This document shows positions 1 through 64,000 of a stretch of 64,000 bases of DNA, piece by piece (within the stretch, counting starts at the first letter, position 1; each line of letters starts with the position of its first letter). The notes below the pieces were generated by a model. It was not told the origin of the DNA. It did not search any database and was given only the letters and a program-made list of their open reading frames with translations. The stretch comes from Owenia fusiformis. Lineage: Eukaryota; Annelida; Polychaeta; Sabellida; Oweniidae. The stretch covers positions 7,523,555-7,587,554 of the forward strand of contig CAIIXF020000002.1 of the NCBI GenBank assembly GCA_903813345.2, given 5' to 3'. The position numbers were made by a program, and so were the translations under genes.

Positions 1-420
1 TGTCAGCTGCAGGTCAAAGGTCACTATAAATTAGAAAGCTCCGTGTCTCTGATGGGGACACAGGTGAAGATGAACGTGCAAAGGTTCCGTTAATCCATTC
101 TCGGTCAATAAAATATAAATTCCATGTCACTGATGGGGTCATAGGTGAGAATGAACGTTTAGTGTTTCCATTTATCCAGCAGGTCAAAGGTCAAAGTCAG
201 GGTCAAAGTAAATTAAACATGACTATTTTTATTGCAATTAATTAATGTTCATTTTTAATATCTCAATGTATTTGAAGATTTGTTGTACAATTATTCCAAT
301 CAGCTCTTCATATATAACACCACTTTATAACATACCAACAACATTGAAATAAAGTATATATGAAGTACAATAAATATAACTAGATTTGTAAATTGAACAA
401 AGTTCAATTTAAGACTCCAG
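1..420. other. Intergenic, short diverged direct repeat
   Basis: No gene seen. Two diverged copies of a segment around GATGGGG followed by a GGTGA-GATGAACG stretch lie near 35-95 and 115-160, and GGTCAAAG words recur near 12-25 and 180-205. The rest is AT-rich unique-looking sequence. Confidence 0.5.
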
Positions 421-423
421 ATT

Positions 424-612
424 GATTTACTTGAGTAAAGAGCTGAGTAAGTAACTGAGTAGGAAGCTGAGTAGGTAGATGATTAAGTAATTGAGTAAGT
501 AGCTGAGTAGGTAGCTGAGTAAGTAGCTGAGTAGGTAGCCGAGTAAGTAGCTGAGAAGTAGGTAGCTAAGTAGGTAGCCAAGTAGGTATGTAGGTAGGTA
601 GGTAAGTAGGAA
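424..612. repeat. GTAGCTGAGTAA-type simple tandem repeat
   Basis: The stretch is built from GTAGCTGA, GTAA and GTAG words in tandem, decaying into GTAGGTAG at the right end. It reads open in several frames only because it is repetitive (leucine/tyrosine runs on the minus strand). It is not a gene. Confidence 0.85.
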
Positions 613-614
613 TT

Positions 615-1860
615 TTTGACCCAAAGTCGGATTGAAATTTGGTTTGCAGATTCGGACTCCTTGGAAAATTTTACCTTTAATTCATAACTCATAAGGGACA
701 TTTTGAGAATTTTTTATTTTGACCTACTTTTAGGACACCATATCTCAAAAGTGGGTCAAAATACTTCCTGACGGCAAAATGCTAACACTATTAGCACACT
801 CTTTGCTACCTGTATACAAAATTTCGAAGCAAATCATTAAAGTGTAATGTCAGAATCGCAAAAATAAGGTAAAACTATGAATTTGACCTAGATATTGACC
901 TAGGCATTTTTGGTGTCCAAATTTTAAAGCTAGATAGCTTTCGAGGTCCCCTTCTTTTATAGGCTTTCAGAATGTTAAGCTGAACTCAGTCTATATCTGG
1001 TATTTTACACTTCAAAAAATCTTTTTACTCATTGACATAACATAGGGCACCAAATTTAGTGATTTTTGAGCTTTCAAAAGGCCATAACTTCTGAACCGAG
1101 AGTCGGATTGAAATGTGGTTTACAGATTCAGATTCCTGACAAAATTCTACACCTAATTCATAATTCATACATTGAATTTGGAGAACGTTTTGTTTTGACC
1201 TACTGTACTTTCCAGACGCCATATTTCAAAATCAGTAAGAGTAATCAAAAAACGGATGGCACATTTATAAAAGGGCTGTTTATAAGCTACATGATGAAAA
1301 AAAGATGAAGATGTTTCGATAAATAACGACAAAGATAATTGATAGAATATTGAAAATGTAAGATTTGACCCAGTTCTAGGATAGGATAGGATATAGAATA
1401 GGAAGGAAGGATAGGATAGGAAGGAAAGGATAGAAAGGAAGGATATGATCAGACAGGATATGAAGGAAGGATGGATGATTTTTTCTATATTTTCTTTGCT
1501 ACTCTTGACTTTCTATCAGGATATCATCAGATCGACTTTTCTCAAAATTTTCAAAACGCCATAACTTTCGAACCGAAAGTCGGATCGGAATTTGGTTTGC
1601 AGATTCAGATTCCTGAGAAAATTCTTCACTTCATAGCTCATATGTTAAATTTGGTTTACTTTTTAGTTTGACCTACTTTCCGGTTGCCATATCTCAAATT
1701 CGGTAGACGTAATCAAAAAACCGATCACACACAGTCGAATCGTCTTTTTATTAGCTACTCGTTAAAAAAAAATTTTGAAAAAATATTGAAAAATGACAAA
1801 GATAATTGACAAAATGATAATTTGACCTAGATTTTGACCTTTGACCTAGATACAAATTTG
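615..1860. repeat. Triplicated ~470-bp non-coding repeat
   Basis: Three diverged direct copies of the same block begin near 619, 1081 and 1559. Each carries the words GTCGGATTG/CGGAA, TTTGGTTTGCAGATTC and, further on, TTTGACCTACTTT with CCATATCTCAAA. The second and third are preceded by CATAACTT...GAACCGA. A GGATA/GGAAGG simple repeat (about 1371-1470) separates the second and third copies. No coding frame persists through the copies. Confidence 0.75.
1371..1472. repeat. GGATA/GGAAGG simple repeat
   Basis: Purine-rich tandem words GGATAGGATAG and GGAAGGAAGG, imperfect. Confidence 0.8.
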
Positions 1861-2184
1861 ACCTAATTTCCCAGAAACTAGGTCACATACCATTACTGAC
1901 CATGTAAGTAGATTTAAGTAAGCTCTTCTAGTTGCTGAGAAAACGTGACAAGAGAGAATAATAAGAAAACTCAATCTGGAGTCTAATAATAACAAAGGGC
2001 AATCTAGTGAAATATTGCCATGATTGATGATTGAACACTTATAATCATAAAATTGAAGTTGAAAAATAACTTTTTTGACCCACAATATGTTGCCATGGTA
2101 ACAAGTATTGGAAGAATTATATTGGCTTACACATGACATGTTTATATATGTTGACAGTAAAAATTTGAATTCAGTTAGATATAT

Positions 2185-2290
2185 TATTGGAAGTTGCCAA
2201 CCGCTAAACGATAAACATCAATCACCAAACACCAACCGCTGAACACCATTGACAAACGGTTGAAGGCTATAGCAATATGTCAAGACTTGG
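2185..2290 (+). repeat. Dispersed ~95-bp repeat, copy 1 of 5
   Basis: Contains GCCAACCGCT, a second CCAACCGCTGAACACCATT, then GTTGAAGGCTATAGCAATATGTCA. Related copies lie near 7286-7385, 15050-15125, 16965-17037 and 29050-29142, all in the KIDINS220 region. It has no coding capacity and no recognisable inverted ends. Confidence 0.65.
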
Positions 2291-2299
2291 TGTTGACAT

Positions 2300-2984
2300 A
2301 AATAATATAATATTATTAATTATAAAGCTTCTATCAGTACACCTGTATATACATGTACTTTTATGTGAGCTCTGGCATCTTACGTTTTTTGCTATCTGGG
2401 GTTCTACATTTTTTCATTTTACATAATTTCAAATAATTTATTGAAATAGTACGGTTACATAAATCATTAATTCAGAATAATACAGTAAATTACATAAAAT
2501 TGCAGCCTTGCACAAATTCTGTATTATGACAACGTTATGAGACCTGCTATCGGGGTATGAGTACATATTATAATAATATTATTATTACTCGTTTAATAGG
2601 CTTATATTTTACTTTATTGACAAGCCATAGTAGTGCCGTGCTGAAGTGGTCATTATCGTTTCACTCTACCTGTGATAAGGCAGCCATTTTGAATTTTCAG
2701 AGGCCCGAATCAGAAAAAGATACAATGTTTGCAATCTACTCTAAATTGCTTCAAATTCTAAAACAGTATTTCATTTCACAATCTCCTTACAACCCTGTTT
2801 TTGATCTTCAGTTGATTTTGTTCTAATCACTTTTGTTAACAAATGATTACAGAACCATAAAATGTTTGAACATACACCATGTTGATCGTTGCCTACTTCA
2901 CAGAGGTACATGTATAAAACATCCTCATTTAAAAAAACATAATACACTCAGAGACAACTCTGTTTTTTGGTAGTCATAATCAAT
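2300..2984. other. Intergenic, nothing recognised
   Basis: AT-rich sequence with no convincing coding frame, RNA gene or repeat family that I recognise. Confidence 0.5.
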
Positions 2985-3460
2985 CTGTTCCTTATAAATA
3001 TTTGTTCTGTGGTATATTATAGTAACAATGTTTTATGATACTCATTATCAAAGTCTTATAAATATTTGTTCTATCATATTATAGTAACAATGTTTTATGA
3101 TACTCATTATCAAAGTCTTATAAATATTTGTTCTATCATATTATGGTAACAATGTTTTTTGATACTCATTATCAAAGTCTTATAAATATTTGTTCTCTGC
3201 CATATTATGGTAACAATGTTTTTTGATACTCATTATCAAAGTCTTATAAATATTTGTTCTATCATATTATGGTAACAATGTATTTTGATACTCATTATCA
3301 AAGTCTTATTAATAATTGTTCTGTGCCATATTATGGTAACAATGTTATTTGATACTCATTATCAAAGTGTTTCTTAAAAATATTTGTTCTGTGCCATATT
3401 ATGGTAACAATGTTATTTGATACTCATAATCAAAGATCTTAATAAATATTTGTTCTGTAT
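2985..3460. repeat. 61-65-bp minisatellite, about 7 copies
   Basis: The unit contains CAAAGTCTTATAAATATTTG and GGTAACAATGTT. The CAAAGTCTTA word starts at about 3050, 3111, 3172, 3237 and 3298, with a diverged copy at about 3362. It lies just downstream of the KIDINS220 stop, so it may be part of the 3' UTR or flank. Confidence 0.85.
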
Positions 3461-3844
3461 TATTTACTTCAGATTCTCAATACACTGTACACATAATATC
3501 TGAAGATGCATATTGATGAAACAGACATTAGAGATTACATGTAGACATAAGAAACACATATAAATAATGTGACTACAATCTACAGGGTGTGTAATTTTAG
3601 ATAAAATTGGGTGGATAACTTGCATATCGGACACTCTGTAATATGGTGCTAATTAAAATGTTGCTTTGGTATATATACAGAGTATACGTTTAAATCTAGT
3701 TCAGTTTCATTAATTATACAAATCGGACACCCAGTAATGTGGTGCAGATTCCAATTTCTTTGAGTGTATAAAGTTTAGTGTCTTGTCCAGTTGCATTAAA
3801 TATGCATATGAGCCACCCTGTAATTTGGCACAAGTCATCAAATG
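3461..3844. other. Sequence between two minisatellites
   Basis: Three weak copies of a segment with the word CGGACAC/GAGCCACC followed by CTGTAAT or AGTAAT and TGGTGC/TGGCAC (near 3628, 3723, 3808) suggest an old ~90-bp tandem repeat. No gene seen. Confidence 0.5.
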
Positions 3845-4336
3845 TTTTCCTATTTCTTAGCAGGTATAAGTTTAGAGTCCGGTTGTTTTCCTATTTCTTA
3901 GCAGGTATAAGTTTAGAGTCCAGTTGTTTTCCTATTTCTTAGCAGGTATAAGTTAAGAGTCCGGTTGTTTTCCTATTTCTTAGCAGGTATAAGTAAAGAG
4001 TCCAGTTGTTTTCCTATTTCTTAGCAGGTATAAGTTAAGAGTCTGGTTGTTTTTCTATTTCTTAGCAGGTATAAGTTAAGAGTCTGGTTGTTTTCCTATT
4101 TCTTAGCAGGTATAAGTTTAGAGTCCAGTTGTTTTCCTATTTCTTAGCAGGTATAAGTTAAGAGTTCGGTTGTTTTCCTATTTCTTAGCAGGTATAAGTT
4201 TAGAGTCCAGTTGTTTTCCTATTTCTTAGCAGGTATAAGTTAAGAGTTCGGTTGTTTTCCTATTTCTTAGCAGGTATAAGTTAAGAGTCCGGTTGTTTTC
4301 CTATTTCTTAGCAGGTATAAGTTTAGAGTCTGGTTC
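3845..4336. repeat. 41-bp minisatellite (12 copies) that contains the KIDINS220 stop codon
   Basis: TTTTCCTATTTCTTAGCAGG recurs every 41 bp from 3845 to 4296. On the minus strand the twelfth copy is the end of the KIDINS220 reading frame (residues KLIPAKK, then TAG at 4303-4301). The other eleven copies therefore lie in the 3' UTR or flank and repeat the last codons and the stop. On the plus strand each unit looks like a 3' splice site followed by CAG and GTATAAG, which is probably coincidence because the gene runs the other way. Confidence 0.95.
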
Positions 4337-5881
4337 AATGTTAATAAGACAGTCTTGGTCTGGCACACTTGAACAAGCAGTGACCCTTGTATCACTATCT
4401 GATTCTCCACGGGCAGTCACATGATAATCTGATAACGATTTCTTCACTCCCGGAGGTGATTGTTTATAGCGAGTAGCAACTTCTTCCAAAGTTGGAGAAA
4501 TAGTCGAAGGGCGTTCACTACTTGAGCTTCTCACGCTACTAACAGAAATATCACGTTTTCTCTTTATTCGAGGACTATTTGAGCTGGATTTAGGCAGATT
4601 TGCTGGTTTAGTGGATTGTGCGCTAGGACGTTTAAGTATAGTGCCTGATTTAGATGCATTTGGAACAAGCGGTTTTGTTTCTTCAGCAGTTTCGACATCT
4701 GATTCTGATCGACCAGATCCATGACGATGAAATGTAGTCATAGATATAGCTTCATCGTCACGCTCTTTTTCTTTTTTCCCACCACTCGCCCCGGTTCCTC
4801 CATCCATTGGCTGAAATAGTTGTAAAAGTGGCATTTTCTCAGGGTCAAATTCTCTGCTCGTTGGAGAAATCTCCGGTTCTTGTTTGGACTCAACTTGTTT
4901 AGATGGTTTATCAATTTTCTTAACTGTATTCTGTGTAGTCTCACTAAATCCTATGCTATCTCTATCAGGGCTCTCTCTCAAAGAAAACGAAACTTTGTGA
5001 CTGGCTTGGCTCGATGAAACACTAGTCTGGGAACCGTATCGTGATCCATGACGTGAAAGCGATGTAAGTGATTGCATTGAATTTGCAAGTGAGCTTCTAC
5101 TTGGGGGTTCAGGTAGTGTAGGTACTTGTTCCACCATTTTGTAGGCTGTTCCATCGTACTCCCTATTATTTGGTATTTCTATGATGCTCTCCTGTGATCC
5201 CCCGGATGATTCATTTTCCTGCTCATCTGGATCTTGGCAGCACGACATGACAGCACGAAGAATCTCTCGTTCTCGGATAATTTCTCCGAGGATGCTATCC
5301 TGACGCTTCATCCCACGATCTCCCGAAGGAGTGGTTGCCTTTCCTTTAACTGCCACTTCAGGGATTTTCGACAAATAGTCTTTCAGAGCATTCTCATAGC
5401 GCTTTTTCTCGTCTGTTCCTAATTGGCTAAAATCACGTCCTGGTTCAACTTGATCGGAATTTTCTACGATGGACGACGCATTAGAATCTAAGTGAACACG
5501 ATGTCTGTGTAATAAAGGGCTGGAGTTTGAAGAAGTCTCGCCAGGGATATTGCTTGTTGTATCACTTTGAACTAGGCTAATCTGGGATTCAGACCCATCT
5601 CGTTCAAGATGCGTGGCGCCCTCTGTCTCCACTAGCTCCTCCTGGTGACGCAAATGTACAACAGCAGCTTTAAACAATTGCCAGTCGCCAAACGTCATCT
5701 TCAGCTCAGGTTTTAATTCATCTAAGTCACATGTTGATAGTACCATGCCATTTATATTGTTGGCTAACAACTTATCTTGGTACTTTGACGTCATCCTCTT
5801 GTCCATGCCTTCGATATTTTCTGGTAGTGTGCTCACTTGTTTTACATCTAAGGAACTTAGTTGTTGTTTGGGGAGTGAGCC
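4301..5881 (-). CDS. KIDINS220: KIDINS220 last coding exon: SAM-like domain and serine-rich tail
   Basis: The single 1,581-nt exon begins after a TTTTTAG acceptor at 5882-5884. Its first ~80 residues contain the SAM-like domain ([36 protein letters not shown]). The remaining ~440 residues are disordered, S/T/E/P-rich, with a few basic patches (SPRIKRKRD). The tail ends [10 protein letters not shown] inside the 41-bp minisatellite. Vertebrate KIDINS220 ends in a PDZ ligand; no such motif is seen here before the stop. Confidence 0.93.
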   Translation of the reverse strand, partial: GSLPKQQLSSLDVKQVSTLPENIEGMDKRMTSKYQDKLLANNINGMVLSTCDLDELKPELKMTFGDWQLFKAAVVHLRHQEELVETEGATHLERDGSESQISLVQSDTTSNIPGETSSNSSPLLHRHRVHLDSNASSIVENSDQVEPGRDFSQLGTDEKKRYENALKDYLSKIPEVAVKGKATTPSGDRGMKRQDSILGEIIREREILRAVMSCCQDPDEQENESSGGSQESIIEIPNNREYDGTAYKMVEQVPTLPEPPSRSSLANSMQSLTSLSRHGSRYGSQTSVSSSQASHKVSFSLRESPDRDSIGFSETTQNTVKKIDKPSKQVESKQEPEISPTSREFDPEKMPLLQLFQPMDGGTGASGGKKEKERDDEAISMTTFHRHGSGRSESDVETAEETKPLVPNASKSGTILKRPSAQSTKPANLPKSSSNSPRIKRKRDISVSSVRSSSSERPSTISPTLEEVATRYKQSPPGVKKSLSDYHVTARGESDSDTRVTACSSVPDQDCLINIEPDSKLIPAKK

Positions 5882-8800
5882 CTAAAAAGGAAAAAAATAA
5901 TAGCGGAATTGGAGTAAAATATGTTAATAGTATAGAATAAGTAAACTTACTGTAGTAACCTCAAGTCAAGTAATATGTTACAAAGGAATATTTTGTGACT
6001 TGTCTGCTACTGCATCTATAAAATTTCAAGATGAACAGCTACAGTAGGTAGTTTCCTTGGAACTTTAAAAACAAAATTTATGTGTCGCCCACTTAGCACA
6101 TCCATCTACATAACCAGGCCCGTAGCCAGGATTTGCCAGGGGGGATTCGTGGAATACTAGTATCACTTGTGAATAGCCAATAAAACTTTAAAAAAATTGT
6201 GCATACCTTGAGTTTAGGTGCAGGCTTCATAACGGGAACTGACTGAGTTGCGACAGGGAACCCATAGGGGGCAGCACCATACGAAGCCACACCAGGGGCG
6301 TATGGAGCAGCAGCAGGCTGGTACATCGGCTGCGTTTGAGGAACTACGTATGGATATGATTGTGAAGTACCAGCAACACGTCCCCTGGAAGGTGAACAAA
6401 AACAAATACTGTAAAGAACTGTAATTTAGCCCGCTTTATTTGATTTTGGTCTTTCATTATTTTCTCATCGTTTTTTTTAAAACCTTTAGAAATATTTTTC
6501 CCCTTGTCACTTTCTTTTCTGTAATTATGGACTTTTAAATATTCTTCAAATGCAGAATGGTTCTGAGTCTAATTTTGAAGATTTCAAATAGATCTAATGG
6601 TGAAAAAAATCATTATCCTTGGGACTTTTATAGGAGGATTAAACACATTGTTTTCATAAGCTAAAGACAAAGTTGGTCAGAAGTACTATTGGTCAAAGAT
6701 ATGAATATTTTTTGCCAAAACCACATTGCATATGTAAAAATTATCTTGCATAATGTAAAAAATACCTTGCATAATTACCTTGCATATGGTTCATTGGCAG
6801 TTAATGGCTGAGATGTATTTAACCAAGACTGGTTCTGCTTGTCACCACTAAGATTCCTGTGCCTGACCCCTGGGGCCTGGGGGGACGTTATTGACCCATA
6901 CTGGTCGACCATTAGGTTATCGGCCATCTTGAGTTGTTCTGAATGTAAATGTTATAGGATCTAAGTTAGATATTCTAAGTAAAAATGTTTTAAAGGTTTA
7001 AACTTGAAAGATTAATTTATAGTTTTTCACAATGTATACAAATCATAACTATAAAACTTCAATGATATAATATTTTTTATCAAGATAAGCATGAATTTGA
7101 AAATCAAAAGACATATTAATGTCGCTCATTGTCATGTTTCTTACTATTATAATGATTCCCATTGGGCATCAAGACATTCAAATTGTGAAATGTGCACATT
7201 TTCATAACTTCTCTACTTAGTGACTATACTAGAAATCTGTGACCAACAGAGAAATAATTTGATAACAAGGCAATAACACACAAAAAGTCACCACCTGCCA
7301 TTTTTTACAGATGCTGAACGCCACCCAACAACCACCCAACACCATTCATAAAGAAAGTTGAAGACTACAACAATATGTCATTAAAGTAACTTTCTATCAT
7401 TTCATCTAAAAATTAAAACCCTTGGAAATACTAAATATGGTTTGAGTGCCATATATAAAAATTTATTTTAGAAATATTGTGGATCAAAATAAAAAAAAAA
7501 AATAAAGAATAAAAACATATTCCACCCTTGGGATTTGAACCCAGATCTCTTGGAATAAAATTCTGGTAGAGCCCAAAGCTCTAACCACTACACCAAAGTG
7601 CCAGAGCTTTCTGAGGGAAGAAATTCTTTATGTATATAATTATGGACTAAAAAAGTCTTATTTACATGCTTAAATTTCTTAAAAATGATCAGCATTACTA
7701 CTAATAATAACATTTTGCATGTCTGAGTAAGTATTTTGATGTACATTTAGGATAAATGTTGTTTTATTCAGTTTTCATTTTGGGTATGACTTCCTGTCAA
7801 AACAGTGTTAAAAATGCAGGGCTCTACAAAAATTTTCAATTAGAAAATGATATATATCCTTTGATCAGCTGTTTTTGGCACCTGAACTCATCCTACTAGA
7901 AAGGTAAGAGCATTTTCTTGAGACATATGGCTCGAAATCTCAAATTTCTCCTTCTAAGTTTTAGAAAGACACTTTAATTGTAGTCGTGACATAATAATTT
8001 GATTATAATTACCTCTTATATGTTTTCTTAGATAAGGGTCCAGATTAATTGTCGAGGAGAGGAATTTCTTGACATCCCCAGCATTGAGTAACGGAGAACT
8101 ACTCGCAAGAACTACTTCCAGCTTACGAGAATTACGATCAATCTCGATTAGAGGCTCTAACTCTTTGGATAGGGGGACTTTTCCTTTAATCCTGGAAACA
8201 AATAAAAATGTTATTTAAGAGTAATAGTGTAGTGATAAAGTTCTTTGGAAATGTGGACCATTAAAACATTATCATTTTGAAAATATGAATTGTAATCCAA
8301 TTTTGTTAATAATTGCCTAAATGGATTTTATTTGCACCTACACAAAGTTGTGTATCACATAGCATGAGAACTTTATATTCATAAAATACATGAAAACTAT
8401 AAACGAAAATGATCAATTAAAATGAGAATAAAAAAATTGTAAAATAAAAAAACATAAAAATACATGTAAACAACACACCTGAACTCATTAAATATAAAAA
8501 TTATTTCCATACTTCATAATTCCGAACTTATTTAATTTAAATATGAAACATACTTGTCATATATTGATTTTAGTGACGTCGTGTCATCAACATTCTCCGT
8601 CTCTTCTAGGTACCATAACATCCAGGACGTCCTGTAAGGCCATTGTTCTGTCACATTAAGCCAGGCAGCTAGCCTCGTCCAGCTGAAGTCAATGTTGTAT
8701 GCTCGCAACAAACGCCCTAGAACAGTATTTTTGTGCATGCATTGTAATATGCTGTATTGTATTTATTTCACTTTATTGTATTGTATCATAATCCATTGTA

Positions 8801-11800
8801 TTGCATTGTATTGCTGTATTGTATTACATGCATAGCAATGCATTAAATTGTATTGTGCTGCCAGGGATGAATTATGACTCCCTTCTCAAAACATCTTATG
8901 TAGGAAGATAAGTAAAACTATTTTCCTTACACATGTACCTTCAAACTCAATCAGGCAATAATTCATCCTTCAAGATTAGGCTTCACTGCTATACAGCAGC
9001 TATGAAATAACCCTGGAAATACCCCTGGACCAAGGATGGCATCAATTTTACAATTTCATATTAACATTCTTAAAGCAGCGCTATCTAAACTTTCTTAATT
9101 TTTCACCTGTTACTGCAACAAGATTCATCAGACGTCTCATGCTCCTGGGGTTAACATCGCTGAAGTAATCACTCTTCACTAGTGCCTTAGAGAGGTCAAA
9201 GGTAGATGGCTGTCGGCTCAATCCAGGGCTTTTATTCTTACGTCTCCGACCAGCCTCATGTATCGAGGAGTTAGAGTGAGAGAAGACAGAGTCCTGGTGT
9301 TGAAATGCAGAATTTTGTCTCTGGAATGACAAAAATGGTCATTTTCTATGTAAAAGTCAAAAGAAAAGAAACGAAAAAGTACATGACCTTGACATGCTTT
9401 CTTGGTTAAAATGCCGTGCAAAATTCTTAAACTTAAACATTTCTTACATTTATTATGGACTATTTTGAGGTAATGCAAATAAGGCATTTGTAATTCTTGT
9501 GTTTTGAATGAGGAATTTTGAATGTTGATAAAGAAAGCAAAGAAAGAGAAAAATTTTGTGACAGGAATAATTGTCACTTTCAGTATTCACAAACTTAAAA
9601 TCTAACTTACAGATGCTTTCGGAGAATAGCTCTCTGTATGGTTGATATCAGTTCCCGAGCGAATAGATTTGACGCTGAATGTCCGCTTGCGTCGCTCTGT
9701 GAACCAGGTGGGGAGGGGTTGGTTTTGCAGATAGAATGGCAGGTGAACCACATTGTTGAGGTAATCATGTCCATTGATATTTGAATCGTGAAATAATCTA
9801 GAATACACCAATGAATGTACAAAATATATATATGTAAATTGTGTCTCTTCCTTTTCCCTACGAGAAAATAAGAGGAAAATAATGACCTGTTGACAGATAA
9901 GAGCGATTTTTAGGAAAAAAACTGCAAAATACCTATACCCCGGGACCTATGCTTTAAATTTTATCATTGAAATACAATTTGTAATAAGAATGAACACATT
10001 TCAACAACTTGTCATTTTGGTGTAAAAATACTGAATAGAACTGGAGATATCATCCAATCATTTCTATGATGTATATAAATAAAAATAATGGTGCAAAAAA
10101 GAGCCCATTGTCCTGAAAGGTATAACATAATAGGGCTCCATATGAAGCCTTATCGTCGTGAAAGGGTTAATTCAAACTATATTGTGACCAACTTCAAAAA
10201 ATTCAGATGAGTAGGAGTTCAAAGTTCAAAGTTTCTTTAACATGGGAGTGGATGGGACATTTGAAAATTGAAACTGAAAAAAGTGTTCATATTGAGAGAT
10301 GGTCTGACTATAGAGGTGTTCAGATATACACTGAACATCAAGAGGGGGAGAAACCCCAGGGTTCAAAGATGACATACGCTTATAATGTAAATCTGTATTG
10401 AGATGACATCGTCGCTGATTGGTTTAGCGAGTTGATCGTTGATTGGTTAAAACGAGGTCAATTTGAAAACTTTGAAAACCAAGATGGAGGGTACATTTTC
10501 GACAAAAGGAGGTGCGCGAAGGAGGAAATCGTATGTCATCAATTGAATCATGGGGTTTTCCCTCCTCTTCTGTACATCTTTGTGTACTGGTTTTACTGTA
10601 TCAACCTACCTGTGAAGATTGTGCTCTATTCCCTTGATGACAATATGAGGATCAACAGTGAGTATGGTGACAAACGGTGAGTCAGGTTCAGAGAACAATG
10701 CATGAACCGTGTCTAGAACATTGAGTACTTTCTCTTGCTCGCAGCTATCAAGTCCATCTACTATTACAACCAATCGTGTGTGACTACCTGAAATACAGGA
10801 ATACAATACTCATTTTGGTCTGAATTGTGAAAATGTGAATACCAATTTTGGTCTGAATTGTGAAAATGTGAATACCAATTTTGGTCTGAATTGTGAAAAT
10901 GTGAATACCAATTTTGGTCTGAATTGTGAAAATGTGAATACCAATTTTGGTCTGAATTGTGAAAATGTGAATACCAATTTTGGTCTGAATTGTGAAAATG
11001 TGAATACCAATTTTGGTCTGAATTGTGAAAATGTGAATATTGCACCCTCCTGAGGATATCACTGCAGGTTACACAGTGTATATATACTTACTCAGTTGAG
11101 TAGTAAGTTGTTGAAGTTTTTGGGTCAAAAGGGCTTCAACCTTAATTATGAACTTAAGTTTGTTCGAATTAAATCACACAAATTGAGCATGAAAATATTA
11201 TATACCAGTCTTAGGTAATAGTCTTAGGTACTTAAGAAGGCATCCATGTGTTTCACCATTTTTGCCAAAGTTGTTCCACTAACAAAGGTTATACTCATAC
11301 TGTATATACTTCCTCGGTTAGGGGGTGTGTTGGGGTTCTGAGGTCACAAGGGCTTCAATGGCTCGTAATTAAGACTGTTCATATCAAATCACACAAATTG
11401 AGCATGAAAATATTACATACCTGAGAAGGCATCCATGTGCTTCACCATTTTTGCCATCAGTTCAACTTCAGCCTTAAGTGTTTGTAGGAATCCTTCACTT
11501 TTCAAACTTTCAAACTGTTCTGAGGCAGCAATTACTCGCTTTTTCTGAGGTCTGAAAGTTATCATTTTTGAAATCATTTCATATTTATTTATATCACAGG
11601 GGTTTCATTAGCAGCAGGCAAAAGGTGATTTTCACTGGTTGTTTTCACAAAATCGCCTTTCAGGGAATTTTAAATTTTTCCATGTTAAATTCATGATTTC
11701 CATTAATTTTGCCTGTTGTTTTCATTTAAAGCCTGTTGTGGGAAATTCTAGTGAAACCCCTGTAATGTATTACAATAATTATGACATGGTAACTACATAA

Positions 11801-14800
11801 ACAAAAGGTGTTAAACAAATCACTATTTTTTTAGGTCTGCAAGTTATCATTTTCGAGAAAATTTCATATTATATATCTAAATTACAATAATTATGACATG
11901 GTTACTACATAAACAAAAGGTATTAAACAAATCACTCATTTTTTCTGAGGTCTAAGAGAAAACATGATATGGGAAGTCCATAAATTAAATGAATTGAACA
12001 AAAGCTTTGGCCTATACATAGTAATATCCTAATATTTTGAATGCTATACAAAGAAAACAAAGACTAGAAAGGTAGGTGAGTTGTGTATAAAAATGACATC
12101 CTCCTGGTCTGGAATGTATATCAAATTTATTCATAGGGAAGATATCATCATCCTTAAGGATAAACTTAATCTATAATACTGACTTGGGGGATGTATTTTT
12201 TAGACAATTGAGGCAAACACTAGACAAAAGGCTGACAATTATACCCACAGAAATCTTAAGATATTTTAAAGGTCCTCTCACCTGGCAAGTGAAACTACAA
12301 TGTGTTTCCAAAGGAAAATATTGGCAATGAGACTCAGGCCGACAATCACTCCTATAGAGATGAGAATAGCATAGACAGCAGGGTTGTTAATCTCTTGGTA
12401 TGATGTCACAATGTTGTCACCAAGGTCACCATCTGTTGCAGTATTGTTGCTTGTTACCGTGTGCATTTTTCCAGGTCCTGTAACATGATAATAAAAAATA
12501 ATGCACTGTGCTTTAATAGCAAAATACTGCGCCTATCAAATGCCAACTTAGAAATTTGCATGTTTTTCACCCATTCACAACCTCATCAAATACAAATTGA
12601 TTAAAGCAAGTGGGCGCAGCAACCACCTGAAATTTTGAAAATAGGCTTGCACCCACCTGAAAACCCATTTGCACCCACTTGTACATGAAAAAAATCATGA
12701 AAAATTGGCATATTTTGAGAATTTTGCACCCACTTAAGAAAAAATCCTGGTTAAATCACTGAAGTCCCAACAAAAACTTTAAAATATTCTCTATTGTCTA
12801 ACTCATTATTCACTTGTCCTTTATTTCTTCCACGCTCATCAAGTTTCTTTAACTGTTTTATGATGAATAGATAGTCTATTAATTAAAAATAGTTATATAA
12901 AAAACAAAGTGATAATATATTCTAGGACTTTTTTTATCAAAAATTTCAAAATGGCTACAATAATTTACCCAGCTATGTGGCACCTACCCACCCTGAGCAG
13001 AACAAGGTAACAACAATATTGTACTGCAGTTTGAAAAAGTGATAACAAAAGAAACCTACCAATATTATCAACGCCAAAAACGACGAGAAGCACGATACCA
13101 GCAATAAGGCAGCAGAGAATCAAGATGACAATGACAAACAATGGAACGCAGCAGATTGATTTGTATTTGCCACAAGTACCACCTGAAAAAATAATATTAT
13201 TCACTTAATAAATCAGTCTCCATGGCGTTAGACTAACCGGGTGATGCACCCTGTCATGCAGGACCATAGCACCCTGTTAAACATCTGTCAAACCCAGTCA
13301 AAAGGGGAGATACAAATCATATGATTAGATACAAATCATGATTCGATGGCGATTTTTATTAATGAAAGTCTTTTTCTTAGATTCAGTAATACAGCAATTA
13401 TAGTGGATTGAGATTTTTGTCATAAATGTCGCTTTGCATAATATGTAATGAAATATAGCATTAACAATATAAATGTTGTTATTTCTAAGTTTGGACAAAT
13501 GCAAAATAAAGTACATGTATTAACTGTATGCTGCTATTAGTCAATTTTTATTAGTCAATTTTTTTTCTGAAACTGTAGTCATAATAATTGTAGCATGTAA
13601 GCACTTTGGGGATGCACGCTCTTTGGGGATTCATGCTCTTTGGGGGATGCACACTCTTTGGAGGATGTGTGGTCTACTTTACCTGAAGAATTCTTGAAGA
13701 CTTTAAACAGCCTTGTCACTATGAGGCCATACTCCTTCTCAATGGCATCGCAAAGGGTTCCTATCATGTACGCCACAGACTTTTCACCACCTACACTACT
13801 CAGACGTGTGTGATCCGTAAACAAAAACCTTAATGGAAATACAAATGTACAATAAGAATAATATCTTAACAATCAAGAGATTGTTTAACCCTTAAGGAAC
13901 TATAAGCCTTACGTTTTGATAAAGACAATGTATAGCTTTAATTCATTTTCCATCTTTAAATGTACATTACAGATAGTTGGGCTAAAAATATGAAACCTCA
14001 CTAATATCTTGTCATATTTTTTGTTTTAAGTGACAGATTTATCTTTTAAAGTTCATGTTTTCTTTATTTCAAACTAAATAAATAATATGCTGAAAATAGA
14101 TGGCACTGTCAGATCATGCAGAATCAAGGGTGATCACACGGAATGTACAAAGTTCACCCAAAACTAGGTTTTGAGAGTAAATTATTTCATCCAAGAAGAA
14201 TCTAACCTACTTGACAGTTGATGTTTTTTCTCTAACTTTTGTAGAAGGGGTCCTTTGAAATATAACCTGCAGAAGGAGCCTTAATGAAGAGAATTTAATC
14301 GCCAGATATCTGCTCACTCCGTATGCTGATTCCCAGCCCCTCATGGTGGTACCAAACCATACAAACACTGTAGAAGATAAATAATTTTTTTGAGAAGATA
14401 TAAGAAGATAATGTTCCTATTTGCTTAAGATTTAAAGGATACAATTCTAAGTGTTAATAGTTTAGTCTGAATACAACTTGCGTTAACGCATTCATGAGGG
14501 ACTCTTTTTATTTCGTCTCACTCATGCTGTTTTTAGAGTTTGACTACCACGATAATATCCGTTAAATTAAGAAGATTAGCTATGATATATACATTGCATG
14601 GAGTAGGTGATTTTCTTTGGTATAATAATTCTGTGGTTCTCTTAGTGTTTTTATGGAAAATAACATGCTCCCTCACAGCGGACAAATCTTTCGAAAAAGA
14701 ATAACAACAATCATTGAGAGAGATAATCAGTCAACCACATTTCTGCCTATACTGGTATTCCCTTATTGCCTTAATACCCCTTTTCTCTGAAAAGTACATG

Positions 14801-17800
14801 TTATTAGGGAATTTAGCAAGGCACAATATTCTACTTACATAAGAAGACATATTGAATCAGCAGTAGTCCAACACCAACACCGACTCCCACCTCCCAGCCG
14901 ACAAAGACACCCAAGATGAGGCCGCAGACCATAGCGATGAAGAGACAGAGGAAGAACTGGAGTAAACTGAAGCTGAACAGTGTGTCCATGGTCTGATGGG
15001 CAAAGCTTTTCATCTCCCCTGAAAGCATGCAAGAATCAAGTCATTAACATGCAAAATGTTGCCACCTACCATTTGTTACAGATGCCAACCACAGAATACC
15101 AACCGCTGAATTACGACTGCAGAATGCCAATTTGCACACTGATTAATTCATTTCAGATAACATATGAAAAAGTGCAATTTCTTTGATAGGACAGAGTACC
15201 TTATACTTTGAACACATAAGTTATGAAATCAAATAACAGATTGTTTCAATAAAATAAGCATTGGATAAGGTAAGAGGAAGAAACATCCCAGAATTCAAAG
15301 TTGAACCTCCCTCCATGAAAAAATGATCTCAAGAAGTTCATCTTTACATTGACATACTGATTTGTCTATGAATTCTGGGTAATCGCCTCTTGTATTAGAT
15401 CAGATTTGTAAAATTCAGTCATTCAATCATTTCAACCATATTGGTTTGTCCATATTAGGTCATTACACATTCATTCTATACTCAAACTGGACTTACGTAA
15501 TAGTTTCTCTATTAGGAAAGACTTTCCACTGCCCCACTTTGCATAGAGGCCCACACTGATAGGGGTGCACAGAGTAGGTTCGCAAAGTACGTCAGCGATG
15601 ATACTGCTATACAAATCATAGCCAAGCAGGTTTTCATTGGTCTCACTAGCGTTGAGGTTACCTGCAAGTAAAGAGAACTAACGAGTTAATGAAATACAAA
15701 ATGTCACAAATAACCAATTTCCTGATAACCACAGAGCTACAGAACCTGCTGAACCCAATTTTTACAGAACCTGCTGAACCCAAATTTTACAGAACCCAAT
15801 TTTTGAAAAAATTAGCATTTTATACCTGGGTTTGTTTTTACATACCTGATTTTGCTCTGTCCATCTGTCCATGGTATATTAAGAAACATTTTGTTTGAAA
15901 AAATAAAAATAAAACCAAGATCTGAATTGTCCAGGGAAAAGAGACTTACGTGCTCCGAATATTTGTGACAGGATGCTTTTAGCCTGGCCATGCGTGTCAT
16001 CCAACTTGTATGGTGTCTCGCCAGTTTTGTTTGGACGATATAATAAGCGTGAGTCTTTTGGGTTCCGAAGCAGAAGTTCAGCCATTTTCTTGTTGCGGGC
16101 TCGAAGGGCAATATGTAGGGAAGTATCTCCTCTCTGAAATATCATGATCAGTTAAAATTCAGTAAAAAATATTTTCATGAAACATTTAGCATTTAAGGAT
16201 TAGCAATTAACAAAAGTATTTATGACAACAAGACATCACAAGATATCACAAGTTGAAGCAAAATAGCCACCATGTATTTTACCAAGCATTTGCCCAGAAT
16301 CATTTACCAAGTTTTCCCTGAATTTTGATTACAAGGTTTATGTGGTGCCTGCCCCCATCCCAGGCAGCACGAGACAACAATATGGTCTTTCTCAAAGTGT
16401 GATAAAAAAAGGAATTTTGAAATTCTATGATTACACATGTACAATTCACATACTTAAGTGACAATTTCCAATATGCTTATTTTCATTCAAAAAAGCTTTC
16501 TGCTTGTGATGCGGCAGGAGTACATACCTTATCAGCAGCCGAAACCTTCGCTCCTTTACTCATCAAAAGCGACACAGCTTCCAGATTACGATTGCGTACA
16601 GCTTTCAAGAGAGGCGTATTGCCATCTTTAGTCTGTATTTCAAGGTCGGGATTTTGTTCAAGTAGCACTCGCATGATGTTGATATGTGATCTCTCAACGG
16701 CCCAATAGATGGCAGTCTTGTTATCCTGTAACCAGGTTGGAAATATTTTTTATTTAAAACAATAAGAAAAACTAAAAGTCATGGACTGGGTGTTTACTAA
16801 TGGTAACTCTCAATGAGGGTAGTGAATTAATGCAAGCAGTAAGGGTTTGTGTCAAATTGTTGACAATACAAGAGAAACAAAAGCAATTTCATTATGGCTT
16901 AACAACCCCCACATTCCCATATAAGGAAAGAAAAAGTTGATTGTCTTTCACTTGCATTTTTCCTCATACATCACACACCAAATACTGAACGCCAACTGCC
17001 GTCCACAAAAAGTTGAAGACTATAGAGCAATATGTCACCACTTGTGGTGGTAACATAATAACATAACAATATGGTGGTGACATAATAAAATGATCAGTCC
17101 ACTTACTTGTCCAGGGACATCTACATCTGCACATTTCCTCAGCAGTTCCACCACAACCTCATAGTGGCCTCCCTTCACTGCATGAATAAGGATACTGTCT
17201 CCATACTGAAGCAAAGTACAAATACTTACTAGACAGGGTGTCCAAGAACTTGTGAGAATTCTTTGGACTGTCTCCATACTGAAGCAAAGTTCACATACTC
17301 AGGGTGTCTCAGAACTCATGAGAATTTTTTGAATAATGATACTGTCTCCCTACTGAAGGAAAGTACACATACTCAATATACAGGGTGTCCAAGAACTTAT
17401 GAGAATATTTCAAGGGAGAAATCAAGCATATTGGATGGCAAGGTTGACCAAACCTAACAGAATCTTCTTATGTTACATAGAAAGTGAAACTAAACTTGTA
17501 TTCGCGAATGCAAATAATGAATGTCAGCTAGCAGAAAGTTGCATCCGAGAATACAAGCTAAGTCAGTCGCTCAAAACCTTACAGAATCTATCCTCATATT
17601 ACATGGAAAGTGAAACCTTACAATTACCCTGTACTTACCCTATCATTTAAGTTTACATAGGCACCATGACTAAGTAAGGCACAAGCAATCTCTGTGTATC
17701 CTTCTTTTGCTGATATTGCTAATGCTGTGAATCCATCCTGGAAGATGAGGAATCAAGTTAGGGGCATATTTCAAAATTGACATTAATAATCCATCCTTAA

Positions 17801-20800
17801 ACATAAGATAAGTCAGGAACATAAATTGATATCAGTGAGGCTTTCTTGTAGGGCTATCTGCACTAAGACATGCTCTGTAAATAAGGCTCACTCCCTACTC
17901 AATGAATATGACTTATTAAATTCAAAAGATAGGACTAATATACATACTTTTCAACATAGCTCAATTGTGTGAAGATTCCACAGTGAAAATTCTTTTAAAA
18001 TAAACAGTCAAAAAACAAAAAATGAACAATGTGAAAATGTTTTGGCCCACCCTGTATGCAATTTATCCAATGTATACAGAACAGTAGAGTTAAAGAAACC
18101 ATCAAGTGGATATTTTGGATCAGCCTGTATGTACCTTATCCAGTGCATTGACATTAGGATGCCTCTCAAGTAAGGCTTCAACAACCTCAGTAAAACCTCC
18201 CTTGGCAGCTACGAGAAGGGCAGTCCAGGAATTCTGAAATAAATATTAATTTCAGTGTAATCATGCCGTTTATTACTTAATTTCTCTACAAAATTTGATT
18301 GAACACCTTTATTTTTTAGCATTTCTAAACATTTTGGAGTGTTGTTTATCCACCTGTTTACTTTATTCCTTGTTGATTTCATTCTTTTTCACTGTATTTT
18401 CAGTTATAAAAATACTGCACTCTAACTCATAATTCTCTTGTTAAAATGGGGCTCCAGGGCTACATACCATTCCTGCTGTATCTACACTAGCGCCCTCTTC
18501 CAGAAGTGCCTGTACAATGTCAACGTGACCTTTTCTGCATGCCCAGATCAAAGGTGTTGTACCATACTGCAAATATAAATAATCCATGAGGTAAACAACT
18601 GATCATCTTAACAGTACAATAGTATTTTATTTTAATCAACAAATTTTTACAACTTTGTGGAAATCAAAATAAGGATTGGCAAAAATTAAATGAGACCAGA
18701 ATCAAATCAAGAGGATAATATGATGGCAGGCTCAAAAGTGGGTTTACAATTACAGTTTACTGATTGTTGAATCACAGTAAAGCTACTATTGGGCCACCCT
18801 GTACTTGGAGTAAATACATAATATATTTCCAATAGTCATTTATTGTATAAGGATGGATATAGACAAGTGAGGGGAAAAATAATTTGAGATAATCAAAATG
18901 AATCTCAATAAAGGACCCACGGTCCTGTGCTCACACAGTGTAGAAACTTCAGAGGAATGTATATCCTGATTTTCAAACAAAATTATTGATTTTGATTGAT
19001 TATGACTCAATTCGAATAGCAGTTTTAATTTGTGTGGCCAATGTTGACTGACAGACAGACGGATCAATGGACGGACCAATGGACGGACGCCTGGTCGATC
19101 CCATAGGCTCACTCTGTGAGCCAAAAACTGCTCAGAGCTTTTATTTATTAGAAATTATGCAAACAAGAAGACTAAAGCCTGTGAAGAAGAACACCTCTAC
19201 AAATACTAATAATAGAACAACATTGTCAGTAGAACATTGTCCCTTGGGCCCACTGTCCCACGGCCTTTATAGTTTATAGGTTAAACACCTCCTTAGTGGA
19301 ACACTTTTATAGGGAACCAAAAGGGTGTTGTACTTATACATGTTATACTGCATATGTATTTTAGTGTGACTTTCCAAAATGGTGTCCAGGTTGTGCACAT
19401 TCACAATGTCAGCTAATGATATATCAGACTGAAGCAAATGTCCGGGAATCAAATATAACAGCATTTAAGCAATTTAGTAAACATTGAGCTAATTAGGGTG
19501 GGTAGTGAGACCGATTCACCTGACCTAAAAAATGTAAGCTCAAAACCTATTTCAAAAATTACAGTAAAACAAACATTAAAGCACCAATGCTGTAAACATG
19601 ACTTGCATATTTAAAGTGCTTTAAACTAATCAATCATAAGATTACAACATTAGTAACCCTTGAAATACAGTAAAACTTCTCAATGCAAACACCACTCTAA
19701 GATCACCACCTCTGTAAGATGAACACATTTTCACTGTTAAAATTTGTATTCCTTCAATTCGTGTAATAACACAAAATTCAAAGATAAACACCTCCAAACT
19801 AAATACTTGTTTAACCAAAATGAACACCCCTCTAAGATCAACACATCTATAAGGCAAACACATCTTCACAAGTGAAATTTTTGTTTCTCCCATTGAAGTC
19901 CATGTAAAAACCAAATGTGTCAAAGACACACAACTTAACCCTTTGAACACTGTTTGCTAAGCTGCAAAGAGTGATCACATAAAAGGGGTTTTAGTGTACT
20001 TTATCAGTATAAGCTTTAATTGACATTGAATGAATGAACTTTGAAATGTTCTATCTGTACGTTATTAACCCTACAGATTTGCAATGTTTAACCCCTTGAA
20101 TACCAAGAGTTGCGAAAGCCCATCGCTAAGATTTTTGAATAAAATTGCTCTTTGCAAATTTTTATCCAATTTATGTTTTAAAATGGAGAAGCAGCTTCCC
20201 ATACTCAAAACATTATACTTATCAGGATATTTTCAGAGAATAATGGTAAAAAGGGCAAAAATTGAAAAACGTCCTGGTATCTCCATGAAAGAGTTTAATT
20301 CTGCTACAATGTACAGTTAAACCCTTTCAGTGAACACCCCCCTCTAGTGAACACCTGTGTTTAGCAAACTCCATTTCAAGACACAATCTACATCCATAGG
20401 TGTTCACTATATACAGGTTTTACTGCAGAACATAACACAATACCCTACCAATGGTAAGCTAAACATGATTTTCATTTACTGTACTTCTACTTAATGTGGC
20501 CGCTGTTTTAAATTAGTGGACCCGCAAAATTGTTTAAGTCCGCCAAATTAAGTAGTCGCAGAATTCAATATTTCATATTTCAATCGTAAAATTGTTCTAT
20601 GTAAGTTCATCTCTCTGGTTAATATATCAGAAACAAGTCAAATTCTTTACTTCAGAGAATATTTTTAATTTATTGAGACTTTCGACTAATATCCCTTAGT
20701 CTTTTTCAAAATATAACAGCATGTATACATTTATGTGACGTCATAAACAGACAATGGAAAAATTTAATTATGTAACAAATGACCTAGTAACCTAAAAAAT

Positions 20801-23800
20801 AACAACAACAAAAAAACATAGATACGAAAAAACGAATGACCTAATAATAACCTTAAGATAAATATATCATCGTTATGGTAACAATTAAACTCAAATATTA
20901 CTATTGCATACTTTGCTATACCATTCTTAATTTACAATATTTTATGATACAAATTGTCCAACTGATACCCATTATCTCTGTTCATTTTAGGTTGCATTGT
21001 TTTAATATGAATTGCTTCCTTAACCCTACGTTTAAGATCATGACTCTCATTATCAATGATTTTTACATTGTTCCAGTTTATATTATGATCATATTCCATG
21101 GAATGTTCAATAACCGCAGAAGCAAGACCTCCAGTCGACAGTAATGTGGGTCTACGATGTTCTCTGATTCTAGTAACTAGTTCCCGCTTTGTTTCACCTA
21201 CATAAGTGGCAATACAGTCTTTACAATCAATTTTGTAAATTACACCGGACTTCTTTTGATCATTAGTTTTGTCCTTTAAATGCACCAACTGTTTCTTGAT
21301 AGTATTCTGCGATTAAAAATATTCTCTGAAGTAAAGAATTTGACTTGTTTCTGATAATCGTAAAATTGTTTTGTACTGTATAAACATTCAATATTGCAAG
21401 TCTGCAAAAATAAGTAGCCGCCAAATGTTCAAAACAACAAATCCGCCAAAATTAGTAGCACCAAATTAAGTAGAAGTACAGTACCAGTTTGGTGTCAATA
21501 GCCAGGTAGATGTTTCAAATTTTCAACTGTGACATAGTAGACTTAGATAAAGTAAACACTTCAACTCAGACATTCAATACTGCACAATATTACATGCACA
21601 TGAAAAATGGCTCCTATTAAACTACATGGGGACTTTCTGTCTCAGCCTGTAAGGGCAGTCGGATTAATGCTGAAAGCAAACAGCATCGACTTTGATTTTG
21701 TATCTGTTCCTTTGGTACCAGTTCGTAAGTAAATATTCAGTACTATTAAAGGAATTAAATATGAAAAGCTGCGTTTTTGAACTACCAACGGGTATGTACA
21801 TTGCATAATAAGGATACCCTAGGTACTTACATTGCTAATAACAATACATGTATGTCAAACTTGTCGAGTAACAGTGCATGTCAACCTTGTTGCTCGTGCA
21901 CAACAGGAGTTCGATTGAAATAAAAATAAACCGTGTTGTCTTTCAAATGAATCATGTGAGTATTAGTGCGCTCGGATGAGTTTTTTGTTGAAAACATGGG
22001 ACTACATAATTCGCGCTACGAGGCTTTTTGTTCTTTTTCTTGATACCTGGGGGGAAATCTCATTACTTATTACGCAATGCACCACCGCAGTGGGCGATTC
22101 AAAAATGCAGCAAGTTTATTTCTGTTGAGGTGTTCAGTATTTTTTAAATAAAGGTTTTTAATCTATTTGAAAGTTTAGGTGTTCACTTCAGGATATTCAA
22201 AGAATTTTTTTTTAAAACCATTTCTTTTCATGAAAGTGCTCGGTACAATAAAAGAAGTTTAGGAAATCATTTGAAAGTTTATTTCAATTTACACCAAGTG
22301 TATACCTTCTAATTACACAGTATCCTTCAAAGAAAAAGGTAAATATTCAAATGGCGTATTTCTTAATAATTAAATTTTAGGCACAACTCGAACAGAAGAA
22401 TATGCAGCAGTTAACCCATTTAAAACAGTACCAACTCTTGAAGTGGAAGGCTTGATGAACATCTGTGAGAGGTACTTACAGTAAAACCTGTCTAAGTTGA
22501 ACATCTTTGGTACCTCTAAAATATTCCACTTGGAAGGTGTTTCACTTATAGAGGTTCATTAAACAATAAATCAATAGGGGGGACTTTGAAAAGTGTTCCA
22601 CTAATGGAGGTGTTCCACTCAACACCTAACGCCACTGGAATCGGCCATAAGTGTTCATTATAAAGGTGTTCACATTTCAATGTGTCTTTCTTAACCAAGG
22701 TTTTTGATTACAGATGTGTTTTACAGGTATTACACTGTATTCTCTCAAGCCCCCTCGTCCTCAGTTGTACATGCACAACCTGCTAACCCTTAGATGTACA
22801 TATGTAACCCCCTAGCCCAAGATATACATGTGTAACCCCCCTAGCCCCCAGATGTACATGTGTAACCCCTAGTCCCCAGATATACATGTGTAACCCCTAG
22901 CTCCCAGATGTACATGTGTAACCTCTTGTTCCCAGATGTACATGTGCAACCTGCTAACCCTTAGATGTACATATGTAACCCCCTGGCCCAAGATACACAG
23001 GTGTAACCCCCCTAGCCCCCAGATGTACATGTGTAACCCCTAGCTCCCCAATGTACATGTGTAACCTCTTGTCCCCAGATGATCATGTGTAACCCCTTGT
23101 CCCCAGATGTATGTGTGTAACCCCTAGCTCCCAGATGTACATATATAACCTCTAGCCCCCAGATGTACATATGTAACCCCTGCCCCCAGATGAACATGTA
23201 TAACCCCTAGTCCCCAGATGTACATGTGTATCCCCCTACCCCATATATGCACATGTGTAACCCCCTACCCCATAGATGCACATGTGTAACCCCCTACCCC
23301 ATAGATGCACATGTGTAACCCCTAGTCCTCGGATGACCATGTATTGATACATACTTTCTATCCCTCTAGCTCTGCTGCTCTACAGTACCTGGCAGAACTT
23401 GAAGGAATACCAGAACATTGGTACCCTAGAAGCGGGAAGGGGAGAGCCCTGGTAAACACATATCTTGCATGGCATGGACCAAGCATGAGGAAGAATGCAT
23501 CTGGTTACTTTGTTACTAGTGTAAGTTTGAGATTAGAAAAAAACATTAAGGTAGTACTGGGAGAGTCCTGGTAAACACATATCTTGCATGGCATGAACCC
23601 AACATGAGGAAGAACTCAACTGGCTACTTTGTTTCTAGTGTAAGTTTAAGATTACAAAAAGCATTAAGGTAGTACTGCACATTCATAAAAAATGTTGAAA
23701 ATAAATAATTTAGTTATTTCAATGTTTTATTTAAATATTACAAGATAACTTTTAAAATATATAAGTTACTGAAGATGATGATGAAGATATGATCAAATTT

Positions 23801-26800
23801 TCATAGAATAGTGGACATCCTCATTTTTGAAACTTATCAATTGCCAATTCACCTTAGGTAGACAGGCCTTTGCCAGGGGAGGTTCAGGCAAGAGCGAACA
23901 CTCCCCCACCCCCTACCCAGCCAAAGTTTTTTCAAAACATGCAGTTTTGCTGCCCCCTGGATTTTTAAAAAACTCGAGTCCCCCTTGACGAATGCTGGCA
24001 ACAAGCCTGGTAGAGTTTAAAGCCTCAGTGTAACATACTTATCTTTTTATTAGTTTGTAGGGCCTGCATTCTTTAACTTAACATTTACCGAAGACCAAGT
24101 GAAAGAAGCCAGAGTCGGATTTGAGGCTATGCTTGACCAGCTTGAAAATATCTGGTTGAGGGAAACATCATATTTGGCTGGGAATGACATCACAATAGCA
24201 GATTTACAATGTGTCACAGAGCTCAACCAGGTACAGAAAAGTCTACATATAAGTGAAACATCTTTAGTATTTCTAAAAAGTATTCTACTTGAGAAGTGTT
24301 TCAACTGAGAAAGTGTTCCACTTGTCATGAGAGGTATTCCACTTATAAAGGTGTAATTACAGAGGTGTTCCACTTTACAGATTTTATCTTTTGGTTTTAG
24401 TCATGAAAAACAATGTTAATTTCAGGCCCTTAGCCAGGGGGGACGGAAGGAGTGGCCACTCCCCCCCCCCCACCTGGCCAGAAATTCTTTCAAAATCATG
24501 CAGTTTTTCACCATTCTGAGCACTTTTCTCATGATTTTTTTGCCAAAACTGTCAAAAAGCTCTCCCCCTGTTGGCAAAAGTTTCCCCCTTGGTAAAACCG
24601 CTCCCCCGGTAAATCCTGATTACGGGCCTCATTTTGTTACGAGTTGCAATTTTACCATTTTTTCTCAGGTTGGAACGACTGGTTATGACATGGTGAAAAA
24701 CAGACCTAAGTTGGCAGGCTGGATTCAAAGGGTTGAGGCAAAGTTACAGCCACATTTTGATGCAATGTGCAAAGAGCCGTTTGGGAAATTAGAAGAAGCA
24801 TTTAAGAAATTTAATGAAGCAAAATAACACTGAAGTATACAAACTATGGAACACTAACTCTAATGAGCCAAATGTGGTTCATGTTAGCCGATTTTAAAAA
24901 ATCCTCTAAGTGATATCTGGCAGTGTTATGAATTTAATTAAAAGAATCAACAGGCCAGGCTTGTGAATGGATGTGTGACCTAGATTAGAACATAGCAAAT
25001 AATCATGCGCCATAAAATTTGAAGTTTTACTTGTCATAGAGGACACTGTGACAATAGTTTTGAAATGAATAAAATATGAATCAAAAATGAATTCCTGTTT
25101 TTGTTGATTATGAGGAATAACACGGTGATAGCAAGTCAGGAAGTAAACAAGTGAAATACTTTGATTTATGAGGCGCCTGCATGTTTGCCTACATGCCGAT
25201 AAACACAAGATGGGATAAAAGAGGGGTGGGGGTCTTGTATTGGAAATATAACAGGGTTAAATACAAGGTCTTAAAGGTGCAACGATTAATGCAGAGGGGC
25301 CATTCAACGATCATGGACCAGTGTCAAAATACATTTAAGTTTGGATATTCCATTCAAGACTAACATATATTTTTGTTATCTTCAAAGAAACCCCCTGGAT
25401 TAGCATTATTTCAGCTGATATTCCTCTTGAAACGTGGTGAATCTTAAAAATCTATAAGTGGGACTCCCTTTATAGAAGATTTGAACTAAATTTTCACTTC
25501 TTAATGCTGAAATTTATAGTTTATCCATACATTTTGAGAAAATAGGTATGTCAAAGAAGATGTTAAGCCAAATGTTGCCCTGATTGGCTGATAGCTCAGA
25601 AAAAGTAAAAAATTTCTCTACAGTCTTTGATGCCCCTTTAATACAGGACTTTTACCTTATCAGCAGTGTTAACTCTTGCACCTTTCCTCAGCAGCTCAAG
25701 GACAATCTCAGTATGGCCTCTGCCTGCAGCCCATGTAAGGCAAGACATATGGTGCTGGCCTTTAACATTATAGTTTGCGTCTCTCTCAAGTAGTTCGCTT
25801 ACAACTTCTACATAGCCTTTGTAACAAGCCCAGACCAGGGCAGTCCAACCTCCCTGAAACACCAGACAAGGTATTTAAAACAATGGTATATATTTGACAA
25901 TAGGGTTGAATTGCTTTGTTATGCTAATACATAGCCTTTATAACAAGCCCAGACCAGGGCAGTCCATCCTCCCTGAAACACCAGACAAGGTATTTAAAAC
26001 AATGGTATATATTTGACAATAGGGTTAAATTGCTTTGTTATGCTAATACATAGCCTTTATAACAAGCCCAGACCAGGGCAGTCCAGCCTCCCTGAAACAC
26101 AAGACAACGTATTTAAAACAATGGTATATTTGACAATAGGGTTGAATTGCTTTGTTATGCTAATACATAGCCTTTGTAACAAGCCCAGACCAGAGCAGTC
26201 CAGCCTCCCTGAAACACAAGACAACGTATTAAAACAATGGTATATTTGACAATAGGGTTAAATTGCTTTGTTATGCTAATACATAGCCTTTATAACAAGC
26301 CCAGACCAGAGCAGTCCAGCCTCCCTGAAACACAAGACAACGTATTTAAAACAATGGTATATTTGACAATAGGGTTGAATTGCTTTGTTATGCTAATACA
26401 TAGCCTTTATAACAAGCCCAGACCAGGGCAGTCCAGCCTCCCTGAAACACAAGACAAGGTATTTAAAACAATGGTATATATTTGACAATAGGGTTGAATT
26501 GCTTTGTTATGCTAATACATAGCCTTTGTAACAAGCCCAGACCAGAGCAGTCCAGCCTCCCTGAAACACAAGACAAGGTATTTAAAACAATGGTATATAT
26601 TTGACAATAGGGTTAAATTGCTTTGTTATGCTAATACATAGCCTTTATAACAAGCCCAGACCAGGGTAGTCCAGCCTCCCTGAAACACAAGACAAGGTAT
26701 TTAAAACAATGGTATATATTTGACAATAGGGTTGAATTGCTTTGTTATGCTAATACATAGCTTTTGTAACAAGCCCAGACCAGAGCAGTCCAGCCTCCCT

Positions 26801-29756
26801 GAAACACAAGACAAGGTATTTAAAACAATGGTATATATTTGACAATAGGGTTAAATTGCTTTGTTATGCTAATACATAGCCTTTATAACAAGCCCAGACC
26901 AGGGCAGTCCAGCCTCCCTGAAACACCAGACAACGTATTTAAGATGAGACAATCACTCCACTATACCTAACCCCTAGAAATACATAAGATATTCTGTTTG
27001 TCTAATTGTATTGTTTAGTATATTTTTACCTTATTAAGGTACCTTATTAACATATAACAGTCATCCGATAAACCATTCATAAGGAACAGACACATAAAAA
27101 CAAATTACATAATCATTACTGTAAGCCAAATGGGTTGCTTAGGAACACCAAATGCAAGGTATAGTAGAGTGAATGGTTACTGTTAGACAGCTACACAGCC
27201 AATCTGCAATGGTACCGTATGGTACTGTTTTTGAAATGGTACTTATGGTACCGTGAAATATGGTAGTCATTACGATACTGTAGCTAAAACAGTACCATGG
27301 TACAGTGAACACTATAAGGCACTATACTCCAATGGTACCGTACAGTACTATACTCTTAATGTACTGTACACACAGTACCGTGATTTTAGAGTGGGGATTG
27401 GGGGTGTAGGTTATATATAACTTTTATTGACATCTTGTATCATAACATGATTACATTAGTCATAACTATGAAAAAACTAAGTATCTAAACTACAAATACT
27501 AACTAAGGCAAAAGTACAAAAATATATACGAGATATACAAAAACCCAAAATAAAGGTAGTATACATCATGATGAAAGGACAAGGTTACATTTAAAGTGTG
27601 GTGCACATACCCTGCATTCTGACTACAAATTCTTAAATGAATGATAAATGAATTTTCCAATGTGTCTTTGTAATGTTAAGTTTTTACTTGAAATGAGATT
27701 GACAAATAAATTGCTTCATCACAAAGAGCTTTGTGAGGATTGTGTGCCCATATAACAAAAATTATTTGTTAAAGCAAAGTTTTTCTGTCAAAATGCTACA
27801 TAATGAAGCAATTTAAACTGCTGTAACTCTAACCAATAAAGACAAGGCAAGCATTTCTATCTTATGATAAAACAGTGAACAAATATTGACAGCTGGGGAA
27901 AAGATAATTTATTCTGTCATACCTTCATAGGTATAGCCACAAATCTTTACAGAAACATACTTTTCAGACACAAAAAGCCTTGTTATAAAAAAGGCATTTA
28001 AATCAATGGTATTTATCTGACAGCAGGGTTTGATTGCTTAATGCTATGCTTTTTAATGAAGTACTTTTAAGCTATGTGCCTGTGTAACATCTAGAATTCC
28101 TTTGTTATTAGACAAAGCTCCTTTGTCAAAATGCTCTGTAACAAAACAATAAAACCTACTGTGTAAGTGTTGCTTTAAAGCAATGAAGACAAGACGCGTG
28201 AAACCAGACTTTCAGTGTTAAAGATTGCGTCTCTCATAAAAACAGTGTTCAAATACTGACAGCCATGGAAAAATTAGTTTTATTTATTCTGTCATACTAT
28301 CATTGGCCTCACCAGGTATGAGGCAGGCAAGGCTATTGCCTCATCAGATTTTTACAGAAACACACTTTTCAGACATTTTTCAACAAGTGAAAAATATTTG
28401 GAGATAGTAATAAACCTCATTTAGCCTGACTTTGCCTCAACTATCTTCTTTTGCCTCACTTAATTTCACTTTGTGTTTTATTAACAGGCCCGTAGCCTGG
28501 GGGGGGGGGGTTTGGGGGGTTCCCCCCCTGGCCTAAATTTCTTTCAAAATCATGCAGTTTTTCACCATTCTGACTATTTTTTGAGTGATTTTTGTTCAAA
28601 TTTGCCAAAGTGAACCCCCCTAGAATTTTTGGGAAAAGTGAACCCCCCCTTGGAAAATTCTGGCTACGGGCCTGATTAATCAGATCCTGACTCATCCCTG
28701 ACTGAACTTACAATATCTCTGTGCTCCAGCGCAGCATTGGCTTCGATGAGCTCTATGATAGTAGTTAGATGACCCTCTTTGGTCGCCATCAATAGAGCAC
28801 TCCAGTTGTCCTGAAATATATATAACACATAGTGATAAAGATGGCACTTTTTATCAAACAATTCAAAATGGTCATCAATTAATTTACCAAACATACCAAA
28901 GATATTGACACAAGCTAATTACATGATCTTCACTGTAAAACATTATTTGTTAAAAATTGCTTGGATTTTAAAGCCCTTCGGTGATGTGCAAGAAATATTT
29001 GAACACATTCTGGTTTCTAAACGATGAAAAAGATTCACATGTAAGATGTCACAAACTTCTCATTTGTTATAGACATCAAATGCCAACCACTGACTACTGA
29101 ACATAGTCCAGAAAAAAGTTGGAGACTATTACAATATTAGGGTTAAATAAAAAATTAAATAAAAACATATGCCAATAACTTACATTATCCACAGCATTAA
29201 CATTAGCTCCATATTTTAAGAGTTCTCTAACAATCTCCAAATGTCCCATTTGAGATGCATGCATCAAGAAGGTTGTTCCATTCTGAAAAATATTATTTCA
29301 ACAAAAATTATATGAAAAGCAATATTACAACTTGAAATGTCATATTTTAGCTGCCGACTGATTTAAGTTTTCATGGTTCCTTTTTAGCCTTATTAGCCCG
29401 GTAAGGCTGCTGACAAATCTTGAATTCACCTAAATTGTCCAACAATATGTCACATATCTCTTGAAATTCTCTATGTTACAATGTAGCTTCTTTCCTTACA
29501 TGTATCTATCAAATTTTAAACAGTAAAAATAGTCCAACTGAAAAATGATTCTTACTTCATCTCTCTCATCCAGGTTCACAGTTCCGCTTTCCAAGACTTG
29601 GCCAACTGTTGCATGATCGCCACTCTGTATGGCTCTCAACAAGCTTTGTCCACCTAGAGTCTGTAGCCCTTTTTTCCATGACTTAATACTGGAGATGGAA
29701 GACTGCACTGGATCTACTTTAAAATCATGAGGAGGCTCACGATCGGTTGTTGCCAT
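4301..29756 (-). CDS. KIDINS220: KIDINS220/ARMS: ankyrin-repeat KAP-NTPase membrane scaffold (25 coding exons)
   Basis: Orthologue of kinase D-interacting substrate of 220 kDa, a plasma-membrane scaffold for neurotrophin-type receptor signalling in vertebrates. Coding exons: 29756-29556, 29282-29184, 28810-28712, 25853-25656, 18566-18468, 18233-18135, 17737-17639, 17205-17107, 16725-16528, 16133-15950, 15661-15497, 15018-14839, 14367-14211, 13828-13683, 13182-13060, 12477-12282, 11551-11421, 10787-10610, 9797-9611, 9320-9107, 8716-8554, 8191-8013, 6938-6779, 6384-6207, 5881-4301. All have GT-AG junctions in matching phase and add to 5,313 nt, or 1,770 residues, almost exactly the human length. 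Order: 12 ankyrin repeats, KAP NTPase with Walker A (K about 505) and Walker B (about 829-837), four membrane segments, proline/tyrosine-rich linker, SAM-like domain (about 1262-1325), serine-rich tail. I chose the ATG at 29756 (ACCATGG context) over one four codons upstream. An acceptor at 29781-29783 implies an upstream non-coding exon. The C-terminus lacks the PDZ-binding end of the vertebrate protein. Confidence 0.95.
6116..6148. mobile_element. Fragment of the CAGGCCCGTAGCC MITE family
   Basis: CAGGCCCGTAGCCAGG followed by TTTGCCAGGGGGGATTC, one terminal piece only, in the intron between KIDINS220 exons 24 and 25. Fuller copies are at 28485-28674 and 24423-24630. Confidence 0.7.
6207..8191 (-). 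CDS. KIDINS220: KIDINS220 exons 22-24: end of NTPase region and proline/tyrosine-rich linker
   Basis: Exon 22 (8191-8013) encodes [20 protein letters not shown] and continues to [12 protein letters not shown], matching the end of the conserved core. Exon 23 (6938-6779) is polar. Exon 24 (6384-6207) is rich in P, Y, A and Q ([14 protein letters not shown]), a low-complexity linker like that before the SAM-like domain in vertebrates. A 1-kb intron (6939-8012) contains the tRNA-like element at 7510-7606. Confidence 0.88.
7286..7385 (+). repeat. Dispersed ~95-bp repeat, copy 2 of 5
   Basis: CACCTGCCATTTTTTACAG, then GCTGAACGCC, ACACCATTCATAAA and GTTGAAGACTACAACAATAT. Same family as 2185-2290; lies in a KIDINS220 intron. 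Confidence 0.65.
7510..7606 (-). repeat. tRNA-like sequence (Pol III promoter module), probably tRNA-derived SINE or pseudogene
   Basis: Read on the minus strand it has an A box (TGGTGTAGTGGTTAGAGC), a B box (GGGTTCAAATCCC) and, between them, a GAAT-TTT-ATTC hairpin where a class II tRNA would have its long variable arm. The anticodon loop is only six bases and the acceptor ends do not pair, so a functional tRNA is unlikely. A tRNA-derived SINE head or a decayed tRNA gene is the better reading. It lies in the intron between KIDINS220 exons 22 and 23. Confidence 0.6.
8554..15661 (-). CDS. KIDINS220: KIDINS220 exons 11-21: KAP P-loop NTPase domain and four membrane segments
   Basis: Exon 11 carries the Walker A loop [12 protein letters not shown]. 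Exon 12 encodes two adjacent hydrophobic segments (about residues 530-575). Exons 15 and 16 each encode one more (about 685-710 and 745-770). Exon 18 carries the Walker B strand [10 protein letters not shown] followed by [10 protein letters not shown]. Exon 19 has [17 protein letters not shown]. Exons 20 and 21 contain [13 protein letters not shown] and [10 protein letters not shown], hallmarks of the KIDINS220 NTPase. KAP NTPases insert membrane helices between the Walker motifs, as seen here. The NTPase looks intact; no key residue is missing by eye. Confidence 0.93.
8735..8860. repeat. ATTGTATTG-type simple repeat
   Basis: Imperfect TGTATTGTATT / ATTGCATTG words directly upstream (on the minus strand) of KIDINS220 exon 21. 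Confidence 0.7.
10805..11039. repeat. 33-bp perfect minisatellite, 7 copies
   Basis: The unit holds ACCAATTTTGGTCTGAATTG followed by TGAAAATGTGAAT, repeated seven times with almost no change. It sits in the intron between KIDINS220 exons 18 and 17, starting 18 bp from the exon 18 acceptor. Because 33 is a multiple of three, several frames stay open on both strands; these are not genes. Near-identity of copies says the array is young. Confidence 0.95.
11088..11455 (-). repeat. ~210-bp tandem duplication including the 3' end of KIDINS220 exon 17
   Basis: The segment around 11300-11455 (intron start plus the last ~35 nt of exon 17, 11421 onward) has a diverged second copy at about 11088-11275. 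Shared words include AAATCACACAAATTGAGCAT and AAGGCATCCATGTG, with TTTCACCATTTTTGCCA. In the copy the exon's CAG/GTATGT donor has changed to a weaker TTAAGTACC, so it is probably not spliced. Confidence 0.8.
15050..15126 (+). repeat. Dispersed ~95-bp repeat, copy 3 of 5
   Basis: GCCACCTACCATTTGTTACA, GATGCCAACCACAGAATACC, CAACCGCTGAA. A partial copy, in the KIDINS220 intron beside exon 12. Confidence 0.6.
15950..29756 (-). CDS. KIDINS220: KIDINS220 exons 1-10: ankyrin-repeat domain
   Basis: Exons 2-9 are 99 or 198 nt, all phase 0, so each exon encodes exactly one or two 33-residue ankyrin repeats (for example the [14 protein letters not shown] repeat in exon 4 and [14 protein letters not shown] in exon 5). 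Exon 1 holds the first, weaker repeat. Exon 10 holds the last, followed by the family-typical [17 protein letters not shown] and [10 protein letters not shown]. The regular exon length means repeats could be gained or lost by exon duplication without a frameshift. Introns 3 and 4 are long; intron 4 (18567-25655) contains the nested GST gene. Confidence 0.93.
16965..17037 (+). repeat. Dispersed ~95-bp repeat, copy 4 of 5
   Basis: CACACACCAAATACTGAACG, CCAACTGCCG, then AAAAAGTTGAAGACTATAGA and GCAATATGTCACCACTT. In the intron between KIDINS220 exons 8 and 9. Confidence 0.6.
17186..17410 (-). repeat. Tandem copies of the KIDINS220 exon 8 splice acceptor
   Basis: The start of exon 8 with its acceptor (minus strand CTTCAG then TATGGAGACAGT) appears at 17191-17212. 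It recurs in the upstream intron at about 17266-17287 and 17338-17359. Each is followed on the plus strand by GGTGTC(C/T)(A/C)AGAAC and TGAGAAT. Spacing is 71-76 bp. The third copy has TATGGAG changed to TAGGGAG, which puts a stop in frame. Confidence 0.85.
19265..20440. repeat. Cluster of 'TACAGTAAAAC ... GTTCCACT/GAACACCTCT' dispersed repeats
   Basis: Several diverged copies of a non-coding family lie near 19270-19320, 19665-19930 and 20325-20435. Signature words are ACAGTAAAAC(C/T), GTGTTCA, GAACACC and (A/T)CTAAGATCA. Further copies occur near 22485-22740, 24280-24400 and 40545-40725. They lie in KIDINS220 intron 4 and in GST introns. I see no coding sequence in them. Confidence 0.65.
20597..21355 (-). 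mobile_element. 5'-truncated Penelope-like retroelement with GIY-YIG endonuclease
   Basis: It is flanked by a 15-bp direct repeat AATCGTAAAATTGTT (20582-20596 and 21356-21370), a target site duplication. It holds the C-terminal endonuclease of a Penelope-like element and its 3' region, but no reverse transcriptase. A 44-bp sequence at 20626-20669 recurs as a perfect inverted copy at 21312-21355, the outer edge of the element. On the minus strand at about 20677-20712 there is TTGAAAAA, a GACTAA/TTAGTC stem and GAAA, resembling a decayed hammerhead core, as is common in this class. Confidence 0.85.
20932..21303 (-). pseudogene. Penelope-like GIY-YIG endonuclease domain, amino-truncated
   Basis: The frame reads [41 protein letters not shown], then [10 protein letters not shown] and [11 protein letters not shown], ending at a stop at 20932. 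The VIY and YVG strands, the arginine of TRIREH and the CxxC insert are those of Penelope-like endonucleases. There is no upstream reverse transcriptase and no ATG of its own, so this is a remnant, though the domain itself has no internal stop. Confidence 0.85.
21607..24827 (+). CDS. Theta-type glutathione S-transferase, nested antisense in KIDINS220 intron 4
   Basis: Cytosolic GST: conjugates glutathione to electrophiles. Exons 21607-21724, 22381-22471, 23370-23520, 24054-24230 and 24669-24827 join in matching phase to 696 nt (231 residues), near the usual theta length of about 240. N-terminal thioredoxin fold: [20 protein letters not shown], with Ser12 of LSQP at the catalytic-serine position of theta enzymes, then [11 protein letters not shown] (cis-proline) and [13 protein letters not shown] (glutathione-binding ES). 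C-terminal helical domain: [13 protein letters not shown] contains the conserved N-capping box. The exon 4 acceptor at 24053 was chosen because the AG seven bases later gives an immediate stop. Transcription is opposite to its host gene. Class assignment rests on the serine motif and C-terminal pattern. Confidence 0.9.
22485..22740. repeat. 'ACAGTAAAACCTGTCTAAG' dispersed repeat
   Basis: Begins TTACAGTAAAACCTGTCTAA directly after the donor of GST exon 2, then several GTGTT(C/T)CACT and GAGGTGTTCC words up to a terminal TTTTACAGGTATTACACTGT. Same family as the cluster at 19265-20440 and the copy near 40545-40725. Confidence 0.65.
22770..23340. repeat. ~28-bp minisatellite, about 20 copies
   Basis: The unit is close to AGATGTACATGTGTAACCCC followed by CTAGCCCC; units vary between 26 and 31 bp. 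It fills GST intron 2 up to 30 bp before the exon 3 acceptor. An open frame on the minus strand across part of it is an artefact of the repeat. Confidence 0.9.
23435..23685 (+). repeat. Tandem duplication of the 3' half of GST exon 3
   Basis: The last ~80 nt of exon 3 with its donor and ~40 nt of intron (about 23440-23560) are repeated at about 23561-23682. The copy stays open in the exon frame through [20 protein letters not shown] and again ends in AGT/GTAAGT. It lacks an obvious strong acceptor. Differences from the real exon are mostly single, conservative residues. Confidence 0.85.
23873..24010. mobile_element. Decayed MITE of the CAGGCCCGTAGCC family
   Basis: Left end CAGGCCTTTGCCAGG and right end CTGGCAACAAGCCTG are inverted, around C-rich tracts and ATGCAGTTTTGCTGCCCCC. 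Same plan as 24423-24630 and 28485-28674. In GST intron 3. Confidence 0.65.
24423..24630. mobile_element. MITE, CAGGCCCGTAGCC family
   Basis: Left CAGGCCCTTAGCCAGGGGGG, right (inverted) CCTGATTACGGGCCT, with ATCATGCAGTTTTTCACCAT inside as in the 28485-28674 copy. It lies in GST intron 4, and the apparent start of a longer open frame into GST exon 5 comes from it. Confidence 0.8.
25068..25073 (+). terminator. Likely polyadenylation signal of the GST gene
   Basis: AATAAA 241 bases after the stop codon, followed by an AT-rich stretch. Confidence 0.5.
25271..25641. mobile_element. ~370-bp MITE (TTAAAGGTGCAAC / GCCCCTTTAA ends), copy A
   Basis: Closely matches the element at 48106-48479 over its whole length (for example GACCAGTGTCAAAATA, TTATTTCAGCTGATATTCCT, TAAAAATCTATAAGTGGGAC). 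Ends TTAAAGGTGCAAC and GATGCCCCTTTAA are inverted relatives. Its right end lies only 10-15 bp from the donor of KIDINS220 exon 4. Confidence 0.85.
25800..26940 (-). repeat. KIDINS220: Tandem array of the KIDINS220 exon 4 acceptor and first ~15 codons
   Basis: Besides the genuine exon 4 start at 25853, nine upstream copies carry the same acceptor (TTGTCTTGTGTTTCAG) and the start of the exon. The CCCTG mark of each lies at 25971, 26090, 26207, 26323, 26440, 26559, 26678, 26797 and 26916 (period 116-119). Each reads [17 protein letters not shown] and then TAA, diverging from the real exon after GYV. Differences between copies in the coding part are nearly all synonymous (TAT/TAC, GCC/GCT, GGA/GGC/GGT). 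Confidence 0.95.
27208..27385. repeat. GGTAC-rich palindromic patch
   Basis: GGTACCGTA, GTACTG, CAGTACC and TACGGTACC words recur in both orientations over ~180 bp in KIDINS220 intron 3. The core GGTACC is itself a palindrome, so the patch can fold on itself. Confidence 0.7.
27400..28484. other. KIDINS220 intron 3 sequence, nothing coding seen
   Basis: A loose direct repeat relates 27700-27930 to 27975-28290 (shared words ACAAAGCTCCTTTG / CACAAAGAGCTTTG, AAAATGCTACATAATGAAGC / AAAATGCTCTGTAA, ACAGTG(A/T)(A/T)CAAATA(T/C)TGACAGC). No gene or RNA gene recognised. Confidence 0.5.
28485..28674. mobile_element. MITE, CAGGCCCGTAGCC family, with 5-bp target duplication
   Basis: CAGGCCCGTAGCC at the left and GGCTACGGGCCTG at the right are perfect 13-bp inverted ends. 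ATTAA flanks both sides as a target duplication. The interior has G/C homopolymers and ATCATGCAGTTTTTCACCAT. It ends about 40 bp from the donor of KIDINS220 exon 3. Confidence 0.9.
29050..29142 (+). repeat. Dispersed ~95-bp repeat, copy 5 of 5
   Basis: TCATTTGTTATAGACATC, ATGCCAACCACTGACTACTG, AACATAGTCCAGAAAAAAG, TTGGAGACTATTACAATAT. In KIDINS220 intron 2. Confidence 0.6.
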
Positions 29757-29783
29757 GGTAAAGCCCATTCACAACAAGTCCTA

Positions 29784-30484
29784 AAAATTATGAACATCAA
29801 TTCTTTAAAGAGGGAATCAGATATAGCGAGCAGGCTAAACAAAAAATCGTTTCAATTTTAGAGTATTTCTGGCTCATATCATTCCTTGTCATGTCTATTT
29901 TCTAGATATTGTATTTGATTTTGTAAGGAATAAGTTGTTAGGTCAATTATACATGTTGCTTGTAATTTTGTCACCCTATAGATCAGATTCTGCCTTTAAG
30001 CTATTATTTTGTTTAAGGAATAAAGACCGAGATTTTATGATTTATGGGACAATATATGACAATTTTATTCTGTTCATTGTTCAAAGACCAAAATTGTGTA
30101 TAGCAATACCCAGTATAAAATGTCTCTAAAAGTTTTTAAAAAAGAAGTATTTTTCAAAAATTCAATAAAATATATTTTATGATGTGAGAATTTCTCATAA
30201 ACTTTATCCAGAGAAAATAAATTAAAACGTCTCAAAAAGAAGCCTTTTTCATGAAGAATTCATATTTTAATTTTCACTGTGGAAAACTGCTAAGATTACC
30301 CCTAATACCACTCTATTTTCAAACATTTTTGGGTGCACCATCCCCCCCTCCCCCATAGCGAACGCTTATTTGCATTGTCTCTTGTTAGTTACATGTATGA
30401 ACAATTTTCAGTACAATGTGCGTTGGAATTATAGCATTCGATATAGTGCTTTTTGGTACAATGCGATTTGGTACAGTATAATAC
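29784..30484. other. KIDINS220 5' intron, no coding sequence
   Basis: On the minus strand ATAATTTTTAG at 29781-29791 is a usable splice acceptor 25 nt upstream of the chosen ATG, so this stretch is best read as intron between a non-coding first exon and coding exon 1. No coding frame seen. A GGTACA/AGTATAATACTG patch lies at 30452-30488 beside the LTR insertion site. Confidence 0.55.
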
Positions 30485-30625
30485 TGTAATGATATGAACT
30501 TTGGAAGTTTACATTTCCGTTTGCCATCCTCCATCACTAATGTGTAGTTTGCCATTTGACCTCAATAAATCCTAGTTTTAGTGTCTACCTTCTAGAAACC
30601 ATGTTGTTTATCAAACTATCTTACA
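30485..30625 (+). repeat. 5' LTR
   Basis: 141 bp, starts TGTAATGATATGAAC and ends CTATCTTACA; matches the 3' LTR base for base. It includes CTCAATAAATCC, a possible polyadenylation signal. Confidence 0.96.
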
Positions 30626-30643
30626 TGGTGTCATAAAGTGGGA
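30626..30643 (+). promoter_or_regulatory. Retrotransposon primer-binding site
   Basis: TGGTGTCATAAAGTGGGA directly abuts the 5' LTR. TGG pairs with tRNA CCA, and the rest resembles the complement of a leucine tRNA 3' end; the tRNA assignment is my inference. Confidence 0.75.
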
Positions 30644-30712
30644 TAAAACAGCTAAATCATCTAAATCTCGAACATTAGATCAAGCATTTGGACAGAGTAG
30701 TGTCAATTCATC

Positions 30713-33700
30713 ATGTCTGAGCTATTCTCTAAACCAAAACCTCTGAGACTTTCTGGAAATCTGGCAGAAAACTACAGACAATTTAAGCAATCTTTTGACT
30801 TTTATTTGACTGCAACAGAGAAGAATGAAAAATCTTCAGAAGTCAAGCTTGCTATATATATGAACTGTTTGGGGGAGGAATGTATCCCGATATATAATTC
30901 ATTCTCATTCACTGATGCAGAGGACAAAACAAAATTCAAGGATGTTGAGAAAAAATTCAGTGCCTACTGTGAACCCAGAAAAAACATTACTATGATGAGA
31001 CATTATTTTCTCAAGCGTCACCAAAAAGAAGGTGAGACGGTGGACCAATACATTACTGACTTACGCCTCAAAGCCAAAGATTGTGAGTTTGGCGATCTGG
31101 AAGAATCTCTTATCAGGGATCAAATAATATCTGGTATCCTTGATGAACAATTACAATCTCGGCTGTTGGATAAATCACAGCAAGTAGAGGATTTTAAACT
31201 TGATCTATGTGTTAAAATGTGCCAGTCTGCCGAATTCTCAAAGTTACACAGGACTGAATTCCGAAAAGCTGCAGCAGTTGATGCAACCTATCAAAAGTCA
31301 AGGTCAGGCATGAATAGCTCCAAATTAGCATCAACCAGTAGTAGCGAGTGCCCTAATTGTGGACAGACCCACCCAGATGACAAATCAAAGTGTCCCGCAT
31401 TCGGGAAACAGTGCCATTATTGCAAGCGATCGAACCACTTTATTCAAAAATGCCGAAAACGAGAATACAATCGTCAGAAAGTACATACTGTAGAACAGGA
31501 AGAAGATGTTGAAGCATTCTTCATTAACAGTATCTCGTCAACTTCGTGTTCCAGTCAAGGGATGTTTCTGCATACCAGTATACATGACTGCAACGTCTCC
31601 TTCAAATTAGATACTGGTGCGCAGTGCAATACACTACCATATACGACCTACAAAAATATTTCAAGCCCTCCACCCATATCCCAAGTTGACAGAAAACTGA
31701 TTTCGTACTCCGGCCATCAAATACCCTGTCGCGGTGAAACTACCCTCCCCATATCACACAATAATCATGAATACCAGGTGAACTTCATGATTGTGGACCA
31801 ATATAGTGAGCCAATCCTCAGCCTGGGCAGTTGTTTAGAGCTGGGGCTGATCAGTGCATTATATTCAATAACATCGCAAGATCCCAAAATAATTCTCGAC
31901 CAGCACAATGACCTATTTTCGGGATTAGGTCACATTGGGGAATGCCATATCACCCTGGATCCCAATATATCGCCTGTAATCCACCCATCTCGAAGTGTCC
32001 CTTATTCCCAAATAGAGCTTGTCAGAAGTGAGCTCTCGCGAATGGAGTCAAGTGGCATTATCACCCCTATATCTGAGCCTACTGATTGGGTGTCCTCTAT
32101 GTTAATTGTGGAAAAACCAGGGAAAATCCGCCTAGTTCTTGACCCTAGGGACCTGAATAAAGCCATAAAAAGGGAACAATTTCCATATCCAACAATTGAA
32201 CAAGTCTCTGCCAAAATAGAGGGAGCCACAGTATTCTCAACCCTAGACGCCGGTCAAGCATTCTATCAAGTCTCGTTAGATGAAGAAAGTTCGAAATTGA
32301 CAACATTCAATACGCCATTTGGCCGTTATAGATTCCTACGAATGCCATTTGGTATATCTTGTGCGCCTGAAGTTTTCCAAGCCAAAATGTCCCAAATGTT
32401 TGACGACATACCGGGCTGTGCTGTAATCATGGACGATATTTTGATTTATGGAAGGGATATGAATGAACACAATGATCGACTGACGGCTGTCTTAGAAAGA
32501 GCCAAAGCTATGAACTTAACTCTAAATCGTGAGAAGTGCAAAATCGCCCAATCAAGCGTGACATACATCGGTCATGTTCTCAGTGCCGAAGGATTACGTC
32601 CGGATCCACGCAAAATAGAGGCCATCCTGAAAATGCCTACTCCAATATCTAAGCAGGATCTTCGTCGGTTTATGGGATCAGTGACTTATCTCAGTAAATT
32701 CATACCAAATTTGTCAACATTGAATGCTCCACTACGCGACCTGTTAAAAGAAGACATCCCCTGGCAATGGGATGAAGTGCATGAACAATGTTTTCAAAGA
32801 CTCAAAACAAAACTCACTGAAGCACCTGTACTCCGATTTTACGATGTTAATCTGCCTGTGACAATCTCGTGTGATGCATCATCAGAGGGCCTAGGCGCTA
32901 CCTTGTGGCAGGAAGAACACCCCATTCATTATGCGTCACGGTCGCTTACTTCTGCAGAAAAGTCCTATGCACAAATCGAAAAAGAAATGCTAGCAATCGA
33001 ATTCTCTGCGACAAGATTTCACCAGTACATATATGGAAAAAACGTTACTGTGGAATCCGACCATAAACCACTCGAGAGTCTGTTCCGCAAACCTCTTGCC
33101 ACCGCCCCATTGCGGATCCAGAAAATGATGTTAAAACTGCAAAAATACGACCTCAATGTGAAATATGTACCAGGAAATAAACTATTTCTTGCTGATACAC
33201 TCAGTCGCGCATTTATCCATGACCCTGACCCTACACAGGAAATATATGAAATATCTTCCATTGATAATCTCCCGATTTCCCAAGAACGCCTGAGTGAAAT
33301 GAGACAGGCCACAGCAAATGACGTGATTTTGCAAAAGTTGTTGCATACAACACAAAAGGGTTGGCCAAATAACAGAAAATGTTGTGACAATGACCTAAAG
33401 CAATATTGGAACTTTAGAGAAGAGATAACAGTGGATAATGGCATCATTCTCAAAGGATCTAGAATAGTCGTCCCTACCACATTACGACCAAAGATGCTAG
33501 AAGCCCTCCATGAATCTCACCTTGGAATAGAGAAAACAAGACGACGTGCACGTGATATCTTGTTTTGGCCTGGCATGAATGAGCATATAGCAGACACTGT
33601 TGAGAGGTGCGCCATTTGTCAGCGCCATGCTAAAGCCCAAGCAAAGGAGCCTATGATATGCTCCGAAGTACCACAAAGCCCCTATGAAATAGTAGGATCT

Positions 33701-34657
33701 GACATTTTTCATATACTATCATATGATTATCTTCTAACTGTAGACTACTACTCTACATTCGTGGAAGTGAACCTTTTACAAGAATTGGATTCGAAAACAA
33801 CTATAAACGCTCTGAAGTCCCAGTTTGCTAGACATGGCATACCGAAGAAAGTGCGATCTGATAATGGGCCCCAATACTCTAGCCATGAATTCTCTGAGTT
33901 TGCAACCGAATATGGCTTTAAACACGATACATCATCTCCAACTTTCGCCCAGTCCAATGGCGCCGCAGAGAAGGCTGTCCAGACAACAAAAAACATTCTT
34001 AAAAAAGCACATGAAGATAAAAGAGATCCATACTTGGCTCTGTTGGAGTTACGAAATACGCCCATAGATGGAGTTAGTGCTTCCCCATCACAACTTCTTA
34101 TGTCCCGACGCACCAGGACCCGTCTCCCAATTAATCCAGAGCTTTTGACTCCCGAAGTGGTCAAAGATGTTCCACAAAAGCTAGAACAAAGAAAACTAAC
34201 ACAAAAACGATTTTACGATCAGAAGGCGGGAAAAGATCTGCCAGTCTTAAAGCCAAATGAAATGGTCAGATATAAGAGTGGAGAAGAGTGGAAACCAGCT
34301 ATGGTGGTAGCACATGATTCACATCCCCGTTCTTACCAAGTAAGAAACTCCTTGGGAAACACCTTGCGTCGAAATAGAAAGGACATTAGAAAGACCAAGG
34401 AGGAGTTTGATATCCCTATGAAAACTACCAGCAACCAGGATATCCCAATTCCAGATAAACTCGATCCCAACCTTGACTCAGGCTCTACCCACCCCATGCC
34501 CATGGCTGTAGGTCCTGATCAGACTCCCTTCAGTCCCTTGCCCAGTTCCCCAGTGCCTGATCAGACTCCATTGTCTCCAAGTGCCCAACCTGAAGCAACT
34601 CCACCTAGGAGAACACGGTATGGAAGGACTGTCGTTAAACCACTAAGATACCAGTGA
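30713..34657 (+). CDS. Retrotransposon Gag-Pol polyprotein (1,314 aa)
   Basis: One uninterrupted frame. Order: Gag capsid-like region (residues 1-200), two CCHC-type zinc knuckles (about 213-241), aspartic protease with LDTGAQ (about 300), reverse transcriptase with FxTLDAGQAFYQV and the MDDIL catalytic motif (about 572), RNase H starting SCDASSEGLGA (about 719), integrase with an HHCC zinc finger (about 932-972) and the catalytic acidic residues in GSDIF, RSDNGPQ and AAEKA (about 997, 1050, 1085). No chromodomain is seen; the C-terminus is proline-rich. All catalytic motifs I can check are intact, so it may be autonomous. Gag and Pol share one frame with no frameshift. Confidence 0.96.
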   Translation: MSELFSKPKPLRLSGNLAENYRQFKQSFDFYLTATEKNEKSSEVKLAIYMNCLGEECIPIYNSFSFTDAEDKTKFKDVEKKFSAYCEPRKNITMMRHYFLKRHQKEGETVDQYITDLRLKAKDCEFGDLEESLIRDQIISGILDEQLQSRLLDKSQQVEDFKLDLCVKMCQSAEFSKLHRTEFRKAAAVDATYQKSRSGMNSSKLASTSSSECPNCGQTHPDDKSKCPAFGKQCHYCKRSNHFIQKCRKREYNRQKVHTVEQEEDVEAFFINSISSTSCSSQGMFLHTSIHDCNVSFKLDTGAQCNTLPYTTYKNISSPPPISQVDRKLISYSGHQIPCRGETTLPISHNNHEYQVNFMIVDQYSEPILSLGSCLELGLISALYSITSQDPKIILDQHNDLFSGLGHIGECHITLDPNISPVIHPSRSVPYSQIELVRSELSRMESSGIITPISEPTDWVSSMLIVEKPGKIRLVLDPRDLNKAIKREQFPYPTIEQVSAKIEGATVFSTLDAGQAFYQVSLDEESSKLTTFNTPFGRYRFLRMPFGISCAPEVFQAKMSQMFDDIPGCAVIMDDILIYGRDMNEHNDRLTAVLERAKAMNLTLNREKCKIAQSSVTYIGHVLSAEGLRPDPRKIEAILKMPTPISKQDLRRFMGSVTYLSKFIPNLSTLNAPLRDLLKEDIPWQWDEVHEQCFQRLKTKLTEAPVLRFYDVNLPVTISCDASSEGLGATLWQEEHPIHYASRSLTSAEKSYAQIEKEMLAIEFSATRFHQYIYGKNVTVESDHKPLESLFRKPLATAPLRIQKMMLKLQKYDLNVKYVPGNKLFLADTLSRAFIHDPDPTQEIYEISSIDNLPISQERLSEMRQATANDVILQKLLHTTQKGWPNNRKCCDNDLKQYWNFREEITVDNGIILKGSRIVVPTTLRPKMLEALHESHLGIEKTRRRARDILFWPGMNEHIADTVERCAICQRHAKAQAKEPMICSEVPQSPYEIVGSDIFHILSYDYLLTVDYYSTFVEVNLLQELDSKTTINALKSQFARHGIPKKVRSDNGPQYSSHEFSEFATEYGFKHDTSSPTFAQSNGAAEKAVQTTKNILKKAHEDKRDPYLALLELRNTPIDGVSASPSQLLMSRRTRTRLPINPELLTPEVVKDVPQKLEQRKLTQKRFYDQKAGKDLPVLKPNEMVRYKSGEEWKPAMVVAHDSHPRSYQVRNSLGNTLRRNRKDIRKTKEEFDIPMKTTSNQDIPIPDKLDPNLDSGSTHPMPMAVGPDQTPFSPLPSSPVPDQTPLSPSAQPEATPPRRTRYGRTVVKPLRYQ

Positions 34658-34811
34658 TAAGGAGTCAAAAGGACTGGTTGTAACATAAAAACATTGAGCC
34701 TTATTAAGTTAACATTGCATATTCTTATAAGTAGTAATATAGGTTCACATAAAGGACTTTGATTTATTAGATTAGTATCATGGATATTTTTAAAGAACAG
34801 TATAGTTTATT

Positions 34812-34824
34812 CTTAGAAGGGGGA
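34812..34824 (+). promoter_or_regulatory. Retrotransposon polypurine tract
   Basis: TTAGAAGGGGGA immediately before the 3' LTR, the expected place for plus-strand priming. Confidence 0.85.
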
Positions 34825-34965
34825 TGTAATGATATGAACTTTGGAAGTTTACATTTCCGTTTGCCATCCTCCATCACTAATGTGTAGTTTGCCATTTGAC
34901 CTCAATAAATCCTAGTTTTAGTGTCTACCTTCTAGAAACCATGTTGTTTATCAAACTATCTTACA
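34825..34965 (+). repeat. 3' LTR
   Basis: 141 bp, identical by eye to 30485-30625, followed by the target duplication AATAC. Confidence 0.96.
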
Positions 34966-35502
34966 AATACTGTAGGTCCATGTTATTTTCGGAAAAATTA
35001 ACGTGGCTGAAACTCCCTAAATTACAAAAGGCCACAGATTTGCTGCACATTATACATTACTATCTGAAATATACAAAAGTTAGGATAAATATACGTGTAA
35101 ATGTTTCTATTTTTACATAAACTGTTTCAATATGGTCATTTGATTGCTTATTTTTTAAAACAAAGTAGTCACAAACATTTCTGTTTTGACTATAGCTATC
35201 TCCAGATTTAGTTATCTCAAAAACGGTGTGAGCTCCGTATCATCATCTTGCACTGTAACAGCAAGCTAGACAAGACTCAAATGAACACTAAACGGCACTG
35301 TTTCGCTGAGCTAGATCTGTGCCCACGAATATATTATGAGATGAAACGTTATAATGGTCCTAAATGGGAATTTATCTGTAATCTTGACCCTCTTGCAAGG
35401 TAGGAATACAAAGACGACCTTGAAAGATGATCGATTTATTTTGTTATGATGAATCAACCAACATGAATGAACATCCTGAAAATTTTTTGGAGAATACATT
35501 CA

Positions 35503-35650
35503 ACTCACCTTTATCTACTTTGCCATACCCAAATTGATTGATTTTCTAATTACACACGCATCTTGGTATAAGTAACCTCTCAACAGTGTCATATACATAT
35601 CATTACCATTATAAAATGAATAATTTGAATGTAAATTGAAGTTGAATTTT
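35503..35650 (-). other. KIDINS220: Candidate non-coding first exon of KIDINS220
   Basis: On the minus strand ATAAAG followed by GTGAGT (35508-35503) is a strong donor about 150 bp downstream of the CRE/ETS promoter. An acceptor 25 nt before the KIDINS220 ATG needs a partner. Joining the two would give a 5' UTR intron of about 5.7 kb containing the LTR retrotransposon. The exact transcription start is unknown; this is inference. Confidence 0.4.
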
Positions 35651-35659
35651 GGACTTCTG

Positions 35660-35725
35660 ACAACCGGAAGTCTAAAATTTTATTGCGCCACCTAGTTTGC
35701 GCACAATGACGTCACTCATTGGGCG
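35660..35725. promoter_or_regulatory. TATA-less, possibly bidirectional promoter (ETS, CRE, inverted CCAAT)
   Basis: ACCGGAAGT (ETS core, 35663-35671), TGACGTCA (consensus CRE, 35707-35714) and ATTGG (inverted CCAAT, 35718-35722) lie within 60 bp, in locally GC-richer DNA, 105-165 bp before the start codon of the SR-rich gene. The divergent KIDINS220 gene and a good minus-strand donor on the other side suggest a shared promoter. Confidence 0.65.
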
Positions 35726-35826
35726 ATAATAGAGTGAAATTAAAATTACAGTATATTTCAACGATTTCTCTTTTTGCTATCTTATAAGCACATATATGAA
35801 ACCAAAATCAATTGTATGATTTAGTT

Positions 35827-38800
35827 ATGGATACTACAGAGGTGCCGAGGTATGGTTTTGCTCTGTTTGCACTCGTTTTTTCACATTATTCAATGATAAA
35901 CCAGGTCTCGTGATAATTTAAATTGAGACCCTATCTGTTGCAAGACTAACGCCTGGCGTAACCGTCACCATGTTATTCGGTGTTTTTAAGTAGCGCAAGG
36001 ATCCTGCCATGACCGTGGTAATGTTATCGTGAAAGCCTGGTATAACCGCGACAATGCTGTATTATATTAAAATGCCTGCCATGACCGTGGTAGAGTAATC
36101 GTGTAAGCCTGGCGCGACCGCAACCTTTATATGACATTAATGACCTTCATGTTTTGCCCAATGCTGTTGGCATTTTTATGAATAAATCTTAATTGATCAT
36201 TATAGAAAGTATATGCTTTCGAATCGAAGCTCCTTGAATGAGAGTAGAGATATAGTTTGTTCGCAAATTATTTATGAGTAAAAATTAGGTTTTCGTTGTG
36301 AAATTAATACACATTTTTAGAGGTCTTTATTTACATATTTAAGGTAGTTAAACACGAAGAAAAATTGTCATTACAGTGTTCTCATGCTACTTTAAATACA
36401 ACCACGGTCATGAGAGGCCTTGCAACAATTGTCACGGTCATACGGGGCTTCAACATTACCACGGTCATGACAGGCCTTGCAATATGATATATAGCATTTT
36501 CACGGTCATGACAGGCCTTGCAAGCATTGTCACGGTCATATCAGGCTTTAACATTACCACAGTCATGACAGGCCTTATAAGCATTGTCATGGTCATATTA
36601 GGCTTTAACATTACCACGGTCATGACAGGCCTTGCAATAATTTATGATAGGACTGCCATAACCGTGACAATGTGTATTGCAAAACCTGGCATGACCGTGA
36701 CAAGGTAATATAGTATTGCAAGGCCTGCCATGACCGTGACAATGTAATATAGTATTGCAAGGCCACAGATGTGGGTGGTCATGTAGAAATTTAGGCTTAG
36801 TCCGTGATAATGTATTGCAATGACTAGTACTAGGGGGTAACTGGTCAACTCGTACCCAAGACAACTCGTACCCAAGTCAAGTCGTACCCAAGACAACTCG
36901 TACCCAAGACAACTCGTACCCAAGACAACTTATACCCAAGTACATGTTTTGTTTTGAATCAAGTGTTGGGCTGGGAATGGGTATAGATATACATATTATA
37001 ACGGTTACATACAGTTCAGAATAGTTGAAGTATGTAGAAGAGTTTTTGGAAGAAATTGATTGAAATTTGTGACCAAATATATTGGTCACAGATTCAGATG
37101 TTCGAGGAAAAAGATTTATGTTTATTCCACTTATTCATAATCATTGTTCACAATATTAGTGGTATTTTTGTATGTTAATGAGTGTTTGGAACAAGTATCA
37201 GATCTAATTCATCTTGAAATCTGGTATTATCAAAAATGTAAAGATTTTCAAAACTTGCGCCTATTTCTTATTAAACAGATAATCTATTTAGGATTTCATA
37301 TTATCAGATTAAAGAATGATAATTCTAAGAAGTCACCTTCATAAAATTAAGCAATAAAAAATATTCTAAATAATATGAATATCAAATATTATTTTGATAC
37401 TTATTCATACATGATATAATGCACTTTGCATGCATGTGTTCAAATATAATCCAATTAAGTTCAAAATGGAAAAGAAATTAACAGATTAAAGTTCCCTTAT
37501 TAATTTTCTCTGAATGCACTAAGCTAAATAAATTGTTTGATTCATTTGTTGAAAAGTTACTGTTTTAATTATATTCATTTATATATATGTATTTCAAAAA
37601 AAGTTGAGAACAAGCCCTTCAAAGCACTTCAAAGGTAATCCAAGTTAAAATGCTTTGCTTAATCCATTAAGAAAAAATGTCTTCTAAATTCAGAAAAAAT
37701 ATTGAGGCACATTATAACATTAAACATTTTGACACAGACTCAATTTGTTTTCTTATATGCACCCGTAATACAGAAAATAAACGTTGGTACGAGTTATCTT
37801 GGGTACGAGTTGTCTTGGGTACAAGTTGTCTTGGGTACGAGTTGTCTTGGGTACGAGTTGACTAACAATTTAGACCGGAGACATAAAATATACAAATATT
37901 TAAAAGTGGATAGCAAACAAATCGCTTAACAAACAACAATAAAAAATTCTTAAATTAAACGTAAATGCTACGGCCGCGCCAGGCTTCCACGATAACACTC
38001 ACGGTCATGACAGGCCTTGCAATATAATACAGCGTTGTCACGGTTATACCAGGCTTACAAATTAACACTGCCACGGTCATGGCAGGATCCTTGCGCTACT
38101 TAAAAAACACCGAATAACATGGTGACGGTTACACCAGGCGTTAGTCTTGCAATAGATAGCATGTGTTTAAATTTGTTTCAATTTTTTATTTCATTATTTT
38201 ATATGAAGGAGGATTGGCTCCTAGGGTCCCAACTCGATATTCTGCCATATATAGAGTCATGTCGTGATCACAAAGTTTGAAATCCAACAGGCACCATTTC
38301 TTCATTCCAGAATTTGAATCGCAAATTTTGGTCGTCTTTTCATGATCAGCAATCCAGGAGATTCAAATTTGAGTACATAGGGGCAATATCGGCCACAGGG
38401 GATTCCTGTACAAATCAGATGAAACTCTTTGGCATTGGCATGTAAGAGTATTATATAATAAATTCTTACCACAGTATTCAGTGCTTTATTTTCTCGTCCT
38501 AGTAAGTCCAAATATAGTGGAATTTGTGTCCATAATGACAAATAAAAACTTAAAAAGTTGAAGTGGATATTCACATGTTAATTTTAATGTTAATGTTGAA
38601 GTGATTTTGTAGCCCGATTACGCCATAACGGAGGATTGGCTCCCAGAATGCAACATGACCCGTGCCAGCTTTTAAAATGTTGTTCCCCATTTTGAAACCT
38701 ATCACGAGTAAATAAGGTTAACTGATGTTGCATTCTGGGAGTCAATCCTCCTTGGATCACAAACATTGTGATTCATAAAAACATTTGTTCGATTTGGTAG

Positions 38801-41800
38801 GGATTTATCCATCATTTGCAGTTATGAAGCTTTGGATTCATTTATTGTGCTACTTAAAGTGAACGGGAATTATTTTTTTACCGCTTGGGTTGGGAGATTT
38901 TGAGACACGAAACTTGGAATTTAGCTCATTGTGACAACTTTTGATGGTTGAGGTTTCTTTTTGTCCCCCACTTTAAGACTCTTTGCAATGCATATCTCAG
39001 TATTATAATGTGTCTAATTTCAAGTTTCGATAAAGAAATCAAACAAAACAATGGATTATTAGATCGTCCAACAATGCGCCGTGTTCTGGAAAGCCCCTAT
39101 GTACCCTGATATCTTGATCACTTTTGTATGTTTTGAATTTTTTAGGGAATCAGACCTAAAATGCATTATTCAAATTCTGAAGTGAAAAAATATGTTCATT
39201 GTTTATATTTAGTTTTTCAAAGAAATCTAGAAATATCCCGTCATGGTTTTGTCTTTATATAATTCATTTGCCATCATCACTATATATTTTCAAATATGTT
39301 ACCTTGAAATATCAAAATGTTATGATATCTTATTAACCTCTTGAATCCCAGGCTCTAAAATCGATTGAAACCAGTGAATTTTTCATTTTTGCCAGTTTTT
39401 GAAATTTGGTGCTCATTTTAGTAAAATTAGATGGCAAAGATCATTTCTACACATTTTAAAATAATCTTTGTGTAAATTGGATGAAGATTTTTCAAATAAG
39501 AGCAGTTTTAGTGAAAAATTTTGTGATGGATAAAAGTTTCCTGAAGATTTGCCTTGTCATACATTTCAAGAATATTATTTAGTTGATCTGTCTACAAAAG
39601 GTAATGAATGTAATTTTTCGAAATGATACCGCACTTTGGTATTTTTGATTGCTTATATTTCATGTTTTATAAAAACACAACCCAATTGAAATGGACTATA
39701 TTAGTCTGTCCTTGGCTCCAAGCATCAACATTTGACCTACTTGCCCTTACCTTTGGGGGACTTTTGTATCACCAAATGGTGCTTGATATACTGTTTGCTT
39801 GTACAGTACTTGTTTTCAGTGAAGAACAAGATTCCAATGAAAAATCACCAGATGTTGATGAAAGTCCAATGGAAGTAGACAATATTGAGGGCCAAGATAT
39901 AAAAGATTCAATCACTGATAAGCCCCAGGCAGAGACAGAGAATGACTCGTCCAACGAGCCAGCCATATTTGAGGACAAGAAAGATGCTATCGTTGACAAG
40001 ACAAATGAAACAAGAAAAGATGCAAATGAGAATGCTTCAGTTAAGACTAACAAAGAGTTAGATAGGCCAGTGAAAAATGATAAACTGGATATATTTCAAA
40101 TTGACGAGTGTGTTGAATCTGATGAAAAATCAGTTCATAAGGAGACGGATAATGCTGATGATACCAACAATGCAAGTGAAAACGATGCTGAACCAATAGA
40201 CATCCTGTCTGTGATTGATGAAGTGGAACAAGAGCAAAAATCTAACTTGTCTGAAGAAGACACTTCCAGCCAAAGAGTAAAACACCCCACAGAAGATGAA
40301 AGTATCTCAGCCAAAATTTCAAAACCAGGTAAATGCTATTTAGATGTTTGAGAGAAATTTTAGATTTTTGCCACAAAAAAATCACCCTCAATGTCTTGTT
40401 GGACAGCTAAGTAAAATTGTACAAAATATGATTAAAATTCAAAGCTTTTCATATAAGATGTGATTGGCTTTTCTAACGAGACCAACAAATTCCATACGTA
40501 TTGAGGTAATTCAAGGTAGATAACATCCAATTATAAAGAATAACCAGTGTGCATTGAACACCTTTGGCGGCACAAAAACATATTAACTGTAGGTGGATGT
40601 TCACTGCAGAGAGGAAATTTTATGCAGGAGTCAATGAGGTATGTGCTGAGAACGGGTGTTTACAAGACACATTTGTTCACTAGAGACCGAGGGGTGTTTA
40701 CAAAAACAGGTTTTACTGTATAGTATAAACTTGTATCTAGGGGGCCAGATGGATACAGTGTATATTTTCTGTGGGATGAATCATGTATCTAAAACCTCCA
40801 AGAATATAACTCATTCAATAATTCTTTATAGATGACCCCAATATCCAGGGTCACATAACAGACTCTGATGAAGAAGAAACCAAAAATCCAAAACAAGTGA
40901 TCCCACCAAAGAAAGAGGAACCTCCTGTAAAGCTTATCGAGAAGGCGATAAATGACTTCCTAGCCAGCCAGATCCACATAGAGGAGGATGATCAATACTC
41001 TTGTGGGAGTAGCTTCTTTGGATCTGATATTGATGATGATATTGTGAATGATGAGAAAAAGTAAGTAAATTTTTTACCCTTTGCATTCGTTTGACTTGGC
41101 TTCTAGAAGATTCGTCTTCACTCTTTCAGTTGACAATAAATCTCTGAACTCACAGACCCATTCAGAGTTTGTCTTTGGAATATGAACACCTTTCTATTTA
41201 TGGTCATTTCCTCTGACGTTATCGCATAGTTAATAAGTATGCATTAAGCATGTGGTCCTTTCAGCTCACTGATTGGTTGAGAAAAATCAGCGTGATCGTT
41301 TTTTTAAATAATCTAGGTCCTGGGCTGTCACGACCATAGTTCGTGGGGGCGGGACTGCTTAACTGTAATATAGTCTATACTAGGTAGAGGATAGTTTATA
41401 ACTAGACTCTGTAGCAGGGTAGAATTTTTTACAAAGCTTCCCCTTACATTGTTGTCTGTTGATATGGAGAAGTTTTGCCTTTGTTCTTTGGACCAGTTCT
41501 TCCCATTATCAATAATGATACATGTACTGTACCTTTAATTATGAAATGGAATCTGTTTAAGTGGAGCCTCGTGTTTATTCATTGAACATTTCTTGTGTAT
41601 TAGTACTTCCCTTTACCCATAATCATACCTTTAATCATAAAATGGAACCTCGTTTGCAATGATCCCATTTTTACATTGTGACCAAGAAAATGTGATATAT
41701 TGTTATAGCCACATTGACATTCACCTTCTGATGCTTTAGATACAGTTTTGTAATTGCAACCAGGTTGTGGCATTTTGTCATCTGTATTTGATGCCTTCAT

Positions 41801-44800
41801 TACAGTTTCTTACACTGTCATTTAAACAAGTTACTATTTTGACAGAGTGGAGTCTTATGATGATACATTGAACTGTCTGTATTACTAGTTCATATAGTTG
41901 ATTCATCAAACTATGATTATTTTTTGTGATTTAAGGATAGATGGCACTAAGGTTCCTGAGGAAGAGCCCCTGCCTCCAGGTACAGAAAACGATGATAAAC
42001 AAAAAGAAGAGTAAGTTACATACATATACAAGTCTCTGCAGTCATTAACTTAAAGATTCTGTTTATTTCATCTAATATCAGTTTATGACATTATACATTA
42101 GCTAGAATTGGTTATGAGAGAAAAAATACAATATGCAGTCATTGAATGTATTCTCCTCCATATATTACCTAAGATACCTACTCCCAATATATCGTTAAAT
42201 TGAATTGATAAATATACCAGTGGTGTAGCCAACAAATATCAAGGGAGTGCAATTTTTTAGGTTTGCATCATTGCAAGCGAAGCGAGCCAAAAAACGGGGT
42301 ATGTTGGCTCACCTCTTGTAATTTTAATATTATATTGTAGAGGGTGCAGCATTTCAAACTATGATTTGTTAATGTTTTCTCAACAAATTCTACAAAATAA
42401 CTTTGTCTCTCCTTTGTGGGGGTTGTGGGGAGCTACACCCATGTATACATGTAATAAGATTCAATTAGTAAAGTTACTTGCAACCAGTCAGAGAGATTTC
42501 TCTCTTGAGAATATAGCAACAGTATTTACATTTTTATCCTTCTTTTTATGTCATAATCACATGTGGTGAAATGTTGTTGTCTCTAACCTTTTTGTGGATG
42601 GTGTTCGGCACTTTGCTGTTTGTGTTTTGCATTTGTTGGTTTGCGTCTTTAAACTTGAAGCAAGTTGAAGAAAAATGACTGTGAATTTCGAAACATTAGA
42701 AAAATAACTATCAAAGTAGTGATGAGAAATTATCCCAAAATAAGAACACAGTTGTGTTTTATGTTTCAGAGAGGATAAGACCATTGAGGATCTTGGGATT
42801 GTGATACCTCCTGTGGAGCCTGTGGTGAATAGTCCTAAGTCGAGGTATTACTTTAGATTTTTATATCATACTTTGTTCTGATTTATGATTGGTGAAAAAA
42901 AGGTCATGACATATCTGATTAACATAATTTATTGTGTATGGCAAAATGGAAATAGATCAAAGATCACACTGTCATGTTTCAGAAAATGATTTTTCATTCC
43001 ATTCAGAGATCCAAAGACCTTAAACGCATTAAAATAAAATTTCAACAAACTTAAAATTGGATGCTAAAACATAGTTGTAGTACCACAAAAATACTTTTTT
43101 TCTTTTCACAACCTTTATTTTACTAAACAGGAAGTTTCGGATCCTGTCTGGATCCTTTTTCAACTGTAGAAAAACTGAACTGAAGCGCTTCCGAAACGTC
43201 CTGTTTAGTAAAATAAAGGTTGTGAAAAGAAGAAAAAAATATTTTTGTGATTTGATAATCCAACCTGAAGAACATGTTTAAGAATAGTTGTAGTATATTT
43301 GCCAGCTGAACCAACAAATGAGTCCTTATATCTGTTGATTCACATGGTCTCACCAACTGGGTGCCATTGTAGAAGAAGCCCCATACGCATAGCATAAACT
43401 GGGAACAAATTGTACCAAAAAATGCATAATCCATAAAAAGTATAATCCAAAATGGTAGACACAATTTCAATTTCTTTAATATCATTCAATTCCAACTAAA
43501 CCGAGTAAAATCTAGATTCCAATTATTTATGTGTTCTGATTGTAAGCATAAATAATACCCCATTGATGAAACTCAATGGAGTTTTGTGATGTAATTTTCA
43601 TATACAGTCATATCATTCCTTGTTCAAGTTTGAATCAGCACTGTCAAAATAAATGTAATATTATGGCTTCATATGCCTCTGCCATTTATTTCATGATCGG
43701 CAACCCTTCATAAAAGGAAAATTACCAACTACTTTTGGGAATATTAATATCTTTGTAGCATTAACATTTTTTAATAATTATCTGTTCTATACAGAAGATA
43801 AAAATTACCATCACCCTTGGGGGACAAAATATGCTTTTCTCAGCTGATAGGTGTGTTATGTACAACAACATGTGCAATTGTTGTTCACAATTGATGTTGT
43901 AATGTTGCCAGTTGTTGTATCACTTGGAGGGGTCTCTTTGAACTGCGGGATTACAACACTGTAGGTGACCACTGTTCCAAGTAACTGAAATGAAATAATA
44001 AACAACTATTTACCTTTGCTTTTGACTTCATGTATGACAACCCTGATGAATTTAATATATATTAAAAATATTAAAATTAATAAGATATTCATTGGCTAAA
44101 CACTCTAGGCCAGATGAACTATAAAAGGGTATTTTGGTATTTTGCTTTTTATAACTTATGATTTTGTGGGCCATATATTATTGTTGTTAAATCGATACAT
44201 TTTTGACTGGAATCTGAACAAACAAAATGTTACAAGAACCTTTACTAGAAAATTAACTCTTAATAAATTATCTTATGTTTTTAGGCTGCCCTACCTAGCC
44301 CCCAGTGACAGTGAATTGATGTTAGTTATTAGCTTTGAGATCTTCATGATTGTGCATTTAAAACTTTGTGCCTGTTCAAATATTTTCTGGTGTTACACAT
44401 TCATCCTATTCATAAGATAGACCAATCCTGACCAAACTATATGGTCAGTCGTAATTTAAAGAGAATACAATCAAAACGAAATAGTTTTGAAGGACTCGAC
44501 AACAAGATTTCTAGATATTTATAAAGGATTGTAATCAATTTTCATTTCACTCTGTTTTCAGTAGATTTGTGTATTGAAGACTGTTTGATGTGACTGGGGA
44601 GTTATTTTTTGCTTATCTCCATAGTTTCCCACAAATTGCTTACTGTAAGAATTGTAGGCTTGTCCAGTGCAAAAAGTGAACAACATGTGATTCCTATAGG
44701 ACTCCCTGTCAGTCTTTGCGTGAAGATTTGTACTAATTGGACAAAGTCCTGTTTGATTCCACCCAGTCTCATCTTGTACACATCAGCCACACAACAATGG

Positions 44801-47800
44801 GCCTGAAATAGTGGTAGATGATTTTTATATATCGTAGAACCTTTCTAATCGAAACATTTCTCTGCCAAAATAGCTCAGATTGGTTTTAGTTTACATTTCA
44901 AAGTTATTTTAAAGCTGGACTGCGCTCCGAAACGCAATCTTGGGTTGGTTTCGGGGGTGAACTTTATCATTTTGAGCCTAATGAAAGATTATAGAATGAT
45001 GAACAAATGGGGCAAATCTTGTGTAGAAATACTTATGATAAATGTGTCATTTCAAAGATTATTCATTGAATTGCTTCGATCGGCGCCGACGATATGATTT
45101 TGGAAAAGTTTCTAAATGAAGAACGTGACGTCACTTCCGAATCATAGCATTCAAAATAAGTAGCGTTAAATTACTTCCAACATTCATTAGAAGACGGTGG
45201 TCTAGGGGTACAATTCTCGTTTAGCACGCGGGAGGCCCGGTTTTATTTTTTTTTACTAAATGATTGTTCTTTGATATAACGCAGAAAAAACAATTTTTAT
45301 TTACATAAACTTTATATTAGAGCTTAAAAATGTAAAACAATATATGTCAACATATTGCGTTTTTGAGCGATGTCCAGCTTTAACCAAGCTGAAAATATTT
45401 TTTGTAATTCAGTTTATTTATATTTGAAGCCTTTCTATAGATGAATTATGCACTTCTCAAATGTTTCCTAAGCAATGTATTGTGAGGAAATGCCCATTAT
45501 GACAAATTTAGTTGCAAAGAAAACAATGAAAAATTGAAAATTTGCAGAGTATAATAATTCTCTATCTCACTTACATGATGGTTAAGGAGTGCCCCGTAGG
45601 TAATTATGTAGCATATCTGTGCTAAGTGGAATACTGCCATAAATATAATGGTTAAATATGTCACTGTATCCGGAGACCCAGTAAATATAATATAGATTGT
45701 CAAGCAAATTGCAGGGATTGATATTGCAAAGGTCAAGGTCACATATGGCGCAAAAATATCATCAACACTATCGGTTAGTTCACAAAGTTGTTGATGGCGG
45801 TATCGAAATTGTTCAAATCGCTCATCAGGAATTCCAGATACCTTTTTAACATACAGTTTAAAATCCTTGTTAAATTGTGAGAATTCATCCCTCATTATGG
45901 TTACACATCCACCATACAGGAAGTTCAACAGAAACCATGTGAATAATGATATGCTTTGGAGGATGATGATAATTGTATAAAGAATTCTTAAAGTCACAAT
46001 ATCCGTGATGTATTTGTCAAAAGGTTTGATGAATAAATTTCCTACTTCATCAAAGATGCCAGTTGCAATAGCATATGAATCAACAATAATAACACTAATT
46101 ACTCCGAGGATAGCCAGCACTTTACATATCTTCTCCGTTTTTGCAGCTATCTTGTACACCTGTGCGTCTTTTGTGTAAAATTTTCCACAAAAATCATACC
46201 AAAGTACTAGGAAATCTTTAAGCTTAGGGACCTTCCAGCTACTCCCAGTAATCATAAACGCTATCATTATAAGCCAGCTATGGTATAGCAGCTTTATAAA
46301 TAGGTCATTTCCAAATTTTTCAATTTCATATGAAGAAAATTGCCGTATTGTATTAAACCAAACACTAATGTTGGTACATACTGCCATAACTTTTGGCCAG
46401 TAAATGCGCCGTTGTTTCTCCGATTGTTCCCGATCGTCATGGTAATACATCCCTAAGATTTTCATCCCAAAGAATAGATGTGATAAATATTTGTAAATCC
46501 TTAGTTCCTTCCATTGAATCTTTGGAAATGGTTCATCCTTCTTCTCATCCTTGTCTTCCATGAATGCAATATTTCGTGCAGTTTCCCTCTTGACTTCTTC
46601 TACGGTTATTCTCATCTTGTTATGCTGTGTAAATAAAATTGTTTGGCATATATGTATGAAGGTACAGGGTGGGCAGAAAATATGCACTTTTATATTTGAC
46701 CTCAAGTCAAAATAAATTTCAAAATAAAACTTCAGTTGTAATGGTTTTTCTATACACAGTGTGCTTTGCATGTCAGATATTTCTAAGATTAATTTCCGGA
46801 AATTTGAAAAGGTTCAAACTTTTAGACCTATATCAGTTGTAGTAGATTATCTTACCTGTAACCTGAAAAAATTAAATATGAATCATAAATGTATACTTCT
46901 TTTGACCTACTCTGTACTTTAAGTTAGTTGAGTGAGGTTAATATGAAGCCAAGGGATGCCAATCAATCACAATAATGTTTCCATTATTTTACCATTTTTT
47001 CCATTTATTTTTAAGTAATGGTTAGTTGTTATGAATTCAGCATTATGCTTGGTGTCGACCTAAGTGGCATTGCTTTTATGTGCTGCAATTTTTCTTACAT
47101 ATCCATTAATGTTTTATCCGTCAATCTTAACATCCATTTAATTAATGAAAAAAGCACCGTTAGTGCACTTTTGTGTTTTCTGTTTCCAATGAGGTTATAA
47201 CTATTTGTCTAAGATGATGAATGCCTACCATAACATTCTGGCTCAGATCATTTGTCTTTTCATTCATAACTTTCCTTTGCAATTTTATTGTACTTTCCTT
47301 TGTATTTTTTATATACCAGAAATTGTATAATTAATCTGATACTTTATTTGTCTTTGGCAATTTTGTATTTTTGGACATATTGGCGTCTATTTAATTTGGC
47401 AGTTTTTCAAGTGTCCCCAACATCCTCCTGTATAACAAAATTCAAAATAGTCATTGTCAGTGTTGTTGTTGAACAATTTCTTTAATATTCCTTGTTGTTT
47501 ATATAATTTTCTTCAATATTCCTTGTTGTTTCGATCAATATTTAACTGGCCTGGCCATGTTGGAATCTTTGTTATAACTGGAAATATACCGAACGAAAAT
47601 CATGTCGAATTTCTGGGAATTTTGGGAACCGTCGTAGTATTTAATTTAGCGATTTTTTCATGTGACTGATTCCTTTCAGTTTATTTTTCTGTATCTTCAA
47701 CCGATTTCTTTGTACGTTATTGTTGACTAACTTTTCGTTCTGAAGCTAACGTGTTATCCAAATTATCAGAAACCAATATAACACTTTTACTTCGTAATTT

Positions 47801-50800
47801 TCCATTAAGCAATAATTGTTTTGCTTTTAGTTTTAATTGCAATTATCTCAGCATATTGAATGTATTGTATTGTTTTCCTCTCTTAAACATCGCTATTGAC
47901 GTATCAAGTCCAATGCTGTAATTTCTAAGTGTGATATTCACTCATACATCATGGAATATTAAGTAGAAATAAATCAGTTTCCCATTTTGAATTTACCTTC
48001 TTAAGTGTCAATATTTGCTTCTAATTGCGACGTAATGGTTGTTAATTTAAAGCTGGCTCGTTATAATCACAGGCTTTCAACTCTAATTGAAAGCCCATGT
48101 TATAATTAAAGGTACAACAATTACTGCAGGGGGGGGGGGGGCATTCAACAATCATTGACCAGTGTCAAAATATATTTAATTTTGGATATTTCATCAAAAC
48201 TAACATATATTTTTATTATCTACAAAGAAACCCCCAGGATGAACATTATTTCAGCTGATATTCCTCTTGAAACTTGGCGGATCTTAAAAATCTATAAGTG
48301 GGACTTCCTTTATAGAAGCTTTGAACTGAATTTACACTTCTTAATGCTAAATTGATAGTTTATACATACATTTTAAGAGAATAGGCATAAGAAGGTGTTA
48401 AGCCAAATATTGACCTGAGAGCTCAGAAAAAATAAAAAAAATTGGAATTTTCTCTCTACAATCCTTGTTGCCCCTTTAATGTATGATAATTTACAATATA
48501 CGTAATAGCTATAATTGTGTTACATCATTTTTCACTTGCTGCTTTGAAAAGTTATGAAATATATCCCATCATTTAGTTGTTTACACACTTAATCCACTTA
48601 ATATTAGCTGTTATCTTTCTCATCTAGTGGGAGCACAAATTAAATGGCAAAAATACTGTAATTTTTTTTTAATTTGATGCCTTAATTTAACGATTCACCA
48701 ATTTTGTACAAGATATCTCATTCAAATGCATGCTGTCCATAATAATCTTACATGTTTCAAAATTATGTCAAATTGGAAATTAAATCAAATTTGAAAAATC
48801 TAAAATTAACAAAGGACGATTCTCGGTTTGGAGAACAGTCTCCTGGGCTAATAATTTTTTTATGAAAAATATAGAAATATTACCCAAATTAAATTATGAA
48901 TTTTCAAAAAAGGACATTTAAATCTACAAGATGTAAAAATAACAAATTGGTCTGAAGCAGGGATAACGCTCAATTAAACCGATTCAATAAAATACAAGTC
49001 TCGATTTGGGGAAAAAAGTTCTTCAGTGTACTACGCTAATATTTTTTTGTGAAAAATCTAGAAATATTACCCAAATTAAATTATGACTATTCAAAAGAAG
49101 ACATTCAAATCTATATTATGTAAAAAAATGAAATTTGTCCGAAGCAGGGATAATTCTCATTTAGATTGATTAACTTCGTTCTCCAAACCGAGAATCATCC
49201 TTTAGAAAATTACATAACAGCTATAAAAAAACATTTTCAGTTCTATAAATAAAGGTACTATACCTTCATATTATTTCAAAGCACAATTTCAACATTAACT
49301 CAACATGTTGCATCATGATTATTAGTCATTGGTAAAGAAGGGCACGCTGGAATATCAAACAAACTCATAGCATAATATGTTTAAATTAAATTAAATTTCA
49401 TTTAATTTTAAATGGTAAATAGTCCCATATATAACATTGGAATTCATGTTTAACCATTAAATGTTAGAATGTTCCATTAAACCTTATCTGTTAAAACAAC
49501 TTACTTTGCAAGATAGTTCTTTATTGAAACCAATATTTCTTCCATTACTGACAGCTTTTTCCATTAAGAAATGAATATTTTATGACAAAGGTGTGTTAAC
49601 CAAACAATACAAGTTATACACTTTCTAAAGATCTCACTTGTAAATTGAAGGCTTACGCAATTTATATGACGACAGGATCCATCATCTATTCATTAAGGTT
49701 TTATCTGATTCAATAACATGAGACTTCCCTAAAGGAAAATAAAAAGTACCATAAAACCTGTGTAGGTATGATGTCTTTGGTTCTGCAAAAAGGCATTTTG
49801 CCTTGCTATGGTCCAAGTTAGACTTTGGACACACAGTGCAGGCGTGTGAAAAATTACAAAGTCAAACATAGATTTTAAAGTGTGCACTTAATTTGTGTAA
49901 TCATATCAATCTAATTATATTATTTATGACTCATTTGAAGCTTAAAGGTGTGTGTAAAGTTTGACAATACGTTTTTATCATTCATTTACTATTTTTCATG
50001 ATTTCAAAATTTTTTTGAGATTATTGAAAAATTGATTGTTTCCTTTTCAAAGGTCTCAAAGCACTTCACCCAGGTTTTGCAAGTTTAACGGTGAAAATGC
50101 CTCAGAAAACCAGTATAACGTTTCGTCCCATAAATTTTTGTAGAACAATTCATTGAGTTTCAAACAATTCCTAAAAGTTTTTAGTGAAATGTTGACAGTA
50201 TAATACAAAGATCAGTGTATAATACATAATTATAGCTCTTTTTTTCAATGCAAAAACAAAACAAAAAGATATTAGACATTTTAAGCATAAAATAATGGCA
50301 TGCACATCCTTCAGAATTCAATACAATTTCATTGATCTGTCATCATTTGTTCACACTATCTGATCTCATCCACCAATCACACGTTATGTGACTCGATTTC
50401 AGATAATTGCATGGTTTAAGAAGCACGCGTGGATCCAAAATCTAACAAGTCAATTTTGCCTAAAAGTGATGCTCAAAAAGGCCCACTAATTGAGGCCCTA
50501 CTAAAAAGTTTTTCTGGGCCCATCCAAGGCAGGGGGATGTGCCCCACGCCCCCTACCCCCTAAGTAGTTCCAACTTAGTTTCTTCCGAATAAATCATTCT
50601 GCATTCTCAGAATTAGAGAAATTCATTAGATCTAACCTGACACAATCAGAATCAGAAAATGTTTTTCACCAATGACATGTGCGTTATGTACAATAACATG
50701 TGCAATTGTTGTTCACTATTGATGTTGTAATGTTGCCAGTTGTTGTATCACTTGGAGGGGTCTCTTTGAACTGCAGGAACACTGACAGGCGTGTTATGTA

Positions 50801-53800
50801 CAATAGCATGTGCAATTGTTGTTCACTATTGATGTTGTAATGTTGCCACTTGTTGTATCACTTGGAGGGGTCTCTTTGAACTGCAGGATTACAACACTGT
50901 AGGTGACCACTGTGCCAAGTAACTGAAATGAATAATATAAAAACTGTTTATCTTGGCTTATGAAATTACAACCATGTAAGTTCTGAATTTAACATATTGG
51001 ATAATGAAATTCATGATGGCAGATACACATATACAACCCCCCCCCCCCCTTCTACAATACTATAAATGCTTACTGTAAGAATTGTGGGCTTGTCCAGTGC
51101 AAAAAGTGAACAACATGTGATTCCTATAGGACTCCCTGTCAGTCTTTGCGTGAAGATTTGTACTAATTGGACCAAGTCCTGTTTGATTCCACCCAGTCTC
51201 ATCTTGTACACATCATCCACACAATAGTGGGCCTGAAATAGTTAAAAATGACTATTATGTATAGTAAACCTGTCTAATCTGTGTATTTGTGACGTCTGAA
51301 ACGATCATTCAGATTAGGGGTTCCTTCGTTGTAGTTATAGACTTAGAGGCCTAATAATTAACAATAAAGTATAATAAATACATGTAATGGATTCGATCGT
51401 ATGTTTCAGATTAATTGATATTCTTAGCGTAACACATTTTGTTAAATTTTCAGAATAAAATCTACCTATTTTACTCACATAATGATTTAGGAGTGCCCCA
51501 TGGGTCGTTATGTAGCATATCTGAGCTAAGTTGAATATCGCCATAATTACAATGGATACAAATGTAACTCCATCAGGATATCCAGTAAACAATATGTATA
51601 TTGTCAAGCAAATTGTTGGTATACATATTGCAAAGGTCAAGGCCACATATGGCGCAAAAATATCATCCAAAATATTGATTAGTTCACAGAGTTGTTGATG
51701 GCGGTATCGCAACTGTTCAAACTGCTCATCGGGAATTCCAGATGCCTTTTCCACATATTCCTTAAAAGCCTTGTTGAATTTTGAGAATTCATGCCTCATA
51801 ATGGATACACATCCGCCATACAGGAAGTTCAGTAGAAACCATATAAACGAGGATGCACTTTGGAGGATCATGATAATTACATATAGAATCTTTAAAATCA
51901 CAACATCTGTGATATATTTGTCAAAAGGTTTGATGAAGTAATTTAATAATTTATCATACATGTCTGTTGCTATAGTGAAAACAACACTAACAACAAAAGT
52001 CACCAATCCTATAGTGGCTAACACTCTGCACACATTTCTCATTTTTGCAGCCATTTTGTAAACTGTTGCATCTTTAGTGTAGAATTTCCCACAAAAATTG
52101 TACCACAAAACTAGGAAACTTTTAAGCTTAGGGGCCTTCCAGCTACTCCCGGTAATCATGAGCGCTATCATGATAATCCAACCGTGGTACAGCAGCTTAA
52201 TGAATAGGTCGTTTCCAAATTTTTCAATTTTGTATGAAGAAAATTGCCTTATGGCATTAAACCATACTACAATATTGGCGCATATTGCCACAATCTTTGG
52301 CCAGTAAATGCACCGCCTTTTCTCCGATGGTTCCCGATCGTCATGGTAATACATCCCTAAGATTTTCAATCCAAAGAATAGGTGCGACAAATGTTTGTAA
52401 ATTCTTAGTTCCTTCCATTTGGACTTTGGAAATGGTTTATCTCTTTGTTCATCTTTGTCTGCCGTGACAAATTCAATATTAGGCGTACCTCCCCTTTTGA
52501 CTTCTTCTACAGTTATTTTCATTTTGGTTTCTGTGTGATTAATAGTGTTTGATGTTTATATATGGAGATACAGGTCGGGACTGCAAAGTATTGTTTATTT
52601 TGATATCTAATCTCGAGAAATCAAAATAAAATTGAGCTGGGTGTTCATTTTTATCTACCCAGTATATATTTATTTATTATTTATTTCTTATTTATTAGAT
52701 AGTTTTTTAATTTGAAAGTATTTGGCCAAAATCTTTAGAGCAATATAAATAGTTGATCATCTTTCATGGAACTAACTTTAATGATTAAAGAAATGTTATA
52801 TATAAAATGTATCATTTGTGACACACCCTTTATATCTTGTTAATTGTGTGATATTAATAATGAAAGTAAGAAACCCCAATCAATCAAAATACTGTTTTGA
52901 TATATCCTCTGCGATCAAATTGACGATTTATTAGTTTATCATGATGAAATATTCACCCTTCATGGTATATTTCTAGAAAAGAAACATTTTCTTTACCATC
53001 TATAGCACCAGTTTTTATTCCAGACTCCAGAGTCAAATAATTCCAATGTTTTATCTCCCATTTTTCACTCAATGTTAACAATGGATTGGAATTTTTCTTT
53101 ACTCACTGTCAGTGTCTAATCCATTAGCCATTGCCTTAACACCAATTAAAGAGCACTTCTTATGCACTACTTTGTTCTCCGAATCAATTGATATGACTTC
53201 TTATTGTGTCCTTTTAGCGATGATAAATGTCTGATGACAATCAATGTTTGGAAGTAGAACTGTTGTAAATTAGTGTAGTTGGTTATTAGACTCCAAGTTT
53301 AACTGAATTTATAGTGTTGAGACACGGTAATTTTAATCTTGGAAATAAATGTAAAATGTATGGATCATTATTGTGGGGGTTGTGTTTCAATGTGGTTTGC
53401 GCAACTTAAAAGTCACGATGCAAGAAAATGCAAAATGTATGTTTTAAGAAATAGAATAGGTTAAATTGGAATATCAACAAAATAGATACATCTTTTGCCT
53501 TTTGTGTCAAGTCTTTTTACCCCAGTTAAAAAGTCTCACTCTAGAACATCCAAACTGGATCACTTCTCAGTTTGTGGGATTCCCATGTAGGACAATTTAT
53601 AGCATCTAGGAAAATTTGTATTTTCTCCGTTCCAAGGCAGTTTACAATCATATCCACTGAAAGTTGAGATTGGTATGTTATAAACATATTCCCAAAATTG
53701 TGCAAAATTAGACAAAAACTGATCATCATCAGTTAAACTCAGACCCTGAGGCTACATGTACCTACACTAATTTATATTGGGTCCACTTCCACCCAGTGAC

Positions 53801-56800
53801 TATACTCTGGTTATTATATATCCATATTTTCAGATAACGGATTTTATAGCTTACATGAAATATTTCATTGCTCTCATCTGCTAACATCTCATTTCATTTT
53901 TTAGTATGATTTCCTGTATTTCTGTAATATACAAAAAATCCTTCAATTTGAATAAAGTGTTTTTTTGCGTTCGTCTCATTTCTAAGTATATTGATCTGTT
54001 TTTTCAGACTTAGTTGATTCAGTTGTAATTATGATTCATTTTCTAGACTAGAGCATAATTCAGAATATCGGGAACCAATATGACTGAGTAATTTAAACAT
54101 TTTTTTTTCACCTAAAAGTCATAGGTGAGGCCAGACATAAGGTGAGGTGAGGGCAGGTCAATGAACCCTTATGAATGTGTTATTTAGTTCAAATTTACCT
54201 CGCCAAATGAAATTTACCTCCTCAAATTTTAGACCCTGGTAACGCCCCTGTAAGAAGTCAGTTTTAGGTATTTGATGTGAAGTCGGGAAAATCCATTTAC
54301 TAGTAGCTTCCTTTCAAGCTTGAGTTAAAATTGATACTGTTATTACTTCCATTATAGCTCTAGCCATTAAAGAAATGAATATTTTATGATGTCCATTCAT
54401 CATAGTCAAGTTATATATCCGCTATAATGACACTTTAACATGAAGGCTTCCTCCTATCTCAATTAATAAATAGGCTATCATCTAGTCTTTACGATTTGTC
54501 TCAAAATCTTTAAAAGGCCCTGTGCAATCTTTTAACGTTTTGTTTATTTGCCTTTATAAAGATTCTACTGAAAAGTGCAAATTAAATTGGTTTCAAAACG
54601 AAATATTTTAACAAGTATGTTTCAAACATTTAGATCAAATGAAAAACTATTTAATTGTTTCAAGTGTACAAATGCATTGTGATTCAATCAGTTTTCGACA
54701 AATTTTGTGAAACCATTGCAAAAACAATGCCGCCATTACCGTTTGAAAAATACAATTGGAATCAAAGTTTTCCATAATGATAAACTTGCTGTAAACTTAC
54801 TTAATTTCTGCTTTTTACATTGTTTACAGCCTTTATTCAGTATTGGTGAATGAGGTGACCTATAGATAAAAAATTATTTTGAAAGTCATCAACTTTCTGT
54901 GTGATTTTAAAAAAAAATAGGACACATTTATTGGATATATGAAACACCTTGTTTAGAAATAATCAGTGCGGATAGAGCTTTACATGGGGTCTTTAATGTG
55001 CAGATCTCAAGTTTAGTAAAAAGGTTTAAATGAGGTCTTTAATGTGCAGATCTCTAGTTTAGTGAAAGGGTTCCAAGTGTTCATTAGAGTCTAGATCTAG
55101 AGTCTAGGAACCAAATACCAACATTATTGCAGATTCAAAAAATATGGAATTTTGCAAGTGAATTTGTGCACTGGACTTATATAGGCAAACTTTGTATTAA
55201 AAAACTTGCAAGCTTTTTACATGTATTTTCTGTTTTAATGTGTACATTCCTGTATTTTCTCATATTTACATGTGTTTTGTGTTTTTGTGTATTTTCAGAA
55301 GTGCAATTGGAAAGGTGGATGATGATGTTTTAGGTTTACAACAGTGAGTTTCCATATTATGTCCTGATCATAGAAAAGAGCATAGTTGTCATTTTTTAAA
55401 TGTAAAATAGAGTGGAACAAATGGAATGAGCAAGGAATAGATTCAACAGACATGAAATGAATTCTCCAAATTGTTAAGAAATGCCAAAAAGTCAAACATT
55501 TCATTTAAACTTTACATTGAAACATAATGAAAGAGTGGAATTAGCAAGGACTAAAAAGTAAACAGACATTAAAGAAATGTAAATAATTAAAATTAAGCTG
55601 TTTTGAGATTTATTCATACAAATAAGTTCAATGAATTACATGAGATTGACAGTGAGAAGAGAACAGTTGTCAAATTTGATGCAAGGAAAAACATACTACT
55701 GTACTTCTACTTAATTTAGTGCTACTTATTTTGGCGGATTTGGTGTTTTGAATATTTGACAACTATTTAATTTGGTGGACTTGCAATATTGAAATGTATA
55801 CAGTATATATACATTATACCATACACATTTTCGATTAAAAGCATGAAATATGGAATTTGGCGGCTACTTAATTTGGCAAACTTTAACAATTAAAAAAGTC
55901 ACCAAATTAAGTAGAAGTATAGTAATTCAAGGATAATATTTTGAAACAATTCTCCCTGTGTAATCTGAATTTATACTTAAAACGTTAATTTATTTGAGTC
56001 AATTTATACTTAAAATGTTAATTTATTTGAGTCAATTTACCATTTCATTCTTAATTGTAATAATGGGATTCCAAATATTATCACCTCCAGTTGTAGTGAA
56101 CGTAAAATCAAATCTCTTCTTGAAGTAAATAATCTTAATATTTTTCAGGGCTGCCTTGGATGAAATTGAAAAAGAGGCTAGAGTTGCTGCAGAACGGGCC
56201 GAACAACTTGGAGCTGCCGCCTTTGACAAAGCACCAAAAATAAATAAAATATTTGCCAACAATCTATTGGCAAGCACTTTACGTCGACCATTGACGAAGG
56301 AAGAAATAAGACATGGCACACGTCGTCGTGACGACAAGGGCTTTCATAAGCCAAATATTGTTGATCGGAAAACTCTGTCTGACTTCTCGGTGTCAGCTGC
56401 GAGGAAACGATACGTCGTTGAGCTTCAGATGGATAAAACTATCGCTGAGTATTCAGATTTGATAGACAAAGAATCTTCAAAATTAGCTGGAATTAAAGAC
56501 TCTAAAGACTCCAAAGATGGTGAAAGAAAAGAGGATAATTACAATGACAGAGATGATAATTATGGTGGTTATTATAGGGGGTCTTATCGTGGGAGAGGTT
56601 ATGACTCGTATGAAAGGCGGCCTTATAGAGGACGTGGTAGGGGACGGTATAACAACCAGTGGCGCCCTCCATTTAGAGGACGCTTCCCTGTTTTTCATAG
56701 AGGACGTTCTAAGGATGATTTCCGTGCTATGTTACGTGAAAAATGGCTGAATTCAAGAACGCAGCATTCAGATGATAGATATTATCACACTAAAGAACGT

Positions 56801-59800
56801 AACAAAATTCGGAAAGAAAAACGATCGAAAAAGAAGCATAAAAAACATAAGAAATCTAAACAGAAATATGACGATGATAATGTGTCATTAGAATCTGGTG
56901 AGATTGAAGGCTCACTAGACTCAGACTTAGATAGCTTACAATCGTTACTTACAGCCTCTAGTGATCTCTCTGATGGCCCAAAGTTTTCCAAAAAGAAGAA
57001 GAAAAAATCCAAGAAAAAGCGAAAACGTAAGCGAAAGCTAAGTATTGATTCAAGTGACATTACAATTAGTGATGTTGCGATCTCAGAAATTGACAGTGAA
57101 GTACTTTTTGACAGTGATGTAGAAAAACTCCTTGAATCAGATGACGATCAAAACTTGTCTGATTTTGAGGAAAAAATTAAATCCAAAATAAGGGAAAAGA
57201 AAATCAAGGCAAAGAAAAGGGAAAGAAAAAAAGAAAGAAGAGCCGTAAGGGAAAAGAAAAGGGAGCGTGAATTTAGAAGTTTTTCAAGTGGCAGTCTGAA
57301 CAGCATACATAGTGTATCATCAGTTGACAGTTATGGATCACACCACTACAAACGTTCACGATCACCGTCATTTGATCGTTCTAGACCTTTGGAGAGATAT
57401 GAAACCTGGTCGCCTCGACATGGGTCAAGGTCACCTCATCATGGGTCAAGATCACCGAGGGATGTTTCACCTGGAAGAGATAGTGATGATCCATTTAATA
57501 CAGAGTGGGAAGAAATAGCATACTGGTATGACTACATACAAAATTTCTTCAGCAGACCCCGAGGTCGAGGGCGGTATATCAATAATCGAAGCAGGGGGCG
57601 ATATATGAACAGTACATATAGGGGACGCCCTTGGAGGGGACGAGGAAGGGGACACGACTCTCCAAGGTGGCAGCATGATCGTTTTGATGACAGGCAGTCA
57701 AGATCACATAGTCGTCATGGGTCAAGAAGCTCTTCAAGATCAAGAGATCGTAAGTCAAGGTCTAGAAGTCATCACCGGTCAAGATCAAGAGACAGAAGGT
57801 CAAGGTCAAGAAGTCATGATAGGTCAAGATCAAGAGACAGAAGGTCAAGATCAAGAAGTTACCATAGGTCAAGATCAAGAGACAGAAGGTCAAGATCAAG
57901 AAGTCATGATAGGTCAAGATCAAGAGAAAAAAGGTCTAGATCAAGAAGTTACTATAGATCAAGAGGCAGAAGATCAAGGTCAAGAAGTCACCATAGGTCA
58001 AGATCAAGAGACAGAAGGTCAAGCTCAAGAAGTCGTAAAAGGTCAAGGTCAAGAGATAGAAGGTCAACATCAAAAGATCATCAGAGGTCAAGGTCGGGAG
58101 ACAGGAGGTCAAGCTCAAGAGACCACAAGTCAAGGCCAGAAAGTCATAGATCTGTGTCTAAAAGTAGAGACCCAGAAACGAAAGAAAATGATCCTGTTTC
58201 AAACTCACCTTTTTCAGATGACAGAAAATCACCAAATAATGATGAGAGTGTTGCAAAAAAATCAAGATCAAAAAGTCCAAAATCCAAATCAAAGAAAAAG
58301 AAGAAAAAATCTAGGTTTGAGAACAAAGGTGATAATGAAGAAGAGAATAAACACTCAAGAGGTAATACAATGGAAAAAGATAATGACATTCATAAAGAAA
58401 GATCAAAGGATCCCGAAGATCAAGAGATGGGATCAGATGAGAGGAGGTATTCAAGAATGAAACCAGAGAGACACCACTCAAAGGAAAACTCTCAGAGAGA
58501 GGAAAAGAAGGAAGATAAAAAGGAAAGAAAAGAAGGTAAACAAAGGGATCACCATAGCAGCAGGGAGAGGGACCGAGGAATGGACACAAACATGTCCTTT
58601 AATGCACTGCACTTAGCAGACGACCACAAATCCAGAGATAGGGGTGATAAATATAAAGATAGAAGAGATGATCAAAGATATAATCGAGAAATTGATCAAA
58701 ATGATAGAGCTCAACGGATGCACATGCCAAGGGGGAGATTTGATACAAGTGGTGGATTTCCAGTACATAGTGGTAGAACTGGGGAATTGTATAGAGCTAC
58801 ATATAGTGAAGACCTCAGTCAGTTGAATGAAAGAAGAGATGAATTTGCATATAGAGGAAGAGGGGGTTACAGAGAATATGTGGAAAAAGGGAACTACAGA
58901 GGACGGAATTTTGACAAAAACTTTCGAGCCAGGGGTAGATCACGTGGCTATCAACACCGTGACTTTGACCAGAGACCTCCAGGTGAAAACTATGATAGGT
59001 TTAATGATCTTCACCATCCAAGATTACATGCTCCTTTCAATGATAATGACCATCGAAGATTTGATGAAGACAAACATAGAGATTTTCACCATTCACGATT
59101 CAGGGATGAGTACGACACAAGAAGACGAGAAAGATTTCATGACGACTTTCAAGATGACGACTCCACTGGGAGTTTGGAAAGAGCTGTCCTCAAGGGTCAT
59201 AGAGAAATGATGGGTGCTGATTACATAACTGATGATAGTGCTGAAATTGATCTGGATAACGTAGAGAAAAAACGGTCAAAAAAGAAACATAAAACTAAAC
59301 ATAAAAAATCACATTCTAGAGATGCTGATCATGATACAAAAAATGACGTAGAACAAACCTCTAATAAATCAAAGAAAACCAAACATAAAAAATCTCACTC
59401 CAAAAAGGAAGAATCCGAAGAAACTGAAACACCAGGAAGTATGAGAAAACAGAAGAAAACAAAAAATCATTCTCGAAATAAAAGCAACGATATTGACATT
59501 GACGCTATAAATGAATCAATAGAAAATGCTCTTAGTCATAAAAAGTCCAAAAAGAAGCGGAAAAAATCAGAGGAATCAGTTAAGAATAACCTTGATGATG
59601 TCATGAATATGACAATAGTGATTGACAATCCAGACTATAAATCGGACAACGATAAACAAACAAGGCGCAAGAATAAAGAGAAACAAAGAAGAACAGAAAC
59701 TGAAAATTCAGAAAGTGATTATATTCAAAAACAAATGGACATCATAGACTCTGAGTTAAGTGCAATTTTAGAACCTTCCTCCAAAAAGAAACATAAATCA

Positions 59801-60340
59801 ATGAGTAAATCAGGAGATGGTGAAAGAAATCCAAGTTCTGGTGAATCTATGAAAAAAAGGAAAAAATCATCTAAACATAAACACAAAGAGGGCATAAGTG
59901 TTTTCAATGACACTGAAAATATTACTAATGAGACCCTACCTACTCTTGATAGAGACTCTACAGACTCTGATTCAATAGCTATTAAACATAGTAAAAAAGC
60001 GAAAAAATCTCGGAGGAAAAACTCTGAGTGTATTCCAAATGAGTTTGATTCAGAAAGGAATAGTCCAGTTGATCCACAAGTAGCCACAACAACTGAGAAA
60101 AGCAACCAATCATTGATGAAAAAACACAAACACAAGAAATCGAAACATAAAAAAGACAATGAAATGGAAGAATACACTGAAAGAGTAATCAATGTTGAAT
60201 CTCCAAGACAATCCAAGAAACGGAAACATGGGTCACCCAAAGTAAATGAACCACCCAAAATTAGATCCATTGTGAAACCCATAAAAGACCATGATTCTGA
60301 TGACTCATGGGACGCTGCGTCATATGCAAATAAGGTGTAA
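35827..60340 (+). CDS. Large SR/RG/lysine-rich nuclear protein, family not identified (7 exons, 1,715 aa)
   Basis: Exons 35827-35849, 39820-40328, 40832-41060, 41936-42010, 42770-42844, 55299-55343 and 56149-60340 have GT-AG junctions in matching phase and sum to 5,148 nt. The first exon (MDTTEVP plus two bases) is inferred from phase, Kozak-like ATG and the promoter just upstream. The N-terminal ~300 residues are acidic. Exon 7 opens with a helical, charged segment (AALDEIEKEARVAAERAEQL then RRPLTKEEIRHGTRRRDD) that looks like the conserved core. It continues with RG/RGR boxes (about 458-508, 788-822), an RS domain of 15-residue repeats (about 832-990) and SKKKHK-type lysine clusters to the end. 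RS and RG domains suggest a nuclear role in pre-mRNA processing; no RRM, PWI or enzyme domain is seen. Confidence 0.82.
36395..36770. repeat. Internal palindromic array of ATGACCGTG units
   Basis: About eight ~29-bp units of the form CACGGTCATGACAGGCCTTG run to 36640. Then three units in the opposite orientation (CCTGCCATGACCGTGACAAT) run to 36770. The two halves can pair into a long imperfect hairpin. Short open frames across it are artefacts. Confidence 0.85.
36844..37862. mobile_element. Inner ~1-kb element with inverted 16-bp iteron arrays
   Basis: Six tandem copies of AACTCGTACCCAAGAC (36847-36940) at the left are mirrored by five inverted copies (GTCTTGGGTACGAGTT) at 37786-37862. The outermost bases GTCAACTCGTACCC are perfectly inverted. 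The 850 bp between (36941-37785) are AT-rich with no transposase. It may be a separate non-autonomous transposon inserted into the foldback element. Confidence 0.75.
38160..39819. other. Rest of SR-rich gene intron 1
   Basis: Contains the hairpin element at 38630-38751 and a half copy of it (GGAGGATTGGCTCCTAGGGT, near 38208-38228). Otherwise AT-rich; no exon with usable splice sites and phase recognised. Confidence 0.5.
38630..38751. mobile_element. 122-bp hairpin MITE
   Basis: 29-bp arms: left GGAGGATTGGCTCCCAGAAT continuing GCAACATGA (38630-38658), right its inverse (38723-38751), 27 of 29 matching, around a 64-bp spacer. A related half copy is 400 bp upstream. Confidence 0.8.
40545..40725. 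repeat. Copy of the GAACACCT / ACAGGTTTTACTGTA dispersed repeat
   Basis: TTGAACACCTTTGGCGGCAC, GGTGTTTACAAGACACATTT and terminal ACAGGTTTTACTGTATA. Inverted relative to the 22485 copy; same family as in KIDINS220 intron 4. Confidence 0.6.
43083..43250. mobile_element. Inverted hairpin of Penelope-like terminal sequence with hammerhead-like core
   Basis: Arms of ~60 bp (43083-43142 and 43190-43250) are inverted copies around CACAACCTTTATTTTACTAA. On the minus strand the loop side reads TTGAAAAA, GGATCC-AGACA-GGATCC stem-loop, GAAAC, CTTCCTG. The element at 20597-21355 has the same arrangement (TTGAAAAA, stem, GAAAG). This suggests two head-to-head terminal fragments of a Penelope-like element. 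The hammerhead core is degenerate. Confidence 0.55.
43685..43690 (-). terminator. Possible polyadenylation signal of GRL gene A
   Basis: AATAAA on the minus strand about 165 bases after the stop codon. Confidence 0.4.
43856..46615 (-). CDS. Gustatory-receptor-like 7TM protein, gene A (3 exons, 442 aa)
   Basis: Exons 46615-45575, 44802-44644 and 43984-43856, phase 0 junctions, 1,329 nt. The first exon encodes a charged cytoplasmic N-terminus and six hydrophobic segments (from about LYHSWLIMIAFMITG onward). The last two carry the loop before TM7 and TM7 itself, including TYSVVIPQF, a perfect match to the TYhhhhhQF signature of the insect gustatory/odorant receptor superfamily. Proteins of this family are ligand-gated cation channels in insects and occur as Grls in other invertebrates. 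Phase-0 introns near the C-terminus are also typical. The ATG at 46615 aligns with the start of gene B; an upstream in-frame extension is ignored. It lies antisense in intron 5 of the SR-rich gene. Confidence 0.85.
44909..45383. mobile_element. TTAA-flanked MITE containing a tRNA(Pro)-like fragment
   Basis: Inverted ends TTAAAGCTGGAC-CGCTC-AAACGCAAT (44909-44940) and its complement (45350-45383) meet TTAA at both outer edges, as for piggyBac-type elements. No transposase. It lies in the first intron of GRL gene A, and contains the tRNA-like stretch at 45194-45252. Confidence 0.75.
45194..45252 (+). pseudogene. Truncated tRNA(Pro)-like sequence
   Basis: GGTGGTCTAGGGGTACAATT followed by CTCGTTTAGCACGCGGG and GGCCCGG resembles the 5' two thirds of a proline tRNA (D arm GGTCTAGGGG). 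The anticodon stem can pair with two G-U pairs. The loop would show AGC rather than a proline anticodon. The T arm is lost and replaced by TTTTATTTTTTTTT, so it cannot be a working tRNA. Confidence 0.6.
46616..48100. other. SR-rich gene intron 5, between receptor gene A and a MITE
   Basis: AT-rich. A small tandem duplication (TTCCTTGTTGTTT, near 47487 and 47519) and a palindrome around AGGCTTTCAA/TTGAAAGCCC at 48058-48105 are all I see. Confidence 0.5.
48058..48105. repeat. Small hairpin repeat (ATAATCACAGGCTTTCAA...)
   Basis: TTATAATCACAGGCTTTCAA and its near-inverse TTGAAAGCCCATGTTATAA flank a 9-bp loop. A similar hairpin (GGGCATTCAAT ... ATTGAAAGCCCATGGTATAA) lies at about 60480-60536. 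Confidence 0.65.
48106..48479. mobile_element. ~370-bp MITE, copy B
   Basis: Full-length relative of 25271-25641, with left end TTAAAGGTACAAC, a G-run, and right end TTGTTGCCCCTTTAA. Its short open frames shared with copy A are transposon sequence. Confidence 0.85.
48811..49203. mobile_element. ~390-bp inverted-repeat element with an internal tandem duplication
   Basis: Ends AAAGGACGATTCTCGGTTTG and (inverted) CAAACCGAGAATCATCCTTT form ~27-bp inverted repeats. Inside, a ~185-bp unit is repeated twice (shared ATATTACCCAAATTAAATTA, AGCAGGGATAA). No coding capacity. Confidence 0.8.
49204..50685. other. SR-rich gene intron 5, nothing recognised
   Basis: AT-rich. A weak CCATAAAACCTGTGTAGGTA word at 49749 may be another copy of the ACAGTAAAACCTG family. 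No exon, RNA gene or intact transposon seen. Confidence 0.45.
50686..50777 (-). pseudogene. Extra partial copy of the last exon of GRL gene B
   Basis: On the minus strand 50777-50694 repeats the coding end of exon 3 of gene B, from CTGCAGTTCAAAGAG (QFKE) to the stop TAA, offset by exactly 100 bp. It lacks the TYSVV part and the splice acceptor, so it lies as 3' flank or UTR of gene B. Confidence 0.85.
50794..52522 (-). CDS. Gustatory-receptor-like 7TM protein, gene B (3 exons, 443 aa)
   Basis: Exons 52522-51479, 51232-51074 and 50922-50794, phase 0 junctions, 1,332 nt. Same architecture as gene A: MKITVEEVKRG start, WKELRIYKHLSHLFFG, six hydrophobic segments in exon 1, then AHYCVDDVYKMRLGGIKQD and a TM7 exon with TYSVVILQF, matching TYhhhhhQF. 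It ends in an N/T/C-rich tail (NNNCTCYCT). Exons 2 and 3 differ from gene A at only 5 of 159 and about 6 of 129 bases, whereas exon 1 is clearly more diverged. The two genes are a tandem pair in the same orientation, both antisense inside intron 5 of the SR-rich gene, about 4 kb apart. Confidence 0.86.
52523..55298. other. 3' part of SR-rich gene intron 5
   Basis: AT-rich. It includes a TATATATGG stretch just upstream of gene B (52555-52565), a GAGGTGAGG patch near 54120-54160, and a ~50-bp tandem duplication (GTCTTTAATGTGCAGATCTC) at 54990-55075. No exon recognised. Confidence 0.5.
55697..55924. mobile_element. 228-bp MITE (TACTGTACTTCTACTTAAT ends)
   Basis: Left end TACTGTACTTCTACTTAATT and right end ATTAAGTAGAAGTATAGTA are inverted. 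Inside, ACTTAATTTGGC / CTATTTAATTTGGTGGAC words add sub-terminal repeats. Complete counterpart of the interrupted copy at 20477-21483. In intron 6 of the SR-rich gene. Confidence 0.85.
55970..56040. repeat. ~36-bp tandem duplication
   Basis: ATACTTAAAACGTTAATTTA then TTTGAGTCAATTT is repeated once with one base change, about 110 bp before the acceptor of the last exon. Confidence 0.8.
56149..60340 (+). CDS. SR-rich gene, last and main exon
   Basis: The 4.2-kb exon follows a TTTTTCAG acceptor and ends TAA at 60340. The RS domain at about 57690-58160 is encoded by a 45-bp (15-codon) tandem repeat around RSRSRDRRSRSRSHD. Repetition also keeps a second frame open over 57675-58460 (QDQE-rich), which is not a gene. 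D/R/H-rich and SKKKHKTKHKKSHS-like segments follow. The C-terminus is DDSWDAASYANKV. Confidence 0.9.
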
Positions 60341-60387
60341 TCTCTCGAAACGTCAGTGTAAATATCTATAGTACTATTTTAGTGAGA

Positions 60388-60489
60388 ATTAAAACAAAAC
60401 AAATTTTTGTAAAAAGGTCTTAATCTATTCAACAGCTATTTTTTCATTGTACAATTCAATTCACAATATTTCATGAAGTGTATAATAAA
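60388..60489 (+). terminator. Candidate polyadenylation signals of the SR-rich gene
   Basis: ATTAAA at 60388-60393 and AATAAA at 60484-60489, 48 and 144 bases after the stop codon. Confidence 0.45.
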
Positions 60490-60539
60490 TCATGGGCATT
60501 CAATAGAATTCATATTGAAAGCCCATGGTATAATGTAAG

Positions 60540-61270
60540 CCAGGTTTTAATTTATTTAAAGAACAGAATTCAATATTCTATGTTGATTTTTACATTAGAA
60601 ACGTTTTGTTTTGTTTTCAAAGAGTTTTATATAGTTTATAGTGAATTACAATATTACTGTACCAAAAGTATCGGGCACAATTGATCTACGGTGGGCGTAC
60701 GGCGGCTGTAGCTTCACACAATCGTTATAGAAAATCTACATCGTACTGCTTATCATTTTGTTCTGCACATTTCTCTCGATTTTGTGCTGGGAAGCTACAA
60801 TGTACGGCCACTGACGGTTGCCGTAAATCAAATGTGACTGCGGCATAAGTAGGCATAGCATTTTTGACGCACCTTTACGCGGTAATCAGGTAATATACCA
60901 TCTTTAATGTACGTTTGATAAATTGTACACGGTGATCTCCCTACATTTTTGTCAACAGTGTGGTTATTCTTATTTTACATGTTTTGATCTTATTAGTTTT
61001 TAGACATAGCATTGTTCAGTTGCTGTAAAAACGGGGAGATCACTGATATTAACTTTTTTATATTGTTAAGCAAAGTGGCCACTACTGTTTCCATCTATAT
61101 TCGTCTAGTATAGTTTCATACTTAGAGAAAATATTCAAAAATTTTGATAAATATTACGCATTTCGTCAATTATTGTTAATTGTAAGCGTAAAAATGCTGT
61201 TTTACGGGCTGACCTTGATGCGTTAACAATCGAGGTCTATGCAAACTTACAGATTGTTATACGTTACTAC
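60540..61270. other. Intergenic, nothing recognised
   Basis: No coding frame, RNA gene or repeat family that I recognise. Confidence 0.45.
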
Positions 61271-62700
61271 CAGTTTGACCAAGAATTTTCAAGATGGCAG
61301 CTAAAATCTTAAATGGCCGCCATTTTTCGTCAAAGAAATGTAATCTTTTGATAACTCAAATAGCAGTGAATGGAGCTCAAATTTTATATTCTGATGCTTT
61401 GGGACATGACTGTTCGATAATGATTTTCAAAATTGCTGCCATTTTTCGTAAAAAGGGGATGTAATATTTGACAACTCAAATGCTGATTGACGGATATGGT
61501 TTACATATTATGTCTTGATGCCTAGGGACAAACAAACTCTTATCAAGAAGGAATCTTCAAGATGGCCACTAATAATCAAAATATGTTTTGTTCGGTGAGA
61601 TTTGCTACTCCGGAGAGTTGCTGTTTTTCTAGTTTTATTTAGATGCCAAATCAACAGCAATAATGCAAGATCAAGATTCAAATTTAGGAGGGATGTGCCA
61701 AAACTTATAGATCAGTACTGCTATGTGATTTAGTTTCAAACTATGATTTTGTAAAATCTTGTCAAGGCAATCAACAGTCAGTAGTATTGTCTTTTCCGCG
61801 AGTACTTAATTGATATCCCATCGAACGAAGTTCAAAGGGATATAGGGAACGCCTCCGTCCGTCCGTACGTCCGTTCGGGCAATAACTCAAATACCGTTGG
61901 CCCGATTTTGTTCATATTTTGTACACATACACCCTATGGGAGTAAAAGTTCTGCTCGAAAGCAGATTTTCAAAATGGCCGCTCATTTAAAAATGGCGGCC
62001 ATTGTTCATATTTGGTATGTGAATACTATAAGCATATCACACTGTCTAATGGTTGGAGACTTCAGAAGAATTTCCTATAGATGACCATTATTACAACATA
62101 CCACAGTGTTCGGGAGAGACTTGCCTAGCCTGCTATAACAAACTTACCATGGGTTGTCCACTGAATTTTTGAGATAAATAAACTTAAAGACACTAAGCCC
62201 CTCTATCGTCAGATTTCTCAGAAAATTCTGGTTAAATCATCAAGGTCAAAATCACTCCGCCGCCAGCTTTACGATGAGATTCCCACTGAACTTTGACATG
62301 CTTTCAGATAAATCAGGACCTAGGCTACCTTATAAATATTGAGCCCCGATTTCATTCCCAAACGCCAGGTGGCGCTCCAATGGGATAGGGAAGGAGAAAA
62401 TGACTTTTTATACAGAAAACCAAATCAGTAGCGGTAACCGCTAGTATCCTTACGCAGGACTATATCCTAACTCGAAAAGTAGTGGACTGATTTTGTTAAT
62501 AATTAGTATATGAGCATGGCACACTGTCTAATGACACTTTTGGTAGGAGGTGGCCATTTTGAAAAATGGCTGCCATTTTTGCTATATATTTTGTTTGTAA
62601 AAATGCAAGCCATGGCTGTTCGATGGGATTTGCTACGCTTTGGCGTTGATGTTGTCAAGTTAAATATGTCCAATACAAAAAAGCAGCAAAATGCAGTTGT
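61270..62700. repeat. Dispersed non-coding repeats (CCGTCCGTCCGTACG, AAATGGCGGCC)
   Basis: Recurrent words AAGATGGC(A/C), GGCCGCCATTTTT, CAATAACTCAAATACCG and CGTCCGTCCGTACGTCCG mark a repeat-derived stretch. ATCCCATCGAAC at 61815 and GTTCGATGGGAT at 62618 are inverted and may bound an ~0.8-kb element. No transposase or other gene. Confidence 0.55.
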
Positions 62701-64000
62701 AATATAGAGTAACTTTTTATATTATTTCAACAAATAAATATTTTTTATGAAAAATAAATAAAAACACTTGTTTTGCATATATACAGGGTTAGCCGAAAAA
62801 TTATTTTGATATTACTTTTTCGAAAACGCATCGATTAAATTCGATGAAAGTTTTGCAGGGGACACAGCAGTCACTTTTGCAATTAATTAAGCAATGGGAT
62901 AAGTTTCTGAATACTAGTAATTCAGGTAAACAGACACTGGGGGGATTCATCTGATTTTCAGCATGATATTGATTGACATTAATATTGTGTTTTCGACTTA
63001 TCGAAAGAACACAAGTCAATATTACCGTTATTTCCTACATTTATTTTTCAAGGCTAGCTTTTAAAGAAGAAACCGAGAAAATCAATGTTTTTAACCATAT
63101 TCCTCCCTGTCAAAGAACGTAAATGAGGATACGTAATTAAGAAATTAATATCACGTTTAGAATTCTTACCATTCTAGGTCAACGCAAATATTTGTAGGGT
63201 GGTCCAAAATAGAACTTTTTTGGAAGTTATGCTTTTCAGATAAATTGTTCACTCCTTTTGGGGTTAAAAGGCATATGCTTTTTTTAATATATATTTCAAC
63301 CTAATTTTACTCCGCCCACGGCCCCCAAAGATTAACAATTTGGTGTAAACGGCAATTTTCGCCAAATTGTCGAACGTTGGGGGCTATAAGAACACTGTTT
63401 TATCGAAGGTGCATGACTTTTAGAAAAAGTGTTATTATGGAACACACCTTTACTCATTAAAAAAGTAAGATGTAACTATCTGATTATCAAGTAATGTTGC
63501 CATAGCAACTTAACCATATGATGAATTATTTTCATTTCTAGTGCAATATTTTTCAGATAGTTTCAGAGTAAAGAATATGACGAAAATGATGACATCTCAC
63601 AAAAATGCAATTGTCAGGTAACAAATAGTGTTTTATACCCCTTGTAGAATTTATCAGGGGTACAAGAAATGCTCTGTTGGAGAGTTGCTCAAGGATGCCA
63701 ATCTGATGGGTTTGAGGTAAAACCCTCAATTCATGTTGAATTAGATAAAAAACATTAAAATCCGAAGAAAGCGATTGATTCTCAAAATACTCAATTTTTT
63801 GCCAGACTTTTTATTATTAAGTTCTGTTCATGCGTACCGTTAATTAATTGTGCTTAAGGTCCCGCAGTTTCAAACCTTGAGACTGTGGTGTAACTGATTG
63901 TTTTTGATGCGTATTCATGTTTTTCACAACCCTATAAGGTGTGTATTAAAGATTAACTTTCCTGTTATCTCAAAATCCGCTTGGAACTATACCATTGGAT
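62701..64000. other. Intergenic to window end, nothing recognised
   Basis: AT-rich. A CAGGGTTAGCCGAAAAATTA word at 62784 looks like the end of a transposon, but I find no partner end. Confidence 0.45.

Follow-up and report, generated by a model that had tools for sequence, protein, structure and literature searches.

Members of the insect chemoreceptor (7TMIC) superfamily are not confined to insects. Gustatory-receptor-like proteins (GRLs) have been published from Annelida, Nematoda, Mollusca, Echinodermata, Hemichordata, Cnidaria and Placozoa, a list that does not include Chordata (PMC7746228). A second source reports gustatory receptors (GRs) in protostomes, cnidarians and placozoans and their loss in chordates (PMC11526382), and sequence searches described in a third returned no family members from chordates (PMC9998090). 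The last intron is reported to lie six codons before the motif in TM7 in nearly every Daphnia Gr and in the majority of insect Grs; some Daphnia Grs stop at that motif, from which the authors infer that the C terminus matters little (PMC2680840). In BmGr9, the motif residues T, Y, Q and F are described as contributing to the shape of the pore, to contacts with lipid and to gating (PMC11100771). We set aside a starfish "GRL" (PMC6267866), which is GRL101, a GPCR unrelated to the GR-like family.

Here we describe two neighbouring genes, A and B, within a stretch of 64,000 nucleotides that was analysed as a whole (the window). The preliminary description of this DNA took them to extend the family beyond insects. 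With GRLs already on record from the seven non-insect phyla above (PMC7746228), that claim does not hold: A and B are a new pair in a known family whose range outside insects was already documented, and they leave its reported range no wider; only a chordate source would change that, and nothing in the data suggests one. A literature search, made without the species name, found no paper naming the pair. Searches with two short peptide patterns each gave 134 matches in IMG/VR and 53 in prokaryote genome contigs, none of them confirmed as a relative.

Gene structure and genomic setting

Both genes lie on the minus strand. Gene A runs from a start codon at 46615 to a stop at 43856 and encodes 442 residues, and gene B runs from 52522 to 50794 and encodes 443; the proteins have the same residue at 341 of 442 positions in their alignment. 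The two gustatory-receptor-like genes previously placed at 43856-52522 are therefore recovered, the limits of that interval being the stop of A and the start of B. Each gene has three exons with GT-AG borders, and the lengths of exons 1 and 2 are divisible by three, so that both introns are in phase 0; an intronless reading was rejected in favor of this structure. In gene A, exon 1 (45575-46615) is an open frame of 347 codons from the ATG to the TM6 region, ending in phase 0 at a GTAAGT donor. Exon 2 (44644-44802, 159 nt) covers the region before TM7 between an AG acceptor and a GTAAGC donor, and exon 3 (43856-43984), also opened by an AG acceptor, encodes TM7, the tail and a TAA stop. In gene B, the corresponding exons are an open frame of 348 codons with its ATG and a phase-0 GTGAGT donor (51479-52522), a second exon with GT-AG borders (51074-51232) and a third, likewise bordered, with TM7, tail and stop (50794-50922). 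Frames, start codons, stop codons and splice sites are intact in both.

An A[AT]TAAA signal lies 81 nt past the stop of A, and none was found within 800 nt past the stop of B. A tblastn search of the window with A and B detected no third member: besides the genes themselves it picked up an additional copy of the tail-coding piece (see below), all other matches having E values of 0.44 or worse. The window also returned no Rfam family at the gathering score and no tRNA (ARAGORN).

The pair sits antisense within a single intron of 12,454 nt (42845-55298, plus strand) that has GT-AG borders and whose flanking exons, 42770-42844 and 55299-55343 (45 nt), join in frame. These two belong to a plus-strand series (40832-41060, 41936-42010, 42770-42844, 55299-55343 and 56149 onward) that forms one open frame with GT-AG borders, and an earlier exon ending at 40328 on the same strand joins that frame; host exons were found by eye, and a script was used to check them. 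The last coding exon found (56149-60340, plus strand) carries a long ORF rich in Arg/Ser and Lys that has no Pfam match at E 0.1, and three pieces of the host gene searched against Pfam gave none at that threshold. The antisense nesting claimed earlier thus stands, since the host frame continues across the intron; judged by composition alone, the accompanying label of "nuclear protein" is plausible. Nested genes are described as ordinary in animals (PMC3786989, PMC8467205), and we draw no functional link between the nesting and A or B.

Assignment to the GR/GRL branch

Judged by sequence, A and B are members of the insect chemoreceptor superfamily, in its GR/GRL branch. In Pfam-A, 7tm_7 (cut-off 26.6 bits) is matched over nearly its whole length by A (E 1.4e-20, 74.4 bits, profile positions 5-368 of 370) and by B (E 2e-22, 80.5 bits, positions 6-368 of 370). 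Trehalose_recp (PF06151; cut-off 21 bits) is also matched above its cut-off, by A at 8.4e-17 (61.3 bits) and B at 3.6e-14 (52.7 bits), with 7tm_7 scoring higher. The odorant receptor family 7tm_6 reached 22.9 bits with A, below its cut-off of 25.8 bits, and was not listed for B. DUF267, a Caenorhabditis family with a cut-off of 25 bits, remained below it at 21.8 (A) and 17.8 bits (B). Exon 1 of A alone (1.6e-10), exon 1 of B alone (2.4e-10) and exons 2 and 3 of A alone each matched 7tm_7 above cut-off, which makes the family signal independent of the TM7 motif. Two shuffles of A gave no chemoreceptor match, their sole hits being to three unrelated families (E 0.06 to 0.26); both this control and the scan of exons 2 and 3 against 7tm_7 were run for A. 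A PDB sequence search with E values up to 10 returned nine distinct sequences, eight of them named as gustatory receptors, odorant receptors or Orco and the ninth unrelated, led by Gr64a (6e-5) and then Orco (0.008), with BmGr9 at 2.8.

The TM7 motif reads TYSVVIPQF in A (43940-43966) and TYSVVILQF in B (50878-50904), and both proteins retain its T, Y, Q and F. A scan of all six frames of the window for TY.{5}QF gives three occurrences, compared with an average of 0.4 over 40 mononucleotide shuffles; the third is TYYNGYIQF at 36991-37017 on the plus strand. On these counts, the motif by itself is weak evidence, and it is the full-length profile match that decides. In both genes, exon 3 opens with LLGTVV followed directly by TY, so the last phase-0 intron stands six codons ahead of the motif.

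These results bear on several claims of the preliminary description. Superfamily membership is confirmed by the full-length 7tm_7 match and the intron position, and with the 7tm_6 and 7tm_7 profiles that it had proposed for searching, 7tm_7 is the best family and no other seven-helix family is preferred. The agreement of the phase-0 C-terminal introns with the family is likewise supported, the last intron being placed as reported for Daphnia Grs (PMC2680840). The TYhhhhhQF signature is present in both genes as claimed, but loosely rather than strictly, with Ser at motif position 3 in both and Pro at position 7 in A. This Pro, directly before the gate Gln, is atypical and lies in the gate helix.

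Predicted topology and fold

With a 19-residue hydropathy window, B shows seven segments above 1.2 and A shows six plus a weak TM1, whose best 19-residue mean is 0.76 in A vs. 1.44 in B. Basic residues are concentrated on the N-terminal side of the helices rather than the other side (37 vs. 5 in A, 36 vs. 7 in B), counted on helix segments drawn by hand on A and transferred to B, with no dedicated topology program. From this bias, the N terminus is predicted to be cytoplasmic and the C terminus extracellular, and the predicted topology of both proteins is inside-out, as in insect receptors.

Two AlphaFold runs, with an alignment consisting of the two window proteins only, gave models of low confidence (mean pLDDT 44.0 and 44.4, pTM 0.35), and Foldseek returned no match at E<=0.001 for either of these models (pLDDT 44). 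Among the best 50 rows for the low-confidence A model, ABC transporters led, BmGr9 came at rank 22 and Gr43a occupied ranks 25, 38 and 41. For the low-confidence B model, Gr64a came first (E 0.073, probability 0.93) and again fourth, with unrelated helical proteins around it, a ranking that at most agrees weakly with a Gr-like fold. That the low-confidence fold matches are mostly unrelated helical proteins, and that DUF267 matches appear below cut-off, could be read as signs that A and B come from a different seven-helix family, either a GPCR or an orphan membrane family, with a GR likeness that is compositional. We consider this extremely improbable: 7tm_7 is matched at full length by both proteins, the two parts of A match it separately whereas two shuffles of A do not, and the last intron is positioned as in Daphnia Grs.

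Constraint and history of the pair

Selection was assessed with a custom-written pairwise codon model; an omega of this kind does not reveal on which branch constraint was lost, or at what time. Across the whole gene, omega was 0.35 (likelihood ratio test vs. 1, p 9e-11), and for exon 1 it was 0.32 (p 3e-11); exon 1 is under purifying selection. In exons 2 and 3 alone, where changes are few, omega was 0.42, and constraint was not significant (p 0.18).

Nucleotide identity between A and B is uneven along the gene. Exon 1 is identical at 847 of 1035 aligned bases, exon 2 at 154/159 and exon 3 at 123/129. The introns match at 40 of 50 positions just before exon 2, 37 of 45 before exon 3 and 30 of 42 at the start of intron 1; intron 2 is barely alignable at its beginning. 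At fourfold sites, 27/79 differ in exon 1 vs. 2/43 in exons 2 and 3 combined (Fisher p 1e-4). The stretches before exons 2 and 3 (77/95 identical) are less alike than exons 2 and 3 themselves (277/288, p 1e-5) and less alike than the fourfold sites of those exons (41/43, p 0.035), yet more alike than the fourfold sites of exon 1 (52/79, p 0.025). This uneven identity across exons and introns fits partial gene conversion of the terminal part, which perhaps took place; constraint on the terminal exons is a possible alternative. On our reading, the pair arose by duplication, and its last two exons stayed, or became, alike.

Both genes end in the N/T/C-rich tail noted previously. It follows QF, is 27 residues long and contains two N-X-T sequons in A as in B, along with four cysteines in A and three in B. 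If the tail is extracellular, its sequons could be glycosylated. Past the stop of B, the part of the last exon that encodes the tail occurs a second time (50670-50778, minus strand), out of frame and in the presumed 3' UTR. This additional copy is identical to 50780-50888 at 103 of 109 positions, and its 110-bp offset from B's own marks a tandem duplication. In BLAST comparisons over short stretches, the likeness of A to this copy runs ~30 nt past the A stop, compared with 12 nt for B's own exon. Because the likeness reaches further there, the additional copy may represent the 3' end that was present before the tandem duplication. Its use as an alternative last exon was rejected, as it lacks the start of TM7, is offset by 110 nt and lies past the B stop.

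This broken copy, together with the lack of a polyA signal near B, the Pro in the gate helix of A and the weak TM1 of A, could indicate that one or both genes are decaying pseudogenes. Against this, both genes retain undamaged frames, start and stop codons and splice sites, and omega, though pairwise, is well below 1, and we regard decay as improbable.

Proposed function

Our preferred reading is that A and B are very probably a tandem pair of functional GRL members of the 7TMIC superfamily and, by analogy with the family's channels, most likely subunits of ligand-gated cation channels. Each gene would encode a seven-helix subunit with a cytoplasmic N terminus, as the topology predicts, and four subunits would assemble into a cation channel with a pore lined by TM7. 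The T and Y of the motif would shape the inner pore and the Q and F would form its gate, which would open when a small ligand binds among the remaining helices, between their outer halves. We infer the tetramer, ion conduction, ligand gating and expression of A and B from solved relatives.

The same proteins could instead, or also, be GRLs that act outside chemosensation, for example in embryonic patterning or internal sensing, possibly without ligand gating of the insect style. This overlaps with our preferred reading, and we give it somewhat less than an even chance. GRLs of Nematostella and sea urchin are reported to be expressed in early development, one of them with a possible patterning role, and functional information outside Insecta is described as very sparse (PMC7746228). 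The preliminary description had likewise stated that little is known of function outside insects and that some members are developmental. Against a non-chemosensory role, both genes retain the pore and gate residues, and chemosensory channels are the members of the family that have been studied best.

It is also conceivable, if quite unlikely, that A and B form a channel variant with an altered outer gate, in which an A/B heteromer gates or assembles unlike insect GRs. The Pro beside the gate Gln in A would suit such a variant, as would a shared, cysteine-bearing and possibly glycosylated tail placed extracellularly at the pore mouth. Still, the Daphnia Grs that end at the motif have been used to argue that the C terminus is unlikely to matter (PMC2680840), and the likeness of the A and B tails may reflect recent homogenization rather than constraint.

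Comparison with known systems

Under the functional GRL reading, the locus offers an intact tandem pair with its gene structure, constraint and genomic setting, in a family about whose roles outside insects hardly anything is known. Compared with insect Orco and the odorant receptors (7tm_6), A and B are alike in the C-terminal region, with an Orco PDB match at 0.008, and differ in that 7tm_6 is below cut-off for A and unlisted for B. Of the PDB sequences, the Drosophila sugar receptor Gr64a (8jme, 8ze0) matches best (profile positions 193-418, E 6e-5), and both A and B pass the Trehalose_recp cut-off; by contrast, 7tm_7 scores higher in the pair, and nothing points to a sugar ligand. With the fructose-gated channel BmGr9, the sequence similarity is weak (E 2.8), and all three proteins carry the pore-motif residues T, Y, Q and F, whereas the gate-ring Ile at motif position 5 is replaced by Val in A and B and position 7 is Pro in A (PMC11100771). 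Daphnia Grs have the last intron in the same place, but some are reported to end right after the motif, where A and B continue for 27 residues (PMC2680840). A possible difference from the GRLs of non-insect animals is the pair's 27-residue tail, with its two sequons and three to four cysteines. As described in PMC7746228, those GRLs resemble the pair in having seven TM segments, a predicted cytoplasmic N terminus, the TM7 motif and, near the 3' end, a conserved intron.

An uninterrupted 1318-aa open reading frame (ORF) on the plus strand (30701-34657) carries domains of a reverse transcriptase, an RNase H, and an integrase, along with a protease match that fell under the Pfam cut-off. We read this ORF as a Ty3/gypsy-type retroelement, and because its reading frame is intact, recent activity is suggested. 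A minus-strand ORF at 20932-21312, which matched GIY-YIG below threshold in the Pfam search (18.7 bits vs. a cut-off of 22.6; E = 0.0023), is perhaps a retroelement remnant.

A KIDINS220/ARMS gene also occupies the minus strand, with a SAM_KIDINS220 domain (Pfam, E = 7e-28) in 4301-5881 and more exons up to ~29759. By eye, exons farther upstream look ankyrin-like and P-loop-like.

Past the end of gene A, a minus-strand gustatory-receptor-like gene, lies a near-palindromic inverted repeat (43084-43249) with 82% self-complementarity across 169 columns. ARAGORN found no tRNA in the window, including at ~45190-45250, a plus-strand, tRNA-like stretch inside intron 1 of gene A. This stretch, which we take to resemble part of a proline tRNA, is perhaps a SINE head.
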